The notes beneath the pieces were generated by a model. It worked only from the letters and a program-made list of their open reading frames with translations, was not told the origin of the DNA and ran no database searches. Positions 1 to 64,000 of a DNA stretch of 64,000 nt are shown in pieces. Origin of the DNA: Metabacillus litoralis (lineage in GTDB: Bacteria > Bacillota > Bacilli > Bacillales > Bacillaceae); contig NZ_VOQF01000001.1 of NCBI RefSeq assembly GCF_007994985.1, forward strand, positions 1-64,000, read 5' to 3'. A program made the translations under genes and the position numbers. Position 1 is the stretch's first letter. Every line of letters begins with the position of its first letter.

Positions 1-759
1 ACGTTGTTTTTGCTCTTCAAGGCGTTTCATTTGTTCTCTGGCTTTTTCTTGTTCTTCTTTAAAATTCAGATAGTCGTTAGCTTGATTTTCTGCTTGTTCT
101 TTTAATAGATATACATCACTAGATTGGAATTGTTCGGCATTAAAATGGATCGGAAGAATTTCATTTCCTTGACGAGTTGCCTCTAGGAGTTGTTGAAATA
201 GTGCCACAACATAATGCTCATCATCCTCTGATAGTGTATATTCTGATTTTAACTTTTCATCAATATTTTCAACAGCTCGAAGTGTTTCATTTCGACTTTT
301 TTTTGCCTCTGCCACCGCATCCATAAACCGATCTGTTGAAAAAACATTTAAAGGAACTAAATCATCGACTCGATTAAATATACGTTTCAATTCATCCTGC
401 TGACTATCAACCATCATCATGTAATTTTTCTCATGATGAGATAATTCTGATTCTAGAAAGCTTTGATAAACAACAGTGTTCCCTGATAAGTCATTATCTC
501 CAGCATCACCTGATACTCCTTTAAAGAAGGCGATTTGCCGATCAATGAGTCGTAGCCATGCATCAATAACATCTATTTGAGCTTGATAAAAGCCTTTGAT
601 CGCATTTGCCCCTTTTCCTTTTAGAGCATCATCCAGTTGCACAATATCCAAAAAACTTTTTCGTAGAAGAACTAGCTTTTCCCTCAGGCTAGAATATTCC
701 TTCGCGCGATCATCCATTGATTCTATTAAGCTTCTTGCCTCATATACTTTCAAAGACAT
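1..759 (-). CDS. LXG-domain type VII secretion toxin, N-terminal part (runs off window start)
   Basis: The 253 visible codons start at ATG 759 and stay open to the window edge, so the C-terminal toxin domain is not seen. The protein is almost wholly helical and begins MSLKVYEARSL; an L-K-G motif lies at residues 46-48, followed by a long amphipathic helical stretch typical of the LXG domain (family knowledge: LXG domains pair with small helical partners and target polymorphic toxins to the WXG100/type VII machine). A highly charged coiled coil (residues about 225-253) leads out of the window. No small partner gene lies directly upstream (760-1123). The toxic activity cannot be inferred. The LXG assignment rests on pattern recognition and is fairly secure. 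Confidence 0.82.
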   Translation of the reverse strand, partial: MSLKVYEARSLIESMDDRAKEYSSLREKLVLLRKSFLDIVQLDDALKGKGANAIKGFYQAQIDVIDAWLRLIDRQIAFFKGVSGDAGDNDLSGNTVVYQSFLESELSHHEKNYMMMVDSQQDELKRIFNRVDDLVPLNVFSTDRFMDAVAEAKKSRNETLRAVENIDEKLKSEYTLSEDDEHYVVALFQQLLEATRQGNEILPIHFNAEQFQSSDVYLLKEQAENQANDYLNFKEEQEKAREQMKRLEEQKQR

Positions 760-1123
760 CGACTACCTTTCTTTCAATTTCTATTCGTTGTTATGTATTA
801 ACTCTAGGTTAGGTATTTTTAATATCCAATAATATCCACTTATTATAAATACCATATACACCCAATTAAATACACAATTTAACAGGTAATTGTTAAAGAA
901 AGGAACTTTATACCCAAGAAAACTCGTTGTCTATAGGAACAAAATAACGAAATAAAAAGTATAAATTAGGTGGATTTACTTATGAGTTGAGGATTAAAAT
1001 AAGAAAATCAATATTATTGTGGAATATAAATAAGCAGCATTTGTTGTTTATACAAATGCTGCTTTTGATTTCGACATACTTTATCTCCAATGATCCTGTA
1101 CTATGAAAAACATAATTGACTTA
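760..1123. other. Intergenic region without a gene
   Basis: This AT-rich gap separates the start of the LXG gene from the end of mcrC. Apart from the hairpin at 1032-1064 I see no open reading frame with a ribosome site and no convincing promoter. Confidence 0.5.
1032..1068 (-). terminator. Hairpin terminator after mcrC (possibly bidirectional)
   Basis: A perfect 13-bp inverted repeat pairs 1032-1044 with 1052-1064 around a 7-nt loop. It lies 60 nt downstream of the mcrC stop on the minus strand. The minus-strand tail is only moderately U-rich, while the + strand tail has TTTT, so termination in either direction is possible. Confidence 0.6.
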
Positions 1124-2431
1124 TTATAGTATATCATTAAGACTTTCTATTATCGTTTCAAGGCTTTCCGACACATTTTCTAAATCCAGAAACATAATTT
1201 CAACCCTAACATCGTCATTACTTACATATGTTGGAGTTTTGACCGCAATATCCTTTACTTGTTCATTATAAGGATAAACAACAAGTACCTTGTCTGTGTC
1301 TAACTTTTTTGCATATGCATACATTTGGTACATGTCAGCTTGAGAAATGCCATAATTTTTCCTCGGATTATTATGTAACAATTTCCACTTGGTATCAAGT
1401 ACGATTACTTTAGAATCTGTGCTAGTGAGAATAATATCTGGTATCAGCCGGAATTTCTGAGGCTGATCAAATAAATGATAAGTCTTTGCTTGAGCTTGAA
1501 TGGTATATGTAGCTCCGCATCGCTTTTTCAGTATGCTGGCAACGAAAGCTTCAAATACTTTTTCCATTGGGAATAATAAAGCATAAGCAACCTCATCTCC
1601 TGAAAAGGATGTAAAGCTTTTATTAAAAAAAAATAGTTTACACCACGAAAGAATTAGGTCATAATCCTTCATACTTCGATCTGACTTAACTTTATCAAAG
1701 TCATTCGAGTAATTGATAGATTCCTCTACCTGTTCAAAATCTATGAGCAATTGTTGGATCAATTTTTTGTTCCGATAACTCTTGCTTTGAGGGTACAGTT
1801 TTTTTAATGTGGCTTTTATTAATCGATTTTCTGGTCTGTTTTGACTAAATACATCATAAGTCAGATAGAATCGTTCTTTATGGGCAACGTTCTTTTTAAT
1901 ATGATCGTTAAATAGTATTTTCCCCTTATAAAACCGTTCATTCTCCTCTATAGAAAGATAGGAAGATTTCAAGCCTTTTTTTGTTAACTCCATCACCTGC
2001 TGTATAAACATTTGGATAAAAATCTCAAAGATGCTATGTTTCATAACCCCTAAGCTTGATAATTGAAACTGTTTAAAGGGAAACTCTTTTAAAGATTTAA
2101 GCATCATTAAAAATATACTCCTTGTTCTTTCTTCTGTCAAATTGCCTTCCTTTGAATAAATTTTAGGTAAGATTTCGATTTGTGTACCATCTTTCATAGA
2201 AATGAGACCCACATAATTTTTTACATGAATGAGTTTTCCTAATCCTTTCTTACTTGTAATCGACATCAGTTCGATTGGATTCGTTTCAGTATCATGACAA
2301 TTAGACAATATAAAATTCTCTAGAGCGTCAAATACTTTCTTAGGTATAGGCTTATACTTATCAGAAAGGCCTCGATGATCCTTACCTCTGACAAAGCAAT
2401 CATATTCCTTCACTACATAGATGTTTGTCAT
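1124..2431 (-). CDS. mcrC: McrC-like nuclease subunit of a type IV restriction system
   Basis: 435 aa. The N-terminal half has the beta-rich McrC fold region, with the conserved stretch VGLISMKDGTQIEILPKIY near residues 74-92. The C-terminal part carries a PD-(D/E)XK nuclease core: IPDIIL, then VIVLDTKWK, giving the D...D-T-K catalytic residues. McrC is known to be the endonuclease that binds and stimulates the McrB GTPase hexamer at modified DNA. The gene starts only 14 nt after the McrB stop, so the two are co-transcribed. Length and motif order are normal for the family, and the gene looks intact. Confidence 0.93.
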   Translation of the reverse strand: MTNIYVVKEYDCFVRGKDHRGLSDKYKPIPKKVFDALENFILSNCHDTETNPIELMSITSKKGLGKLIHVKNYVGLISMKDGTQIEILPKIYSKEGNLTEERTRSIFLMMLKSLKEFPFKQFQLSSLGVMKHSIFEIFIQMFIQQVMELTKKGLKSSYLSIEENERFYKGKILFNDHIKKNVAHKERFYLTYDVFSQNRPENRLIKATLKKLYPQSKSYRNKKLIQQLLIDFEQVEESINYSNDFDKVKSDRSMKDYDLILSWCKLFFFNKSFTSFSGDEVAYALLFPMEKVFEAFVASILKKRCGATYTIQAQAKTYHLFDQPQKFRLIPDIILTSTDSKVIVLDTKWKLLHNNPRKNYGISQADMYQMYAYAKKLDTDKVLVVYPYNEQVKDIAVKTPTYVSNDDVRVEIMFLDLENVSESLETIIESLNDIL

Positions 2432-2445
2432 GTTATCAGCACCAA

Positions 2446-4365
2446 CTAACTATTGTAAATCTTTTTGTAAGATTCGGCGTTAGTAAAAGCAGCGGTATTC
2501 ACTTTATAGGTTAAATCTAGATTATCGATGTCCATGCCAAACACATGACCAAAAAGATCTCTGTTTACCTCTGTCTCCCTAACAAATTTATACTCATTTT
2601 CTTTATTAAGATCACCAAGGATAAGCTGAATCTTTTGGTAATCTTCATAAAAATACTCCTGCAATAATGGAATAATCGAATTTTCAAAAATGTGCGCTAA
2701 CTTTTTTAGTGTTGGCTCTTGTTTTAACTCAGTAAAATATCCATGGCCAATCATGTGTTCCCGGTCATATAGAACTTCAATACGTTCATTCATTTTTTCT
2801 AACATACTCTTAATATCAATTTCTTCAACCATTACTCCATCAAGTACACTTGCGTTAGGGAGCATTTCCACAAATCGAAATCTTCTACGTAAGGCAGTGT
2901 CTAAAAGAGCTATCGATCGATCAGCCGTATTCATCGTTCCTACTATGTAGACATTACTTGGTACGCCAAACTTTTTTTGGGAGTATGGTAGAGTTGTTGT
3001 TATTTCTTCTGTCATTCCTAAACGTTTTTGGTTTTCAATTAGTGTGATAAGTTCGCCGAAAATTTTAGAGATATTCCCTCTGTTTATTTCATCGATAATA
3101 AATACATAGTTGTCTTCTTGTTGGGGTTCCTTCACTGATCCAAAATTTTCACCTGAATACTTTTCTATTATTGGCTTAAGATCAGTAATCGTTATTCGGT
3201 TTAATCGGTACACAGAGCTTAGGGTAAGATTTTTGTTTCCGTTGAGGTCCAATATATTCACATTAATATTTTTGACAAGCCACCTCACGTTTCTTTTTCT
3301 CCGATAATGACTATAGCTTTGGTCATATTCATATTCTCCAGTAATAATACCGATTCCATCAATAGATTCCTTTGACCGTAAGGAAACAACTATATCACCG
3401 ATTTCCATTTTTTCTTGAAAATCGAGAAGTATCCTCTTCACACTGTCCGATTCAGTAATAGGTGTATCATACTCAATTTTCTCGTCTAAATGATCCCATC
3501 CGATTCGAATGTGACCATTCTCAAAGCACTCTCTTTTAGTAGGATTGTCTCCTGCTCCTTCTAGAGACACTTTCCATACCGTTGGATTTAAAAACTTTTC
3601 ATCCCCAATAGAAATGACCTTATCTCTTGAAGCTGTGTCACAAAAATCCTTAAATACACCAGGTTCTAAGGTATAATAAATCTCACCCTCTTTTTCCTCG
3701 CTAATAACAGGTTTGATTCCTTCAATAAACTCTTCATATCCGTAGGACTGGTGAAAAGTCGTAAATTGTACTCGCTTCTTTTCTTTATATTCATCATATC
3801 TTTTCTTTATTTGCTCATATCCATCTTTCATTACCTCTTCTTCTATATCTTCCATTGCCTTTTTTTCGATAATAGCAACCGCATATTTAACCGTATTGTA
3901 GGTTTTCCCAGTCCCAGGTGGTCCATATAAAATAATATTTTTATCATGCCAATGATCCATAGCTCTTTCCCCATTTCTTTGGGCTGCTTGTCCCATGCTG
4001 ATCTTATCCTTTCCCTTTACTTCTTCACGCTTCATTTCATTTAATGTTCCAATTATATGATTAATCCCTCTCGCTTTTTTCTTTGTATAGTCTAAACCTA
4101 TTATTTTATCAGTATTCTTCAGAACAATCGTAAACCCTGAATTTATTAAGTAGTTGTTTGATTCATCTCCCCCAGAGAAATCTCTAAGCTCTGTGCCATT
4201 TGCAGCTACATTCGCATACCTTATTACCTCTTTTGGAGGATACTTTCTTCCTTTGTAATATAATTCAAACTTTGTAGAAGCTCTTAGAGAATCTACTCCG
4301 ATTTCATTTATCTTTTCAATCGCTTGGAGGAGGTGACTTTCTTTAATGTTATTAGGGATACCCAT
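2446..4365 (-). CDS. mcrB: McrB-like GTPase with ScoMcrA-type head and an inserted PUA/EVE-like domain
   Basis: 639 aa motor subunit of the type IV restriction complex. Residues about 1-85 resemble the head domain seen at the N-terminus of ScoMcrA-type enzymes (YYKGRKYPPKEVI, DFSGGDESNNYL). The AAA+ core has Walker A GPPGTGKT at 148-155, Walker B FIIDEIN at 422-428 and the McrB signature MNTADRS at 478-484, which in the family marks GTP use. Between Walker A and B there is an insert of about 130 residues (260-392) with IRIGW, GDIVVSLR, GIGIITGEYEYD and a Y-x-H-x-R-x-V-x-W-like run, resembling PUA-like EVE/YTH modified-base readers. This suggests two DNA-reading modules in one subunit (inference). 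It is directly upstream of mcrC. Confidence 0.92.
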   Translation of the reverse strand: MGIPNNIKESHLLQAIEKINEIGVDSLRASTKFELYYKGRKYPPKEVIRYANVAANGTELRDFSGGDESNNYLINSGFTIVLKNTDKIIGLDYTKKKARGINHIIGTLNEMKREEVKGKDKISMGQAAQRNGERAMDHWHDKNIILYGPPGTGKTYNTVKYAVAIIEKKAMEDIEEEVMKDGYEQIKKRYDEYKEKKRVQFTTFHQSYGYEEFIEGIKPVISEEKEGEIYYTLEPGVFKDFCDTASRDKVISIGDEKFLNPTVWKVSLEGAGDNPTKRECFENGHIRIGWDHLDEKIEYDTPITESDSVKRILLDFQEKMEIGDIVVSLRSKESIDGIGIITGEYEYDQSYSHYRRKRNVRWLVKNINVNILDLNGNKNLTLSSVYRLNRITITDLKPIIEKYSGENFGSVKEPQQEDNYVFIIDEINRGNISKIFGELITLIENQKRLGMTEEITTTLPYSQKKFGVPSNVYIVGTMNTADRSIALLDTALRRRFRFVEMLPNASVLDGVMVEEIDIKSMLEKMNERIEVLYDREHMIGHGYFTELKQEPTLKKLAHIFENSIIPLLQEYFYEDYQKIQLILGDLNKENEYKFVRETEVNRDLFGHVFGMDIDNLDLTYKVNTAAFTNAESYKKIYNS

Positions 4366-4408
4366 ATTACACTCTTCTCTCTATATAATGGTTTTTATCT
4401 TAGGATTA

Positions 4409-4438
4409 ATAAGGTGTATGTCGAAACATACACCTTAT
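4409..4438 (-). terminator. Strong hairpin between the NERD helicase gene and mcrB
   Basis: A perfect 13-bp stem (4409-4421 with 4426-4438) closes a CGAA tetraloop about 75 nt after the helicase stop and 45 nt before the mcrB start. There is no long U tract on either side, so it may be an attenuator or an mRNA-stabilising hairpin rather than a classical terminator. Confidence 0.45.
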
Positions 4439-4515
4439 CAATGCTTTGTGATTTTCTTGAGTTTATCCTGGAGCTTTTTCTTAAGTAGTTTCTCAGTAAT
4501 ATTTTGTGGTTAAAA

Positions 4516-6423
4516 CTAATTAGCTTTCTCTACCCCAGTTTTAACCTGCTTCCGTTCTTCTCTTATGTCGTCTAAATAGTTTGTGAATTCTGATTCTCCT
4601 GAATAAGATAAACATAAATATTCCTGTGCTCTTGTCATACCTATATAAAACAACGATACTTCTCTTTCCTTGTTTTCAACGAGTGGAAATGGCATGGAAT
4701 CGATGTTCACGATGAATACCGCTCTGAAATCCAAACCTTTGCTACTTTCTATTGTACTGATTTTTATTTTTCCATCTTCTTTTTCATAAGATCTTTTGGA
4801 AACATCATTTTCAGTAATCCAATAAAAAGGTAAATTCGTACCCGTTAAAGCTTTTTTAATCACATCAATTATTGGTGTCTGATACGTTTTTTTCACGCGA
4901 TAAAGAATCAACATTTCATCATATGAAACCTTTTTCTCTTCATGCAGTTTCATTATTTGGCGAGCAATCATTTTAGTTTCTTCAAAGAAATTTTTCGCTT
5001 TAATGATTCCAGGTTCAGGTCCCTTCCTTTTCGTACTTTGAGGAGCTATTATCTCACCATCTAAATCACCTTTTACGACTTTATTTTTAAACAAAGAATG
5101 TTTGCGATAAAAGTCCCAAGCAAAAGTAAGGATTTGATGTGTATTTCGGTAATTAATGGATAACACCTTTGATCTACCTTGAAAACTTAACCCTGTATCT
5201 TGAAGGTATGAACGTTTTCGGTTATAGATTGTTTGTGCACGATCTTCCACTAATAATAGTGATTGAGTATTCACATTAATAAGCGAACTAACAAGACGAA
5301 GCCAATCTGCTTCAAAATCCTGTCCTTCATCGATCAAAACTGCATCATATGTAGGTAGAATTGCTTCCTTTTTACCTACTTTCTCAATAATAGTAGGAAG
5401 TTGATGCTCCTTTATTCTTAAATCATTTTTTAACCAAGAATGAAAGTTTCGTACGATTATATTCTCATTTGTAACAACCTTAGAATTTGGATCAAAATCA
5501 AACAAATCCTCTGGTTCATTTAGCATATGGGTGATCATTTGTTGAATAGAATTTGCTAGTGATATATTGTAACAAAGTATGAGAATCTTCCAATCAGGAT
5601 TTTGCTTTGACAGCATCTTTGCTCTACTAGCTAATATAATCGTCTTACCGCTTCCAGCTACCCCACGGATCAACCGGTTTTTATCTCCAATTTGCTTTGC
5701 TAAATTTTCTTGGTGTAGATCCATTGTTTTTATATCATGAAGAGATAACAACAGCTGATCTTGATAAGGTACAGGCTGTTTATATTCAGCACTTATTCGA
5801 ACCTCAGGAAATAAATGATAGCGAATCGCATTAATATCTTCTATTGAAAGTGGTTCTCTAAGGCGAAATGGAACAACAAACATATTGAGGATTTTCTCCA
5901 TCAATACTTCTTCAGAAAATGCTTCTTTATCAGGATCAATTTCGTCTCGTGTTAAACATAGGCTCGGTTCAATAACTGAATACATGCCATGTTCAACAAA
6001 ATCTTTAGAATACAACCTTGTAAAAACAACTCCATGACCATATGGGAATTTCAATTGAAATTTATATTTTCCATCTAATTGAACTAAGCTTTTATCTTTC
6101 TTTAATGCATCAACAACATGAAACATATTATCTCTTGCTTGCTTCATAGGACTCTTCACAAATGCATTTTGTCCAGATGATGAAACAATTTGCCACTCGT
6201 CATTATTAATCTGGAACAATGTGTTTTTTGTATAGTCCTTTACTTCTAAAACCACAACACCAAGATCAGGACCAATGATGACAAAATCAGGCCTTCTCCC
6301 TTGTATTTCTGGTTCATAATAAACTATATAATCATCAGGTAAATAGGTTTTAAGAGTTCGGAAAAATAACCTCTCTCCTGCTGTAGCTGATGAACGAATA
6401 TTCTCAGGAATTGTAACTGCCAT
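4516..6423 (-). CDS. NERD nuclease domain fused to UvrD/Rep-type superfamily I helicase
   Basis: 635 aa. The N-terminal NERD (nuclease-related) domain shows E17, D46 in RPDFVIIG and E60-V-K62, the expected PD-(D/E)XK-like residues. The helicase part has Walker A GVAGSGKT (254-261), motif II IDEGQDF (364-370), motif V ISTIESSKGLDFRAVFI and motif VI YIGMTRAQEYLCL. The family presumably unwinds and cuts DNA; its exact role is unknown but it recurs in defence islands, and here it lies just upstream of mcrBC on the same strand. It may share their transcript, with a hairpin at 4409-4438 between. The gene looks intact. Its involvement in defence is inferred from context only. Confidence 0.88.
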   Translation of the reverse strand: MAVTIPENIRSSATAGERLFFRTLKTYLPDDYIVYYEPEIQGRRPDFVIIGPDLGVVVLEVKDYTKNTLFQINNDEWQIVSSSGQNAFVKSPMKQARDNMFHVVDALKKDKSLVQLDGKYKFQLKFPYGHGVVFTRLYSKDFVEHGMYSVIEPSLCLTRDEIDPDKEAFSEEVLMEKILNMFVVPFRLREPLSIEDINAIRYHLFPEVRISAEYKQPVPYQDQLLLSLHDIKTMDLHQENLAKQIGDKNRLIRGVAGSGKTIILASRAKMLSKQNPDWKILILCYNISLANSIQQMITHMLNEPEDLFDFDPNSKVVTNENIIVRNFHSWLKNDLRIKEHQLPTIIEKVGKKEAILPTYDAVLIDEGQDFEADWLRLVSSLINVNTQSLLLVEDRAQTIYNRKRSYLQDTGLSFQGRSKVLSINYRNTHQILTFAWDFYRKHSLFKNKVVKGDLDGEIIAPQSTKRKGPEPGIIKAKNFFEETKMIARQIMKLHEEKKVSYDEMLILYRVKKTYQTPIIDVIKKALTGTNLPFYWITENDVSKRSYEKEDGKIKISTIESSKGLDFRAVFIVNIDSMPFPLVENKEREVSLFYIGMTRAQEYLCLSYSGESEFTNYLDDIREERKQVKTGVEKAN

Positions 6424-6669
6424 ACCAAACGCTCCAAAAAATGTATTTTATGTGATTATTATATCAATAAATAGTTACATAGACTTACATTTTTTGAAAA
6501 TCCATCCCATTTTTCTTACATTTGTGATAAAATGGTACAAATTATTAAGAGAATTATGATAAAAGATATACTTATTATTATAGAAAAGTTTTTATTAATA
6601 ATTATGTAGTATGCCTTTCGAATCAAATAGAAATAGGATGAAACTTATTTAAAAGAGGAAGTGAACGAA

Positions 6670-7023
6670 TTGATTAAGGGGTTCCTTGAGAAATTATTAA
6701 ATTCAAAACAACAAACGGTGTCAACAGAAAAACAATATATAAGTGAAGACCAGGTCCAAGCTATTGTAGATCAAAGATTAAAAGAACATGCTTCAACATT
6801 ACAACAAACAACTACTAGTACTGAAGAAGAAGAACACTTACTGACCGCAAAACAAATTGACTATGCCCTTTCTTTAGTACATAAGATCGATGATTTTATT
6901 CTTGCTATTGATCCAGCTAAATTAACTGTTAAGGATTTGAATAGGTTAATAGCTTATAATAGGTATAAGAATAAGGGGACGGTTGTTAATTTGGTGAAAA
7001 AAGGTGTGTTGAGGAAGAAATAA
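6670..7023 (+). CDS. Small hypothetical protein, charged N-terminus and helical C-terminus
   Basis: About 117 aa. Two starts are possible: GTG at 6661 has only 1 nt to the AGAGGA ribosome site, whereas TTG at 6670 has a 10-nt spacing, so I prefer 6670. The first half is Gln/Glu/Lys-rich (coiled-coil-like); the second half begins LLTAKQIDYALSLVHKIDDF and ends in a basic tail, a compact helical module that occurs in many small Firmicute proteins of unknown role. It is the only + strand gene in the first 19 kb, divergent from the NERD helicase and convergent with the AspBHI-like nuclease. I do not assign a function. Confidence 0.7.
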   Translation: MIKGFLEKLLNSKQQTVSTEKQYISEDQVQAIVDQRLKEHASTLQQTTTSTEEEEHLLTAKQIDYALSLVHKIDDFILAIDPAKLTVKDLNRLIAYNRYKNKGTVVNLVKKGVLRKK

Positions 7024-7064
7024 TCTTTATGTGCCAGCAAACTATTTGTATAGTATTTTTTAAT

Positions 7065-7098
7065 AAAAAGAGAAGAGAAATCGGAATTGCGTTTCTCT
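7065..7098 (-). terminator. Rho-independent terminator of the AspBHI-like gene
   Basis: On the minus strand AGAGAAA (7098-7092 side) pairs with TTTCTCT (7080-7074 side), followed by TCTC and a TTTTT tract ending near 7065. It lies about 40 nt after the stop at 7137 and between two convergent genes. Confidence 0.6.
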
Positions 7099-7136
7099 CC
7101 CCTTTAATCACTAAAATTGTTATAAATTCTATTTCA

Positions 7137-8306
7137 CTACCTATTAAAGTTCGCTTGAAGCCATTTAAGAACAGTTTCTTTAGATCTATATCCCGATCTT
7201 TTTAATATTGATACTATTTCAATTGCAGAAATAATAACTATTGGATGTTGATCTTCTACAATTTCTTTATAAGTGTATTCATCCACATATGAAGTAGTGA
7301 CCAATATACCAAACTGCCTGTGACGTAATCTGGATATTAATCTTGAAGTTTCTTTTACTCCAACACCAGATCCTAATGCGTATCTTTTTGCTTCTAATGC
7401 GAAATCAACTAATATGGAGCTAGACTCTAATCCAATTCGATATTTACCCACTATGTCTCTACCTCCATCTCGTGTAGCCCTTGTTACATCATAGTTGATT
7501 ATATTTGAATCCATTAATTGTGCTATTTGACCCGCACATGGCTCGAAAGCTTGACCAGTTTTAAAATAATAATAAATTGTTTCAATAATTTCTAAATCAT
7601 TTTTTGATATAGGGATTTGCTCTTGTTTTCTTCTATATACTGTTGATTTTATAGCTTTAAGCGGTTTATAGATTCCATGTATTTTCCAGTCTTTCCATAC
7701 TTTCGGTGCATGTTTACTCATTAAACCATTATCATTAAGTAAATCCTTAATCCATTCTCTAGATATAGAGCTCACATCTAAAATAGTAAAAATTGATTTA
7801 TAATTTTGAAACCTCCCCCCTTCCTTTATACTCCAAATCGCTACTAGATCCTCATTAGCTGTCATTCCTTCATACCCTGGAATAGCTAAACCTCTAAACC
7901 TTACATTTCTACCAGTTTCTTTAGAGAAAATAAAAAACGGAGGAATTTCACTTCGATCACCACTATGTAGTCGATTAAAGCATTCCCTTAGTATAATATT
8001 CCCCATTTTTTTATTTCTATGGTCATGAAGTTCTCTTCCTGGCTTTTTATTATCTCCAAAATAAGTGAATTTTCCATTTTCAATGTCAATTTCATCTATC
8101 CAATCAATATCTTCTCCTGTTGTAAAAAGTACAACATACTTCAAGTCAAAATTTTTTTTATTCCCTCTTGCTCTAAAACCTCCTGAATTTTCAACATACA
8201 TAAGCTTACTTAAAACTTCATCAGAAAGGTTACCACTACCTCCTGCAAGGTATAATTCATCTACTATCAAATCTGAATTTGGTAAATCAATAAAAGAAAC
8301 ACCCAT
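7137..8306 (-). CDS. AspBHI/MspJI-like modification-dependent restriction endonuclease
   Basis: 389 aa, close to the usual AspBHI length. The N-terminal half matches the SRA-like 5-methylcytosine-reading domain of AspBHI (DEIDIENGKFTYFGDNKKPG at 71-90, then LHDHRNKKMGNIIL). The C-terminal half is an Mrr-like nuclease: EPCAGQIAQLM, then GGRD (281-284) and EAKRYA (305-310), giving the D...E-x-K catalytic set. Members cut a fixed distance from methylated or hydroxymethylated cytosine and need no methyltransferase partner. The start ATG has an AAGGTGAG ribosome site. It stands as a single gene between two terminators. All key residues are present, so it should be active. Confidence 0.88.
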   Translation of the reverse strand: MGVSFIDLPNSDLIVDELYLAGGSGNLSDEVLSKLMYVENSGGFRARGNKKNFDLKYVVLFTTGEDIDWIDEIDIENGKFTYFGDNKKPGRELHDHRNKKMGNIILRECFNRLHSGDRSEIPPFFIFSKETGRNVRFRGLAIPGYEGMTANEDLVAIWSIKEGGRFQNYKSIFTILDVSSISREWIKDLLNDNGLMSKHAPKVWKDWKIHGIYKPLKAIKSTVYRRKQEQIPISKNDLEIIETIYYYFKTGQAFEPCAGQIAQLMDSNIINYDVTRATRDGGRDIVGKYRIGLESSSILVDFALEAKRYALGSGVGVKETSRLISRLRHRQFGILVTTSYVDEYTYKEIVEDQHPIVIISAIEIVSILKRSGYRSKETVLKWLQANFNR

Positions 8307-8425
8307 CTTTCTCTCACCTTCCTATATTCATTTATCAATATAATTATTGCAACCTGATCTAGCCTAGCAAATCGGCAGAGTATATTTAAGCACTGATACT
8401 TTCCGATAGTGCCAACCTAAATTTA

Positions 8426-8456
8426 CCAAAAAACCCAGCAATTCGAATGCTGGGTT
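8426..8456 (-). terminator. Rho-independent terminator of the helicase-nuclease operon
   Basis: The 9-bp stem AACCCAGCA (8432-8440) with TGCTGGGTT (8448-8456) closes a 7-nt loop and is followed on the minus strand by a run of six T. It lies 28 nt after the stop of the last operon gene (8484). Confidence 0.85.
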
Positions 8457-8483
8457 CACATATAAGGTCCTGTTTGAGAAATT

Positions 8484-9602
8484 TTACATGTCTTGTTGAT
8501 TTGTATAAATCACTGTTGTTAACTTCTCTCTAAAACAATTATCATTTGTATCTGCTAACAAATTATAAATACTAAAAAAACTTCCTTCTGATATTGATAT
8601 TAGATGCCTATTAGGATTTAATCCCCTAACTTTAAAAATACTTGTAGCAGATTTAACTTTTAATAAAAGAGTTCCATTTCCTAAAGTTTTAAGACTTTCA
8701 AAATGACCTCTTATATCATGATTCCAATTTAAATGGGGGCTCTGTTCTCTCTTTTCCCAATAAGAATTACAAAGTGGTCTGAATTCACAATATTGACAAT
8801 GCTCTGGAGCTGGATTAGCTAAATATTTTTGTAATTCAATGAAATTATTATTCTCCAAAATTAATTCATTTATTTCATAAAACATTTCTTTTGCTTTATT
8901 CAATACCTTTATACATTCTTCTTTAGAGTAATAGATTGAATGTATAACCCCATTTAGACCGTAAACTTTAAGAGCAGATGGCCACTCATTTAAATTTTCA
9001 TAAAGTAATGCTGCATAAAGTAGCATTTGATATTTATATTCTTCTTTAATCTCATGAGTATCATTATTAAAGATTGACCCAGTCTTATAGTCAATTATTT
9101 CAATACCTGTATCAGTGAATGCTAGTTTGTCAATATATCCCCCAACAATACTGTCACCAGTCTCAAACCATCTTTCAAGCCCCGGGAATGTTTTATTGTT
9201 AGATTTATACTTTCCACCAACAACTTCTATCAATTCAGATGCTTCTTTAAATAATAACCTTTTTTTAAGCTCATACCCTCTTAGAGACTTATTAAACGGA
9301 ACTAAGTATTCCTCCCTTGTCCCCAACATTTGTCTTTCTAATACAGTTATTGAGGATAACCATTCATTATCGAAGTCTTCTTTAGTTATATTACCTCTCC
9401 CAACATTCTGAAGAAAGTTATGTGCTGTAATACCAAAGTACATATTTGGAGAGGAAGGTAGTAATTTTTCATTATTATTTGATATTAATACTTCCCTTAA
9501 TCTACAGCAATTCATTCTAAAAAAACGACTTGGAGAGACCCTTCTTAGTGGAGCAATGTTTACTGATGATGGCAAATTACCACCAGACTTGTTCATCCTC
9601 AT
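8484..9602 (-). CDS. PD-(D/E)XK nuclease of the RecB/AddB/Cas4 type with probable Fe-S cluster
   Basis: 372 aa. The nuclease core has H61 in GITAHNFLQ, D158 in GGYIDKLAF and D171-Y-K173 in IEIIDYKTG, then Q192 in YKYQMLLYA, the RecB-family order. Three cysteines near the end (269, 272, 278 in HCQYCEFRPLC) together with C32 or C33 before the core form the usual four-cysteine [4Fe-4S] arrangement of AddB and Cas4 nucleases. The start ATG (9602) has AGGAGG at 8-nt spacing and overlaps the helicase gene by 26 nt, so the two are translationally coupled and probably work as one machine. It is the last gene of the operon. What DNA it cuts is unknown. Confidence 0.88.
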   Translation of the reverse strand: MRMNKSGGNLPSSVNIAPLRRVSPSRFFRMNCCRLREVLISNNNEKLLPSSPNMYFGITAHNFLQNVGRGNITKEDFDNEWLSSITVLERQMLGTREEYLVPFNKSLRGYELKKRLLFKEASELIEVVGGKYKSNNKTFPGLERWFETGDSIVGGYIDKLAFTDTGIEIIDYKTGSIFNNDTHEIKEEYKYQMLLYAALLYENLNEWPSALKVYGLNGVIHSIYYSKEECIKVLNKAKEMFYEINELILENNNFIELQKYLANPAPEHCQYCEFRPLCNSYWEKREQSPHLNWNHDIRGHFESLKTLGNGTLLLKVKSATSIFKVRGLNPNRHLISISEGSFFSIYNLLADTNDNCFREKLTTVIYTNQQDM

Positions 9603-12600
9603 CCACTGTTCCTCCTAAATTTTCATGGCACCAACCCGGACGTCTTATAAGATTAAAAGTATCAATAAAATCTAAAGAATCCAAATTTGCACCGGTAGCA
9701 ACAACTGCATCAGCAAGCACACCATTAGGATTTGAATAGTCCCATAACGGATGTGTAAAAATTATTTTTCGGTTTCCTGCTTTTACTCCAGGAATGCCAG
9801 CCCACTTGGTTGGCTCATAGTTGAAAAAGGAAGAGAATCGTTCAGCTAAAACTTCAGCTAGTTGTAGCCACTCCTTTAACTCAGGTGTAGAAAAATCTCC
9901 ATTTATTCCACATTGGTATGCCGAATCAAACATACTCCTTAAATAAGCTAGCCCTAAACGCCAATCTAATAAACCATGATACTGCATATTTCTATAATTC
10001 ATTAGACAACCATAGCAAGCAGTACTACAATTATGCTTTTCACTAATTAAATAATTTATAAAAGACTGATTTCCTGTTTGGGAAACAACCTCTTTTAGTA
10101 CATCTGTCCATTTATTTTCAAGCCAACGTACAAAACCTGCCCCATTTGGTAAGCGGTCACTCAAAATAATTTCACCAACGAAACTTCCATCTCCAATATC
10201 CGATCTTAAACATTGGGAAATTTCAATTTCATCTGCATCTATATCTAGTTTTTCGGCAACTACTGAGCGGAGTAGAAACGCTGCAGAATATACGGCTGCT
10301 TTTGCAGTTACATTAATTGGGTCAAAATTTAGTCCATTATTATTAATAATTGGTTTAATGCGCAATAAGTCAGTTGTTTTTGAGCTTGCAATTCCTATCT
10401 CTTCATTAGTAATAAAGTCTTGATCACTAACATATTTATAGTCTTCTAGTACCCATTGCCCTTTAAAGGTAAAATATTTCTGATCCCTACCACTAGTTGT
10501 TTTTGTACGATTAGTTGTTATTAAACCACCCTTAAATAAACTCCTACCATTATCATTAATTCTCCATACACGTCCATCACTACTCAAGCTTATTTGAACG
10601 TTATTACCTTTTACTTTATTAAAATTAACTTGTTTTCCCTCCGCAATACTAGAAGGGGCACCTGAAATGACCTTATCTTCTTCTCTAGCGTCACTTCCCT
10701 TAGAAAAGTCGGATCTAAATGCTTGAGGTATAGCTACGTTATAGACTCTAAATTCTTTACCTTTACTCATACCACAATTAGAACATTCTTCTAAGTCTTG
10801 ATCTACCTTCATATATCCGCAATTTGAACAGTGAGCGATTTGGTATCTACCTTGTTGTGGCAATGCATCTTCATCCGTTGTTTGCCATTTCCCTTCTCTT
10901 TTTAAGAGGGGGGCTGTAAATCCAATTGCAGTATGAATTGCTTTATCCTTTGTTTTCTGAGCACCAGGTGCAAATTCACTAATTCCCATTTCTATATCAC
11001 GGTCAATTGTTTGTGGATTATTAGAGCCATCAAATCCATGATAAAACAATCTTGTTCGCGTCGGCATACCAAACATTGGTAACTTAGCACCCTCCGCAAG
11101 GCATTCAGCCAAGCCTTTTCCTACTAGTTCAGGGTTAGCTGAACATTCATCAATGTCATTTATTAAGTCATTTTGAATATAATTTAAATAATTTTTAACA
11201 CTGTTTTCTCCAGCTTGCCAAGGAGGAAGAAGACAGGTAATTATATCTTTTATTGCTTTTGAATTTGATAGAAGCCAGTCATAAATCTTATTTTTATTAT
11301 TACCCCAATCAGATTTGTATCCAAATTCCCCATGACTATCAGGAGGATCACTAGGACCATCCCACCATTGAACACCAATTTCTTTAAAAGCTTTCCTTAA
11401 ACACTCTTTAACTAGAAGTCTCTTAATAATAGGAGGCTGTTCAATTGTTACAAAAGGTACAGGTGGTGGATCACCAGTAATAGCAGAAGGATTCTCAAAA
11501 TAATGGTCGTCATGGCTTCTTCCTCCACGGCAAAGTGTCAAAACATAAGAAAAAGCTTGTCCACGTCTCCCTGCACGCCCTACTCGCTGTTGATAATTAA
11601 ATCGCATCGGAGGCATATTTGCCAACATCACGGCTTGTAGACTACCTATATCCACACCTACTTCCATTGTCGTCGTTACATTAAGAATATCAATCTCGTC
11701 TACTTCCTTAATATTGTTATCGCCCTCGGTATCCAGTAATATCCCTCGGAATAAACGCTGTCGAGCCCCTTGATTATCAGTTTGAGCTGTTAGCTCTTCA
11801 GAATGTAATCGAATAGGCACTCTTTCATCAGTTGCCATGAATGCTAAATAGTTTCGACTCATTAAATCACTACATTCTCCATTCGGTTGCTCTTCCAGTT
11901 CCGAATTACAATTAGTACAAATACCAGCAGACTCATGAAGGTGAGGTCTTTTACATTTTGAACATTCCCAGTAAGGGTCTTCTTCCGCTGCTACCTTAAT
12001 TTGAAGTTGATCGGTAGAAATAATAACACCAGTATGACCAGAATTTTTTAATATGTTGAATACTTTTTCACCAACTACTTGATAGTCATTTGTAGGAATC
12101 CTTAATTTTTCACATACATTATTTATATAGTGCTTGATTGAACTTTTTGAATTTCTATATTCTACCCAGTCATCCAAAGGATAATCCGATCCATCATGTC
12201 GGTAAAGATCACCTAGTATTCTAATTGTTGAATTACACATTTGCTTTAAAATTTCTTGGTCAATTTTTAGAGTGATTGATGTAGTTTCGATTAAGGTCTT
12301 ATCAAAACAAATCATAGGGTATCCTAAACCAGATGATTCAAAACCAAAATATAATCTGCTAAAAAGTAGATCACATAATTCTTTACGAATTTTATCACGA
12401 ATTTGATTTTTAAATCTATCGGTATCAGGCGGAAGGTCACTTAACCAAGTTTGCTTTTTAAAATCAAATAGGTCAGTCCAGCGATGTTCTTGATTTCCCC
12501 ACCTAAATGATTGATTTTTTATATCGTTTCCAGCAGGATTAACCCCTAATCCTATTAACCTAGAAACTATTCTTCCACAATCATCGGCAGATGAGGGATA

Positions 12601-15282
12601 TATTAACTCTTTACAAGAAACAACCAATGTATTTTTCTTGTTTCGGATAACTTCTAACTCTTTTATTGCTTCATCATAAAATCTTCTAAAAGCAGGAGGT
12701 GGTTCATTTTTAGTTACTTCTAATAATTCACTTATTTTTTGTTGAGCCATTGGATAAGCACTAATGTATCTTTTAGATTCAGTTGATAAATCATTTCCTT
12801 CTTCAAGATCTTCTAAAAGTTGTGATTCTCCTATTGTCGCTAAATGGAGTTCATCAACTACTACTTCTCTAAAAAGATCCTTATAGTGATTACGTTCTAC
12901 CCCATTAGACATTTGTGCTGCATCTTCCCTACTATCCGAAAAGACTACTAACTTTTTATCACTTCTTTCTGAAAGTTGATAAAATAGTTCCTTCGATAAG
13001 ATTTGGCTGACTTTTGAGAAACCAGTACGAAAACCTCGTATTGGGCTAGTTAAATATTTTCTATTTGAATAATCCGCGTTACAACAAGGACAAATAGATG
13101 GTAATGATTTAAAATCCTCAGTTTCATCACTATCAATAGTATATCTATAGCCTTTAATATATGTTGAAGGATTGTCTTCTGAGTATTCGTGTGTAAGTTC
13201 TATTGTACCAGTTAAAGAACTAAGACTTGCAGGTTCCCATTCACCTTTTGCCTTGCCCCACTCTTTTTTTCTTTTTAATTGGTTCCACGTACGCGCTTCC
13301 TTGTGTAACTCTTCACCATCTTCAACTGGCCAGAAAATTGCATATTCTTCATAATTTCTTTGTTCAACCATATTTTTCTTATTTCGGTCTGGAATGCCTT
13401 CTATATCAGGAGAAGTTATTAACATTTCATCTTTGCCATTTTGGAGCTTCAAGCGGTTTCCTCCATAGAATACTGTCCCACATTGTTCACAATATAAGAG
13501 TTCTAAAATTCTACTTCCATTTTCATCAATGATGCTTGGTTTGGAGTATATCTTTCCAACAGGGCTCATTATCCCACTTTTTTCTTTATAAGTGGATGCC
13601 CATAAACCTTCTATATTACGGAAAAACCAATGGAATCGGAAAGAAGGTAAACTACTGACCATATGGGAGGTATCACATATAGTTCGAGCCTTAAATAATC
13701 CACTCACTGCCTTTCTTCTTACAACTTCATTGATATTTGCCCCAAAGAGACTTTTTGTAAAGTCATCTATGGAAACAGCTCGTATCCTATCACCAATTTT
13801 ACAAGCATTTAACATTGTATTTGCTAACTTTAAACGATTAGACTCTAAAACTTCCTTTAACCCTTTAACCCCAGTGAGTTTACTGTCTAATCTCGATAAT
13901 AGGTTATTTATTGCTATTTCTTCATTTTCTTCATATTCGTCATTAAACTTAATAAAAGGTTCGTATGGAAGGAAGGTATTACTTTTTATAGGTAATTGCT
14001 CAGGTGTACCAGTAATAATCTCAAATTTATCTCCCTCAACTCCAAAAAAGTCTTTTAGAAATTTCCGGCTGTCTTCATCCTCAGGTTCCAACGATGCACT
14101 GGATGCTAAAATCCTTAACTGCGGATGAGAGGGATATAAGTCTAGACGATTTAATAAAAGTTTTAAGAGGTAAGAAACTTCCGCTCCCGATGTTCCTCTA
14201 TATAAGTGTAATTCATCAATTATTAAGTGGAAAACGTTTTCTTCACTTTCTTTAAGCCATTTCTTTGTCTCCTCGAAAATTCCACTGTCAACTTCCCGCA
14301 TCATCATAATACTTAACATTGAATTATTTGTAATAAGTATATCTGGTGGAAAATCCTGCATATCCCAACGAGAACGCATTTCAGCTCCATTCATATTTTG
14401 GAAAAAGAACGGAATCTCAGGGTTATTAGTTTCTACAGAATAGTTTAAAGCAGCATTACTGGTTTCATCCATTTCTTTCATTCTTTTGGCTAGCTCTTCT
14501 AATTTCTTTCTATTTGGAATGCCTGTTTTTGTATATTCATGTCCCGCTACTGGACTCATGCCATTATATCTACCAAAATAAATTTTATTACCTTTAAGGT
14601 GTGAGTCATAAAATAATTTTGCTTGTTTAGAGTCTAATGCTTTTCTTAATCGAGTTAGTTGATCTTCTACCAATGCATTCATCGGATATAAAATCAGAGC
14701 ACGTACACCAGATTTTCTCTTTTCATGACTTCTTTGTGGCACACGATATGACCTGTTCAATGGACTACTTTTCCCAACCGAATCACATCGTTTTTGCCAG
14801 TCATTATTTTTCCACCAATCATTTACATGCGGTTCAGGAGAGTCAGCCGCCTCCCACTTTTTCGCTTCTTTTGCCAAATACGCAAACAATGGTAGTAGAA
14901 AAGATTCTGTCTTCCCTGATCCTGTCCCTGATGTTATTACACAATTTTTTGAAGATAGGGCTTCTTTTAGCATCTGAGATTGATGGGTATATAAAGGGAG
15001 TTCAGGATTAAAAAGACCGCAACTAACCAATTCTTTAAATAACCCTATTTCTTTAATAGTTAAGGAAGGTAGATCATTTTCCGATAGATCTTTTATCTTC
15101 ATTTTTGAACTTTTATATCTAGGCAAGGGCTCAATCCACGGATCTTGTGCAAGAACTCCGGGACTTAATAGTAATTGTTCTCTTTCCTTCTCGAGGGAAG
15201 GGTATCTAGTTCCAAACGCGGTTTTTACATATCTAATAAAATTTTGCTGTATTTCCTCAAAAGCTTCTATTGGACTACCCAT
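9577..15282 (-). CDS. Giant DEAD/DEAH helicase with DUF1998-like C-terminus (DruE-like)
   Basis: 1901 aa. Superfamily II motor: Walker A SGTGSGKT at 118-125, box II DELH at 356-359, and in the second RecA fold TTMEVGVDIGSLQAVMLANMPP (quoted in parts) followed by QRVGRAGRRGQ. Several CxxC zinc-ribbon pairs occur (CEQCG, CPCC, CSKC...CTNC, CSNCG twice), and the C-terminus has a DUF1998-like cysteine motif (CSTACYGCLMNYRNMQYHG). The family of very long DUF1998 helicases includes DruE of Druantia defence systems. The gene follows the 326-aa gene by 14 nt and overlaps the nuclease gene by 26 nt. ATG 15282 has AGGAGG. Role: probably an ATP-driven translocase for foreign-DNA processing; subtype assignment is not possible by eye. 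Confidence 0.88.
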   Translation of the reverse strand: MGSPIEAFEEIQQNFIRYVKTAFGTRYPSLEKEREQLLLSPGVLAQDPWIEPLPRYKSSKMKIKDLSENDLPSLTIKEIGLFKELVSCGLFNPELPLYTHQSQMLKEALSSKNCVITSGTGSGKTESFLLPLFAYLAKEAKKWEAADSPEPHVNDWWKNNDWQKRCDSVGKSSPLNRSYRVPQRSHEKRKSGVRALILYPMNALVEDQLTRLRKALDSKQAKLFYDSHLKGNKIYFGRYNGMSPVAGHEYTKTGIPNRKKLEELAKRMKEMDETSNAALNYSVETNNPEIPFFFQNMNGAEMRSRWDMQDFPPDILITNNSMLSIMMMREVDSGIFEETKKWLKESEENVFHLIIDELHLYRGTSGAEVSYLLKLLLNRLDLYPSHPQLRILASSASLEPEDEDSRKFLKDFFGVEGDKFEIITGTPEQLPIKSNTFLPYEPFIKFNDEYEENEEIAINNLLSRLDSKLTGVKGLKEVLESNRLKLANTMLNACKIGDRIRAVSIDDFTKSLFGANINEVVRRKAVSGLFKARTICDTSHMVSSLPSFRFHWFFRNIEGLWASTYKEKSGIMSPVGKIYSKPSIIDENGSRILELLYCEQCGTVFYGGNRLKLQNGKDEMLITSPDIEGIPDRNKKNMVEQRNYEEYAIFWPVEDGEELHKEARTWNQLKRKKEWGKAKGEWEPASLSSLTGTIELTHEYSEDNPSTYIKGYRYTIDSDETEDFKSLPSICPCCNADYSNRKYLTSPIRGFRTGFSKVSQILSKELFYQLSERSDKKLVVFSDSREDAAQMSNGVERNHYKDLFREVVVDELHLATIGESQLLEDLEEGNDLSTESKRYISAYPMAQQKISELLEVTKNEPPPAFRRFYDEAIKELEVIRNKKNTLVVSCKELIYPSSADDCGRIVSRLIGLGVNPAGNDIKNQSFRWGNQEHRWTDLFDFKKQTWLSDLPPDTDRFKNQIRDKIRKELCDLLFSRLYFGFESSGLGYPMICFDKTLIETTSITLKIDQEILKQMCNSTIRILGDLYRHDGSDYPLDDWVEYRNSKSSIKHYINNVCEKLRIPTNDYQVVGEKVFNILKNSGHTGVIISTDQLQIKVAAEEDPYWECSKCKRPHLHESAGICTNCNSELEEQPNGECSDLMSRNYLAFMATDERVPIRLHSEELTAQTDNQGARQRLFRGILLDTEGDNNIKEVDEIDILNVTTTMEVGVDIGSLQAVMLANMPPMRFNYQQRVGRAGRRGQAFSYVLTLCRGGRSHDDHYFENPSAITGDPPPVPFVTIEQPPIIKRLLVKECLRKAFKEIGVQWWDGPSDPPDSHGEFGYKSDWGNNKNKIYDWLLSNSKAIKDIITCLLPPWQAGENSVKNYLNYIQNDLINDIDECSANPELVGKGLAECLAEGAKLPMFGMPTRTRLFYHGFDGSNNPQTIDRDIEMGISEFAPGAQKTKDKAIHTAIGFTAPLLKREGKWQTTDEDALPQQGRYQIAHCSNCGYMKVDQDLEECSNCGMSKGKEFRVYNVAIPQAFRSDFSKGSDAREEDKVISGAPSSIAEGKQVNFNKVKGNNVQISLSSDGRVWRINDNGRSLFKGGLITTNRTKTTSGRDQKYFTFKGQWVLEDYKYVSDQDFITNEEIGIASSKTTDLLRIKPIINNNGLNFDPINVTAKAAVYSAAFLLRSVVAEKLDIDADEIEISQCLRSDIGDGSFVGEIILSDRLPNGAGFVRWLENKWTDVLKEVVSQTGNQSFINYLISEKHNCSTACYGCLMNYRNMQYHGLLDWRLGLAYLRSMFDSAYQCGINGDFSTPELKEWLQLAEVLAERFSSFFNYEPTKWAGIPGVKAGNRKIIFTHPLWDYSNPNGVLADAVVATGANLDSLDFIDTFNLIRRPGWCHENLGGTVDEDEQVWW

Positions 15283-15296
15283 TTATATTCCTCCTA

Positions 15297-16277
15297 CTAT
15301 AAATTAGCCTCTAATAAATTCAACCCTAATTTTCTTGATATTTCTAAAGCTATTAAATTATTAACACCTTCATAAACAGTTATATTTGTATTTCTAGGTA
15401 AATAACCTAATTGTTTGTGAAGTTCTTTTTTTCGGGGGAGCGACCCAGTACAGAGAGAAACTGCCCTAGCTAAATCTTTAGGTAATGGTATTGTTGAGGG
15501 AATGGCAAATCTCTGTTTTATTTGGTCAAATAAAAGTATGTCAGTTTTGTATCTACTTAAGATGACATACCTCCCCCACCCTCTATCAATTTTTGCGGCA
15601 GCATTTCCATTCCAAATCCATGTGTATTGTTGCTGTGAAATAGGATTTTTATATTTAACTAATTTAATTTCATCTGTACATACAAATTGTCTAAAATACA
15701 AATTTTCATGGCAGAATACTTCTTTTTTCCAATTAGGCTCAAATTGTTCACTATACACAAGAGATTCATAAATATCATTTACACTAGGTGCTGTAATTGA
15801 AAGGTTCCAAGAAGCAGGTGTTTTTAAATCGCCCTCAATTCCTATCCTTTCAGTAACTTGTTTTAAAATTTGAGTACTTTTAGCTTCAATACAAATAGTC
15901 TTGGGAAAAAGGGGATTTTTAGCTGAGAGCTGATCTGAAAAAATAATTCTTACTTTATCATAATTTTTATTTACTAATTTCGTTATACGTTTTAGCATTA
16001 GTTCAGACCTTCCACCTGCTAATACTATTCTAGGTAATCCCCTTCTAGGTAATAATGCAAATGAAGGTGGGCAAATATATATTATTCTATTTTCATAGTC
16101 TACTTCACAATGTCCTAATGCCTCCAAATCTCTCATTATATCGTAGTAATTATATAAGAGACGTTGTTGTTCATCATCATTAAAGTAATGTTTCAGAAGA
16201 GTGTCACAGACATCCCTAAACTTTTCAAACTTAATACTACCTAGTACACTTAAAACAGTAAGAATATCGTCAAACAC
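15297..16277 (-). CDS. Operon protein of unknown function, winged-helix-like N-terminus
   Basis: 326 aa, no signal peptide or membrane segment. Residues 1-70 look like a winged helix-turn-helix (short helices, then HCEVDYENRIIYICPP as a hairpin). A conserved-looking motif, LLPRRGLPRIVLAGGR, follows. The remainder is mixed alpha/beta with a terminal RAVSLCTGSLPRK patch. The gene overlaps the upstream 678-aa gene by 8 nt and precedes the giant helicase by 14 nt, so it is almost surely a subunit of the same system. By position it could correspond to one of the small unknown Druantia proteins, for example DruG of type II, but I cannot confirm homology. No catalytic motif was recognised. Confidence 0.75.
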   Translation of the reverse strand: MFDDILTVLSVLGSIKFEKFRDVCDTLLKHYFNDDEQQRLLYNYYDIMRDLEALGHCEVDYENRIIYICPPSFALLPRRGLPRIVLAGGRSELMLKRITKLVNKNYDKVRIIFSDQLSAKNPLFPKTICIEAKSTQILKQVTERIGIEGDLKTPASWNLSITAPSVNDIYESLVYSEQFEPNWKKEVFCHENLYFRQFVCTDEIKLVKYKNPISQQQYTWIWNGNAAAKIDRGWGRYVILSRYKTDILLFDQIKQRFAIPSTIPLPKDLARAVSLCTGSLPRKKELHKQLGYLPRNTNITVYEGVNNLIALEISRKLGLNLLEANL

Positions 16278-18306
16278 GTTTTGCCACCTCTAAGTAATTT
16301 TCCCATAATTCGTGCAATGGGGGGAAATCAGGTTTTTCAATTGCTTTTCTCATTTTACACATTACTGTTTTCCAAAATCGTAAATTTTCTTGATCAATAA
16401 CCTCTTTTTGTATTTTACACTGTGTCAACTTTTTTGTAGCTATGAAGTGTACTTTCCATTTTCTCTTTCTGACTTTCGAAATTGCCCAAATGGGCTCAAA
16501 TTCTATTTTCACTTCTGTTTTACCTTGCCAATGGTATATTTGACCAACTTGTTGTCCAATGAACATGATCTCATTTGATAAAAATGTTGGTAACGGAAAT
16601 TGCTTAAAAAGTGGTGAATTTTCCGTATTATAAACATTTACACCTATATTCATTGGTTCCTCACTCTCTTTATTATAAAGTCCTTTTGAATCTATAAAAC
16701 TTTTTTTATTAAGTATAGAAATTTTAGAATTAGTAATTTTAAAATTTATTCTTCTAATTACATTTCCTTGCTCTAATACTTTAACTCTCAGTGTTTCATC
16801 TAATGGAAGATTTTCTTTTACAAGTTCCCAACGCTCAGATTCCTCGTTATAAGGAAGTGGCTCATCATTTAATAAAACAACTTCATTTCCTTTATAGTTC
16901 TCAAGAATAATTTCAGGAGGAGCTGCTCTTAAAAAAGTGTTCCCCTTTCCTAAGCGAAGACCATTTACAAGTCGAATTTTAAGGTCACTAGCTATAGTTA
17001 ATTCCTTAACACCATTATAAAACTCTTTCGGTTTACTAACATGAAAAAGGGACCAACCATTTGGAACACCAGCATAATTTATTTCTCCAAAAGACTCACA
17101 TTTGTTTTTACCCCATTCTATAATCTTATCTCTGTATGAGTTATCGCATAGTAATATAAATCTAGAACCCTTTTCAATACGTGCAGTTTCAATTAAATTG
17201 GGTAGACCATATTTCTGCCCTTCAACAAAAATTCTGATAGATGTACCTCTTAATGATGATTTTAACTTATTATCTAAATCTACTATTTCTTCTCCATTTA
17301 GCCAATTAAAATTGGTGGCATCAACAACCAAACCATCTTTATTCTTAAGTTCTGTAGACCAATTATTAATACTTCGCCTACAATACAAAAGACTTTCTAC
17401 TTCACTCCTTTGAAATTTAAAAAAATCACTTGGGAATTCTTTCTGTGTGTTAATGCGTATACTAAAAGATGCCTTTTGTGTTATTTTATTTAAATTCAAA
17501 CATATCCGTATCCTGGATGTAACGAATGAATCTGACACCATATAATCCTCTGGAAAAAAACCGTCCCACTCATTTAATTCGTCATTCACTAATTCAAATA
17601 GTGCTTTTTGCAGATGTTCATTTTCATCTTCTCCATTTAGTAGTCTTTGAGTTTTATTACTCAGGACTTCTTTACCATGTTCCTTTAACATTATGTGAAT
17701 TGTATCATTATCAGGAGAGTCTGAAGAAATGATACCAGCTTTAGTAAATATTAAAGGTAAATCTTTTCTTTCCTTGCTAGATATAATTGTCTGTGAGAGG
17801 GGTAGCCCTACGTGTCTCCATCTACCTCTTATCCTTACCCTGAAACGACCAAACTCCTCAAGTCTATCTTCAACACTCCACTCTTCCAAGTCCCTCCACA
17901 AACTAATCATCCTATCAAAATAGGGATACTGTCCCGATACCTCATCTTCTCCTAATAATGCTCGCAACTTAGGGTAGTATGCAATTGTAGAAAAATGATC
18001 ATCTTCTACATAACCGGCTAATACAAAAAGAGCAAGATATGCTATATATGGTGGATATCTTAAGTTTCTAGATCTCCAATTCTTATATGTCTGATATGCC
18101 TTACGACAAACACCATGATTACTATACGCATTAACCCATGGAGGACCCTCAATAACTGATGAAATAAAACCATTCAAGTTTTCATTAATTTTACTTCCTA
18201 TTTCGTTAATGAAATTTTCATCTACAAATAAAAGAACTTCCCGTCCAGCCATTGCCTCATTAAAAAATTGTTTAGCAATTAGACTGTTCCATTTCATATA
18301 TGTCAT
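16270..18306 (-). CDS. First gene of the helicase operon, large protein of unknown function
   Basis: About 678 aa from ATG 18306, chosen because GGGGGA lies 5 nt upstream; an in-frame ATG at 18345 lacks a ribosome site. The N-terminal third contains RYPPYIAYLALFVLAGY, then YYPKLRALLGEDE and an RMISLWRDLEEWS run with HVGLPLSQ, which looks like a conserved alpha-helical domain recurring beside large helicases. The C-terminal half is beta-rich. I see no nuclease, methylase, NTPase or membrane signature. Overlap of 8 nt with the next gene and the lead position suggest a sensor or DNA-recognition subunit (inference); DruF of type II Druantia is a candidate counterpart by order and size only. Confidence 0.75.
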   Translation of the reverse strand: MTYMKWNSLIAKQFFNEAMAGREVLLFVDENFINEIGSKINENLNGFISSVIEGPPWVNAYSNHGVCRKAYQTYKNWRSRNLRYPPYIAYLALFVLAGYVEDDHFSTIAYYPKLRALLGEDEVSGQYPYFDRMISLWRDLEEWSVEDRLEEFGRFRVRIRGRWRHVGLPLSQTIISSKERKDLPLIFTKAGIISSDSPDNDTIHIMLKEHGKEVLSNKTQRLLNGEDENEHLQKALFELVNDELNEWDGFFPEDYMVSDSFVTSRIRICLNLNKITQKASFSIRINTQKEFPSDFFKFQRSEVESLLYCRRSINNWSTELKNKDGLVVDATNFNWLNGEEIVDLDNKLKSSLRGTSIRIFVEGQKYGLPNLIETARIEKGSRFILLCDNSYRDKIIEWGKNKCESFGEINYAGVPNGWSLFHVSKPKEFYNGVKELTIASDLKIRLVNGLRLGKGNTFLRAAPPEIILENYKGNEVVLLNDEPLPYNEESERWELVKENLPLDETLRVKVLEQGNVIRRINFKITNSKISILNKKSFIDSKGLYNKESEEPMNIGVNVYNTENSPLFKQFPLPTFLSNEIMFIGQQVGQIYHWQGKTEVKIEFEPIWAISKVRKRKWKVHFIATKKLTQCKIQKEVIDQENLRFWKTVMCKMRKAIEKPDFPPLHELWENYLEVAKRV

Positions 18307-18345
18307 TTTTTCCCCCAAACCTAAAATCATCAAATTTAAAATCAC

Positions 18346-19319
18346 TCAATAAGAACTACTTTACCATTTTTAACCTATAATCAGAATCTTTTTTCAATTT
18401 TTACTCAAGGAAATTTTCTATTATATAATTTTATCATTTTTTCTAAAAGGTATGAAAGAACTAACCATGACTAAGTAATGAAATTTATGTAAATTGACTA
18501 GATTCACATATAAATAAGGGATAAAATGAGATAAAATAACTGGTATATTTTATTATTTCTCTAAAGAAGTATAAAAAAAAAGGGTACAGAGGTTAGATTT
18601 AGATAGGAAGCAATAAATAAAAGAAGTAGAAAATTAAAGTACTACCGACCTCTTTTCTTTTATTAACTTTAAACATCATTACGGATTAATGTAATCAATG
18701 ATTGTTTTGTTTAATTAGACACCCATCTATCCAATTAGTAATAAAGACAGGTTCAATGATTAACAACATAAAATTATTAAGGTGTAACTCTATTTCTTTC
18801 ATAATTTACTCGGTTATACTTAAAATAACATATCAAATCACAAGAAATAGCACCCTTTTTCATACGCTGAAATAGTCAGTGTAAAGTTTTTTGGTGCTAT
18901 TTCCAAAGCTATATCCAGCTTATTTCCTTGTGAAATGTTGAAATATAAACGTAAAAAGGGTAAATAGGTCTCATAGATGAGAAAATCCATATATTAAAGG
19001 AATTGATTTAAATTTAGAAAACAATTCAGATATATTCGTTAGTTACTTTATTTTTATAAAGGTAGAAATTGAAACAATTAGTAATAGCTAATATATTATA
19101 GTAGTAAATATGTTAAAATTTTCTTAAAAATGAACTATTGTTGAGTGCTAAAAATGAGTAGCGACGATAGAGTTAAAATTATTAATATACATAATAATAA
19201 AGAACTAATGACACTTATTTTAACAAATATAGTTCAACATTCTTATTAAACATAAAAGGTATTATATCTTCAAATTTTTGGTTGTAATTAGTAGCATGTA
19301 TTCTTTATAACAAAAAGAA
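18346..19319. other. Gene-poor 1-kb AT-rich spacer
   Basis: It holds the promoter side of the helicase operon and an inverted-repeat cluster at 18838-18933. A 31-codon ORF at 19154-19249 (starts MSSDDRVKII) has only a weak GAGTG upstream and is unproven. Nothing else was recognised. Confidence 0.4.
18838..18933. repeat. Nested inverted repeats, possible structured RNA or remnant
   Basis: GAAATAGCACC at 18844-18854 pairs perfectly with 18893-18903, and an outer TCACAAG (18838-18844) pairs with CTTGTGA (18927-18933), whose neighbouring bases again read AAATA/TATTT. This suggests alternative hairpins sharing one arm. No U tract follows and no gene is adjacent; it might be a small RNA or the remnant of a miniature element. 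Confidence 0.35.
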
Positions 19320-19334
19320 ATGGGGTTTTTTATT

Positions 19335-19523
19335 ATGAGTTCAGAACGTGTTATAAAAGAGGTTATAGTAGAAGCTAAACTAAAAGCATTGAAAATTTTC
19401 AATATGATTAGGGATGATTCTATCTACAGTAAGAACAATATAGAACATGATTTACTAGATTTAATCAATTATCTAGATGAAAACGATATTAAGTTGAAAA
19501 ATAAAACAATAAAAGTTATTTAA
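19335..19523 (+). CDS. Small acidic-helical hypothetical protein
   Basis: About 62 aa (MSSERVIKEV...). An in-frame ATG at 19320 would add five residues (MGFFI); neither start has a good ribosome site, with GGGG 9 nt before 19335 being the better. The protein is predicted to be entirely helical, with alternating Lys and Asp/Glu, ending LKNKTIKVI. It stands alone upstream of the convergent HNH gene. I do not recognise it. Coding status rests mainly on length and a plausible helical composition. Confidence 0.5.
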   Translation: MSSERVIKEVIVEAKLKALKIFNMIRDDSIYSKNNIEHDLLDLINYLDENDIKLKNKTIKVI

Positions 19524-19707
19524 TATATAGTTTAAAAATTTTACTCAAACCACAAATGGCATAAGTAAAATAGCAACAGAAAAATTGAATAGAGAATTTT
19601 GTTTAATGACTTTGACCAACTAACTGTTAGTCAAAGTCGTGCTTATTTTCCAATAGCATAAATTTTTATTAATTACAACAAATAACTCACACATTTAGAA
19701 AAACATA

Positions 19708-20721
19708 TCATGCTTTAAGAGGTATCCACAAACTATCAAACCCATTTTTAATCGAATAATCATATAGCATAATAATCTTATCTGTCTTATAATTACTCAT
19801 TAAAGTTGTAATTGAAGTATCCTCTTTCTTATCTGTTAATACTTGATTCCTATCAATTATATATTCCAAATAACTGCGCGTTGGCAACCTATCACTCTTA
19901 GAACTGTTACATTTATTACAAGCTAATACAAGATTCCATATATGATCAGACTGAACAAATGACCAAGGAATAAAGTGATCAACGTGTGTTTCTCTCTTAG
20001 TATCAGATAATTTCTTACCACAATAGAAGCATTCAGCTTTAAAATAAGTTAAAAGAACTTTCTCAAAAGGTTTTAACGAAGATCGTTTTGCAATGCTCTC
20101 TACTTTTCCTAAAAGATAATTGATACTAGGTACTTCATTTAGTTGTTCAATCATGGCTGCCATATGATAATTTGTAAGGTTTACAAGAAGCCTCTGGAAA
20201 TTAAGCATAAAGCCATGAACTGCAGGATTTAACTTTAGCATTTCTTTCTTATGATCAAACGCATAGAAACTGCCTCTTGTATCTCCGTATAGTGCACCAT
20301 ATACATTAATTTTCATAGTTGTTTTTACTTTACTAACTAGTTTTATCTGTAATGTGTCATCTAATTTATCAAACACCATTTCAGATGGTATACCACTTTT
20401 CATTTGCTCTTCTTTGATAATGGAAGCTACTCTAGCTGTCTGCCCACTGTTTTGGTTTAACAAGTCATGATGAACAACTAAATTCCAATAAACCTTAGTA
20501 AATGAGTATGCTAGTTGATCATAAGTTAACTCAAAATCTTCATTTATTTGATACAAATTTTCAATTAATGCTTTGATTAGAGCATATTTATAAGTTGAAG
20601 ATTTTACTGACTTGTTTGATAAGATGATCGTGAATATTCTCCATATTTCTTCATCGGTTAAGTATATCTCTCTTAACTCACCGCCTTTTAATTTATGACC
20701 CAATTTCCTTTCTCCCTTCAC
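19708..20721 (-). CDS. HNH endonuclease
   Basis: Up to 337 aa. The C-terminal region has a treble-clef HNH nuclease: CFYCGKKL, then HVDHFIPWSFV, WNLVLACNKCNSSKSDRLP, giving zinc-binding CxxC pairs around the D-H catalytic centre. The N-terminal 200 residues are helical and unrecognised, possibly a target-recognition or regulatory part. The start is uncertain: GTG 20721 lacks a clear ribosome site, whereas in-frame TTG at 20703 has GGGAG 8 nt upstream. It closes a minus-strand cluster with a 67-aa unknown gene and a MazG-like gene inside the defence island, so an anti-phage nuclease role is plausible but inferred from context. Confidence 0.82.
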   Translation of the reverse strand: MKGERKLGHKLKGGELREIYLTDEEIWRIFTIILSNKSVKSSTYKYALIKALIENLYQINEDFELTYDQLAYSFTKVYWNLVVHHDLLNQNSGQTARVASIIKEEQMKSGIPSEMVFDKLDDTLQIKLVSKVKTTMKINVYGALYGDTRGSFYAFDHKKEMLKLNPAVHGFMLNFQRLLVNLTNYHMAAMIEQLNEVPSINYLLGKVESIAKRSSLKPFEKVLLTYFKAECFYCGKKLSDTKRETHVDHFIPWSFVQSDHIWNLVLACNKCNSSKSDRLPTRSYLEYIIDRNQVLTDKKEDTSITTLMSNYKTDKIIMLYDYSIKNGFDSLWIPLKA

Positions 20722-20770
20722 CCATAAAAAGATTTCATTCTATATATTCAGAAATTCAGAACCTATAGTC

Positions 20771-20974
20771 TTATACTAGTTCATCCTTCAAGTTACTAAA
20801 TGCTCGATTAACAACTTCTTCTTTCTCTTTACCACTAACGATTAATCCTTTTTTGTTTTTAACAGAAGCAAGTACTTTATATTCATCTCGGTCTATATAG
20901 TAAAATATGTCGAGTCGAATCATTGTGTTGTTCATATCTATTAATAGAAATTCCATCGATTGTCCAATAAACAT
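20771..20974 (-). CDS. Small hypothetical protein upstream of HNH gene
   Basis: 67 aa beginning MFIGQSMEFLL, with AAGGA about 10 nt before the ATG. It reads as an alpha/beta fold: two beta strands (DIFYYIDRDEYKVLASV) and a C-terminal charged helix. It sits 49 nt before the HNH gene and 69 nt after the MazG-like gene on the same strand, probably co-transcribed. I do not recognise a family; a nuclease-associated regulatory protein is only a guess. Confidence 0.55.
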   Translation of the reverse strand: MFIGQSMEFLLIDMNNTMIRLDIFYYIDRDEYKVLASVKNKKGLIVSGKEKEEVVNRAFSNLKDELV

Positions 20975-21043
20975 GTTTGCAACAGTCCTTATTAAATAAT
21001 AATGTTATGTAAAGTAGTTTATATGTATTTTAATAAAATATAG

Positions 21044-21367
21044 TTAGTCTTCCACTTCAATTAAGAAAATTTTCTCACCAAAGCTACCTCGTTTTTCTTC
21101 TTTCTGTTGTCTAATTGAATTGATTTCTTCTAAAGTTGAACCATGATAAACAGCTACTGCATTAATCACTTCTAGTAAATCCCCTAGTTCTTCAAGAGAG
21201 CTTTCTCTATCCTTTGCTTCCACAAATTCATTTAATTCTTCATATGCTTTCTTCTTTAGTTCTTCTATGTATTCTTCATTATTTAGTTTTCTTACTTCAT
21301 ACTTTTTACCTGTCTGATCAATAATTGCTGGGATTTTGTCTCGTACAAGTTTATTATAAGTAGGCAT
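21044..21367 (-). CDS. MazG-like / phosphoribosyl-ATP pyrophosphohydrolase-like NTP hydrolase
   Basis: About 107 aa from ATG 21367, which has AGGAAG at 8-nt spacing (a GTG three codons upstream is too close to that site). Begins MPTYNKLVRDKIPAII, the typical start of this family, followed by the all-alpha NTP pyrophosphatase motif EELNEFVEA...SLEELGDLLEVINAV, i.e. E-E-x-x-E then E-x-x-D for metal binding. The family cleaves nucleoside triphosphates to monophosphates and pyrophosphate; substrate here is unknown. Its place in the island suggests nucleotide-pool defence or house-cleaning. Intact. Confidence 0.85.
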   Translation of the reverse strand: MPTYNKLVRDKIPAIIDQTGKKYEVRKLNNEEYIEELKKKAYEELNEFVEAKDRESSLEELGDLLEVINAVAVYHGSTLEEINSIRQQKEEKRGSFGEKIFLIEVED

Positions 21368-21526
21368 AATTGACACTTCCTATATATCTAATTTTCACTA
21401 TATATAATCCATTCGACAATAACTGTTACTTTCCTCCATTTACTTATAATAACTACTATATTTCCTTTTTAATAAAAATAAAAAATGATATGATAATTTA
21501 AGATCAATTTTATTTCGGGGGATATT

Positions 21527-21922
21527 ATGAAAAAAACAGTAAAAGTCGTTGCAGCTATTATTGAAAATGAACAAAATGAGATTCTTTGTGCTTTACGATC
21601 ACCGGAAATGGCTATCCCTAATATGTGGGAATTTCCTGGTGGTAAAGTAGAGAAGAATGAAGATATTTATTCTGCGTTGGTTAGAGAGATCAAAGAAGAA
21701 CTAGATTGTACAATTGAAACTATTGATTTATTTAATGATCATACACATGAGTACGATTCTTTTATCATTAATTTAATCGCGATCAAGTGTAAAGTTGCCC
21801 AGGGCAATCCTACTCCTAGTGAGCATTCCACATTAATTTGGTTGAAAAGAGAAAATCTTGATTCACTTAAATGGGCTCCAGCTGACATTCCAGCTGTTGA
21901 GCAGCTTATTGGTGAGTATTAA
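21527..21922 (+). CDS. Nudix hydrolase of the MutT / CTP pyrophosphohydrolase type
   Basis: 131 aa. The Nudix box is complete: G-K-V-E-K-N-E then seven residues and R-E-I-K-E-E-L-D (about residues 38-60), preceded by MWEFPGGK. MutT-type enzymes hydrolyse oxidised or modified (d)NTPs such as 8-oxo-dGTP or 5-methyl-dCTP. ATG 21527 has GGGGG upstream. It is divergent from the MazG-like gene (about 160 nt between starts) and convergent with the presumed restriction endonuclease. Nudix genes near cytosine-5 methyltransferase systems could act on modified nucleotides, but that link is inference. Confidence 0.87.
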   Translation: MKKTVKVVAAIIENEQNEILCALRSPEMAIPNMWEFPGGKVEKNEDIYSALVREIKEELDCTIETIDLFNDHTHEYDSFIINLIAIKCKVAQGNPTPSEHSTLIWLKRENLDSLKWAPADIPAVEQLIGEY

Positions 21923-21962
21923 GGAAGTTCGTAATTTCACCTTAATACTTCATTTCGAGTAA

Positions 21963-22000
21963 AAAAAGGTACAAAACTCCATGTTTTCGCACCTTTTTAT
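21963..22000 (+). terminator. Rho-independent terminator of the Nudix gene
   Basis: GGTACAAAAC and GTTTTCGCACC form a stem with small mismatches around TCCAT, flanked by a run of A on the left and TTTTT on the right, so it may serve both directions (the endonuclease gene ends at 22131 on the other strand). Confidence 0.7.
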
Positions 22001-22130
22001 GTATCATAATTATTTTTAGTTACTTATTTGTACTTTTATCCGATTATTTTAAAGAATAGGAATCGGTCCAGGTTTACAATCTATCGAAATTCACTAATCA
22101 TTTAGAAAAACGTAATTTTGATCCCTTGTA

Positions 22131-23855
22131 TCATATATTTAACTTTACTTCGCAAGATAATTTTAGAGAAGACCACCCTTTATCATGACCAGAACTAAAT
22201 TTAACCCTGAGCGATAATTCCTCATTATTTTCATTCCATGTAAGTGTAGTTTGTATAAGAGATGGAAATTTCTCTAATACATTAACTTTTGTATTTACAT
22301 TTCCATGCTCCAAAATCACACTTTCGTTTTGGCTATAAAATGAAATAATTAGAGCCGACTCACCTAATAAATTTCTAATGCCTTGTTTTAATTCATGTTG
22401 CTGTGCTGACTTTAACTTCTTACCTATTTCTTCTGTTACTTTAATTAAACATTGTTGATGATCCAATGTATTATTAGAAAATAGCTCCTTTGTTTCCGCT
22501 ATTGTATTTTCCATAGATCCTATCCCAAAGTACTGATCACTTAGAATAGTTCCTACCCCTGGATTTTTAGTTGTTAATTTCTTTACCTTTTTAGAGTATG
22601 CCTTTAAAGAAAACTTCTCTTCATACATTTTTCCATGTACCAATAACACTAGTTTTAAATCACTAGTATCAAGGCGATTTGTCATATAACTATCTGGAAC
22701 AAGTTGTATACTATCAATGGTGTATGACTTATATTTATCTGTTAGATAGGAATTCAATTTCATAATAGTATTTTGATTTGTATTCATCATATCTTTAATC
22801 GTAGAAAAAGGAATTAAATCAGAATATTTATTAAAAATAGTCTTATATTCTTCATTATCTACCTGCTTTACAGATAAATTGGAGTTTATTATTTCATAAT
22901 AAACTAGAGCCTCGTTACACTTTCCGATTGCATTGCTAATATTTCCATCTTTAGTTTGCTTATGAATTTTTATAAGTTTTTCAAATTCATAAAGATCCTT
23001 TTTATTTCTATCTTCAATTTGCTTATCTTCATTAAAAATTTCCTCATAACTAGTTGCAAGCTTGATAGAGGAAGTTGGTCCACTTTCAAATTTAAAACGA
23101 ATCAATAATGAGGTATTTCCTTTACTTAAACCAATTGAGTTTCTACCTTTTTTATAAATATTGATAGTTGAACTATTATCATATTGAAAGTTCAACGTTT
23201 CAACACACAAACACTCGTTCTTATTATTGTATCGTGTTATAATATTAGTTGAATCTAGTAGCAATAAATCTTTAAATGCTTTATTCAAATCGTCTAGCCG
23301 TTCATTATACTGTTCTCGCAAAAGTGTAAAACAGTGTTCTCGTATTTTAAATAAAAATCCTTGACGAATTGGTTCAATTTCTTCTGAAAAATGACTATAG
23401 GATCGTTCAATTGATTTCTTAAGTTCAGTTTTATTTTTGTATAGAACTTCATTTTCATTTTTAGAATCAATTTCCCTTAGATAACTTAGATATTCAATCT
23501 CAAATAATTGGTTGAATTTTAGTTGTATATCATCAGCATGAAAGTACTTTTTCAAAAAACTTAGAGCACCTAGATTTTTGGGTTGGATTTTCCCTTTTCC
23601 TTTGATTAAGAAAAGATTAATGTCAACCTTTGAACTACTATCTAGCGTTATTGTAATATCAGCATGTTTATCTGGTGTGCTTTTTTCAAATTTGGACTCT
23701 ATATCTATTATATTAGGATATTCTCCTAATATATAATTTACCGTGTTTAACGTAGTTTCTTCTTTGGAATATAAAGTTTCACCTTCAATTACCCGCTTTA
23801 TATTCTTTACTACATCTAAGACATGTCCATCCCCGATTTTCTTAGAGCGACTCAT
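22131..23855 (-). CDS. Presumed type II restriction endonuclease partner of the C5 methyltransferase
   Basis: 574 aa, not matched to a named family by eye. It is divergent from the methyltransferase with 125 nt between starts, the classic restriction-modification layout. In the N-terminal part HADITITL (D about residue 67) is followed by VDINLFLIKGKGKIQPKNLGA (split here as INLFLI and KGKGKIQPKN), which may be the D...x-K core of a PD-(D/E)XK nuclease. The long middle and C-terminal parts are charged and helical. ATG 23855 has GGAGGAG at good spacing. Function is inferred mostly from context; alternatively it is a methyltransferase-associated DNA-binding protein. Confidence 0.65.
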   Translation of the reverse strand: MSRSKKIGDGHVLDVVKNIKRVIEGETLYSKEETTLNTVNYILGEYPNIIDIESKFEKSTPDKHADITITLDSSSKVDINLFLIKGKGKIQPKNLGALSFLKKYFHADDIQLKFNQLFEIEYLSYLREIDSKNENEVLYKNKTELKKSIERSYSHFSEEIEPIRQGFLFKIREHCFTLLREQYNERLDDLNKAFKDLLLLDSTNIITRYNNKNECLCVETLNFQYDNSSTINIYKKGRNSIGLSKGNTSLLIRFKFESGPTSSIKLATSYEEIFNEDKQIEDRNKKDLYEFEKLIKIHKQTKDGNISNAIGKCNEALVYYEIINSNLSVKQVDNEEYKTIFNKYSDLIPFSTIKDMMNTNQNTIMKLNSYLTDKYKSYTIDSIQLVPDSYMTNRLDTSDLKLVLLVHGKMYEEKFSLKAYSKKVKKLTTKNPGVGTILSDQYFGIGSMENTIAETKELFSNNTLDHQQCLIKVTEEIGKKLKSAQQHELKQGIRNLLGESALIISFYSQNESVILEHGNVNTKVNVLEKFPSLIQTTLTWNENNEELSLRVKFSSGHDKGWSSLKLSCEVKLNI

Positions 23856-23980
23856 GTAGGTAACTCCTCCAATCCTTTTAAATATTTTAACTCAACGATT
23901 GGAAATAATAAACAAGGAAGATTAACATGGCCTTTTTTGTCGTTTAATGATAAAATATATAACTATTAGAGGTGATATTC

Positions 23981-25252
23981 TTGAAAATTGAAGAACGTGG
24001 GCGAGCTAAATACAAACCCGCAAAGGATTATGATATTAAAGATGTACAAAATCTTCTACTAGAAAAAATTACTGAGGAGCAATTACGTTTACAATCGGTA
24101 AATGATGCGGAAGATTTCTCATCTATTGAATTCAATTCAGATAAATTAAATGTTGTAAGTTTATTCTCAGGATGCGGTGGTCTTGATCTAGGTACTGAGT
24201 TAGCCGGACTTGATGCGATGTTTGGAAAAGAAAAAGTAGATTTCCATTATTCAAATAAAGAATCTTACGATAAAATTCGCAATGATAGTATTTTTCATAC
24301 AATTTGTACTATTGATATGTTTAAAGAAGCAAATCAAACCTACAAGAAAAACTTCCCTTCATCAGTATGTCAAATTGAAAAAGATATCCGTAAAATTAAG
24401 AACTTTCCAATGAGTGATATGGTAATAGGCGGATTTCCTTGTCCTGGGTTTAGTGAGGCTGGACCTAGATTAATTGATGATGAAAGGAATTTTTTATATA
24501 TTCATTTTATAAGATGCTTACTTCAAACTAAACCTTTCTTTTTTGTAGCAGAAAACGTCAAAGGACTATTAACGCTTGGAAAAGGAGAAGTAGCAAAACA
24601 AATCATACAAGACTTTGAATCTGCAGGTTACAAAGTAAAGTTTCAACTAGTTAATGCAGTCGATTATGGTGCACCACAAAACCGTGAACGTGTTTTTATA
24701 GTAGGCGTAAGAAACGATATAAAATACAAATATGAGTTTCCACATCCAACACATGGTGTTAAAAACGACCTACTACCATATAAAACATTAAAAGACTCTA
24801 TATATGATTTAATTGATGATCCAGGAGAATGGTATGAAGGTGGTTTTTCCTCTATGTACCTATCTAGAAATAGAAAAAAGACATGGGAAGACCCAAGTTT
24901 TACTATACAAGCTTCTGGAAGACAAGCACCACTCCATCCCTCTGGTGAATCAATGAAAAAGCTCGATAAAGATTTATGGGAATTACCTGGTGGTCCTGAA
25001 AAAAATAGACGCTTATCATCTAAAGAAATTGCCAGAATCCAGACTTTTCCTGATTGGTTTGTGTTTTCAAAAGGTTCAGAAACATCAGGAAGTAAAAATA
25101 GTCAAATCGATAAAGTATATAAACAAATCGGAAATGCAGTTCCAGTAGAATTAGCCCGTGTAATGATTATGCCAATCGCAGAATGGAGTTCTGCTAACAT
25201 GAACTACCTATTCGAAAAAAGAGAGACAACACACCAACTGGTTCTACTTTAA
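23981..25252 (+). CDS. DNA (cytosine-5-)-methyltransferase
   Basis: About 423 aa from TTG 23981, which has AGAGGTG at 6-nt spacing; the GTG at 23972 lies within that ribosome site. All C5 methyltransferase motifs are present in order: I VSLFSGCGGLDLG, IV GGFPCPGFSEAG with catalytic Cys about 154, VI AENV, VIII QNRERVFIVG, and X QIGNAVP near the end. The extra 40 residues between motifs I and II and a short recognition segment (LSRNRKKTWEDPSFTIQASG) before motif IX are notable. It methylates cytosine at C5 in an unknown target and should protect against the neighbouring endonuclease. It looks intact. Confidence 0.95.
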   Translation: MKIEERGRAKYKPAKDYDIKDVQNLLLEKITEEQLRLQSVNDAEDFSSIEFNSDKLNVVSLFSGCGGLDLGTELAGLDAMFGKEKVDFHYSNKESYDKIRNDSIFHTICTIDMFKEANQTYKKNFPSSVCQIEKDIRKIKNFPMSDMVIGGFPCPGFSEAGPRLIDDERNFLYIHFIRCLLQTKPFFFVAENVKGLLTLGKGEVAKQIIQDFESAGYKVKFQLVNAVDYGAPQNRERVFIVGVRNDIKYKYEFPHPTHGVKNDLLPYKTLKDSIYDLIDDPGEWYEGGFSSMYLSRNRKKTWEDPSFTIQASGRQAPLHPSGESMKKLDKDLWELPGGPEKNRRLSSKEIARIQTFPDWFVFSKGSETSGSKNSQIDKVYKQIGNAVPVELARVMIMPIAEWSSANMNYLFEKRETTHQLVLL

Positions 25253-25265
25253 ATTCACCAACGTC

Positions 25266-25311
25266 AAAAATGCTAGAAACCAATTGTCTAAATATGGTTT
25301 TTAGCATTTTT
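25266..25311 (+). terminator. Rho-independent terminator of the methyltransferase gene
   Basis: A 17-bp near-perfect stem (25266-25282 with 25295-25311) ends in a T6 run, 13 nt after the stop. Confidence 0.88.
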
Positions 25312-25396
25312 TAATATATAAATTCTTCTATTCATATCAAATCTTTGAAATTCCCCTTTACAATAATTAATTTCCAGATTATATTAAATACATAAA

Positions 25397-25456
25397 TACT
25401 CAACGTTGATTAAATAGCGTTGAGTTTATAATTAACCTTATACTCAACATTGAGTA
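25397..25456. promoter_or_regulatory. Cluster of probable PadR operators in front of the ABC operon
   Basis: TACTCAA-CG-TTGATTA (25397-25412), a half-site GCGTTGAGTT (25418-25427) and TACTCAA-CA-TTGAGTA (25441-25456) share a TAnTCAA/TTGAnTA inverted repeat. The same 16-bp motif lies before the padR gene at 27001-27016. The last copy is 28 nt before the ATG of the ATPase gene. PadR proteins bind such palindromes as dimers, so repression of the transporter by the linked regulator is likely. Confidence 0.75.
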
Positions 25457-25484
25457 TATAACATTAACTAAGGAGTGAAACATA

Positions 25485-26192
25485 ATGAGAAAAACAATTG
25501 TCAAGGCGATTAATCTTCATAAGTCATTTGGTCAACGGATCGTTGTAAAAGATCTATCATTAGAAATTAATGAAGGAGAAATATTTGCTGTCATTGGACC
25601 TAATGGAGCTGGAAAATCAACAACAATCGATATTTTACTTGGACTTAAGAAACAAGATAAAGGTGAAGTTACCTTCTGGAGGAGCAACATTCAGGAGCAT
25701 ATTGGTGTTCAATTTCAAACCACACCGTTTTTCGAAGGACTAACAACGGAGGATAATCTGCGTTTATTTGCATCGTTTTATAAGAAAAAGCTAAAAAAAG
25801 AACATTCAAAGAAGCTACTTCATATTTGTGGCTTAGCTGAGGTTGGTGCAACTCAAGCAACGATGTTATCTGGTGGTCAACAAAAGAAGCTAGCGATTGC
25901 GATTGCCATTGTTCATAATCCAAGCTTTCTCATTTTAGACGAACCAACAGCTGCTTTAGATCCCCGCTCGAGAAGAGAAATTCATGATGTGATGCATAGC
26001 TTAAAACAAAACGGTACCACAATTCTTTTCACCTCCCATGATATGAGTGAAGTGGAGAAGATTGCCGATCGATTAATTATGATTGACGATGGAAAAGTTG
26101 TTTTAGAGGGGAAGCCAGATGAATTATGTAGAACTAATTACGTAAACAATTTAGAAGATTTGTATTTAGATCTTACTAAGGAGTGTGTGTAA
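25485..26192 (+). CDS. ABC transporter ATP-binding protein (ABC-2 export type)
   Basis: 235 aa. Walker A GPNGAGKST (about 37-45), Q-loop VQFQTTPF, signature MLSGGQQKK, Walker B FLILDEPTAALDP and the H-loop (FTSHDMSEVE) are all present. The domain layout is that of CcmA-type exporters of drugs, lipids or peptides. AAGGAG precedes ATG 25485. The permease gene begins 2 nt after its stop, and a PadR regulator follows, so this is a self-regulated export module, perhaps for antimicrobial resistance (inference). Substrate unknown. Confidence 0.93.
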   Translation: MRKTIVKAINLHKSFGQRIVVKDLSLEINEGEIFAVIGPNGAGKSTTIDILLGLKKQDKGEVTFWRSNIQEHIGVQFQTTPFFEGLTTEDNLRLFASFYKKKLKKEHSKKLLHICGLAEVGATQATMLSGGQQKKLAIAIAIVHNPSFLILDEPTAALDPRSRREIHDVMHSLKQNGTTILFTSHDMSEVEKIADRLIMIDDGKVVLEGKPDELCRTNYVNNLEDLYLDLTKECV

Positions 26193-26193
26193 T

Positions 26194-26955
26194 ATGTTAT
26201 TTCGTTCGATGATCATTACATCTTTAAAAGATAAAATTTCTTTATGTTACGCAACAGTATTTCCCCTTCTTTTATTATTTGGTATAGATGCATTTATTAG
26301 TAAACCTGATTATGAGCCATTGCTCCTTACAGGTGTTATTACATTAAGTGTAGTATTTTGGAGTGTTCAGGGGATTGCTTTTCAAGTGTTCTCTCAAAGA
26401 AACAAGGGATTATATAAACAGTTGAAAATCACTCCCTATCAAACTGGAAAATTTGTTCTAATCATGGTTGTGGCAAGAACACTGATAGGCGTGATTATTA
26501 ATAGTTTCATTTTGCTTTTAGGAATCGTAATGTACGATATTGATGCTTCATTGCTAGGGGTATTACTATCCATTTTAACGATTACTCTTTCAACATTTTG
26601 TTTTACTTTTCTTGGATTTTTCATTGCTAATTTTGCAAAAAATGAAGGTCAAATCAATATGTACTCGAATCTCATTTACTTACCGATGATTTTTGGAAGT
26701 GAGGCTTTTTATTCACTAGAAAATGCCCCAAGCTGGTTATCTTTTATCGGAAAAATCTTGCCATTCCATCATACGATTAACATGTTGCGTTGTAGCCTTG
26801 ATATTTCAGATGCTGGTATGTTCCTAAATCTTGTTGTGATCATTTCATTTATGTTCGGGTTCTTACTACTAGCTATCTTTACATTTTCGATTGACAATGG
26901 GTTAAAGCAAAGCTCTTTTTATAGAGGTAAAAAGAAACAACAACTCACTAGCTAA
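26194..26955 (+). CDS. ABC-2 type permease
   Basis: About 253 aa from ATG 26194, with AAGGAG 10 nt upstream; an in-frame GTG at 26185 is too close to that site. Six hydrophobic segments are apparent (for example YATVFPLLLLFGIDAF, SFILLLGIVMY, LNLVVIISFMFGFLLLAIF), with the ABC-2 pattern of a conserved FYSLENAPSWLSFIG-type loop before the fifth segment. It forms the membrane channel for the preceding ATPase. Intact, and co-transcribed with it. Confidence 0.9.
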   Translation: MLFRSMIITSLKDKISLCYATVFPLLLLFGIDAFISKPDYEPLLLTGVITLSVVFWSVQGIAFQVFSQRNKGLYKQLKITPYQTGKFVLIMVVARTLIGVIINSFILLLGIVMYDIDASLLGVLLSILTITLSTFCFTFLGFFIANFAKNEGQINMYSNLIYLPMIFGSEAFYSLENAPSWLSFIGKILPFHHTINMLRCSLDISDAGMFLNLVVIISFMFGFLLLAIFTFSIDNGLKQSSFYRGKKKQQLTS

Positions 26956-27000
26956 CTAACTTTACAAAATAATGATCGCATGATATATTTTTTGTACTAA

Positions 27001-27016
27001 TATTCAACGTTGAATA
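27001..27016. promoter_or_regulatory. Palindromic operator before padR
   Basis: TATTCAACGTTGAATA is a perfect 16-bp palindrome ending 20 nt before the padR start and matching the sites at 25397-25456. It indicates autoregulation by PadR. Confidence 0.78.
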
Positions 27017-27036
27017 GTTAAAGTTGAGGTTTTGAT

Positions 27037-27585
27037 ATGACACGTTTAATGGTACTAGGACTTTTACGAGTGAAAAATATGTCAGGCTATGAAATACAGC
27101 AGCTTCTGCAGCAAAGCAAAACTGATACATGGGCAGGTATCCTTCCCGGCTCGATCTACCATGCATTAAAGAAAATGGATAAAGAAGGTTTAGTTAAAGT
27201 AGAAACGCTAGAACAAACCGGAAACCGCTCTAAAGCGATTTATGCAATTACAAGTAAAGGTGAAGAAGAATGTCAAATGCTTTTGCTGGATGCTTTTTCA
27301 GCACAATCTGTTCATCTCCCTTCTATGCTTTATACAGGCATGTCACTGTTAACGATGCACAAAGATCTTATTGATGTTGACAAAATCACTCAAAAGTTAG
27401 AAGAACAAAAGAACTTGATTGAGAAACAAATCGTTACCGTTAAAGCTGGAAGAGAGCAAAAAGCAATGTATGTAGAAATTGATGAGTTAACTCAATTAAC
27501 CTTTGATAATATGTTAGATCACTATCAGTTGCAAATGAAGTTTTTAGAAGATATTGCAGAGACATTAAAAAAGAATCAAGCTTAA
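27037..27585 (+). CDS. PadR family transcriptional regulator
   Basis: 182 aa. The N-terminal winged helix has the PadR pattern: LMVLGLLRVKNMSGYEIQ, then GSIYHALKKMDKEGLVKVE and SKAIYAITSKGEEE. The C-terminal part is a long helical dimerisation region as in class 1 (long) PadR proteins. It lies 81 nt after the ABC permease and has its own palindromic operator. Likely a ligand-released repressor of the transporter and itself, by family analogy and by the shared operator motif. Confidence 0.93.
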   Translation: MTRLMVLGLLRVKNMSGYEIQQLLQQSKTDTWAGILPGSIYHALKKMDKEGLVKVETLEQTGNRSKAIYAITSKGEEECQMLLLDAFSAQSVHLPSMLYTGMSLLTMHKDLIDVDKITQKLEEQKNLIEKQIVTVKAGREQKAMYVEIDELTQLTFDNMLDHYQLQMKFLEDIAETLKKNQA

Positions 27586-27597
27586 ATTGTAGTAAAT

Positions 27598-27648
27598 AAC
27601 CCTAGTAACTAAAGTAAATAAAGGTGCTTATGATTAACTAGGGTTTTT
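27598..27648 (+). terminator. Terminator of the PadR operon
   Basis: AACCCTAGT (27598-27606) pairs with ACTAGGGTT (27637-27645), followed by T5. The 30-nt loop is long but the stem is perfect. Confidence 0.65.
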
Positions 27649-27775
27649 GCATCTCTTAAAATAAACTCTAATCTCCTTTCTCTTTTGTCGATATGAAACT
27701 GAAGAATAAAAGCATCTTTATTTACGTTGCTTTTCATCGCTTTTCAAGCCTTGCATCTTGGGTTATAATTAAAAT

Positions 27776-27918
27776 AGAAAATGCATACACTAAAAAAGAC
27801 TGTTCGGTGCTTGAACACCAAACAGTCACACAATAGCTAGGTTCCCTCTAAGGGGATCAGCGTCATGGTATATAACTCACCCTATTTCGCTGCTGGGCTC
27901 AAGGGTGGGTTATTTTTT
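27776..27918 (+). ncRNA. Antisense antitoxin RNA of type I cassette A
   Basis: A sigma-A-like promoter, TTTTCA (27741-27746), 17-nt spacer and TATAAT (27764-27769), conserved in all seven cassettes, points to a start near 27776. The RNA ends at the hairpin 27874-27883 with 27902-27911 followed by T6. A T-G pair in that stem becomes an A-C mismatch on the other strand, so the hairpin belongs to the + strand RNA. It overlaps the 3' untranslated part and last codons of the toxin mRNA, the txpA/RatA and bsrG/SR4 arrangement. Confidence 0.85.
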
Positions 27919-27996
27919 GTCTCTAAAAGATAAGATTGACAACACCAAACTTGCAAATGCTATCATAAGCATTAACGTTTGAAATACTGTCATCAT
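27910..27996 (-). CDS. Type I holin-like toxin peptide, cassette A
   Basis: 28 aa: MMTVFQTLMLMIAFASL, then VLSILSFRDKK. A single hydrophobic membrane span with a basic tail, typical of the small holin-like toxins related to BsrE/TxpA. GGGGGTGAT precedes the ATG pair, and that ribosome site can pair with an upstream CCCC (28016-28020 region) in a leader hairpin, as expected for translational silencing. The mRNA likely starts near 28056 (TATAAT on the minus strand at 28068-28063) and ends at the hairpin 27827-27798 with T6, whose G-U pair only forms in the minus-strand RNA. C-terminus differs from the other copies (ILSF for IISY). Confidence 0.82.
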   Translation of the reverse strand: MMTVFQTLMLMIAFASLVLSILSFRDKK

Positions 27997-28375
27997 AAGC
28001 ATCACCCCCTTTCTAACGGGGTAACACTGACCACCCTTGAGTTTCCTAACTATTGCAACACTATTATAGCACAAGAATAGAATGTATGTTCTTATTATGT
28101 GAATAAGAAACAATTAACATATTAACTAGCTTAAGATGAATTTTTTAAAAGAAAATACTCTTTTATTCAATAAATTTTATATTGTTTCTCTTTCATTAAG
28201 TAGTAAAAATAGCATTGAGTTTCCATATACATTGGAGGTTTTTTTACTTTTATTGCTATGATGTGACTTCGTAGTTTTGTTTGTGTTCTATAATTGCTTC
28301 TACCATATCCGTTCCACCCCTGCACCAAACAAAACCTCTTATAGATTTTTTTATAGTGGTCTTTTTTAGACTTGC

Positions 28376-29224
28376 TTAACCCACCCGCCCTTTCTTCCGA
28401 TAAGCTGAAGGACTTTCTCCAAAGTAGTCGGTAAATATTCTCGTAAAATAATCTGGGGTCTGATACCCAACTTCATGTGATATTTCATTAATTGTTCTTG
28501 TTGTATGTAGTAATAAGCGTTCAGCTTGCTTTAATCTTATTTTCTTAACCGTTTCAATAATTGATTCCCCTACCTGTTCTTTATATAAATGTGAAAGTCT
28601 TGATGGAGAAAGGGAAACATGTTTGGCTAGCTCTTTCACTTGAATTGGCTGATTGTAGTTTACTGTTACATAATCAACTGCTTCTTTTATTCGTGAATCT
28701 AATAATAACGTTGAGCTGTTTTGCTGGTGCAGATAATTGGCTAGAAGTAATATCGTTTCTTCCAATGCATTTACAGCCAATTCATAATGAAAAAGATTTT
28801 CTGAATGCAAATTATATTGAATTACTTTTCGAAATGATTCATAAATGGCTGTCCTTTCACTTTTTACCTTTATTTCTGTATGAAAAATCATTGTATTCTT
28901 AGATATTTTCGGTAGCCATTCAATCCATGTTGGTCTAGGAATAAAATGACACCATTGCATTTCCCAAATATGACCTTCAATTGTGTAATAATCATGAGTT
29001 ACTCCAGGCGGTAGAATTGTAAGTGTTCCAGCTTTATGAAAGAACTGTTTCCCCCCTACTCTAACGGCACCTTCACCTGAAGTTGTATAAATCATTAACC
29101 AATCTTTCGTCCCTTTTGAGCGATAAGTATGGTACTTGTCATCATTTTTGTAGGTATCAGAAACAAGAATTCCAGGAGGTGGTGAAGGAGTATTTATGAC
29201 ATAATTGTTCAGATTAATAGCCAA
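28376..29224 (-). CDS. AraC family transcriptional regulator (divergent from GH2 gene)
   Basis: 282 aa from TTG 29224. The N-terminal cupin-like half has GEGAVRVGGKQFFHKAGTL and LPPGVTHDYYT, typical of sugar-binding AraC proteins. The C-terminal double helix-turn-helix shows IKEAVDYVTVNYNQPIQVKE (shortened) and the hallmark GYQTPDYFTRIFTDYFGESPSAYR. It is divergent from the GH2 glycosidase gene, with about 115 nt between starts, and is likely its activator (inference). Intact. Confidence 0.92.
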   Translation of the reverse strand: MAINLNNYVINTPSPPPGILVSDTYKNDDKYHTYRSKGTKDWLMIYTTSGEGAVRVGGKQFFHKAGTLTILPPGVTHDYYTIEGHIWEMQWCHFIPRPTWIEWLPKISKNTMIFHTEIKVKSERTAIYESFRKVIQYNLHSENLFHYELAVNALEETILLLANYLHQQNSSTLLLDSRIKEAVDYVTVNYNQPIQVKELAKHVSLSPSRLSHLYKEQVGESIIETVKKIRLKQAERLLLHTTRTINEISHEVGYQTPDYFTRIFTDYFGESPSAYRKKGRVG

Positions 29225-29341
29225 ATCCTACATTCCCTTCTAAAGTGAAAAATTTTATTATAAAAGTAATTCTATTTTATCTTTTTCTTTCGTTATTCGT
29301 CTATGTTATAAGGAAAATAATCATGTCAGGAGGAATTGTCT

Positions 29342-32155
29342 TTGTTAGATTCTCTAAAAATGAATGATAGAAAAAAGCTATTGTTAAATGGTGAATGGTC
29401 TTTTTTATTAGATCCAGAGGAAAAATATGTACCGACTACCCTTGATCCAGAAAAATTGAGTGACAAGATTACTGTTCCTGGATCGTGGGAGGAACAAGGT
29501 TTTGGACAGCCTTCAAAGCATCAACCTATTGGTACATGGAAAAAATTAAGAGAATATGAAGGAACTGCATGGTATTTTAAAGATATTTTTATTTCAGATG
29601 ATATGAAGAACAAATCTTTGAACTTGGTCATTTCAGGAGTACGCTGGAAAACCAAAGTTTATATCAATAACCATTGTATTGATGAATGTAATAGTCTTGT
29701 AAGCACTCATGTTTATAATGTGACTGACTACATAAATGTTGGTCGTTCGAACAGAATTACGATTTATGTAAACAACACCATGATCCTCCCTCTTCATGAC
29801 AGTCATATTCATTCCTACCATACAGCGACAAACTGGGGTGGTATCACTGGTGGAATACATATAGAAGCAACACCTCCGGTAAGTATTCAAACACTTTCCT
29901 ATTATCCTGATCTTGATAAAAATAAGATTGATGTTCATGTAGAGTTAACAAATACTACTCTATTAAAACCGGATGACTATTTATCTATTGCTGTTTACAA
30001 AAAGAATGGGAACAGGGTAACACATACTAAAAAATCTCTACTATCAAACTCCCATAAAGTACTTGTCACATTGGATCTGTGGGATGAGGCAATCCTGTGG
30101 GATGAAGATCATCCATACTTATATCAAATCTCTGCTTCTATTATCCATCAAGAAACGATTATTGACCATAAAGTGCAGTCCTTAGGTTTAAGGTCTATAA
30201 AAACAATGGATAAGAATATTGTTGTTAATCAAACACCCAGATTTTTAAGAGGCTATGTAGATTGTTGTATTTTTCCTCAAACAGGTTACCCTTCTTGGGA
30301 TAAAAACCATTATCTCAAACAATTTAAAACGGTTAAGGAGTATGGATTTAATCATGTAAGACTTCATGGTTGGACACCACCAAAGCCATTTTGGGAAGCT
30401 GCAGATGAAGCTGGTATCTTTGTTCAAACAGAATTGCCTCACTGGTCAAATTTATATACAAAAAGAGATACATCACCTAATAAAGAAGTTCATAAATTTT
30501 TATCTCAAGAGATTGAAAGAGTGATATCTTCATTAAATGAACACCCATCATTCGTTTTACTGTCATTAGGCAATGAATTAATTAGCGCTGAGGGCCATGA
30601 AGCTTTAAATGAGATGGTAAATAAATGCCGTTCTTTAGATTCTACTCGACTTTATACAGATAATACTGGATTTGGCCATCTTCCAGCACATGACCGTGAA
30701 GGTGACTTTTATATCCCAACTTTGAACGCTCATCCCCCTGTTACGAATCATTATGCAGGAACACCTAACACCTTTGAAGATTACAGTATGGTCACACAAT
30801 TAGAATCAAAGCCAATGCTGGCACATGAACATGGACAATTTACAATGTATGTACGACCTCAAGAGAAAGAGAAATATCAAGGAATTTTACAGCCACACTG
30901 GTTAAAAACAACAATGGAAACATTAGAAAAGAAGCGTCTTCTAGGTCGTGTTGATGAATTTATACAAGCATCAGGTGTACTTCAAGCAAGAGCCTATAAA
31001 GAAAGCATTGAAAGAGCAAGAAGAACTTCCGGCCTTTCTGGGATCCAATTGTTAGATATTAGAGACTTTCCAGGACAAGGTCATGCAACCACCGGCGTAC
31101 TGGACGTCTTTTGGGACAATAAAGGCACAATTACTCCAGAGCAATTCCGTACATTTAATGATGAATGTGTTTTATTAATGAGATGCAAGTCTCGTACACA
31201 TGTTGCAGGAGAGAAAATGAATATCGTGATTGATCTATCTAATTTCAGTAAGTATTTCTTTGAAGATAGTCAATTAATATGGGAGTTAAAAGATCGTCAT
31301 GGTGATATTCAACAAACAGGTACGATCCCTATTTCTAGTGCTCCCCATGGAGAAGTAACAACAATTGGTGTGATTGAAGCAACTACTCAGCCTAATATAA
31401 GTCAAGAGTTACTGTTATGTGTACAGATTGAAACTTCAGACAACATCATTAAAAATGAATGGGAATTCTGGACATATGCAAGACCTACTCTCCATAGTAA
31501 CTCAAACCAAATATGGTCAGATGTTTCTGCATTAAAATCTTCTATTTATGGAATGAAGCATAACGGTAAAATTGGATTTCAGGATTTTAGCTATAAAGAA
31601 GCAAAAGGTATAGAGTTAGCCATTTCAGATCATCTGTCAACTGAATTACTTCAATTTATACTAGATGGTGGAAAAGCTTGGTTAATGGCTGAAGAAGGAA
31701 ATCAATATGATGAAGTAAAAACACGCTTTTTACCGATCTTCTGGAATTACATTTGGTTTCCTTCACAAGTTGGAACAACGATGGGAATGATCATTCATGA
31801 CCACCCTTCACTCGAGGGTTATCCACATGATGGTACATCTAATTGGAACTGGTATCATCTGGTTGATGGAGCAACGGCAATAAATTTAGAAACCATTCCC
31901 CAAATAAAACCTATTGTTGAAGTAATTGATAACCATAATCGTGGAAAACATCTAAGCTACTGCTTTGAAGCGAAAATTGGTGAAGGAAGTTTGTTTGTGA
32001 CCAGCTTTAATATTTTACAAAACTTAAAGCGTCCAGAAGTTGAATCATTGTTACATCACAACATCTATTATCTGATGAGTGATAAATTCACACCTTCATC
32101 ACATCTTACAGTTGGAGAATGTCTTGGATTATTCAAGCTTCAAGCTACATGGTGA
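29342..32155 (+). CDS. Glycoside hydrolase family 2 enzyme (beta-galactosidase/beta-glucuronidase-like)
   Basis: About 937 aa. AGGAGG at 29328-29333 favours TTG 29342 (8-nt spacing) over TTG 29336 (2 nt); ATG 29360 is a further in-frame option. The N-terminal jelly-roll sugar-binding domain begins LLNGEWSFLLDPEE, followed by an immunoglobulin-like domain and a TIM barrel. The acid/base is the Glu of SLGNELI (about 412) and the probable nucleophile is the Glu of LAHEHGQF (about 496). No signal peptide, so cytoplasmic. The substrate is not clear; the C-terminal 300 residues are less conserved. It probably acts on oligosaccharides imported by the nearby ABC system. Confidence 0.9.
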   Translation: MLDSLKMNDRKKLLLNGEWSFLLDPEEKYVPTTLDPEKLSDKITVPGSWEEQGFGQPSKHQPIGTWKKLREYEGTAWYFKDIFISDDMKNKSLNLVISGVRWKTKVYINNHCIDECNSLVSTHVYNVTDYINVGRSNRITIYVNNTMILPLHDSHIHSYHTATNWGGITGGIHIEATPPVSIQTLSYYPDLDKNKIDVHVELTNTTLLKPDDYLSIAVYKKNGNRVTHTKKSLLSNSHKVLVTLDLWDEAILWDEDHPYLYQISASIIHQETIIDHKVQSLGLRSIKTMDKNIVVNQTPRFLRGYVDCCIFPQTGYPSWDKNHYLKQFKTVKEYGFNHVRLHGWTPPKPFWEAADEAGIFVQTELPHWSNLYTKRDTSPNKEVHKFLSQEIERVISSLNEHPSFVLLSLGNELISAEGHEALNEMVNKCRSLDSTRLYTDNTGFGHLPAHDREGDFYIPTLNAHPPVTNHYAGTPNTFEDYSMVTQLESKPMLAHEHGQFTMYVRPQEKEKYQGILQPHWLKTTMETLEKKRLLGRVDEFIQASGVLQARAYKESIERARRTSGLSGIQLLDIRDFPGQGHATTGVLDVFWDNKGTITPEQFRTFNDECVLLMRCKSRTHVAGEKMNIVIDLSNFSKYFFEDSQLIWELKDRHGDIQQTGTIPISSAPHGEVTTIGVIEATTQPNISQELLLCVQIETSDNIIKNEWEFWTYARPTLHSNSNQIWSDVSALKSSIYGMKHNGKIGFQDFSYKEAKGIELAISDHLSTELLQFILDGGKAWLMAEEGNQYDEVKTRFLPIFWNYIWFPSQVGTTMGMIIHDHPSLEGYPHDGTSNWNWYHLVDGATAINLETIPQIKPIVEVIDNHNRGKHLSYCFEAKIGEGSLFVTSFNILQNLKRPEVESLLHHNIYYLMSDKFTPSSHLTVGECLGLFKLQATW

Positions 32156-32165
32156 TAATAAAAAT

Positions 32166-32202
32166 AAGCAAAAGAGAACTCGTTGTCTCTTTTGCTTTTT
32201 TA
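32166..32202 (+). terminator. Terminator of the GH2 gene
   Basis: A 12-bp stem, AAGCAAAAGAGA (32166-32177) with TCTCTTTTGCTT (32186-32197), is followed by a T run 10 nt after the stop. Confidence 0.88.
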
Positions 32203-32203
32203 C

Positions 32204-32449
32204 TTTTTCAATAACTTCTTTAGTTTCCAAGCCAATTATAAAAGAGAAATAAACTATCTAAAAAACAGATTCCATCTCCGGGTAGAAAAGAGTAAATCGC
32301 ATTATGTTTTTTAGCATGAAGTTAAGAATAAAGTTACCAGATAATATATCTCAAATATTATTAAAATAAAATCTGAATTAATGTGGCAAAGGTGGGTAAA
32401 GATTAAAATAGCTTTGAATATCAAAATCAAAAGGGAAGCCTAAATCTAT
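32204..32449. other. Intergenic spacer
   Basis: AT-rich sequence between the GH2 terminator and the small membrane ORF; no gene or clear regulatory element was seen. Confidence 0.4.
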
Positions 32450-32584
32450 TCAATTCACTTGTTTTACCCACAACATTACTCTTTCCTCGTGTGTCTCAAC
32501 ATAAATCCTATCAGATACAAACCCTATAAAAGTTAATAAAAATGCTATTAAAATAATAATAAAATGCTTTCTCTTTTTTATAAT
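32450..32584 (-). CDS. Possible small single-span membrane protein with a non-standard start
   Basis: A 44-codon frame has AAGGAG directly upstream but begins at ATT (32584-32582) or ATA, not ATG/GTG/TTG. It would read (M)IKKRKHFIIILIAFLLTFIG, then a short outer part EETHEER-like and WVKQVN. One basic-flanked hydrophobic span is clear. Either it uses an ATT start (known for infC) or the start codon was lost and it is a dead gene. No recognised family; lies between the GH2 and ParE genes. Confidence 0.4.
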   Translation of the reverse strand: MIKKRKHFIIILIAFLLTFIGFVSDRIYVETHEERVMLWVKQVN

Positions 32585-32707
32585 ATCTCCTTCTTACATC
32601 GTTTAATTACTAAATCTTTATGAATAAAGAAGTGACTTCCTCGTTAAGCTCGTACCCGTTAGCTTAATTGAATTCCTTCACATATACTCTTGAATTACAT
32701 AAAAAAT

Positions 32708-32744
32708 AACATCACAGCCTTTATCTATCCGAAGCCATGATGTT
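32708..32744 (-). terminator. Terminator of the ParE-type toxin-antitoxin operon
   Basis: AACATCA (32708-32714) pairs with TGATGTT (32738-32744), extended by an inner GGCTT/AAGGC part, and is followed by ATTTTTT on the minus strand. The stem overlaps the toxin stop codon. Confidence 0.75.
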
Positions 32745-33037
32745 TATTGGTTTATATCTCTAAAATTCCTAGCATTGTGAATGATTCGAACCACTTCTAT
32801 TGAGTCATTGTTAATACGATAAATTATTCTATAATTTGTTAAAACTTTCTCTCTAAGCATTTCATTATTCATCTCAGGAACTACTCGACCAGAGTATGGG
32901 AAGACAGCAGCCGTTTCAACAGAATCAATTATACTTCTTGCGAACATTCTTGCATAATCTTCCGAGTCTTCAGCTATATAATTACAAATGATATCTAAAT
33001 CTTTAACAGCAGATTCAGCCCATCTTAATTCAGCCAT
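32744..33037 (-). CDS. ParE/RelE-superfamily toxin
   Basis: 97 aa. It begins LRWAESAVKDLDIICNYIAE, the typical ParE N-terminal helix pair, continues with ARSIIDSVETAAVFPYSGR and ends in the beta-sheet core NYRIIYRINNDSIEVVRIIH. ParE toxins poison DNA gyrase; RelE relatives cut ribosome-bound mRNA. The gene overlaps the antitoxin gene by 13 nt. Sequence pattern favours ParE over RelE, but the target is untested. Confidence 0.9.
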   Translation of the reverse strand: MAELRWAESAVKDLDIICNYIAEDSEDYARMFARSIIDSVETAAVFPYSGRVVPEMNNEMLREKVLTNYRIIYRINNDSIEVVRIIHNARNFRDINQ

Positions 33038-33207
33038 TTCCCTAATTTCTCCTTAACTTCATCATGAGAAACAACTTTACCCGTGTTTAATTCTTTAATT
33101 CCTTTATCAATTTTTGATCTTACATATAGTTCCCTCATAATATCTTCAAGGGTTGCATTCTCCGGTAAACCCTTTATTAACTTTATTACTTCTTCTTTTG
33201 TGCTCAT
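33025..33207 (-). CDS. Antitoxin of the ParE-type module
   Basis: 60 aa from ATG 33207, which has AAGGAGG at proper spacing; an in-frame upstream start at 33255 lacks one. Sequence MSTKEEVIKLIKGLPENATL is followed by a helical region and HDEVKEKLGKWL, a short toxin-wrapping tail. It is transcribed first, overlaps the toxin by 13 nt, and probably represses the operon with the toxin, as is usual for type II modules. Confidence 0.85.
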   Translation of the reverse strand: MSTKEEVIKLIKGLPENATLEDIMRELYVRSKIDKGIKELNTGKVVSHDEVKEKLGKWLN

Positions 33208-33471
33208 GTAAACACACCTCCTTATCAATATTGTTGTACTATTATTATAAAACAAATTATTCTTTGTAACATTATTTCATCACTCAAAATACAGAAATTT
33301 GATTATTTACACAGGCATCAGTTATTTGAAGAAAGCATTATTCTTCTCTAGGCAATGCATTCATTGAAAAATTAGTGTCCATCAAATTACATATTTTGTT
33401 GCAATGCATTTCTCTGTAATAAGGTAAAAATTATTAAGATACTATTTCCACAATAGATAACCTATTATTTA

Positions 33472-33750
33472 TTATTTGTTACGATTGGTGGTTTTGTATT
33501 TTTTACCTTTACTATCATAGGTCACCCATTCACCAACAGGCTCACCCATTTCAAAATATCCTGAACGTTTTATTGTGCCATCGGAACGATACCATTCCCA
33601 ATAGCCCTCTGGCTTATCTTCAATTATTTTCCCCTTTGACCATATAGTTTTTCCGTTTGCATGGTACTTTATCGTGTATCCATCAATCACTTCAAGTTTC
33701 TTTTCCTTGACACCGTTCGCGTTTATCAAGTCGCATTTTTCATTTTTCAT
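33472..33750 (-). CDS. YwqK-like MORN-repeat protein (possible toxin-immunity protein)
   Basis: 92 aa with about three MORN_2-type repeats: YHANGKTIWSKGKI, PEGYWEWYRSDGTIKRSGYF and EPVGEWVTYDSKGKKY. In Bacillus subtilis YwqK is associated with the LXG toxin YwqJ, and similar proteins are annotated as antitoxins. No LXG toxin gene lies next to this copy, so it would be an orphan immunity protein or an unrelated MORN protein. Ribosome site GGAGG precedes the ATG. Confidence 0.75.
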   Translation of the reverse strand: MKNEKCDLINANGVKEKKLEVIDGYTIKYHANGKTIWSKGKIIEDKPEGYWEWYRSDGTIKRSGYFEMGEPVGEWVTYDSKGKKYKTTNRNK

Positions 33751-34307
33751 GATTTACCTCCGATAACCATTATTTATTTTCATCTCATTTTAATGATATT
33801 GTTTTACTTTTGCACATTTAGTGTTCATTTTTTTATATAAAACTTATTCAACAATCCTGCCCCGTTAATTTAAGTACATCTCTTCAAAATATCTACATTT
33901 ATTTTAACATAAAATAACAATTTTCTTGGTTTAAAAATCAGCATCGCAAATAACAAACAAATTCACATATAAAATAGCATAATGAAAATAGCAGTTGTCA
34001 TTATGCTATTTGTGTTGCGATTTCGTATGAAAATTCAATCAAGTGGTTAAAAACGATAATCATTGATATGACAAGGAATAAGAACAGACCAAACCTTATG
34101 CGATTTGATCTGTTACTTGGTATGTTATTTCGTATTTTTCACTCGAAAACAGAGCCCGTTAATATAAAACCAACAGCGTTTTCTTATGATATTCTTTTCG
34201 TAATTAATCATCCTTTTAGAATAGTAAAATGAACTCCTTTTTCAACTGTTTGGGGCTCAAATCGAAACCCATATCTCTCTAGAATCATCCTTTATTAAAC
34301 ATGATTT
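33751..34307. other. Intergenic region with hairpins and a 26-codon remnant-like frame
   Basis: A perfect 14-bp stem pairs 33972-33985 with 33998-34011. A second, weaker hairpin lies near 34082-34116. On the minus strand a short frame (34288-34208) reads MILERYGFRFEPQTVEKG and a few more residues, but has no ribosome site; it may be the tail of a lost gene that once ended the sugar operon. Nothing else was seen. Confidence 0.4.
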
Positions 34308-35114
34308 CTATTCTTTTACCGCTCCTGCAGTTAACCCTCGAATAAAGTTTTTTGATCCAAAGATAAACAAAATAATTAATGGAATAATCGCTATAAGTAA
34401 TCCCATCATTCTTGCTCCATAATCTGTTCGATAATAGCTTCCTAATGACTGAATACTAAGAGGTATTGTAAAAAGTTCCTCTTTGTTAATCATGACTAGA
34501 GGAAGGAGGTAATTATTCCATGACCATAAGAAAATGACTAAAGATAATGTGACCATTGCCGGTTTAACAATTGGTAAAATGATTTGGATAAATATCCGTA
34601 ATTCATTACAACCATCGATTCTGGCACTTTCAATGATATCTTGTGGAACGGCAGATTTGATATATTGTACCATCCAAAAAACACCAAAGGGATTTGCGAT
34701 CCAGATTAGGATTAATGGAATTAACGTGTTATTTAGCTGGAAAAATCTCATTTCCATAATATAACCAATTAAACCAATTTGAGTCGGAACCATCATCGTA
34801 CCAATAATAAAAGCATAAAATAGTTTCTTAAATTTATAATTATATTTTGCTAGTGAATAACCTGTCATCGTACATATCAGAACACATAGAATGGTTGAAG
34901 TTACTGAGACAAATATACTATTTAGAAAACTTTTGAAAAAGCTACTATTTAAAACTGTTGTTAAGTTTTCAATGGCATATTTTCCTGGCAAAAACATTTT
35001 GCCTTTAAAAATATCTTCTGTCACCTGTGTACTCATCATAATGAGAACATAAAAAGGCATAATACTTATAAATGAAACAACAACAAGTCCAAAGGCTGTT
35101 ATAACTTTTTTCAT
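34308..35114 (-). CDS. Carbohydrate ABC transporter permease, MalG type
   Basis: 268 aa with six hydrophobic segments and the ABC EAA loop, here ESARIDGCNELRIFIQIILP. The start ATG overlaps the stop of the MalF-type gene by 4 nt, with AAGGAG upstream. It forms the channel with that protein. No dedicated ATPase gene is present, as is common for Bacillus sugar importers sharing MsmX (family knowledge). Confidence 0.93.
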   Translation of the reverse strand: MKKVITAFGLVVVSFISIMPFYVLIMMSTQVTEDIFKGKMFLPGKYAIENLTTVLNSSFFKSFLNSIFVSVTSTILCVLICTMTGYSLAKYNYKFKKLFYAFIIGTMMVPTQIGLIGYIMEMRFFQLNNTLIPLILIWIANPFGVFWMVQYIKSAVPQDIIESARIDGCNELRIFIQIILPIVKPAMVTLSLVIFLWSWNNYLLPLVMINKEELFTIPLSIQSLGSYYRTDYGARMMGLLIAIIPLIILFIFGSKNFIRGLTAGAVKE

Positions 35115-36067
35115 TTGTAAGACTCCTTCTTATTTAAAAATTTATAGCTTATTAATGTAAAGATGATAATGATTAAAAATAAAGAGAAGGATACTGCTGC
35201 ACCATAACCAAAACGAGATGTAGCAAAGGTGGTATCATAAAAATGCCAGATTGCTGTTAACACAGAGCGCTCAGGACCACCAACCGCTGTGTCAGTAAAA
35301 AGCAATTTAGGCTCATCAAACATTTGTAATCCACCAATAATATCTGTTAACACTAAAAACATGGTAATTGGAGCCAGCAGTGGAATGGTTATCTTAAAGA
35401 AAGTATTTACAGCGGAAGATCCGTCCATCTTAGCTGCTTCATAAAGTTCCTGAGGAATCGTGCTTAACCCTGTTAAATAAATGGCCATATGATATCCTGT
35501 ATATTTCCATATAATCATAAGCGCCACCACAATTCTTGCATACATCGGTTCGCCTAACCAGTTTATCCCTTCTTTGATCAAGCCTGTACTCATCAAAAGA
35601 TGATTAACAGTCCCTGAAGACCAATCAAATAAAAAGGCAAATATCAAACCGATAGCAACGGGTGTTGTAATATATGGAATGAAATTGATCGTTTGAAAGA
35701 ATGACCTCCACTTTGTAATATTAAATAAAAACACGGCTAACAATAAACCAAAAATGATAACAAAGGGAGTTGACATTAACATGATTAATAATGTATTCCA
35801 AACAGATTTCCAAAATGAGGGGTCTTGTGTAAAAACACGTATATAATTATCAAACCCAACAAACGTTTTTTCACTAAAACCATCCCAACTTGTAAAGCTA
35901 ATATAAAATGAATAAATAATCGGAAAGATATTAAAAGCTAAATAAAAAAGTAGAAACGGACTTAAAAACAAGTAGGGCCATGCTTTGATACTTATTGTAA
36001 ATCGTCTCGTTCTTGAAACATTTGGAGAAATGGTTTCTTTTGATTGTAAAATTGGTTTGTTTTCCAC
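35111..36067 (-). CDS. Sugar ABC transporter permease, MalF type
   Basis: 318 aa from GTG 36067, which has AAGGAGG at 8-nt spacing. Six membrane segments after a charged N-terminus, and the EAA loop ELYEAAKMDGSSAVNTFFKI. It follows the solute-binding protein gene, separated by an attenuating hairpin (36094-36126), and overlaps the MalG-type gene. Imports an oligosaccharide with its partners. Confidence 0.93.
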   Translation of the reverse strand: MENKPILQSKETISPNVSRTRRFTISIKAWPYLFLSPFLLFYLAFNIFPIIYSFYISFTSWDGFSEKTFVGFDNYIRVFTQDPSFWKSVWNTLLIMLMSTPFVIIFGLLLAVFLFNITKWRSFFQTINFIPYITTPVAIGLIFAFLFDWSSGTVNHLLMSTGLIKEGINWLGEPMYARIVVALMIIWKYTGYHMAIYLTGLSTIPQELYEAAKMDGSSAVNTFFKITIPLLAPITMFLVLTDIIGGLQMFDEPKLLFTDTAVGGPERSVLTAIWHFYDTTFATSRFGYGAAVSFSLFLIIIIFTLISYKFLNKKESYK

Positions 36068-36093
36068 TTTATTGACCTCCTTATCTAAAATGA

Positions 36094-36126
36094 AAAGGAC
36101 CTAGTTAAGGTTGAACTAGATCCTTT
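36094..36126 (-). terminator. Attenuating hairpin between binding-protein and permease genes
   Basis: AAAGGACCTAGTT (36094-36106) pairs with AACTAGATCCTTT (36114-36126) with one wobble; the tail is T-rich (TCATTTT). Such partial terminators keep binding protein levels above permease levels. Confidence 0.7.
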
Positions 36127-36133
36127 ATGATTT

Positions 36134-37450
36134 TTACTTTATTTCCTTATCAGGAAGTTTTGCTTCAACTTCATCTTTTAACTTACTTATTGCTTCATCA
36201 GTCCCAACATCTGGATCCGAATTTAAGAGATTAAGAATTAAGTTTGTCGCGTCCTTCACAACGGAATCACTAGCAGATATTTTTGGTACTTCTAATTCAG
36301 GAACAATTTCCTCCATCCAAAACTTACCAACATCTTGATTGTTGAAGAACGGATCTTCTGATGAAACGAATTCTGGATCATCATACACTGATTTCAGAGG
36401 GATATAAAAATTCACTAGCTTACTAGCTTCTGCACCTTCTTTTGTTAATAACAACCAATTCATAAATGTCCAAGCGAGATCTTTTTCTTTACTATCCTTT
36501 GAAATTCCAAATACAGTACCTCCCCAAGAATAAGCATTTCCAGGAGGTTTCATTAACCCCCATCTTCCTTCTCCATCCTTATCATTAGGCTTAATAACGT
36601 ATTGTGGAGCCCAGTTTGCTGCAGGGAAGAAGATATGTTTTCCATCTGCAAAGCTAGCGTTCCATTGAGGTGACCACAACTCTAACTTGTCAACGATTCC
36701 AGCATCTCTTACTTTTACAACATTATCTATTACTTCTCGCATTTTTCCTGATACATCAACTACTTCTCCATCCATAAGTGGTTTTTGACTTTGAGCTGTG
36801 AAAATTTCATTTAGTTCTCCTAAACTTGAAAACATGTAAACTTCCCCACCGCTTTTAACTTGTACTTCTTTCCCTTTTTCTATAAAATCATCAATAGATT
36901 GAAACATTGCTTCTAATTCTTTTGGATCATCTGTACCAAAATATTCTTTTGCTAAATCTCTTCTATAAGCTAAACCACCAGGTGTTAAAGATTGTTCAAG
37001 TGCTATCACTTCACCTTTTGGACTTGTTGTTAATTCATCTAAATAATCGAAAACTAGTGATTTATCAAATTTGTAAGGCTCTGCCTCAAGATTTTCCCAA
37101 ATATCAAGTTCGAAAATTTTCCCTCGATAGTTTCGTTCACCCCATAAGATATCAGGTAATTCCCCTCCTGATGCTAAGGTTGTTTGAACTTTTTGAAGAT
37201 AATCCTCAGCAGCAACATTTGTTAATTCAATCTTAATGTCTGGATAAACCTTGTTAAATTCTTTACTAACAACTTCAATGTAGTTTGTATCCCATCCCCA
37301 CATGGTAATCGTACCTTTTAGCTCATCACCATCTGTTTCACTTTGTGACTGACTGTTTGTTTCATTTGATCCATTACACCCTACTATTAAACTTATTAAT
37401 AGTAAAAATGTTGTAAAAGCGAACCAATTTCTCCTCATTTTCTTTTGCAT
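36134..37450 (-). CDS. Extracellular sugar-binding lipoprotein (family 1 solute-binding protein)
   Basis: 438 aa from ATG 37450 (GGGGGAGAG ribosome site). The N-terminus MQKKMRRNWFAFTTFLLLIS continues LIVGC, a type II lipobox, so it is lipid-anchored outside the membrane. The mature part has the SBP_1 hallmark GTITMWGWDTNYIEVVSKEF and ...YPDIKIELTNVAAEDYLQKVQ. It captures an oligosaccharide for the MalF/MalG-type permeases downstream. A cre-like site lies 42-55 nt upstream. Intact. Confidence 0.94.
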   Translation of the reverse strand: MQKKMRRNWFAFTTFLLLISLIVGCNGSNETNSQSQSETDGDELKGTITMWGWDTNYIEVVSKEFNKVYPDIKIELTNVAAEDYLQKVQTTLASGGELPDILWGERNYRGKIFELDIWENLEAEPYKFDKSLVFDYLDELTTSPKGEVIALEQSLTPGGLAYRRDLAKEYFGTDDPKELEAMFQSIDDFIEKGKEVQVKSGGEVYMFSSLGELNEIFTAQSQKPLMDGEVVDVSGKMREVIDNVVKVRDAGIVDKLELWSPQWNASFADGKHIFFPAANWAPQYVIKPNDKDGEGRWGLMKPPGNAYSWGGTVFGISKDSKEKDLAWTFMNWLLLTKEGAEASKLVNFYIPLKSVYDDPEFVSSEDPFFNNQDVGKFWMEEIVPELEVPKISASDSVVKDATNLILNLLNSDPDVGTDEAISKLKDEVEAKLPDKEIK

Positions 37451-37491
37451 ACTCTCTCCCCCTTTTATCTTACAAACCGATATTACCAATT

Positions 37492-37505
37492 TGTATACGC
37501 TTTCA
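37492..37505. promoter_or_regulatory. CcpA cre-like site upstream of the binding-protein gene
   Basis: TGTATACGCTTTCA fits the cre consensus TGWAANCGNTNWCA with one mismatch. It lies between the histidine kinase stop and the binding-protein start, so it likely mediates carbon-catabolite repression of the transporter operon. Confidence 0.65.
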
Positions 37506-37523
37506 AAACATAACAATTCGGTT

Positions 37524-39269
37524 TTATTGTATAAAATCTGGAGAATTCAATGGAATTTTTATCGTGATTTTCGTGCCTATTCCTTCGACGCTATCAATGT
37601 AGAATGCTGATCTATTATCATATAAACTTAATATACGAGCCTTAACATTAGATAACCCTATGCTTCTCATATTAGAGAAAGATTGGTTTGAAGTTTGACC
37701 TAATTTTACTTCTTCTAACCGTTTTGAAGACATCCCCACTCCATCATCACTTACGATTAAGTGTAAAAAATGATCTATCAAAAAGATCTCAATACATACT
37801 GTTCCGAATTCTTCATTGGGAATGATGCCATGAAATAAGGCGTTCTCAACTAATGGCTGAAGAATTGTTCTTGGTACATTCAACCCCAATATTTTTTTAT
37901 CAACTTGCCATTTTACTCCAAACCGTTTTGGATATCGGTAATTTTGAATAACAAGATAGTTTTTCAAATTATTTATTTCCTCTTCAACGGGGATAAGATA
38001 TCCACCTTCGCCATACTTTACTGTATCCTGTAAAAGACTAATGAAAGATTTTGTTATTTTTACAATATCTTCATTTTCTTGTTTTTGAGCAAGATAGATG
38101 ACTGTATTTAACGTATTATAAATAAAATGAGGATTTATTTGTGATATTAGTAAATCCATGTGTAATTTCTGTTTTATTTTCTCATCTTCAATTGAACGAT
38201 CAATATACTTTTGAAGCTCTTTCACCATATAGTTAAAACCTTCTCCTAAAACCTCAAACTCATCACCACTTTTAATATTTACAGAAGTCTCCAGCTTACC
38301 TTTTGAAACTTCTTTCATCGCTGTAGTTAACATAGAAATTGGCTTTGATAGATTTAGAATCATTGGAGTTAAAACAATCATAATCAACATAATATTGAGA
38401 ATAGTTACACCCGCTATAAAGTAATAAACGAAATTTACTTTCTTTAATATTTCTTCTTTTTGATTAACTGAAACAATTTTCCAATCATCTTCCATATTAG
38501 GGTTGATAATGAATATTTTCTCTTTATTTTCAACGACATTTATTTTTTGACTTTGTTCTCTAATAATAGAGTCTATTTTTTTATCGTAATCCTTATTTTT
38601 ATATAACGATAATGAATTTTGTGAGTCAAAAAGATAGAAAATATTATCACTCGTTTCATCTATCAGAAGATTTGAAAGATGACTAGTATCAATATTCACA
38701 ATAAGATACTTTAGTTTACTATCTGGATTTAAAATAGGGTTAAATTTCACAATGTAGCTAATCACTTTGTTTTCTTGTTGGTTGTTTGTAAGTAAATGTT
38801 CTTCTGAAAAACCACCATTCACTTCCCTTTTCAAAAAAGCTGTGAACCACTTTTCCTTTAGCGTATTTATATAATAATCATTTTGGATTGATCTTGATGA
38901 TATAACGTTTCCATCTTTACCGACCAAAATAATACTGTCAAGATAATCTTTAAGTAGTAAATAGCTTTTTAGTTCATTAGATAACCAATCTTCATTTTGA
39001 ATTTTTTCATACATACTTTTAGCAGAATAAAGTGTATTGATTTTGTCTTGAATTTCATTATCAACCAATATATATTGAGAAAATTGCTTAATATCATTTT
39101 GGAACGATTGTATACTTTCTGCTTTTTCTTCTAATTTTGCACTTTCGTCTTTCTTCACCTGTTCAGTAAAAATTTTATTGAAATAGGAATAAGTGAAAAT
39201 TCCACATAATAATAATGAAGATGAAATGATAATAGCAATAACAAATAAAATCTTCGTTTTTATCTTCAT
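37524..39269 (-). CDS. Sensor histidine kinase, YesM type
   Basis: 581 aa. An N-terminal membrane helix (ILFVIAIIISSSLLLCGIF), a large extracytoplasmic sensor (about residues 30-260), a second helix (FIAGVTILNIMLIMIVL), HAMP (MKEVSKGKLETSVNIKSGDE), His_kinase core with the phosphoacceptor in LLISQINPHFIYNTLN, and HATPase ending SDDGVGMSSKRL...GIGTKITIKIPL. The family senses sugars or oligosaccharides together with the cognate AraC-type response regulator. ATG overlaps the regulator stop by 4 nt. Confidence 0.94.
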   Translation of the reverse strand: MKIKTKILFVIAIIISSSLLLCGIFTYSYFNKIFTEQVKKDESAKLEEKAESIQSFQNDIKQFSQYILVDNEIQDKINTLYSAKSMYEKIQNEDWLSNELKSYLLLKDYLDSIILVGKDGNVISSRSIQNDYYINTLKEKWFTAFLKREVNGGFSEEHLLTNNQQENKVISYIVKFNPILNPDSKLKYLIVNIDTSHLSNLLIDETSDNIFYLFDSQNSLSLYKNKDYDKKIDSIIREQSQKINVVENKEKIFIINPNMEDDWKIVSVNQKEEILKKVNFVYYFIAGVTILNIMLIMIVLTPMILNLSKPISMLTTAMKEVSKGKLETSVNIKSGDEFEVLGEGFNYMVKELQKYIDRSIEDEKIKQKLHMDLLISQINPHFIYNTLNTVIYLAQKQENEDIVKITKSFISLLQDTVKYGEGGYLIPVEEEINNLKNYLVIQNYRYPKRFGVKWQVDKKILGLNVPRTILQPLVENALFHGIIPNEEFGTVCIEIFLIDHFLHLIVSDDGVGMSSKRLEEVKLGQTSNQSFSNMRSIGLSNVKARILSLYDNRSAFYIDSVEGIGTKITIKIPLNSPDFIQ

Positions 39270-40798
39270 CGTTTTTTATTCAGACTTTCTTTATATTCCT
39301 TTGGAGTTGCACCAGTCATTTTTTTAAAAACTAAACTAAAATATTGACTTGTTTTATAACCAATCATTTCACCAATTTCATATATTTTATACTCTTCTTT
39401 TTGTAAAAGTTTCTTCGATTGCTCAATGCGATACCAAGTTAAATAATCTAAAATTGTATTGCCCGTTTCTTTTTTAAAGATATGGCGAAGGTGATCTCCG
39501 CTAATTGAAAGCTTTTCACCGATTTCATTCATTGTAAAATCTCTTTGATAGTTTTCATGAATATACCTTAACGTTAATTCAACTTTAGTAGAGTAATTGA
39601 TTTCGTCTTTAGTAGATGTTATTTTTCTATATTCATCAATTATCCACTGCATAATATCTTTTAAATTAAATAGCTCATCAGCATGTAGTTCATTTCTTAC
39701 ATCAGTATCCAAATAGCTTGGTAAATGGTGTTGATTTCTTAAATTCTCTAACAAGCTTATTAATTCCTTACATAGAAATCTTAGTGTAACGGGGTGGAAG
39801 TTCAATTTCACTAACTCAAATGCGTCTTGTACCATTTGAACAAAATCATCGTTATGTTCATTTATACATCTGGCAATTTCTCTACAGTTTTCTTGTATAT
39901 CAAGATCTGAAACAATTAAATTCTGTAAATTTAATATTGACCCTTTATCAAACAACACAAGTGCTGATGATTTCTCTTCACATTGAGCATAGATTTCGGT
40001 CAATTGTTCTATGTTCTTAAATAATGGAGAAATGAAGATTGACACAGAAACGCCTGAATTCACAAATTCTCTTTGTAGTTTTAAGGCTATATGATAGAAG
40101 ATTTTCCAGTTTTCTCCCTCAGTAGATTTTTTCCTAGTACTGCAAAGTAATACTGCTTTTTCTTTATCAATTGGAATGACTTCAACAAACTCTACCTCCT
40201 CTGAGTTTTCCTTTATACATTCAAGATTCAGACGTTGGAATTTACTATTCCTCTCTATTCTTTCATCAAAAATTGGGTAAGGTCGATCTACCTTAAGATA
40301 AAACATACAATAATTTCCTTTATTTCCTTTCTGATAAAATTTGTTGATACCAGTTTTATGACCAAAAAACAATAAATCTCTAATACTCTGACTTTTTACT
40401 GATCTAGCTATTTCTTCCTCTCCTACCAATTCTTCGTGTATCTTTCTAAGTTCCTTAGCTAGATTTAATTTATTCATCTCATGTTTGAGCAGGAAATGAG
40501 AAATACCTATATTTATTGCTTTTTTTGCATATTCAAAATCTCTGTGAGAGGTAAGCAAGACAATTTTCATGTTCGGATTTAGCGCCAGTATCTTTTCACT
40601 AAGACTAAGACCATCAACAACAGGCATTCTTATATCCATAAAGATCACTTGAGGATAAGTTGATCGAACAAGTTCCATCGCTTTTTTTGCTGAAAGAGCT
40701 TCTCCTATAATTTCAAAGCCTAGTTCTTCCCAGTTTAAAAGGATTTTTAGATGCTCAATCGCCAATATCTCATCATCAACAATCATTACTTTTATCAT
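39266..40798 (-). CDS. Response regulator with AraC-type DNA-binding domain, YesN type
   Basis: 510 aa. Receiver domain: MIVDDE (acidic pocket), phosphoacceptor Asp about 55 in VIFMDIRMPVVDG, Lys in SHFLLKHEM. A long middle part links to a C-terminal AraC helix-turn-helix: HENYQRDFTMNEIGEKLSIS and YKTSQYFSLVFKKMTGATPKEYK. AAAGGGGG ribosome site. With the adjacent kinase it probably activates the sugar importer and glycosidase genes around it (inference). Confidence 0.94.
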   Translation of the reverse strand: MIKVMIVDDEILAIEHLKILLNWEELGFEIIGEALSAKKAMELVRSTYPQVIFMDIRMPVVDGLSLSEKILALNPNMKIVLLTSHRDFEYAKKAINIGISHFLLKHEMNKLNLAKELRKIHEELVGEEEIARSVKSQSIRDLLFFGHKTGINKFYQKGNKGNYCMFYLKVDRPYPIFDERIERNSKFQRLNLECIKENSEEVEFVEVIPIDKEKAVLLCSTRKKSTEGENWKIFYHIALKLQREFVNSGVSVSIFISPLFKNIEQLTEIYAQCEEKSSALVLFDKGSILNLQNLIVSDLDIQENCREIARCINEHNDDFVQMVQDAFELVKLNFHPVTLRFLCKELISLLENLRNQHHLPSYLDTDVRNELHADELFNLKDIMQWIIDEYRKITSTKDEINYSTKVELTLRYIHENYQRDFTMNEIGEKLSISGDHLRHIFKKETGNTILDYLTWYRIEQSKKLLQKEEYKIYEIGEMIGYKTSQYFSLVFKKMTGATPKEYKESLNKKR

Positions 40799-40839
40799 GT
40801 TGTACCCCCTTTTATATGAAGTTATGAAATTAGGTATTT

Positions 40840-40874
40840 AAAAAAAGCTAATTGTTTAATATAAACATTAGCTT
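40840..40874 (-). terminator. Terminator of the GH35 gene
   Basis: AAGCTAATTGTTT (40845-40857) pairs with AAACATTAGCTT (40863-40874) with one bulge; minus-strand tail has T6 or more. Confidence 0.85.
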
Positions 40875-40895
40875 CAGAAGAAAGTTTCTAGTTGT

Positions 40896-43229
40896 TTATT
40901 CTATTTCGAGCTCTATCTCACATATTGCGGTTGCTTTTATTGATTTAATTTCAGAGGTATTATGATTAATTTCTGTCCTAGCTGCCATTGGTGAATCTGA
41001 TTTAACATAACTTCCCTCTTTTAACGGTGAAACATAAAGGTACATTCCCTTTTCGATTAGTTCTTGCTGATATTGTTTCAGTCCTAATTGCCAGACTTCG
41101 TTATTGGAAAAGTTATCATGAATTAATTTCCCATCAATAAACGCATATCCAATATCTCCAATATAATCTATGTTAAGAAGCGGTTCTTTAACTGAGTTAA
41201 AGAACTCTGGTGAAAAGTCAATTTTCGCTTTTGAATGACCAACCTTCTTAATATCTATTTCTAGCTTATTTGTATTAGTAGAAATATAGTACTCATCAAA
41301 GAACCCATCATTTTCTTGCTTTTTTATTTCTCTTCCCTGGTATAGTAATTTCTTCTTTAAAGGTGGAAAAAACATTAATTCTATTTTTTTTTGTTCATTA
41401 CTATACTCCAACTTTAATTTGTTATCCTTTAATAAAACAGTGCTATCTGTTATCACAATTTGATGTTGATTATCTAGTGTATATCTCCAAAAATTCAGAC
41501 TTTGTTTATCTGATAAAGTGACAATATGAATGTTGGTTCCTGAATGCAGTGTTATATCACTAACATGAGTTTCTACTATAGGATCTAGCTTAATTATTAC
41601 TTCATCTCCCCAAATAACATCACCATCATTTCTTTCAATATTCTGTATAGCTTCTCGACGGAAGCAATATTCCGCTTTCATGCCTTTTGGAGTAAAGAAA
41701 AAGTAGTAACTTTCACCATTATGTTCAATTTTCGTGATTAATTGAGTTGTGGAGTACTTTAAAGTTGTTCCATCCATAATCAAATTAAATGGGAGAACAC
41801 AACTTGTATTTTTTGCGATTGATAGTCCTTCACTTTTAGGTAGATTGATGGTTTCATGGTTAAGTTGAATAGAAATAGAAATATCTTGTTTGTACTTCAT
41901 TTCAACATGATCTTGATAATTATTAATAAATAGAAAACCTGAATCTTTATGAGCTCTGACAGCATAACGCAAAGACTCAGTATCAGTTGGATCAATACGA
42001 TCACTCATCTCAGGTAGGATGGTTTGTGATTTACTAAACTCTTTTTCAAAGGTTGTTAAAAAGTAATGCAACCGCTTCAGTCTTTTATATGATTCTCTAA
42101 TCTGTCCAAATTCTCCTATGGGAGCTTGATAGTCATAGGAAATTTTAGGTGTCGCATTTTCATTTAAGAAGTATTTTCCTACTGGATTTGAACCACCATG
42201 AAATACATAATAGCCAATGAAATTACACCCACCTGCAAGCTTTACATTAGCCATTGCATCAACACTTTCATATGGTAATGTAAATCGATACTGATAAAAA
42301 TTAGTCATACCTGCTCCCATTTCACAGCAAGCATAAGGTAGATCTTCAGCACGGTAGGTTGGGGTAAACCCATAATTTTCTTTTTCATTATTATGAAAAT
42401 CTCTATAAATAAACTCCGGTGTAGCTGGATGTTCTTTCACATCTCCATAAAATATCCATGGCCAAAAAGCATATCCTCCCCATAGAGGAAGTACTTCATC
42501 AGAAGGTGCGGATGCTCCTCCCCATCCAGTACAAGTATAAAGTGGAGTCTTAATATTAGCCTCTATGGCTAGCTTTTTTAATGTTAATATATGTGAATCT
42601 CCATCCCTACCGGCAGGAAGCCATTCATTACTTGTTCCAGCTGTTATTTCCCATGGTGCACCTGCATGTTCATATTCGTTTTCAAGCTGGGTACCTATAA
42701 TTGGACCATTGTCTTTAAATAATAAACCATTCACTTGTTTTCCAATTTCTTGATAAAAGTTTTTAACAAATCCCAAATACTCTATATCATTTGAGCGCAG
42801 ATCAAATGGTCGTCCGAAAAGCCAATCTGGTAAACCACCATTTCTTACCTCACCGTGTGCAAATGGTCCAATTCTTAAGATCACATAAAGTTCATGCTTC
42901 GCACAAATTTCAACAAACTTTCTTACGTTTCTATTTTCTGTCCACAGAAAAATACCCTGTTCTTCTTCATGATGATTCCAAAAGATGTAGGTTGCGATTA
43001 TATTTACACCTCCCATTTTCATTTTTATCAGCTCATCTTCCCATCTTGTATGATGATACCGACTAAAGTGAAATTCACCACAAATTCCTAGAAATGGCTG
43101 ATTATTTTTCTCCATAAAATAGTTTGTGAAACTAATTCTGTCTCCGCTTAAGTTTATTCCTCCAAGTTTGGTTTTGGCAGGATAAATATTCTTCTGAGGA
43201 TTTTTGACGTTAATAGTATATTTCTTCAT
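40896..43229 (-). CDS. Glycoside hydrolase family 35 beta-galactosidase
   Basis: 777 aa. TIM-barrel residues show the GH35 pattern: GICGEFHFSRYHHTRWEDEL, then YIFWNHHEEEQGIF and RIGPFAHGEVRNGGLPDWL. The acid/base is Glu185 in GTQLENEY and the probable nucleophile Glu303 in YACCEMGAGM. No signal peptide, so it acts on imported oligosaccharides in the cytoplasm. It lies 77 nt after the DUF5107 gene, with a hairpin between, and before the two-component genes. The C-terminal half is beta-rich as in bacterial GH35 enzymes. Intact. Confidence 0.93.
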   Translation of the reverse strand: MKKYTINVKNPQKNIYPAKTKLGGINLSGDRISFTNYFMEKNNQPFLGICGEFHFSRYHHTRWEDELIKMKMGGVNIIATYIFWNHHEEEQGIFLWTENRNVRKFVEICAKHELYVILRIGPFAHGEVRNGGLPDWLFGRPFDLRSNDIEYLGFVKNFYQEIGKQVNGLLFKDNGPIIGTQLENEYEHAGAPWEITAGTSNEWLPAGRDGDSHILTLKKLAIEANIKTPLYTCTGWGGASAPSDEVLPLWGGYAFWPWIFYGDVKEHPATPEFIYRDFHNNEKENYGFTPTYRAEDLPYACCEMGAGMTNFYQYRFTLPYESVDAMANVKLAGGCNFIGYYVFHGGSNPVGKYFLNENATPKISYDYQAPIGEFGQIRESYKRLKRLHYFLTTFEKEFSKSQTILPEMSDRIDPTDTESLRYAVRAHKDSGFLFINNYQDHVEMKYKQDISISIQLNHETINLPKSEGLSIAKNTSCVLPFNLIMDGTTLKYSTTQLITKIEHNGESYYFFFTPKGMKAEYCFRREAIQNIERNDGDVIWGDEVIIKLDPIVETHVSDITLHSGTNIHIVTLSDKQSLNFWRYTLDNQHQIVITDSTVLLKDNKLKLEYSNEQKKIELMFFPPLKKKLLYQGREIKKQENDGFFDEYYISTNTNKLEIDIKKVGHSKAKIDFSPEFFNSVKEPLLNIDYIGDIGYAFIDGKLIHDNFSNNEVWQLGLKQYQQELIEKGMYLYVSPLKEGSYVKSDSPMAARTEINHNTSEIKSIKATAICEIELEIE

Positions 43230-43261
43230 TCACTCATCATCTCCCGACTATATATAAAGAA

Positions 43262-43298
43262 ATAGTTGTGAAGCAGCGTTTTAAACCTTCACAACTAT
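43262..43298 (-). terminator. Hairpin between the DUF5107 and GH35 genes
   Basis: ATAGTTGTGAAG (43262-43273) pairs perfectly with CTTCACAACTAT (43287-43298), 9 nt after the DUF5107 stop, followed on the minus strand by TTTCTTTATATATA. Likely an intrinsic terminator or attenuator. Confidence 0.65.
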
Positions 43299-43306
43299 GA
43301 TTCTTT

Positions 43307-46300
43307 TTAGCTCGTTATCATATTGACCTTTTTATGAGTTATAGCACCTTGATGATTTGAATCTAGACTCAACACTATGTTTAACTCATCTATTGCTTGT
43401 TGATGTTTGTTTAATCCAATTAACCCAAGTGCTCTCATGTAACGACAGTGAATTTCGTTGCGTTTTTTTAGATCATCATTAAATACTAGAAAATCTGGAA
43501 GAGAAACCGCAAAATAATCAATTTTCGGAACATCAAATATATGTTTTTCTCCATAATCTATTAACTTATTAAATCGTTTCTTTGAGTCTTTGAAGCTCTT
43601 CAATTTCTGTAGAGCTAATCCTTGGTAGAAAATCATTTCCGGTGGTTGATCATTGTAATAAAGTGCACTTGCGGGTTCATCAAACCCTTCGGACGCAATC
43701 GTAAAACATTCAATTGCATGACTTTCATCCTTTAAACCTTCATAGGCACAACCCAGGTAATAGTACACATTATTATCCTGTGTACCCTCAAGTTTGCCTT
43801 CACCTAGATTTTCAGGATAGGTAAGTGCCTTTTTAAAGGTATTTAAAGCGTTTACATATGACTTTTTATGAAGATAGTGCTTTCCAAGTTCGATATGGGA
43901 ATACACATATTGCTCTGTGACCTTTCCTTCTCCTCCTTCCCATGGATGAAAAATTCGTGTTTTCAGTGACTGGATTGTTTTTTCATAATAACCTAAGCAG
44001 TTTTGAAGTGTTAAATATTCAATATACAAATCGTCTCTTGATTCGACTAAAGGCAATTTGTTCGTTAAAAAATGGAATCTTTTATCTGGTGAGTATCCCA
44101 ATTTCTTGTGTAACTGATCATATTCATACAATACCCTTGCATCAGATTGATCACAATCAAATGCTGTTTGTAAAGAAATCAGTGCACCATGTTCATCTTG
44201 TAAATGGTTATAGTAAGCAAGAGCTAGATTTCGATGAACTGTTGCAAAACTAGGTTCTATTTCCCTTGAGGTTTCCCATAACTTAATTGCTTCTTTATAT
44301 CTTTTTTTATCATAAAGTAAATTACCTAAATAGTAACAGGCCTTGCTATCTTCTGGATTCGCTGCAATCGCATCTTCTAGTACAATTAACTCAAATAAAC
44401 TATTTGGGAAACAATAATCTGAAGAAGCCTGGTTACCTATACGTCTATAATACTGTGCTTGATCATGCTGCTTTAATTTGGAATACAAATAACCTATCGT
44501 ATAGTGAATAATTGGATATTCTTTATTTGTGTTTTCTCGTAACAATTGACTTAAAATTTGTATACCTTCTTCATATCTTCCACATTCTTCATAATCAGCA
44601 GCAAGATGTAAATAATTTTGAGGATCATATCTCATAAAAGCTTCTAATTCAGACACGATAGAATGAGCAGTTAATGTATTTCCCAATTCTAAATGAATGA
44701 AATAAAGTTCATAATAAGCTCCAAAATCAGCAATATCCATTGTTATTGTTTCTTCGGCAAATTGTTTTGCTTCTTGTAATCGACCGATGTTGCGTAGAAT
44801 GATTGTTTTTAGGTGACGCACTTTATAATTTCTACTATTTTTAACTAAGGCTTTTTCTATAAATTCTAATGCTTGATCATACAATCCTTTTGTTGAAGCA
44901 ATTTGTGCTAAAGAAAAATACCCACTTTCTTGATAGTGTGCTGACCATACAGATTTATAAAATGCTCGATATGCTTCATCTAATTTCCCTTGTAACTTGA
45001 GTGATAGACCCAGTTGATAGTAGGCTTCACTGTCGTATGGATTAGGATTTCTCCAAGTTAATAACTTAATTGCATTTCTGAAGTATTCTTCACTTTTCTT
45101 GAACAATCCTCTACGCAATAGTAATGTTCCATATGCCACGTTTATTCTGATATTATTTGGTTCTCTTTTCAATCCTTCTAAGTAGTATTCATCAGGATCC
45201 AGTGTTGCATGTCTGTATTGTTCTAAGTGTAATCCGGCAAGATATAATTCCTCTGTTGTTTTTAGGTCATGTGGAGAGGGTAATGGTTTTGCGGGTTCCG
45301 GTATTTCTTCTATTTGTTTTTTGGGTGGTTGATAGGAAACTAATATTTTCTCCCTTGCATCTTTTACAGATAAAAATAAATTGTGTTCTAGTTCACTTTC
45401 ATCAACTTTAATATTTATCTTATATGTGTGGTTTGGAGACAAGTTTATTTTTTCATTTAAGTAAGAGTGCTTTTTACCCTTTAATTCGACAATAGCATCA
45501 GTATAATCTGATGTAGCATATACGCTAATACAAGCTTCATTTAGTAGAGAATCTACTTCTAGATTCACAGCAGCATGTTTTGTGGCATTTTTCACCATTC
45601 CAATATGTTTATAAGGCATAAAATATTGTGTAAATGTTTTTTCTTCGTAAGGCTGTAACCAAGTAAAATCCGGTTGATTATCAGTAAATACCCCTGTCAT
45701 CAACTCTATATATGGACCATCTTCATCTGTTAATTGTCGGTCCCATGCTTTTCCAAAATCTCCATTACCCCATGTCCATTGTTTTTTTCCAGGAGAAATA
45801 TGGTGATCTGCTACATGAAGTAAGCCTGCTTGCAAATTATGATCATAACCCCCGACAAAATCGTAATCAGATTTGTAAGCCATATAAGAAGTGGGAACAG
45901 GAATATTTTTATAACGCGAAATATCTACACCTTCTGAATAATCCATCTTATAATAAGTGCCAGTGGCGATTGGAAAGCGTGATACATCTCTTTTACCATG
46001 ATCAAAAACAGCATGAACATCTGGGGGAAAAACAGATTGTGTGTGATCATTTACCGCTACGGCTGGATTTGCCCACCAAAGAAATGTTTGAGGCAAAGAT
46101 GTACGATTATATAACTGTGCCTTGATTTCTAAATATGCTTTATCAGGATGTAGGATAAAACCTGCCGTCACTTTTGTACCGTACATCCGATCGATTTCAC
46201 TTACCCATACAGTAGCACTTCCATCATCATTTTCAGTTACTTTGTATTCAACTGGTCCAAATGTATTTGGACGGTGATGCTGTGGCCAGTTAAACTCTAT

Positions 46301-46651
46301 CCCACCTGAAATCCAAGGACCCGCCAATCCAACAAGTGCTGGTTTAATCACTCGATTGTAATAAACAAAATCGTAATTATTCGTTTTATCTAATGCTCGA
46401 TAGATACGCCCCCCCAATTCTGGCATGATTTCAATACGGATGTATTCGTTTTCTACTATAACAAGGTTATACGATTTCATTTTTTTATGATCGTGTATCT
46501 TATCGATTACCGGATAGGGATATACTTTTCCAGAGCTACCTTGATACACTCTTTTTTCAAGGAACATGGGATTTTTATTTGGCTCTCCTACCTCATAAGT
46601 TGGGATTTGTCGTTCTTCTTCCCAAACTTGAACTCTTTGTTCAATTTTCAT
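43307..46651 (-). CDS. DUF5107 protein with aldose-mutarotase-like domain and TPR repeats
   Basis: 1114 aa. The first about 350 residues resemble the galactose-mutarotase-like supersandwich of DUF5107 (NEYIRIEIMPELGGRIYRAL, GGIEFNWPQHHRPNTFGPVE). The rest is a TPR superhelix, with repeats such as AYYQLGLSLKLQGKLDEAYR, YQLG/YYLGC-type helices and KACYYLGNLLYDKKRYKEAI. Catalytic function is unproven; such proteins sit in glycan-use loci and may bind or isomerise sugars. AGGAGG precedes the ATG. It is divergent from the AraC gene at 46825. Confidence 0.88.
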   Translation of the reverse strand: MKIEQRVQVWEEERQIPTYEVGEPNKNPMFLEKRVYQGSSGKVYPYPVIDKIHDHKKMKSYNLVIVENEYIRIEIMPELGGRIYRALDKTNNYDFVYYNRVIKPALVGLAGPWISGGIEFNWPQHHRPNTFGPVEYKVTENDDGSATVWVSEIDRMYGTKVTAGFILHPDKAYLEIKAQLYNRTSLPQTFLWWANPAVAVNDHTQSVFPPDVHAVFDHGKRDVSRFPIATGTYYKMDYSEGVDISRYKNIPVPTSYMAYKSDYDFVGGYDHNLQAGLLHVADHHISPGKKQWTWGNGDFGKAWDRQLTDEDGPYIELMTGVFTDNQPDFTWLQPYEEKTFTQYFMPYKHIGMVKNATKHAAVNLEVDSLLNEACISVYATSDYTDAIVELKGKKHSYLNEKINLSPNHTYKINIKVDESELEHNLFLSVKDAREKILVSYQPPKKQIEEIPEPAKPLPSPHDLKTTEELYLAGLHLEQYRHATLDPDEYYLEGLKREPNNIRINVAYGTLLLRRGLFKKSEEYFRNAIKLLTWRNPNPYDSEAYYQLGLSLKLQGKLDEAYRAFYKSVWSAHYQESGYFSLAQIASTKGLYDQALEFIEKALVKNSRNYKVRHLKTIILRNIGRLQEAKQFAEETITMDIADFGAYYELYFIHLELGNTLTAHSIVSELEAFMRYDPQNYLHLAADYEECGRYEEGIQILSQLLRENTNKEYPIIHYTIGYLYSKLKQHDQAQYYRRIGNQASSDYCFPNSLFELIVLEDAIAANPEDSKACYYLGNLLYDKKRYKEAIKLWETSREIEPSFATVHRNLALAYYNHLQDEHGALISLQTAFDCDQSDARVLYEYDQLHKKLGYSPDKRFHFLTNKLPLVESRDDLYIEYLTLQNCLGYYEKTIQSLKTRIFHPWEGGEGKVTEQYVYSHIELGKHYLHKKSYVNALNTFKKALTYPENLGEGKLEGTQDNNVYYYLGCAYEGLKDESHAIECFTIASEGFDEPASALYYNDQPPEMIFYQGLALQKLKSFKDSKKRFNKLIDYGEKHIFDVPKIDYFAVSLPDFLVFNDDLKKRNEIHCRYMRALGLIGLNKHQQAIDELNIVLSLDSNHQGAITHKKVNMITS

Positions 46652-46824
46652 TAAACTCCCTCCTCTTTATACTACTACGATACGTTGATATGTTTTTTCT
46701 TACAATTAACTAAATTCGGTTTATAATGGACTATATTCTGAATTATTTTTAATATATTGCTAAAGGTAATAGTATATAAAGAGAAGAAATTTGATTATTT
46801 TCTTATTTTGTTAGGAGTGTTGAA

Positions 46825-47712
46825 ATGGGGAATATAAAAAAAAGTGATGGATTTGAATTGGAACGACTGCTGGTTTTACCTGATTATGTAATAAGAGATA
46901 TTGAGAAACATCCGTTAATAGCTCCTTTCTATGTAACTGATATTGGCTATTTTCCGAGAGCTAAATATCATTATCGTGAACGAATACATGGTTGCGATAG
47001 TCATATCGTAATTTATTGTGCTGAGGGAGAAGGATGGATAGAAATAAATGGTACAAAATTAACTATTAAACCTACTATGCTAATGATTATTCCTAAGGAA
47101 ACTCCTCATCGATATGGTGCATCTGAGCAAACACCTTGGAGTATTTATTGGTTCCATCTAGGTGGCACCGATGTAGATCAATTTATAGAAGGTTTAGGGC
47201 TAAAAAATAATCTATCACAACTAAAATTTATAAAATTTGTAAAATTTTTAGAGATTTTTAATAATTGTTTCGATTTTCTGTCAAATAGAGTATACTCTCA
47301 CCTCCACCATATCCATGTATCTCAATCTATAAAATATCTTTTGAGCAATGTTAGTGTAACAAGCGCGCTCACAAACCAAGATAGAAATAAAGAAGATTAT
47401 CTTGATAAAGCTATTCATTTTATGAACGAAAATATGAACAAAACAATTAAACTCGATGATGTTGCAAAATACTCGGGTTTATCAAAACAACATCTTACAC
47501 ATCTATTTAAATCTGAAACCAGTTATCCACCTATTGATTACTTTATAAGAATGAAAATGCAAAGAGCGGCACAAACACTTGATCTTACAGAAAATTCTAT
47601 TAAGCAAATTGCTGTTTCATTAGGCATAGATGATCCTTATTACTTTTCGAGAATCTTCAAGAAAATTATGGGTACTTCACCATCCCAATATAGAAAGATT
47701 AAAAAAGGTTGA
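46825..47712 (+). CDS. AraC family transcriptional regulator (divergent from DUF5107/GH35)
   Basis: 295 aa. Cupin-type N-terminus (IYCAEGEGWIEINGTKLTIK, IPKETPHRYGA) and double HTH (DVAKYSGLSKQHLTHLFK, LGIDDPYYFSRIFKKIMGTSPSQYR). AGGAGTG ribosome site. The 173-nt divergent region to the DUF5107 gene probably holds both promoters. Likely the local activator of the GH35 region (inference). Confidence 0.92.
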   Translation: MGNIKKSDGFELERLLVLPDYVIRDIEKHPLIAPFYVTDIGYFPRAKYHYRERIHGCDSHIVIYCAEGEGWIEINGTKLTIKPTMLMIIPKETPHRYGASEQTPWSIYWFHLGGTDVDQFIEGLGLKNNLSQLKFIKFVKFLEIFNNCFDFLSNRVYSHLHHIHVSQSIKYLLSNVSVTSALTNQDRNKEDYLDKAIHFMNENMNKTIKLDDVAKYSGLSKQHLTHLFKSETSYPPIDYFIRMKMQRAAQTLDLTENSIKQIAVSLGIDDPYYFSRIFKKIMGTSPSQYRKIKKG

Positions 47713-47769
47713 AAGTTTCATCTGTATATTTTAATTCATCATAAAAACTTTGTGAGTAATAGCCGTATT

Positions 47770-47799
47770 TCCCATTCTTTTATCCTGAAAAGAATGGGA
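47770..47799 (+). terminator. Hairpin after the AraC gene
   Basis: TCCCATTCTTTT (47770-47781) pairs with AAAAGAATGGGA (47788-47799), about 58 nt after the stop. There is no clear T run, so termination is uncertain. Confidence 0.4.
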
Positions 47800-47959
47800 T
47801 ACGATCTTTGTAGGTATTCTTAGTATCGAAAATTTATTGTACAAAAAAAGGACAGTGCACAGCCCCATACTAACAGTTTTAAGTTTACATAATATATTTC
47901 TCGTAAACTATATTTCATTTGAACCTTTATATCTTACAAAAATTATAATATAGTTTATC

Positions 47960-48202
47960 TTACCTACCATTAATCTTTTTAATATATCTTATTTCTCTGT
48001 CACAAACCAAATAATCTTCTTTATGATCAGGGACCCAAATATAGAACATATTTTCGCCATCTTCATTTTTCCAATATGTATCTTCAATTTTTACAGTTAA
48101 ACCATGAAAACTAATATCAACATCAAAAAAATGAATACTGTAAAAATCTCCTACAATTAGTTCGTAATTTTGTTTTTGAATAACAATTGTAAATCGATCC
48201 AT
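47960..48202 (-). CDS. Hypothetical protein, beta-rich
   Basis: 80 aa with AAGGAG before the ATG. MDRFTIVIQKQNYELIVGDF is followed by alternating beta strands (HGLTVKIEDTYW, MFYIWVPDHKEDYLVCDREI), suggesting a small beta-barrel or Tudor-like fold. No family recognised. It stands alone between the AraC terminator region and a broken acetyltransferase gene; no link to neighbours is evident. Confidence 0.75.
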   Translation of the reverse strand: MDRFTIVIQKQNYELIVGDFYSIHFFDVDISFHGLTVKIEDTYWKNEDGENMFYIWVPDHKEDYLVCDREIRYIKKINGR

Positions 48203-48382
48203 GAATTCTCCTTATAAAAAAAGTTCCAACAATTACTGTTGTTGTTATGTTAAATTAAGCTAACACTAACTCCCCTTAAAAAATGTTAATAAAGAGATTA
48301 AAAAGGAGAGATATAACTTTACCATCATTACTCATTGATTACTAAACAATATACAGGTTTTGGATGATAACATTGTTCATTT

Positions 48383-48797
48383 TCACCTGTGTTTAAATCC
48401 TAATTTTTCATATAACCGAATTGCTCTATCATTATTAACAATCACAGAAAGATAGATTTCCTTACAATCATACATGTTAATCATATCATCAATGACTGCT
48501 TGTAATACGTGGACACCGTAACCTTTTCCTTGAAACTTGTAACCAATCATAAAACTAATCAATTCATATCTTTCATGTTCTTTCCGGTAACCATGACAAA
48601 GTGAATCCAATGAGTGTATCTTTGTCATAAATAGCTTTTGGCGTAAAACCATAAACATGGCAGGTTGAAAGAAAGAACACATTTGATCCAACCCATCTTT
48701 CGAAAATTTGTATTCTTTCTTCTTGGTTTCGATCTGATTTTAGCTGTGTAATTTCCCAAAAATTCTTTTCGTTTACTTCCCTTAATCGCAATTCCAT
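48383..48797 (-). pseudogene. GNAT family acetyltransferase, frameshifted
   Basis: The first part from ATG 48797 (AAGGAGAG upstream) reads MELRLREVNEKNFWEITQLK and continues to YDKDTLIGFTLSWLPE, where it leaves the family pattern. The other frame then continues with CHGYRKEHERYELISFMIG, QGKGYGVHVLQAVIDDMI and NDRAIRLYEKLGFKHR, the acetyl-CoA-binding and C-terminal GNAT motifs. The shift lies near 48590-48610. One or two bases were gained or lost, so the enzyme is likely inactive unless programmed frameshifting or a sequencing error is involved. Confidence 0.75.
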
Positions 48798-48990
48798 TCT
48801 GACACTCTCCTTTTTATCTACTTTCATAATAAGAATTTTTCAGTTAGATGAATAGAAACGACATTTCCTAAAAATCATTTAAATTAAACAGGTACTAATG
48901 CATAGATCAAGTCTCAATTAAAAAGAGTTCAGTTTCTTACTTTTCTTTTCATCACTTTTCAATGAACACATCTTTGATTATAATAAAAGG

Positions 48991-49131
48991 AGAAAAAGTA
49001 TAAAATAAAAAAACACTGCTTGGTGCTAGAACACCAAACAGTCATACAATAGCTAGGATCCCATCAAAGGAATCAGCGAAGTTTGAAAATAACTCACCTA
49101 TCGCCGGGAGAGCTCAAGGGTGGGTTATTTT
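48991..49131 (+). ncRNA. Antitoxin RNA of type I cassette B (toxin decayed)
   Basis: The same promoter as in the other copies is intact: TTTTCA (48956-48961), 17-nt spacer, TATAAT (48979-48984). The terminator stem AACTCACC with GGTGGGTT is followed by a T run. The RNA seems functional although its cognate toxin is truncated, so it might act in trans on the other toxins' mRNAs. Confidence 0.65.
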
Positions 49132-49181
49132 TCGTACCTATAAGATATGTTTGACAACACCAGACTTGCAAATACTAACAT
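49125..49181 (-). pseudogene. Truncated holin-like toxin of cassette B
   Basis: Only 18 codons remain, from an internal Met: MLVFASLVLSNISYRYEK, against FASLVLSIISYRDKK in the intact copies. The N-terminal half, leader and promoter are gone; the homology breaks near 49190, where an unrelated 66-aa gene begins. Confidence 0.75.
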
Positions 49182-49199
49182 TATTAACTTATCTACCTA

Positions 49200-49400
49200 T
49201 CACAATACAACTTCAGTAGCTCTGCTAAACTCTTCTAGCAGAATTGATAATTTAATATGTTCCACGTCAATATCTTCCTTCTTATTCATATAGAACTCTT
49301 TAGCTTCCTCAAGTGAATTAAATTGTAGTGATTTATGTATTTGCTCATACCTTCCAAGCTCCTCAAATATTTCATATGCCAACCAAGTTACTTCGTACAT
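49200..49400 (-). CDS. Small hypothetical acidic protein
   Basis: 66 aa, MYEVTWLAYEIFEELGRYEQ then a helical EEAKEFYMNKKEDIDVEH. The ribosome site (GGGGTG) is moderate. It lies exactly where the upstream half of toxin cassette B should be, so it arrived by replacement or the toxin was deleted next to it. No family recognised. Confidence 0.55.
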   Translation of the reverse strand: MYEVTWLAYEIFEELGRYEQIHKSLQFNSLEEAKEFYMNKKEDIDVEHIKLSILLEEFSRATEVVL

Positions 49401-49401
49401 A

Positions 49402-49665
49402 GTAACACCCCATATTCGGTATTATTTTAAAAGGAGAAACTTTGAATATTCCTTAACCATACATACTTTTTATTATACAATACAAACGTTATCAATATTG
49501 ACACTTTTCACTATCATCTATTGGGTTACATCCTATGAATATTCACAATAAATTTCCAATGATATCTTAATTTATTGTGTTTATTAACTATTAAACAAGT
49601 GTGACTACTGTATAGCTCACTTATTTCTATCAAATGGAGTCAGTTCTTACTTTTCTTTTCATCAC
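49402..49665. other. Spacer between the 66-aa gene and cassette C
   Basis: AT-rich sequence with no gene seen; it ends at the conserved cassette promoter. Confidence 0.35.
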
Positions 49666-49700
49666 TTTTCAATCAACTCATCTTTGGTTATAATAAAAGT

Positions 49701-49848
49701 AGAAAAAACATAAACTAAAAAAGACTGTTCGGTGCTGTAACACCAAACAGTCATACAATAGCTAGGTTCCCATCAAGGGGATCAGCAATTTTGGTAAATA
49801 ATAACTTCACCCTATTACGCTGCTAGGCTCAAGGGTGGGTTATTTTTT
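49701..49848 (+). ncRNA. Antitoxin RNA of type I cassette C
   Basis: Promoter TTTTCA (49666-49671), 17-nt spacer, TATAAT (49689-49694). The terminator stem AACTTCACCC/GGGTGGGTT has one bulged T relative to the other copies and is followed by T6. It overlaps the toxin mRNA as in cassette A. Confidence 0.82.
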
Positions 49849-49926
49849 GTCTCTATAAGATATGATTGACAACACCAAACTTGCAAATGCAATCATGAGC
49901 ATTAACGTTTGAAATACTGTCATCAT
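49840..49926 (-). CDS. Type I holin-like toxin peptide, cassette C
   Basis: 28 aa, MMTVFQTLMLMIAFASL then VLSIISYRDKK; identical protein to cassettes D and G. GGGGGTGAT ribosome site sits in a leader hairpin whose loop (TTCCTTC on the + strand) differs from cassette A while the C4/G4 stem is kept. Terminator of the toxin mRNA is the hairpin 49723-49752. Confidence 0.82.
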   Translation of the reverse strand: MMTVFQTLMLMIAFASLVLSIISYRDKK

Positions 49927-50124
49927 AAGCATCACCCCCTTCCTTCGGGGTAATGCTGACCACCCTTGAGTTTCCTAACTATTGCAAAACTATTATAGCA
50001 CGAAATAGAATATATGTTCTTATCATGTATATAAAGAACTTTTATTATTAATTAAGTAGTAAACCACTCTTTACTTTGTATTTCATCTCTTTTCAAGGTT
50101 TTCATATTGGGTTATAATAAAAGT

Positions 50125-50268
50125 AGAAAAAACATAAACTAAAAAAGACTGTTCGGTGCTAGAACACCAAACAGTCTTACAATAGCTAGGTTCCCATCAA
50201 GGGAATCAGCGAAGTTTGAAAATAACTCACCCTATTACCCTGGTAGGCTCAAGGGTGGGTTATTTTTT
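50125..50268 (+). ncRNA. Antitoxin RNA of type I cassette D
   Basis: Promoter TTTTCA (50090-50095), 17-nt spacer, TATAAT (50113-50118); terminator AACTCACCCT/AGGGTGGGTT then T6. Confidence 0.82.
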
Positions 50269-50346
50269 GTCTCTATAAGATATGATTGACAACACCAAAC
50301 TTGCAAATGCAATCATGAGCATTAACGTTTGAAATACTGTCATCAT
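50260..50346 (-). CDS. Type I holin-like toxin peptide, cassette D
   Basis: 28 aa, same sequence as C and G. Leader hairpin loop reads TTTCAAT on the + strand, again with the paired C4/G4 preserved. mRNA terminator at 50147-50176. Confidence 0.82.
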   Translation of the reverse strand: MMTVFQTLMLMIAFASLVLSIISYRDKK

Positions 50347-50541
50347 AAGCATCACCCCCTTTCAATGGGGTAACACTGACCACCCTTGAGTTTCCTAACT
50401 ATTGAAAAACTATTATAGCACAAAATAGAATGTATGTTCCTGTAATCTAACTAAAGAAATTTTAATCATTAATTAATGAAACACTATTTATTAAGTATTT
50501 CATCACTTATCAAGCATTTCATATTTGGTTATAATAAAAGT

Positions 50542-50686
50542 AGAAAAAACATAAACTAAAAAAGACTGTTCGGTGCTCGAACACCAAACAGTCTTACAAT
50601 AGCTAGGTTCCCATCAAGGGAATCAGCGAAGTTTGAAAATAACTCACCCTATTACGCTGCTACGCTCAAGGGTGGGTTATTTTTTT
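50542..50686 (+). ncRNA. Antitoxin RNA of type I cassette E
   Basis: Promoter TTATCA (50507-50512; one change in -35), 17-nt spacer, TATAAT (50530-50535). Terminator 50641-50650 with 50669-50678 followed by T7. Appears functional. Confidence 0.75.
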
Positions 50687-50761
50687 GTCTCTAAAAGAAA
50701 TGATTGACAATACCAAACTTGAGAATGCTATCATGAGCATTAACGTTTGAAATACTTTCAT
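50666..50761 (-). pseudogene. Degenerate holin-like toxin of cassette E (altered C-terminus, leader lost)
   Basis: 31 codons: MKVFQTLMLMIAFSSL then VLSIISFRDKKITHP. An extra T in the T-run moved the frame past the normal stop, adding ITHP. MMT became MK, and upstream of the start the conserved leader, ribosome site and promoter are absent. It could still be a working peptide if read from another transcript, but expression is doubtful. Confidence 0.65.
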
Positions 50762-50810
50762 AGAAGAAATCACACGCTCTTTTTTGGTAAATAAAATAAT
50801 TAACTTAGCG

Positions 50811-52298
50811 TTATAGAATCTTCCCTAACCATTCCTTAAAAACATCATAATGTTCTCCTGGCGAAAAACAAAACGCCCCCATGTGATATCTCTCATGAAA
50901 CTCTACATCATAAAAATCCTTATCACTCGGCATATAACATTCTGTTGGTGTTAATATAAACACGTCTTTTACAACCCTCATATCATCTTCTCTGGCTAAA
51001 ATCCCATCTCTATATTTATGCATCTCCCCAAGCGCCATTGGTAGGTTGGCAGGAATGCGGTACTTAGGATCCATAACATACAGTTGATTTTGGTAATCTA
51101 TCACAATATCAGGAATCATTCTTTGCGTATATGAGTAGTATGGATTTGTATTAATTTGAATGATTTTTTGATAAATTAATTGTCCACCATTTTTAAGGTG
51201 TATCACACTTTCTTTGTTTTCAGATAATCTTAAGAAATAATAGCCGTCCTTCTTGGTGAATAACTCTGCTGTATCATCTAGTTGTCCTAGTTCTCGTAGA
51301 GTTCTAATGATCTGCATAAAGCACCACATTTCATACAGCAAATACGTGTCTTTTAAGCTTAGTTTTTGTTCAATATCAAAGGTAAGCGTTTTGAACTGAT
51401 AAAGTGATGAAAACCACTGGTACCATAGTCTGTAGACTGGGTGCTTACGAAATACATGAGTGATTTTTACAGGTCCTGAATAGGGTCTTAGTCCTTGAAG
51501 GAATTCTGCTTTTTTCCATAATGAGATCCAGTCCAGATATTGCGTTGCTTTTCTCCCAATATCACGATCATTTATCGTTCGGTATGTTTTTAGCAAGAGT
51601 TGCAATTCATTAAGCTGAAAAAGCAGCACTCGATTTTCATATACATTGAAGGTTTCTTCTACTTTTGTTGATTGAATGTGACTTGGTAGCTTTGTTGGTG
51701 AGCCTCCGTAGCTTTCACCATACCGTTCCAACCATGCAATGCTTCTTGGTGTCACAGTTTTCACACGTTCTCTTCTCATTAAAACTTCTTCTTTACGAAG
51801 GTTTCTTAACGGGTGAGCTGTGATTTTTTGAAAGGTATTTCTTAGCTTGTAAATGGTTGATTCAATGTACATCCACTGCAACATAGAGCATTCTCTTGTG
51901 AATCCACTTGAAGAAATGTTCGTCTCTAAACCAGATTGTTGAAAACAAATACTTGCTTCTTTTAATAAATCATCTAAAAGAAATTGGTATTGCTGCTGGG
52001 TTAATTTACGAGAATCAGTATACACATAGTTTTCAAAGGTATCTTTACCTTCTTTCGTACTGATGTTAAATGAAACTATTCCACTTTGAAATGGAGTTTC
52101 AAGTACTCCTTCCCAGCCTTCATTTGTTTTGTTCATTGGTAATGAAATATGCTGCATTCTAAATTGAAATGTTCCTTTTGAGCGTGTTCTCCATTTATAG
52201 ATTTTTGCTTCTTCTAAATAGACCTTATCTATAGCTTCCCAGGTTTTTTGATGATCATCCCATACTGTAATCTTAACGCCAGAATTGAGTGGAGCCAT
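50811..52298 (-). CDS. McrC-like DUF2357 protein with PD-(D/E)XK nuclease domain
   Basis: 495 aa. The DUF2357 region includes YENRVLLFQLNELQLLLKTY, and the C-terminal nuclease has MIPDIVIDYQNQLYVMDPKYR, i.e. D...D-P-K. DUF2357 proteins pair with McrB-like AAA+ proteins as the second subunit of type IV-like restriction systems. The gene overlaps the AAA+ gene by 26 nt. Intact, with cassette E ending just downstream. Target modification unknown. Confidence 0.88.
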   Translation of the reverse strand: MAPLNSGVKITVWDDHQKTWEAIDKVYLEEAKIYKWRTRSKGTFQFRMQHISLPMNKTNEGWEGVLETPFQSGIVSFNISTKEGKDTFENYVYTDSRKLTQQQYQFLLDDLLKEASICFQQSGLETNISSSGFTRECSMLQWMYIESTIYKLRNTFQKITAHPLRNLRKEEVLMRRERVKTVTPRSIAWLERYGESYGGSPTKLPSHIQSTKVEETFNVYENRVLLFQLNELQLLLKTYRTINDRDIGRKATQYLDWISLWKKAEFLQGLRPYSGPVKITHVFRKHPVYRLWYQWFSSLYQFKTLTFDIEQKLSLKDTYLLYEMWCFMQIIRTLRELGQLDDTAELFTKKDGYYFLRLSENKESVIHLKNGGQLIYQKIIQINTNPYYSYTQRMIPDIVIDYQNQLYVMDPKYRIPANLPMALGEMHKYRDGILAREDDMRVVKDVFILTPTECYMPSDKDFYDVEFHERYHMGAFCFSPGEHYDVFKEWLGKIL

Positions 52299-54528
52299 AT
52301 CGCTCTAATTCCTCTCTCATTCGTTCTATATGTTTATAAACTTGAGATGTTTCGCCAAATTGTTGATAAAATAAGTTTGCTAGAGTGTCTAACAATTCTG
52401 TAATTCGTTCATCTCCTCTAATTTTCGGAATAACCTTTTCAGCTACAACACGATCTAGTGCAACTAGGGGCTTCATTCTTAGTTCTTCAGCTAACAAGCT
52501 ATTTTTATATAATTTTCGGATCATTTCATTCATCGTACGATAACCAAAGTGAAGGTCATATTTTGCAAGATGTTCATGAATCGCTACTAATAGATCCCAT
52601 TCTGTTTGAACGTTTTTTTTAAACTTGTCATCTAAACGGTCCCAGAAGCTTGAAAAGTCAACATCTGATAACGTCATCACAAAGGCCCGATCAAGTACTT
52701 TATCAGAAATACTATGAGTTGTTTCATCCACATTAATCGTACCGATCACATAGAAGTTATGTGGAATTTCTATTGTTTTTGGCACATCCGCTAGATCATC
52801 GATATTGTGTAATGTAATCGGTTTTCTTGATTCAACCGCACTTAAATAATCGCTTAAATAATACTCCACTCTGGCTAGGTTCATCTCATCTAAAACAATG
52901 AAATGTGGCTTGTCTTTTTCTTGATCAGCTTGAAGTAACATATCTAAATACTCGGTTCTCATGTATTTTTTTTCAAAAGAACTGTAATATCCAAATAGAG
53001 ATGTCGCATCCATCCAATCTGGTCGAACTGGAATGATTTTCAGATAAGGATTTTCCTCACTATAATCAAGTCCATATACCGCATTAGCAAACACTCGACA
53101 TAATTGAGTTTTACCTGTACCAGAAATACCACTTAAAATCACAAAATGCTTGTCATCAAGACTTGTTAAGTTCAAATAGAAATCTCTAATAATATCTAGT
53201 GAAAACGTGAAACCACTTTGTTCAACTAAATCTAGTATATTGGAAAAGTCAAAAGAACTCTCCAATTCTGGATCAAATTCTTCCTCTTCTTCTTCAGAAG
53301 GTTTAGGTGTTTGTGCTCCTTTTGGAAAAGTTAGGAATTCGGTTGTATCAGCAAAAATTGCTGCAGCTGTGATCAGACGTTCTTTTATTTTGAACATCGG
53401 CTCTGTAAATCCTTCATCAACACCTTTGTATTTTCCAACATAGAATGAATTAGTAGCACTTAATACAAAGCCGTTATTTTTTAATTCCTGCAATGACACT
53501 TCCTGATACATTTGGTTTTCATTGTTTTGATTATATTTTCCTCGATGATAGAAAGATTTTTTAATATACCAATCATAATCCTTTTGATTCGCCAGTTTAC
53601 GGATTCGATGAAAAATTTGACCATAATTACCTATAAAAATCCCAATTGATTCATGTGGATCACGAGTGAAGTAACCAATATGACCTTCTGTGATTAATTG
53701 ATCTTGATCATATATGTAAAACATCTGCTTATAATCATTTGTTTTCACCTTTTTTACTTCTTCATCAAGAATCACTCGATAAGATTTCGAGAAAAGTTCT
53801 ATATCAAAAGGATCTGTTGCTTCTTGGATTGCCTTCATTAATAACATAGCATGACTATGTTCTAATGCTTCTTTCTCCAGAACGCTTCGCACTGGAGTTA
53901 ATTTTTGATAGGTATTCCAAAGCTGATCAACGATCTCGTTTTCATCTATTAAACCTTCTAGCGGTAAGATTTCCCCAAAATGAATTGTAGGCTTACGTTT
54001 ATTTTTGATATACTGCCATATCTTATCGGTAAATTCATGTTTATCTATAAAACTCTTTTTCTCTTCAATTGTATAAATCTTAAGATCATCAGTTAGTTCT
54101 TCAACCATTTTATCAAGTTCATGAATTTGTGTTCGTTTTGATAAAACCCAAAATGGGTAAAAATCAGAGCTCATCGTCATACGGATTTCACGTGAAGCTA
54201 AATGAAACTCTAGTTTTAGAATAAATAAAGGACTTTGATATAATTTTTCATCAATCAATTCTACAAATCCTTTGTTCCCATAATGTTGTTTCTTTTCTGC
54301 GTATTTAGGGTTCTTTGAATCTGTTATCGTTGTCTTAATCGCGCGTTCATGTGTATGTATTTTTAACTGAAGTAAATAAGCATCACGCTCACTGTATTTT
54401 GCGATAAAAGCATCTATTATTCTTCTTAATAAAGGCTGTACTTCATCAAGGATTTGTTGGTTTCTTTCTGTTGTATCTTCTATATTCATAATATCAACTA
54501 AATTGTTGGCTTGGATCATGTTTATCAC
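52273..54528 (-). CDS. McrB-like AAA+ NTPase (variant with INVDETT signature)
   Basis: 751 aa. A 430-residue N-terminal region (targeting, unrecognised; an acidic linker EEEEEEFDPE at about 413-420) precedes a McrB-type AAA+ core: Walker A GISGTGKT (467-474), VLDEMN (545-550), and GTINVDETT (596-604) in place of the GTMNTADRS of the first mcrB. The variant is typical of McrB-like proteins paired with DUF2357. Nucleotide preference (GTP or ATP) cannot be told. Co-transcribed with the nuclease gene. Flanked on both sides by type I toxin cassettes. Confidence 0.88.
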   Translation of the reverse strand: MINMIQANNLVDIMNIEDTTERNQQILDEVQPLLRRIIDAFIAKYSERDAYLLQLKIHTHERAIKTTITDSKNPKYAEKKQHYGNKGFVELIDEKLYQSPLFILKLEFHLASREIRMTMSSDFYPFWVLSKRTQIHELDKMVEELTDDLKIYTIEEKKSFIDKHEFTDKIWQYIKNKRKPTIHFGEILPLEGLIDENEIVDQLWNTYQKLTPVRSVLEKEALEHSHAMLLMKAIQEATDPFDIELFSKSYRVILDEEVKKVKTNDYKQMFYIYDQDQLITEGHIGYFTRDPHESIGIFIGNYGQIFHRIRKLANQKDYDWYIKKSFYHRGKYNQNNENQMYQEVSLQELKNNGFVLSATNSFYVGKYKGVDEGFTEPMFKIKERLITAAAIFADTTEFLTFPKGAQTPKPSEEEEEEFDPELESSFDFSNILDLVEQSGFTFSLDIIRDFYLNLTSLDDKHFVILSGISGTGKTQLCRVFANAVYGLDYSEENPYLKIIPVRPDWMDATSLFGYYSSFEKKYMRTEYLDMLLQADQEKDKPHFIVLDEMNLARVEYYLSDYLSAVESRKPITLHNIDDLADVPKTIEIPHNFYVIGTINVDETTHSISDKVLDRAFVMTLSDVDFSSFWDRLDDKFKKNVQTEWDLLVAIHEHLAKYDLHFGYRTMNEMIRKLYKNSLLAEELRMKPLVALDRVVAEKVIPKIRGDERITELLDTLANLFYQQFGETSQVYKHIERMREELERYGSTQFWR

Positions 54529-54762
54529 TTCCCGAGTTTTGAGTATATTTCTCTAATACTATATTAATACATAAAATCTAGTTTTTTAACTAAATATGAG
54601 GGTTTTTGTCAAAAGAAAACCAATATCCCTCTTTTAATCTTCAACAAGATGAGCGATTATCTTAGCTTGATTATTATGTAAATTTTTTTGAAACGATTCA
54701 TACTGTACTTTTGCTTAGCATCAACCCTTTTCAAACATGAATTCTTTGGTTATAATAATGAT

Positions 54763-54904
54763 AGAGAAGACATACAATAAAAAAGACTGTTCGGTGCTCT
54801 AACACCAAACAGTCATACAATAGCTAGGTTCCCTTCAAGGGGATCAGCGTTTTGGCAATAACTCACCCTATTTCGCTGTTGGGCTCAAGGGTGGGTTATT
54901 TTTT
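54763..54904 (+). ncRNA. Antitoxin RNA of type I cassette F
   Basis: Promoter TTTTCA (54728-54733), 17-nt spacer, TATAAT (54751-54756); terminator AACTCACCCT (54860-54869) with AGGGTGGGTT (54888-54897), then T6. Confidence 0.82.
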
Positions 54905-54982
54905 GTCTCTATAAGATATGATTGACAACACCAAACTTGAGAATGCGATCATAAGCATTAACGTTTGAAATACTGTCATCAT
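54896..54982 (-). CDS. Type I holin-like toxin peptide, cassette F
   Basis: 28 aa, MMTVFQTLMLMIAFSSL then VLSIISYRDKK (Ser for Ala15). GGGGGTGAT ribosome site in a leader hairpin; mRNA terminator at 54785-54814. Confidence 0.82.
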   Translation of the reverse strand: MMTVFQTLMLMIAFSSLVLSIISYRDKK

Positions 54983-55181
54983 AAGCATCACCCCCTTCCT
55001 TCGGGGTAATGCTGACCACCCTTGAGTTTACCTAACTGTTGCAAAACTATTATAGCATAAAATAGAATGTATGTTCCTATTATGTAATAAAGAAATTTTT
55101 TATCATAACTAATTTATAAAACACTCTTTACTAAGTATTTCATCACTTTTCAAGCATTTCATAATTGGTTATAATAAAAGT

Positions 55182-55326
55182 AGAAAAAACATAAACTAAA
55201 AAAGACTGTTCGGTGCTAGAACACCAAACAGTCATACAATAGCTAGGTTCCCATCAAAGGGGATCAGCGATGTTGGTAAATAACTCACCCTATTTTGCTG
55301 TCGGGCTCAAGGGTGGGTTATTTTTT
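55182..55326 (+). ncRNA. Antitoxin RNA of type I cassette G
   Basis: Promoter TTTTCA (55147-55152), 17-nt spacer, TATAAT (55170-55175); terminator 55282-55291 with 55310-55319, then T6. Confidence 0.82.
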
Positions 55327-55404
55327 GTCTCTATAAGATATGATCGACAACACCAAACTTGCAAATGCAATCATCAGCATTAACGTTTGAAATACTGTCA
55401 TCAT
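55318..55404 (-). CDS. Type I holin-like toxin peptide, cassette G
   Basis: 28 aa, same protein as C and D although two codons differ synonymously (TCG, CTG), which indicates purifying selection rather than very recent copying. Leader hairpin and mRNA terminator (55204-55233) are present. Confidence 0.82.
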   Translation of the reverse strand: MMTVFQTLMLMIAFASLVLSIISYRDKK

Positions 55405-55589
55405 AAGCGTCACCCCCTTTCCTTTGGGGTAACGCTGACCACCCTTGAGTTTCCTAACTTTTGCCATTCTAATATAGCACGAAACAGAATGTGTGTTCCT
55501 ATTTTCCGAATAGAATTATACTTAGTATTACTTTTCAAGGCAGCTAATAGACTGGTTGTTGAATATTTCTACAAAGGGGGTATTATTAC

Positions 55590-55826
55590 ATGTATAAAAA
55601 CACGAAATTTGCACTTATCGCTTCATTAGTCGTTTTAATAGGTTTTCCTGTTCTTTTTATATTAATATCATTGTTTACGGGTCAATGGGGTTATCTTTTA
55701 TGGAGTATTATTCATAGTTTTACTGCAGGTTTTACTGGATTGATGATCACGTTTATGCAATTAAAAAAGGCTGTTTTCGCAAACTTTGTTGCTTTTACAC
55801 ACCCGAAGAAATCAGCACAGTATTAA
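55590..55826 (+). CDS. Small two-span membrane protein
   Basis: 78 aa, AAAGGGGG ribosome site. Two hydrophobic spans (FALIASLVVLIGFPVLFILI and WSIIHSFTAGFTGLMITF) and a polar C-terminus. Not recognised; it lies between toxin cassette G and the lipase-toxin operon on the opposite strand. Confidence 0.7.
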   Translation: MYKNTKFALIASLVVLIGFPVLFILISLFTGQWGYLLWSIIHSFTAGFTGLMITFMQLKKAVFANFVAFTHPKKSAQY

Positions 55827-55928
55827 GAATGGTGAGTGATGTTCTAAGTTTTTTATACGAAAACTGACTTTCATTTATCAACATCTTTCTCCCCTTTTTA
55901 GATTAATATGCCCAATCTGTACTTACAT

Positions 55929-55953
55929 AAAAAGGACCTACTCTAGTAAGTCC
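55929..55953 (-). terminator. Terminator of the lipase-toxin operon
   Basis: GGACCTAC (55934-55941) pairs with GTAAGTCC (55946-55953) with one mismatch around TCTA; the minus-strand tail is T5. Confidence 0.7.
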
Positions 55954-55970
55954 ACATCAATTCCATCATA

Positions 55971-56303
55971 TTATGAATTTTCCACATAAGATACAAACTT
56001 ATAATAAAGTGTGACATCCTGTTTTCTCATATCATTCACATAATCGGTGTAGGTGTTAGTCATACTCGTTATTGTGTCTTCACAGTAATCTAAAATGAGG
56101 TTATGATTGCGGTGTTGATCGATGATTTCTTGATTGATGGCTTCTACCAGCTCTCCGTTTTCGTTTTCCATTTCTTTTTTCATGAAAGTGGTAAAATCAA
56201 TCCCTAGGTCACGTATTTCCTCTAATGCGTTTTTTAGTGGAGTGGCTTTGTAGCTTAATTCCTTTGAATCTGCAAAAACATGTTTTGTTGTAAAAGAACC
56301 CAT
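55971..56303 (-). CDS. Small helical protein, probable T7SS partner of the lipase toxin
   Basis: 110 aa, two long amphipathic helices with an acidic middle (FMKKEMENENGELVEAINQE) and a C-terminal VSYVENS. Size and helical-hairpin pattern resemble WXG100-like and LXG-associated (Lap/TlaA-type) targeting partners, though no W-x-G motif is present. It starts 6 nt after the toxin stop, so it is co-expressed. Assignment is by context and shape. Confidence 0.65.
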   Translation of the reverse strand: MGSFTTKHVFADSKELSYKATPLKNALEEIRDLGIDFTTFMKKEMENENGELVEAINQEIIDQHRNHNLILDYCEDTITSMTNTYTDYVNDMRKQDVTLYYKFVSYVENS

Positions 56304-56309
56304 AATTAG

Positions 56310-58460
56310 TCACCTCCCATAGTGATAATCAAACATGTTTGAGATTTTTTCTTCTTCTGAAAATAAATCTTCAATTGAATCTCTAATTTTTTTCACAAGC
56401 AATTTCTCTTTTTCAATTTCACTTTGTATGGTCTGAATCATTTGTGAGAACGATTGGTGGTATGATGCTGGCAATGGTGGAAGGTGTTCATTCACATTAA
56501 TTTTCGTCAGTTTGTAATAACCACCAACTGGATACCATAGAGATTGTGATAAAAGATAAGAATATTGAGTTGGATTCGATTCCATAGTATGAATCTTTGA
56601 CATGATTTTATGCTTTCTCTCCTGGTAATCATCAAGATAGTCACTGTCAAACAAAGCTTTCAATCTATTCACATTGCTTTCTTTTTCCTTAGAGATTGCT
56701 AGACCTTTTTGATAAATACGAACTGATGATGATATATTAACTTTTATCTCACTTTTGCCACTAGGTGACATGTACATATCGTTGTGAACATAGCTAATAT
56801 TTTTATCCTTTGCAAGTGCATTGATCACAGCATCAAGTCCATGTGCATGCGCACTTACACTAAAATTTTCAATAAAACTAGTATCTACATTCTTTAACCC
56901 TTCATATGCTTCTTTTATATCACTTACCTCATTCTTGATTGTTTGAAAGGCAGCTATGAACTCGGCAATTCCCTTTATTTGTTCTTCTGGATTCATTGTA
57001 TTTAAAGTTAGTGAAAGGGATAGATTTAGTGATGGATCTAGTAATTTATCAATAGTTGTTTGGATCTCTACTAAACTTGTTTCAATTTCTTTTATATTAG
57101 AAATGATCTTATCTTTTTCAACCTGACTTATAAAATCAACATCAACTAAAGCTTGGAGAATCGGATCAAGGTTTTTATATAAAACTTTAACAGCATTAAT
57201 AAGCTCCGGTATTTTATTAGCCATAGCAACAATTGTTGGAACTGCTTCAACTATTAGTACTGTTAAGTTTGCGATAGTCTGAGAATAACCTGTCACCAGC
57301 TCTTTTTGAAAATTCAGGTTCGCACCAAATAAATCAAATGGAAGTGATATTGTTTCCTTTGCAAAAGACCAAATTGAATCAGCTTCCTTCAATTCTGCAA
57401 ATGGTTTCTCAAAGCCATCAACCGAATCTTCAATACTTTTAACTGTTTCAGAAAACTCATCCCATTTTGAAAGAACCGAATCAAGAACAGCAGGATTAAA
57501 ACCAGTAAGAGTATTCATAAACCCATCAAACCCATCTTCATTATAGGCTGTAGAAAAATTCGAAAGAAACATTTGTATTGTTCGCAAATCTTGATCAGGG
57601 ATTTTATCCACTAACTCGCGAATGCCTGCATAACGAGGATCTGTATCAAGAAACCCATCACGGCCACCTATTTCAAGGAACCCTCTTACGCTACTAGCTC
57701 CGTAAAGCATATCTTCTTCAGATGTGAGATGGTGAATTGTTGTTTCATCGATTTTGTTTTTGTAGTATTCTTCGGTGAAGGTTTTGAGTTCGTCTGGTGG
57801 GATTTTGTAGATGTCTTGGTCACTCATTAAATGGAACTCATCAGTAATTCTCTCTCTAAAATCAAAGTCTATTACTGCAAGTTGATAAGCTGTTGGTGGG
57901 GCATCGTTTATAGCGTAAACATTTTTAAATCTTAAGTTATTTTCATTCCTTGACATCAATTGTAAAACTGTTATATTATTGCCCCCTAAAGAATGTCCGT
58001 AACCATATTTCTCTATAATAGGTAATGCCATGTTCTTATTTTTATTTTGAATAATCCTTTGTACTTCATCATCAAATAATTTTGCATCTTGAAATTGATT
58101 ATCTGTTCCTCCAACGTATATACCGATCAAATTATAACTCCAATCAATAGGCCTCCAAGTATCCTTTTCACCTAGCTCGCTTCCCCTCGTTATCGTAATT
58201 GACTGATTTAGCTTCTTATCTTCACTTTGGAAGTGAATAATAGTCCCGTCAAAACCACTATCAATATTGGTTTTTCTATGCTCTTTTAAAATATCATCTG
58301 AACGATATATCGTCACATTAGCTGCTAACTCTGTTCCTGTTTCTTCATAATAAATTCGTTTTATTTCACTTTCTATTTCCTTTCCTTCAAGATTTTCATA
58401 TTCTAATTCCATAATTCTCGCTTTAAGAATTGAAGTATTTAGTAGTTCTTGGTTATTCAT
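56310..58460 (-). CDS. Reverse-LXG lipase-type T7SS toxin (TslA-like, DUF6792-like)
   Basis: 716 aa. The N-terminal half is an alpha/beta-hydrolase fold of the DUF6792 kind with the nucleophile elbow GYGHSLGGNN (Ser157). The C-terminal half (about 340-716) is long and helical, with coiled-coil runs such as EIETSLVEIQTTIDKLL, compatible with an LXG-like targeting region placed at the end. This reverse order, together with a small helical partner and lipoprotein genes, recalls Staphylococcus aureus TslA, a T7SS-secreted lipase. The stop of the lipoprotein gene lies 10 nt before its start codon. The third catalytic residue was not located. No signal peptide. Confidence 0.72.
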   Translation of the reverse strand: MNNQELLNTSILKARIMELEYENLEGKEIESEIKRIYYEETGTELAANVTIYRSDDILKEHRKTNIDSGFDGTIIHFQSEDKKLNQSITITRGSELGEKDTWRPIDWSYNLIGIYVGGTDNQFQDAKLFDDEVQRIIQNKNKNMALPIIEKYGYGHSLGGNNITVLQLMSRNENNLRFKNVYAINDAPPTAYQLAVIDFDFRERITDEFHLMSDQDIYKIPPDELKTFTEEYYKNKIDETTIHHLTSEEDMLYGASSVRGFLEIGGRDGFLDTDPRYAGIRELVDKIPDQDLRTIQMFLSNFSTAYNEDGFDGFMNTLTGFNPAVLDSVLSKWDEFSETVKSIEDSVDGFEKPFAELKEADSIWSFAKETISLPFDLFGANLNFQKELVTGYSQTIANLTVLIVEAVPTIVAMANKIPELINAVKVLYKNLDPILQALVDVDFISQVEKDKIISNIKEIETSLVEIQTTIDKLLDPSLNLSLSLTLNTMNPEEQIKGIAEFIAAFQTIKNEVSDIKEAYEGLKNVDTSFIENFSVSAHAHGLDAVINALAKDKNISYVHNDMYMSPSGKSEIKVNISSSVRIYQKGLAISKEKESNVNRLKALFDSDYLDDYQERKHKIMSKIHTMESNPTQYSYLLSQSLWYPVGGYYKLTKINVNEHLPPLPASYHQSFSQMIQTIQSEIEKEKLLVKKIRDSIEDLFSEEEKISNMFDYHYGR

Positions 58461-58470
58461 TTATTTACCT

Positions 58471-59118
58471 CTATTCATCTTTATTGAATACTATTGTTTT
58501 CATATTATTTAAAGCCTTCTCTTCTTCACTTGCAACATCTATATCACAGGTAGACTTAGACTCATCCAAGCACCGAGCTGAAAATACATATTCTAACCCT
58601 TTCTTATTATCTTTTGAGGTAATAAATCCAAAGAAACGATAAGATGTTGAATGTTTTAATTTTTCTTGAGACTTTGCATAGTATATACGAGTTTTTTCTG
58701 TTTCTATTTTTTCATATTCTCCATCGTAACTAACGGAATCACTCAAAATGCCAAGACTGGAATCAATTATACTTTCACCATAAGTAGAATATGTTGTACT
58801 AAAAGAGTATCTATAATTTTCATCTTCGTTACTTTCATAAAAAATAATCTTTTCAAAACTATCTTTTGTTTTTTGATAAAACGGCGGGCCATCTGTTACC
58901 GCATTTTTAGGCCAAAGCATGGAATATCCACCAGTTTTTGATTTATATAAATAATATCCATCTTCCACTTCCTCAGGTGAATCTAACAAACTACGAGTAA
59001 ACTCATCCTGAAACGCGGCTGTATTTGGTATTTCTTTTGAATCCACTTCTTTTTTCATACTACATCCTCCTGTAAAGATCAGAGTACATATAAGGGCATA
59101 AATTAACCATGAACGCAT
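58471..59118 (-). CDS. Lipoprotein, probable immunity protein (copy 1, next to toxin)
   Basis: 215 aa. N-terminus MRSWLIYALICTLIFTGGC gives a lipobox (TGGC), so it is membrane-anchored on the outer face, where a secreted lipase would act. The mature part is beta-rich (YYLYKSKTGGYSMLWPKNAV, RYSFSTTYSTYG). It ends 10 nt before the toxin start. TslA's immunity protein is also a lipoprotein, so immunity is likely. Not matched to a named family. Confidence 0.8.
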   Translation of the reverse strand: MRSWLIYALICTLIFTGGCSMKKEVDSKEIPNTAAFQDEFTRSLLDSPEEVEDGYYLYKSKTGGYSMLWPKNAVTDGPPFYQKTKDSFEKIIFYESNEDENYRYSFSTTYSTYGESIIDSSLGILSDSVSYDGEYEKIETEKTRIYYAKSQEKLKHSTSYRFFGFITSKDNKKGLEYVFSARCLDESKSTCDIDVASEEEKALNNMKTIVFNKDE

Positions 59119-59263
59119 TCGTTTGACCCCTTTCGATTTCCTTTAACACTCCATTATTATCATATATTTCCATTCGATTACAATGTGATATTTGGTTTTT
59201 TATAAAGAGAGGAGTTATTTACTATGTTGGATATAGTTATTAAGTATTAGAGGTGTGTCCTTT

Positions 59264-59329
59264 TTAATAGAAGAATATTATTTTTCTTGCTTTAAGAATT
59301 GAAGTATTTAGTAGTTCCTCATTACTCAT
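59264..59329 (-). pseudogene. Stub of a deleted toxin gene (unit 2)
   Basis: Downstream of the second lipoprotein lies MSNEELLNTSILKARKIIFFY and stop. It matches the toxin's first residues, MNNQELLNTSILKAR, then ends. The rest of that toxin copy is missing. Confidence 0.85.
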
Positions 59330-59339
59330 TATTGTACCT

Positions 59340-59987
59340 CTATTCATCTTTATAGAATTTTACTGTTTTCATATAATGTAAAGCCTTTTTTTCTTCTTTA
59401 TTAAAATCAATATTACAATTAGACGAAGAGCTATCTATACATTCTGCCGAAAATACATATTCTAATCCTTTCTGAGTTTCTTTCGAAGTAATATAACCAA
59501 AAAAGAAATGAGTTGTTGAACCTTCAAAAGAATCTTGAGATTTCGCATAGTATATACGAGTTTTTTCTGTTTCTATTTTTTCATATTCTCCATCATAACC
59601 AACTGAATCACTCAAGATGCCAAGACTGGAATCAATTATACTTTCACCATAAGTAGAATATGTTGTACTAAAAGAGTATCTATAATTCTCCTCTTCTTTT
59701 CTGTCATAGAAAATAATCTTTTCAAAACTATCTTTTGTTTTTTGATAAAATGGCGGGCCATCTGTTACCGCATTTTTAGGCCAAAGCATAGAATATCCAC
59801 CTGTTTTTGATTTAAATAAATAATATCCATCTTCCACTTCCTCAGGTGAATCTAACAAACTACGAGTAAACTCATCCTGAAACGCGGCTGTATGTGGTAA
59901 TTCTTCCCGATCCACTTCTTTTTTCATACTACATCCTCCTGTAAAGATCAGAGTACATATAAGGGCATAAATTAACCATGAACGCAT
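59340..59987 (-). CDS. Lipoprotein, probable orphan immunity protein (copy 2)
   Basis: 215 aa, same lipobox and core as copy 1. Divergence is concentrated in the C-terminal third (QDSFEGSTTHFFFGYITSKE in place of the corresponding run), which suggests selection for recognising different toxin variants. Own upstream block, hence own promoter likely. Followed by a toxin stub. Confidence 0.82.
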   Translation of the reverse strand: MRSWLIYALICTLIFTGGCSMKKEVDREELPHTAAFQDEFTRSLLDSPEEVEDGYYLFKSKTGGYSMLWPKNAVTDGPPFYQKTKDSFEKIIFYDRKEEENYRYSFSTTYSTYGESIIDSSLGILSDSVGYDGEYEKIETEKTRIYYAKSQDSFEGSTTHFFFGYITSKETQKGLEYVFSAECIDSSSSNCNIDFNKEEKKALHYMKTVKFYKDE

Positions 59988-60149
59988 TCGTGTGACCCCT
60001 TTCGATTTCCTTTAACACTCCATTATTCTTATATATTCAGTTGATTACAACGTGAAATTTGGTTTTCTATAAAGAGGGGAGTTATTTACAATGTTGGATA
60101 TAGTTATTAAGTATTAGAGGTGTGTCCTTTTTACAAGAAGGTAATATTA

Positions 60150-60187
60150 TTCTTACTTTTAGAATTGAAGTATTCTGTAGTTGCTCA
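60150..60187 (-). pseudogene. Stub of a deleted toxin gene (unit 3)
   Basis: ATGAGCAAC begins at 60187 and the following bases match the toxin start after a small deletion that breaks the frame (AATACTTCAATTCT is kept). Only about 38 nt remain. Confidence 0.75.
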
Positions 60188-60205
60188 TAACCTATTTTTT
60201 CACCT

Positions 60206-60853
60206 CTATTCATCGATATTGAATTTTACTTTTTTCATATAATGTAATGCTTTTTCCTCTTCTTTTTTAATATTAATATCACAATTAGTCTTTGACTTAT
60301 CAAGACATTGGGCTGTAAATACATATTCTAAACCTTCCTGACTTTCTTTCGAAAGAATATAACAAAAATAAAGATAGGCGGTTGAATGTTCTAATGGTTC
60401 TTCAGACTTCGCATAGTATATACGAGTTTTTTCTGTTTCTATTTTTTCATATTCTCCATCATAACCAACTGAATCACTCAAGATGCCAAGACTGGAATCA
60501 ATTATACTTTCACCGTAAGTTGAATATGTTGTACTAAAAGAGTATCTATAATTCTCATCTTCGTTTCTGTCATAGAAAATAATCTTCTCAAAACTATCTT
60601 TTGTTTTTTGATAAAATGGCGGGCCATCTGTTACAGCATTTTTAGGCCAAAGCATAGAATATCCACCAGTTTTTGATTTATATAAATAATAGCCATCTTC
60701 CACTTCCTCAGGTGAATCTAACAAACTACGAGTAAATTCATCCTGAAACGCAGCTGTATTTGGTAATTCCTCCCGATCCACTTCTTTTTTCATACTACAT
60801 CCTCCTGTAAAGATCAGAGTAAATATAAGGGCGTAATTTAACCATGAACGCAT
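60206..60853 (-). CDS. Lipoprotein, probable orphan immunity protein (copy 3)
   Basis: 215 aa, MRSWLNYALIFTLIFTGGC with lipobox. Again most differences from the other copies lie in the last 60 residues (EEPLEHSTAYLYFCYILSKE). First gene in transcription order of the array. Confidence 0.82.
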   Translation of the reverse strand: MRSWLNYALIFTLIFTGGCSMKKEVDREELPNTAAFQDEFTRSLLDSPEEVEDGYYLYKSKTGGYSMLWPKNAVTDGPPFYQKTKDSFEKIIFYDRNEDENYRYSFSTTYSTYGESIIDSSLGILSDSVGYDGEYEKIETEKTRIYYAKSEEPLEHSTAYLYFCYILSKESQEGLEYVFTAQCLDKSKTNCDINIKKEEEKALHYMKKVKFNIDE

Positions 60854-61053
60854 GAGTGTGACCCCTTTCGATTTCCTTTAACACTCCATTATTATCATAT
60901 ATTTCCAGTTGATTACAACGTGAAATTTGGTTTTATATAAAGAGAGGAGTTATTTACTATGTTGGATATAGGTATCAAGTATTAGAGGTGTGTCATTTTT
61001 ACTAGAAAGAATTGTTTTGTGAAGTAAGTAAAGACAAAAGGAGTAAAATCGAA

Positions 61054-61089
61054 TAAGCGTTATCCCCTTTTCTAATTGGATAACGCTTA
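61054..61089 (-). terminator. Terminator of the sigma/anti-sigma operon
   Basis: TAAGCGTTATCC (61054-61065) pairs with GGATAACGCTTA (61078-61089), a perfect 12-bp stem 25 nt after the anti-sigma stop; the tail is moderately T-rich. Confidence 0.7.
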
Positions 61090-61113
61090 CCATATAGATA
61101 TAATTTTTTACTT

Positions 61114-62193
61114 CTATTTTGATAATGGAATCTTCAACTCTTCTCCAATTTCAAGCACGACATTTGATCGATCCTTCACTGGTGCAAAGATCATGAGAAA
61201 TTTTCCAAGCTCGCTGTCTACTTCTCCCTTACTAAAGTTTGGATCGATTTTTTTACTCGATTCACGTAAGAACACCCCTGATTTTCCTTCCGCAACCGTA
61301 TACCCAGAGCCTGGATTAATTTTTCTTGCATTTAAAAATTGAAGCTCGAGTTTACTCTTCGTTTGGAACTCTTCACCAAATTCATCAATATAGATCATGT
61401 CACTACCAGAAATAACTAATCTTGTTTCTAGTTCAGAATACTCAACCTGCTCAATTTTGTATGTTTCGTTATCGTACGAAAATTCTTTATTTAAGACTAC
61501 TGTTTCCACATTTGAAATATAAGATTTATCAAGTGTAAAAGACACTGGCCAAACGGTTTCTAACTTATCTCTTCCAGTATCACTCCAAATGGTGATGTTT
61601 TCGATTTCTAAAGAAATCTGTTGGTTTTCGTATTTCTTTATCGAATCAATGGATAATGCCGTACTCACTTTGTTTTCTTTTTTATCATAGTGTCTGCTTC
61701 CCCATCCGATATTATCTAGTTCTTTTCTTTCACCATTTGCTGTAACGACATACATTTTACTGTCACCTTCGAAAAGGTCAATCGCGTAGTTTTTTAAATT
61801 TGTTGTTTCACTTTCAAAGGTGACTAATAGCTTTGTTTCTGAGCTATCTGTTATGACATTTTCAAAATGAACAGTAATATCATTTTTTTTATCAAAGTAT
61901 GTTTGAGAAAGAGCTTGACCATGTCCATCTTTTAGAACAGCTTTTAGACCAGGATCATCGATTTTTTCACTTTCAAAAATTTTATCATAAGCCTCTTTTA
62001 CAGCCGCTCCTACAGGGGAAAAAGAAAGTCCTACTATTCCTATGATGCATGCTGCTGTTGTTAGTGATCGTTTTATGATGCTGCTTTTATTACCTGTTTT
62101 CTCTTGCTTTGCTTTTTTTACACCGAGCTTTGATCGTTCATGTAACTCTCTCGGAATGTTGATTTTCTCTATCTCACTCTTGATATTACTCAT
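61114..62193 (-). CDS. DUF4179 anti-sigma-like membrane protein
   Basis: About 359 aa from ATG 62193 (AAGGAGG upstream; an in-frame ATG 15 codons earlier lies within the sigma gene). A short cytoplasmic part (MSNIKSEIEKINIPRELHER) precedes one membrane span (SLTTAACIIGIVGLSFSPVG) and a large extracellular DUF4179-type domain. It overlaps the sigma gene by 8 nt, so it presumably binds and restrains that sigma factor and releases it on an outside signal. Confidence 0.88.
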   Translation of the reverse strand: MSNIKSEIEKINIPRELHERSKLGVKKAKQEKTGNKSSIIKRSLTTAACIIGIVGLSFSPVGAAVKEAYDKIFESEKIDDPGLKAVLKDGHGQALSQTYFDKKNDITVHFENVITDSSETKLLVTFESETTNLKNYAIDLFEGDSKMYVVTANGERKELDNIGWGSRHYDKKENKVSTALSIDSIKKYENQQISLEIENITIWSDTGRDKLETVWPVSFTLDKSYISNVETVVLNKEFSYDNETYKIEQVEYSELETRLVISGSDMIYIDEFGEEFQTKSKLELQFLNARKINPGSGYTVAEGKSGVFLRESSKKIDPNFSKGEVDSELGKFLMIFAPVKDRSNVVLEIGEELKIPLSK

Positions 62194-62704
62194 AAAAGTC
62201 AGCCTCCTTGAATTCATTTCGAAGTTTAGCAAGTGCACGATATAAAACCGATTTCACCGAACCTAGTGGCATGTCAACAAGCTCTGCTATTTCAGAAAAT
62301 GAATAACCTTCATAATACTTGAGCATAACAATACTTCTTTCATGCTCATTCAACTGATTCAGTAGATCTTGCAATGTAATCGAAAGCGGGATATCTTCTT
62401 CCTCTGATCCAAAATTATCTCGGTACTCTTGCTTTAAGTGAACCACTTTCTTATTCTTTCTAATAAGATCAAGTGAACAAGTAATAGCAATTCTGATTAA
62501 CCATGTTTTAACATACTCTGGATTTTTCAAGGTGTTGATTTTTTTAAACGATCTGTAGGCCACTTCCTGAACAACATCCAATGCATCACTCTCATTCTTC
62601 ACATAAACAAAGGCCATTCGATAAATATCTTCTTCATACTGCTGAAAAAGCTTTAAAAAAGCTTTATTATTACCCTTTTGGGCTTTGTGAACTAACCTAA
62701 TCAT
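62186..62704 (-). CDS. ECF-type RNA polymerase sigma factor
   Basis: 172 aa. Region 2: EDIYRMAFVYVKNESDALDVVQEVAYRSF (quoted as DALDVVQEVAYRSF core); region 4: LNEHERSIVMLKYYEGYSFS then IAELVDMPLGSVKSVLYRAL. Typical SigV/SigW-like size, without extra domains. It directs a stress or cell-envelope regulon, often including its own operon. Intact and coupled to the anti-sigma gene. Confidence 0.94.
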   Translation of the reverse strand: MIRLVHKAQKGNNKAFLKLFQQYEEDIYRMAFVYVKNESDALDVVQEVAYRSFKKINTLKNPEYVKTWLIRIAITCSLDLIRKNKKVVHLKQEYRDNFGSEEEDIPLSITLQDLLNQLNEHERSIVMLKYYEGYSFSEIAELVDMPLGSVKSVLYRALAKLRNEFKEADFYE

Positions 62705-63264
62705 CAGATTTTAGCCTCTTTCCTTTTATTTCGTATATCTATTAGACAAATTAGATTGTGTTTTGGCTTAAACTTTCATAAAAATTTTTAAGCTTGCTAC
62801 TATAATTAAATATTGAATTCTTATCCATTATGCCCTATAGGAGTCATGGATGGTTGTTAGAAACGTAAAGTTTTAGTTAAAAGCTCAGAAGAAAAAGGTA
62901 TGAATTAGTATGGTGGAGAAAAAGAAGTTTTTTAAAGAACATTTATTCGAAGACAATGCAGCTTCACTAGATATGCAAACAGAGTAAAATTGGTGCTTAT
63001 AGCTTTACTGATTTGGAAAAATTGATCGAAAGGTTGAATCAGTTAACGAGTGCTAACTATAATAAGTAAGTAGTTATTTAACTTGTTTTTTTTAAGATTA
63101 TATAGTTAGTTTACTAGAAGGTGTGGAACTAGAACATTAACTAAAACATTATTTCTTTTTGAATCCATACTATTTATCCAAAAATACAGTGATTCTCATA
63201 ATTCCATCTTACACTTTGTAGAAATTTGTTGAAATATAGTACAAAAGTCTTTAAAATCTACATA
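62705..63264. other. Intergenic region with a possible broken small gene
   Basis: Between sigma and the riboswitch. The broken frame at 62910-63069 is the only gene-like sequence; otherwise AT-rich with no clear signal. Confidence 0.4.
62910..63069 (+). pseudogene. Possible frameshifted small gene
   Basis: ATG 62910 reads MVEKKKFFKEHLFEDNAASL then DMQTE and stop; a second frame continues SKIGAYSFTDLEKLIERLNQ to a stop at 63069. Together they would make a plausible 50-aa helical protein with one base lost. AAAAGG precedes at 11 nt. Weakly supported. Confidence 0.3.
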
Positions 63265-63273
63265 TAGATGATA

Positions 63274-63349
63274 AAGGCAAACTTACTGAAAGGTAAGGAC
63301 GCAAAGCTACGAGTCTAAAGTCACAGTACTATGACAGTCGGGTTGCCAA
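63274..63349 (+). promoter_or_regulatory. Cyclic-di-GMP-I (GEMM) riboswitch
   Basis: GGCAAAC...GAAA...GGACGCAAAGC and later GGGTTGCC match the class I aptamer: P1 pairs GGCAA (63276-63280) with TTGCC (63343-63347), a GAAA tetraloop caps ACTTACT/GGTAAG, and GACGCAAAGC is the conserved core. Downstream CCCCTTTT near 63370-63380 can pair with the AATGGAGGGG ribosome region, so ligand-dependent control of translation is likely. Direction is the + strand gene at 63401. Confidence 0.92.
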
Positions 63350-63400
63350 AGTTTTTATATTACTGGTAGCCCCTTTTATTTTAATGGAGGGGAGATAAAG

Positions 63401-63733
63401 ATGAGCAATAATACTGAAATTCATTTAGCAATAAAAAAGTTCAATCAATTGATAACTAAATACGCAGATAACAAGGAGTCAACGTTTTATTTCGTAAGTT
63501 TTTTAAAACAGTTTCTAAGAATGAATAATAGCAATAGCAATTCTGAACTTTGTTTATCATCATTTATTACAATAATCAAACACGAAATGCCGATTGTTTT
63601 CTATGAACTTCGTAAACGCGGAGAGTATGATGATGTTATTAACTTTATGGTCCATATTTCAGTAGATTACCAAAAAGCAAAAACAGACTTAGACAACCTT
63701 AGTAAGAAAATAAATATGAAAGCAATTCTATAG
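63401..63733 (+). CDS. Unknown 110-aa protein under c-di-GMP control
   Basis: MSNNTEIHLAIKKFNQLITK; mostly helical, with a hydrophobic middle (SFITIIKHEMPIVFYELR) and a charged C-terminus. GGAGGGG ribosome site 5-10 nt before ATG, probably masked by the riboswitch platform. No family recognised. It is followed by a strong terminator. Genes controlled by this riboswitch class often concern motility, adhesion or biofilm, which is the only functional hint. Confidence 0.78.
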   Translation: MSNNTEIHLAIKKFNQLITKYADNKESTFYFVSFLKQFLRMNNSNSNSELCLSSFITIIKHEMPIVFYELRKRGEYDDVINFMVHISVDYQKAKTDLDNLSKKINMKAIL

Positions 63734-63825
63734 TAATGTTAGATCCATAATCTGGTTATTATCTATAAAAAGGTCTTTTTTTATATAATGCTATATTTAT
63801 TTCTTAGTACGTTCCCTATATGTTC

Positions 63826-63864
63826 AAAAACGTCTAAATCCCTAATGGGTTTTAGACGTTTTTT
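63826..63864. terminator. Bidirectional terminator between convergent genes
   Basis: A long stem around AAACGTCTAAA/TTTAGACGTTT, with A and T runs on both flanks, closes the 63401 gene and the minus-strand gene ending at 63877. Confidence 0.85.
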
Positions 63865-63876
63865 AATTAGTTTGTT

Positions 63877-64000
63877 CTAATTTTTAATCGATTCTTGATA
63901 GAGATCGGCGTAAGTTTTTGAACCTTGAATTAAATCATCACAAAATGCAGCAACATCTGTTCCTGTCACTTCAAGCACACCTTTCCCAGCAGCTACTCCT
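63877..64000 (-). CDS. 3' end of an unidentified gene (runs off window end)
   Basis: Only 40 codons are seen, GVAAGKGVLEVTGTDVAAFC and DDLIQGSKTYADLYQ then ESIKN and stop. No start lies in the window. The Gly/Ala-rich run followed by an acidic helix could be the end of an enzyme, but no family can be named. Confidence 0.65.
   Translation of the reverse strand, partial: GVAAGKGVLEVTGTDVAAFCDDLIQGSKTYADLYQESIKN

What the first reader, a model, noticed from the sequence alone, without database searches (positions are those of the whole stretch)
8484..18306. Candidate multi-gene anti-phage system: two unknown proteins, DruE-like giant helicase and Fe-S nuclease
Four genes are coupled by 8-nt overlap, 14-nt gap and 26-nt overlap and end at one terminator. 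The helicase (1901 aa, DELH box, DUF1998-like end) resembles Druantia DruE. The nuclease gene is not a standard Druantia component I know of, while the two leading proteins could correspond to DruF/DruG by order and size, with the C5 methyltransferase 5.7 kb away recalling type II DruM. It may be a Druantia variant with an added AddB/Cas4-like nuclease, or an unnamed system. The 678-aa protein's N-terminal motif set should be a searchable marker.
Basis: partly seen in the sequence, partly recalled or inferred. Interest (0 to 1): 0.85.

Follow-up and report, generated by a model that had tools for sequence, protein, structure and literature searches.

The report
Four-gene Druantia IV antiviral helicase-nuclease operon
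This is an intact copy of a known but hardly studied bacterial anti-virus gene set (Druantia type IV) that carries its own DNA-cutting enzyme, and relatives elsewhere suggest that it works together with a DNA-marking enzyme which labels the cell's own DNA as self.

Summary
The four genes, their sizes, the 8-nt overlap, 14-nt gap, 26-nt overlap and the terminator are real. It is not an unnamed system. The proteins match PADLOC's Druantia models: DruF (1064 bits), DruL4 (453) and DruE (2000) end to end, and DruK (76) more weakly. DruE+DruF+DruL defines Druantia type IV (PMC8565338). So the 326-aa protein is DruL, not DruG. The nuclease already has a PADLOC-DB name, though none of the seven Druantia papers found counts the word DruK.

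New here, over 87 related loci: DruK directly follows DruE in 42 of 75 loci with enough sequence; 11 catalytic and Fe-S residues are invariant in all 42 aligned copies. A cytosine-5 methyltransferase directly follows in 38 of 75. In loci of 15 kb or more it is present in 41 of 42 with DruK and 20 of 29 without. DruF and DruL are one fused protein in 31 of 87. The window genome has a single such methyltransferase, 5.7 kb away.

Most likely working: helicase DruE feeds separate nuclease DruK, and methylation spares self DNA. The methylation step is inference; a tree-aware test of DruK against the methyltransferase was uninformative.

The parts
16270..18306 (-). druF (678 aa), Druantia type II/IV core protein of unknown function
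   Evidence: PADLOC PDLC00021 1063.7 bits and PDLC00054 (DruF4) 928.3 bits, full length. Model pLDDT 81; no PDB fold with E <= 0.001.
15297..16277 (-). druL (326 aa), the protein that defines Druantia type IV; residues 5-68 look like a winged helix
   Evidence: PADLOC PDLC00056 453.1 bits, full length. Model pLDDT 93, no PDB fold with E <= 0.001. The winged-helix reading is my inference from the predicted element order.
9577..15282 (-). druE (1901 aa), YprA-family helicase with zinc-binding end and a C-terminal domain without a conserved nuclease motif
   Evidence: PADLOC PDLC00015 2000.3 and PDLC00051 (DruE4) 1987.8 bits. Solved homologue 9wae_A, E 2.3e-243. H1844, W1847 and R1880 in 84 of 84 sequences with that region.
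8484..9602 (-). druK (372 aa), PD-(D/E)XK Fe-S nuclease of RecB/AddB/Cas4 type
   Evidence: PADLOC DruK PDLC00060 76.3 bits; Pfam PDDEXK_1 52.8 bits. C33, H61, E143, D158, D171, K173, Q192, Y196, C269, C272, C278 invariant in 42 of 42 aligned rows.
8428..8457 (-). intrinsic terminator that ends the F-L-E-K operon
   Evidence: Hairpin plus T run; compensatory pair change in L011; not listed by the pattern scan.
7137..8306 (-). AspBHI-like 5-methylcytosine-dependent restriction enzyme (by homology), in the same shared block after the terminator
   Evidence: Pfam RE_AspBHI_N 214.4 bits and Mrr_cat. 95.4% identical gene in L011 at the same place.
7092..18542 (.). block shared with Alkalihalobacillus bogoriensis at 94.9% DNA identity (mREase-K-E-L-F)
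   Evidence: Single blastn match of 11460 columns, the only one at E <= 1e-10 between the window and that locus.
23972..25252 (+). C5 cytosine methyltransferase, the only one found in the genome; candidate self-marking partner
   Evidence: DruM2 PDLC00031 389.7 bits, MTase_II PDLC03378 321.1 bits. Single PF00145 match in 4.88 Mb.
22131..23855 (-). type II restriction enzyme divergent from the methyltransferase (separate R-M pair)
   Evidence: PADLOC REase_II PDLC03444 435.1 bits.

Best explanation
Identity (shown): an intact Druantia type IV operon, druF-druL-druE-druK. Working (mostly inferred): DruE, a YprA-family DNA helicase whose own C-terminal domain keeps no conserved nuclease motif, loads on invading DNA through DruF and DruL, which work as one unit and are fused in many relatives. 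It moves along or unwinds that DNA and delivers it to DruK, a separate Fe-S PD-(D/E)XK nuclease, which cuts it. A cytosine-5 methyltransferase marks the cell's own DNA so that the machine spares it. In many relatives that gene sits in the operon directly after druK. Here the only candidate is the methyltransferase of the neighbouring restriction-modification pair.
For: Core identity; definition in PMC8565338. DruK: 11 catalytic/Fe-S positions invariant in 42 of 42 aligned rows; profile hits DNA2 and UvrD-type helicase-nucleases in the PDB; E-K junctions within 60 nt in 42 of 44; dN/dS 0.22 against L011. DruK specificity: in 398 genomes of the class, the two with a DruL match are the two whose DruK match (4 genomes in all) is not part of a 977-986-aa frame. 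DruE end: H1844 and W1847 in 84 of 84, while a loose D-x8-30-[DE]xK pattern is not conserved (24 of 85), in line with PMC12458937, which calls the C-terminal Vsr domain of type I and II DruE inactivated. F-L unit: 31 of 87 loci encode one fused protein. Methyltransferase: directly downstream in 38 of 75; present in 41 of 42 DruK loci of 15 kb or more. In 20 of 20 searched DruK-bearing genomes there is at least one C5 methyltransferase, and in 11 of these the single one is the one in the locus; likewise in the window genome and G289. Base rate of any C5 methyltransferase in the class: 207 of 398.
Against: Independent-pair test of DruK against the downstream methyltransferase on the DruE tree: of 9 pairs about 2 go the same way, 1 the other way, 6 do not differ; with upstream methyltransferases counted, about 2, 0 and 7. 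Neither is significant. None of the 13 cyanobacterial loci with enough downstream sequence has DruK, so the core can exist without it. Methyltransferase linkage is not special to DruK: L039, L047 and L051 keep it without druK, and in four DruK-less genomes (L046, L047, L086, L089) the single C5 methyltransferase is also the one in the locus. The window methyltransferase has its own restriction enzyme. L015, a 1.6-Mb metagenome bin, has F-L-E and no C5 methyltransferase match. The window's own DruE end does contain the loose D-x8-30-[DE]xK pattern, and the Vsr nature of that end is not supported by sequence here (hhalign probability 1%). DruF and DruL have no recognisable fold. I saw no phage data for type IV.
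Confidence: 0.55

Rival explanations
1. Methylation plays no part. Like Druantia III, the complex senses phage replication intermediates (ssDNA-containing or recombining DNA) and DruE with DruK destroys them; the C5 methyltransferase is a neighbour from restriction-modification modules in the same islands.
For: Abstract of PMC13192584 gives this kind of mechanism for type III. PADLOC defined type IV without a methyltransferase. In the window and L011 the methyltransferase stands beside two different restriction enzymes. Tree test uninformative.
Against: The methyltransferase lies within 60 nt of druK in 27 of the 32 loci where it follows druK. The single C5 methyltransferase of the genome lies in the Druantia locus in 17 of 39 genomes searched: the 37 plus the window genome and G289.
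Confidence: 0.3
2. DruK is an auxiliary end-processing or repair nuclease; the defensive cutting is done by DruE itself or by host nucleases (AddAB/RecBCD).
For: None of 13 cyanobacterial loci with enough sequence has DruK. Type III is sensitive to loss of RecD (abstract). The window's DruE end holds a loose D-x8-30-[DE]xK pattern.
Against: That pattern is in only 24 of 85 DruE sequences. DruK is translationally coupled and its active site is invariant.
Confidence: 0.2
3. DruK merely hitch-hikes in the operon and the operon without it is the whole system.
For: PADLOC's published definition is E+F+L only. DruK is in pieces in Paenibacillus sp. yr247, L013.
Against: 42 of 75 loci in many phyla, conserved position, purifying selection.
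Confidence: 0.08
4. The system attacks methylated DNA (type IV-like restriction) rather than unmethylated DNA.
For: The same shared block carries an AspBHI-like enzyme, and an AspBHI_N domain alone lies between druK and the methyltransferase in L038 and L041.
Against: Genomes with DruK carry their own C5 methyltransferase in 20 of 20 cases searched.
Confidence: 0.05

Closest known systems
Druantia type IV (PADLOC; 2021, PMC8565338)
   Same: DruE, DruF and DruL present, full length and in operon; no DruG found.
   Different: The published text that I saw (five passages and section 14; not the supplement or figure) does not mention DruK and says DruM is lacking. Here DruK is present, and a DruM2-like methyltransferase lies 5.7 kb away in an R-M pair.
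Druantia type II (DruM-DruF-DruG-DruE)
   Same: Best DruE and DruF scores are to DruE2/DruF2 models, above the type IV models; cytosine methyltransferase nearby.
   Different: No DruG match among the eight proteins scanned (lists of three of them capped at 25 rows). The control type II locus L010 does show DruG2, at 415 bits.
Druantia type III (DruH-DruE)
   Same: Same helicase family (DruE3 model 340.6 bits). Abstract of PMC13192584 describes DruE acting on ssDNA-containing intermediates.
   Different: No DruH model among the hits shown. The type III helicase carries its own PLD nuclease (PMC12458937, section 4), while here nuclease DruK is a separate gene.
DISARM and MrfAB
   Same: Works like: a YprA-family helicase with a nuclease in trans; DISARM also has a methyltransferase, in some forms a cytosine one (drmMII; passage of PMC10273834).
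   Different: The best DrmA model scores only 39.7 bits on DruE. The zinc end is not a separate gene, and the nuclease is Fe-S PD-(D/E)XK, not PLD or 3'-5' exonuclease (those traits from PMC12458937, section 4).
Cas4 / AddB / DNA2 nuclease domains
   Same: Four Fe-S cysteines, H, D, DxK and QxxxY motifs (motif names recalled); PDB profile hits DNA2 at 1.3e-7.
   Different: Stand-alone protein coupled to DruE; Pfam Cas4 model below its cut-off (15.4 against 22.7 bits).

Membership tests
Druantia type IV | DruE helicase | tested here: met
   PDLC00051 DruE4 1987.8 bits, residues 3-1892
Druantia type IV | DruF | tested here: met
   PDLC00054 DruF4 928.3 bits over 1-678 of the profile
Druantia type IV | DruL | tested here: met
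   PDLC00056 453.1 bits
Druantia type IV | no DruG | tested here: met
   No DruG model among the hits of the eight scanned proteins; for three of them only the best 25 hits are shown
Druantia type IV | no DruM | tested here: inconclusive
   A methyltransferase with best model DruM2 lies 5.7 kb away beside a restriction enzyme; relatives often have one in the operon
Druantia type IV | protects against phage | not testable with these tools
Druantia type II | DruG present | tested here: not met
   and, as positive control
Druantia type II | DruM in the operon | tested here: not met
   Methyltransferase is 5.7 kb away, opposite strand
Druantia type III | DruH present | tested here: not met
   No DruH model among the hits shown for the eight scanned proteins
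DISARM | DrmA, separate DrmB, PLD nuclease DrmC | tested here: not met
   DrmA 39.7 bits against DruE 2000 bits; MZB zinc match lies within DruE; nuclease is PD-(D/E)XK
Fe-S PD-(D/E)XK nuclease (Cas4/AddB type), for DruK | four cysteines plus H, D, DxK, QxxxY | tested here: met
   Invariant in 42 of 42 aligned rows
Fe-S PD-(D/E)XK nuclease (Cas4/AddB type), for DruK | Fe-S cluster and DNA cleavage | not testable with these tools
   Needs purified protein

The most novel reading that the evidence does not exclude
DruK-bearing Druantia IV is a distinct restriction-modification-like class. A fused or paired DruF-DruL sensor reads the absence of cytosine-5 methylation, DruE is a motor with a silenced nuclease end, and DruK is the nuclease in trans. 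The required methyltransferase may be encoded in the operon, divergently, or borrowed from a neighbouring R-M pair, as in this window. Most cyanobacterial copies do without both DruK and a dedicated enzyme and could rely on the many C5 methyltransferases of their genomes.
Probability: 0.3. Interest if true: 0.65.

Novelty: new member of a known kind. Interest (0 to 1): 0.42.

Why it matters
Druantia type IV was reported in 11 phyla (PMC8565338, passage), yet the searches turned up no paper on how it works. The census here gives a parts list: the F-L-E core, the coupled nuclease DruK, and a cytosine methyltransferase that accompanies most copies. It also turns the self/non-self question into one direct test. 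If the neighbouring R-M methyltransferase is what keeps this operon harmless, its loss should kill the cell only when F-L-E-K is intact. If not, type IV may work like type III on phage replication intermediates.

Tried and rejected
Rejected: DruG for the 326-aa protein. Rejected: an unnamed system. Rejected: chance clustering; F and L, split or fused, were both found beside DruE in 79 of 87 loci. A claim that DruK and the methyltransferase are gained and lost together was tested and is not supported beyond shared ancestry. A sequence link of the DruE end to Vsr nucleases came out weak (hhalign probability 1%), though the two align at the VHP-LW / VHGCFW motif. On checking, the loose D-x8-30-[DE]xK pattern does occur in 24 of 85 DruE ends, the window's among them, so I say that no such motif is conserved, not that none is there. 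Fold searches of DruL and DruF gave nothing at E <= 0.001. Scans of phages with DruL and of viral contigs with DruE found no relative. A search for papers naming the solved DruE homologue by five of its seven entry codes found none. A search for the word DruK alone gave 387 papers; the 15 listed are unrelated (mostly a Dutch or Bhutanese word) and the rest were not looked at, so the statement on DruK in print rests.

Limits: the 80 genome loci are the best 80 of 454 DruE relatives, so they lean to the closest kin. Gene calls there are longest open frames of 80 aa or more, not curated genes. Loci L001-L003 were left out of the counts. The DruK alignment holds the window and 41 of the 46 loci with a DruK match; left out were L013 (pieces), L016 (cut by the contig end), L029 (96-aa frame), L062 (opposite strand) and L064 (near-copy of L063). 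L013 is counted as DruK-bearing and among the 20 genomes. The DruE tree (FastTree) has 84 of 85 rows; L075 was dropped. Of the 16 cyanobacterial loci, three (L023, L024, L087) hold under 0.9 kb downstream, and two (L006, L032) do have a methyltransferase. Only 38 of the 80 genome loci were handed to the genome-wide methyltransferase search and 37 genomes were searched. The 38 handed to the AspBHI search included five loci already known to carry it, so 5 of 38 is not a rate. Two of the larger ORF families are, judged from the one printed example of each, frames antisense to druE; I ignored them.
Full report
Observation. The four minus-strand genes are exactly as described: a 678-aa protein (ATG at 18306), a 326-aa protein overlapping it by 8 nt, a 1901-aa helicase 14 nt further, and a 372-aa nuclease overlapping the helicase by 26 nt. 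A hairpin with a T run follows at 8457-8428, and L011 keeps it with a compensatory pair change. The automatic scan did not list it.

Identity. PADLOC-DB models match F, L and E end to end: DruF2 PDLC00021 1063.7 bits and DruF4 PDLC00054 928.3; DruL4 PDLC00056 453.1; DruE2 PDLC00015 2000.3 and DruE4 PDLC00051 1987.8. The nuclease matches DruK more weakly (PDLC00060 76.3). The PADLOC paper (PMC8565338; five passages and section 14 seen) defines Druantia type IV as DruE+DruF with DruL, lacking the DruM and DruG of type II. The window meets the DruE, DruF and DruL features; the DruM feature is open. DruK is not in what I saw of that paper, and the whole-word search counted zero occurrences of DruK in all seven papers that hold at least two of its five terms.

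Anatomy. DruE has GTGSGKT, DELH and NYQQRVGRAGRRG motifs and several conserved cysteines. A solved homologue of 1970 aa (9wae_A) matches residues 3-1882 at E 2.3e-243; no paper in the library names five of its entry codes. In the C-terminal domain H1844, W1847 and R1880 are in 84 of 84 sequences and P1845 in 83, but a D-x8-30-[DE]xK pattern is in only 24 of 85, the window included, so no PD-(D/E)XK motif is conserved. The YprA preprint (PMC12458937; abstract, section 4 parts 1-2 of 3, and legends read) calls the C-terminal domain of type I and II DruE an inactivated Vsr nuclease. My own profile comparison with 30 Vsr-like proteins from the loci aligns at the matching motif but is not significant.

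DruK keeps C33, H61, E143, D158, D171, K173, Q192, Y196, C269, C272 and C278 in 42 of 42 aligned rows, the signature of Fe-S RecB/AddB/Cas4-type nucleases (motif names recalled). Its profile finds DNA2 and UvrD-type helicase-nucleases in the PDB. DruL folds confidently (pLDDT 93) and DruF moderately (81), but neither has a PDB match at E <= 0.001. The order H-E-H-H-H-E-E in DruL residues 5-68 suggests a winged helix (inference).

Relatives. A genome-collection scan found 454 DruE relatives and kept the best 80. With seven plasmid loci this makes 87. DruF and DruL are separate in 48 and fused in 31; only one is found in 5 and neither in 3. DruK directly follows DruE in 42 of 75 loci with at least 2.6 kb held downstream, and 42 of 44 E-K junctions lie within 60 nt. 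A C5 methyltransferase directly follows in 38 of 75; 32 have both. In the 71 loci of 15 kb or more, a C5 methyltransferase is present in 41 of 42 with DruK and 20 of 29 without. No cyanobacterial locus of 16 shows DruK; 13 of them have at least 1.9 kb downstream. In the 398 genomes sampled from the window's class, DruL occurs in 2. The DruK profile at E <= 1e-20 occurs in 4: the same two, plus two matches inside frames of 977 and 986 aa.

Methyltransferase. The window genome has one C5 methyltransferase match, at 23972-25252. The other class member with DruL, G289, also has just one; it ends about 1.4 kb before a fused DruF-DruL, DruE, DruK row. Of 37 further genomes searched, 36 have at least one. 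All 20 with DruK do, and in 11 of those the only one is the one in the locus (coordinates compared). The same holds for four genomes without DruK (L046, L047, L086, L089), so the link is to the system rather than to DruK alone. The seven cyanobacterial genomes searched have 7-11 matches each (some are pieces of one gene). The exception is L015, a 1.6-Mb metagenome bin with F-L-E and no match. In the class, 207 of 398 genomes have any. Against a tight DruK-methyltransferase pairing, the tree-aware pair test is uninformative, and L039, L047 and L051 keep the methyltransferase without DruK.

The block. Window 7092-18542 is 94.9% identical to one contig of Alkalihalobacillus bogoriensis, the only blastn match between the window and that locus. 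The block therefore looks transferable (inference) and includes the AspBHI-like gene after the terminator. dN/dS is 0.34, 0.23, 0.16, 0.22 and 0.15 for F, L, E, K and the AspBHI-like gene. Both genomes have a DruM2-type methyltransferase nearby (52% identical to each other) beside unlike restriction enzymes.

Mechanism. Shown: operon structure, homology, a complete DruK active site, coupling, F-L fusion and methyltransferase linkage. Inferred: DruE moves DNA to DruK; F-L is the sensor or loader; methylation spares self. The type III work (abstracts only: PMC13192584, PMC13316683) supports a helicase acting on phage DNA, without mention of methylation there, so the sparing step may be wrong.

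Verdict. A new, intact member of a known kind. Its interest lies in an uncharacterised subtype with a clear, testable division of labour.

Noticed in passing
L038 17189-17743; L041 17111-17671: A short AspBHI N-terminal (5mC-reading by homology) domain protein lies between druK and the methyltransferase, overlapping druK, in two Bacteroidota; the L038 one was checked as PF18062 at 150.9 bits. The L041 match is reported with one stop inside.
   Followed up: partly
window 7137-8306; L011, L020, L077, L043: Full-length AspBHI-like enzymes recur beside Druantia IV. In the class the family is rare (11 of 398 genomes, window included), and in at least four of those (G387, G054, G336, G212) it lies within about 1.4 kb of a C5 methyltransferase match, from a cut list: a 5mC-dependent nuclease next to a 5mC writer.
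   Followed up: partly
30 of the 87 loci: A Vsr-type mismatch endonuclease family (one member, L020, checked by Pfam) recurs near these systems, within 500 nt of a C5 methyltransferase in 16 of 30. In the type II plasmid locus L010 it starts at the end of druE.
   Followed up: partly
14 of the 87 loci, e.g. L012 626-1801: A recurring family of about 390 aa that looks like a tyrosine recombinase/integrase by eye; not checked against Pfam.
   Followed up: no
window 1124-6423: McrBC-like pair (McrC-like 1124-2431, AAA ATPase 2446-4365) and a NERD-UvrD helicase gene (4516-6423) next to the block: a defence island.
   Followed up: no
window 49003-55522: Five to six repeats, four of them with BsrG-type RNA matches, stand on both sides of a DUF2357/PDDEXK_7 plus AAA gene pair (50811-54528); a further BsrG match is at 27802-28057.
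   Followed up: partly
window 19708-20721: HNH endonuclease gene between the Druantia operon and the R-M pair; its best PADLOC matches are PtuB and Cas9.
   Followed up: no
L013 15582-16629; L007 5952-14808: druK is in pieces in Paenibacillus sp. yr247, and druF/druE are in pieces on a Hymenobacter plasmid, so decayed copies seem to exist.
   Followed up: no
window 58471-60853: Three consecutive open frames of exactly 215 aa on the minus strand, possibly paralogues.
   Followed up: no
window 63266-63350: c-di-GMP-I riboswitch, 82.5 bits.
   Followed up: no
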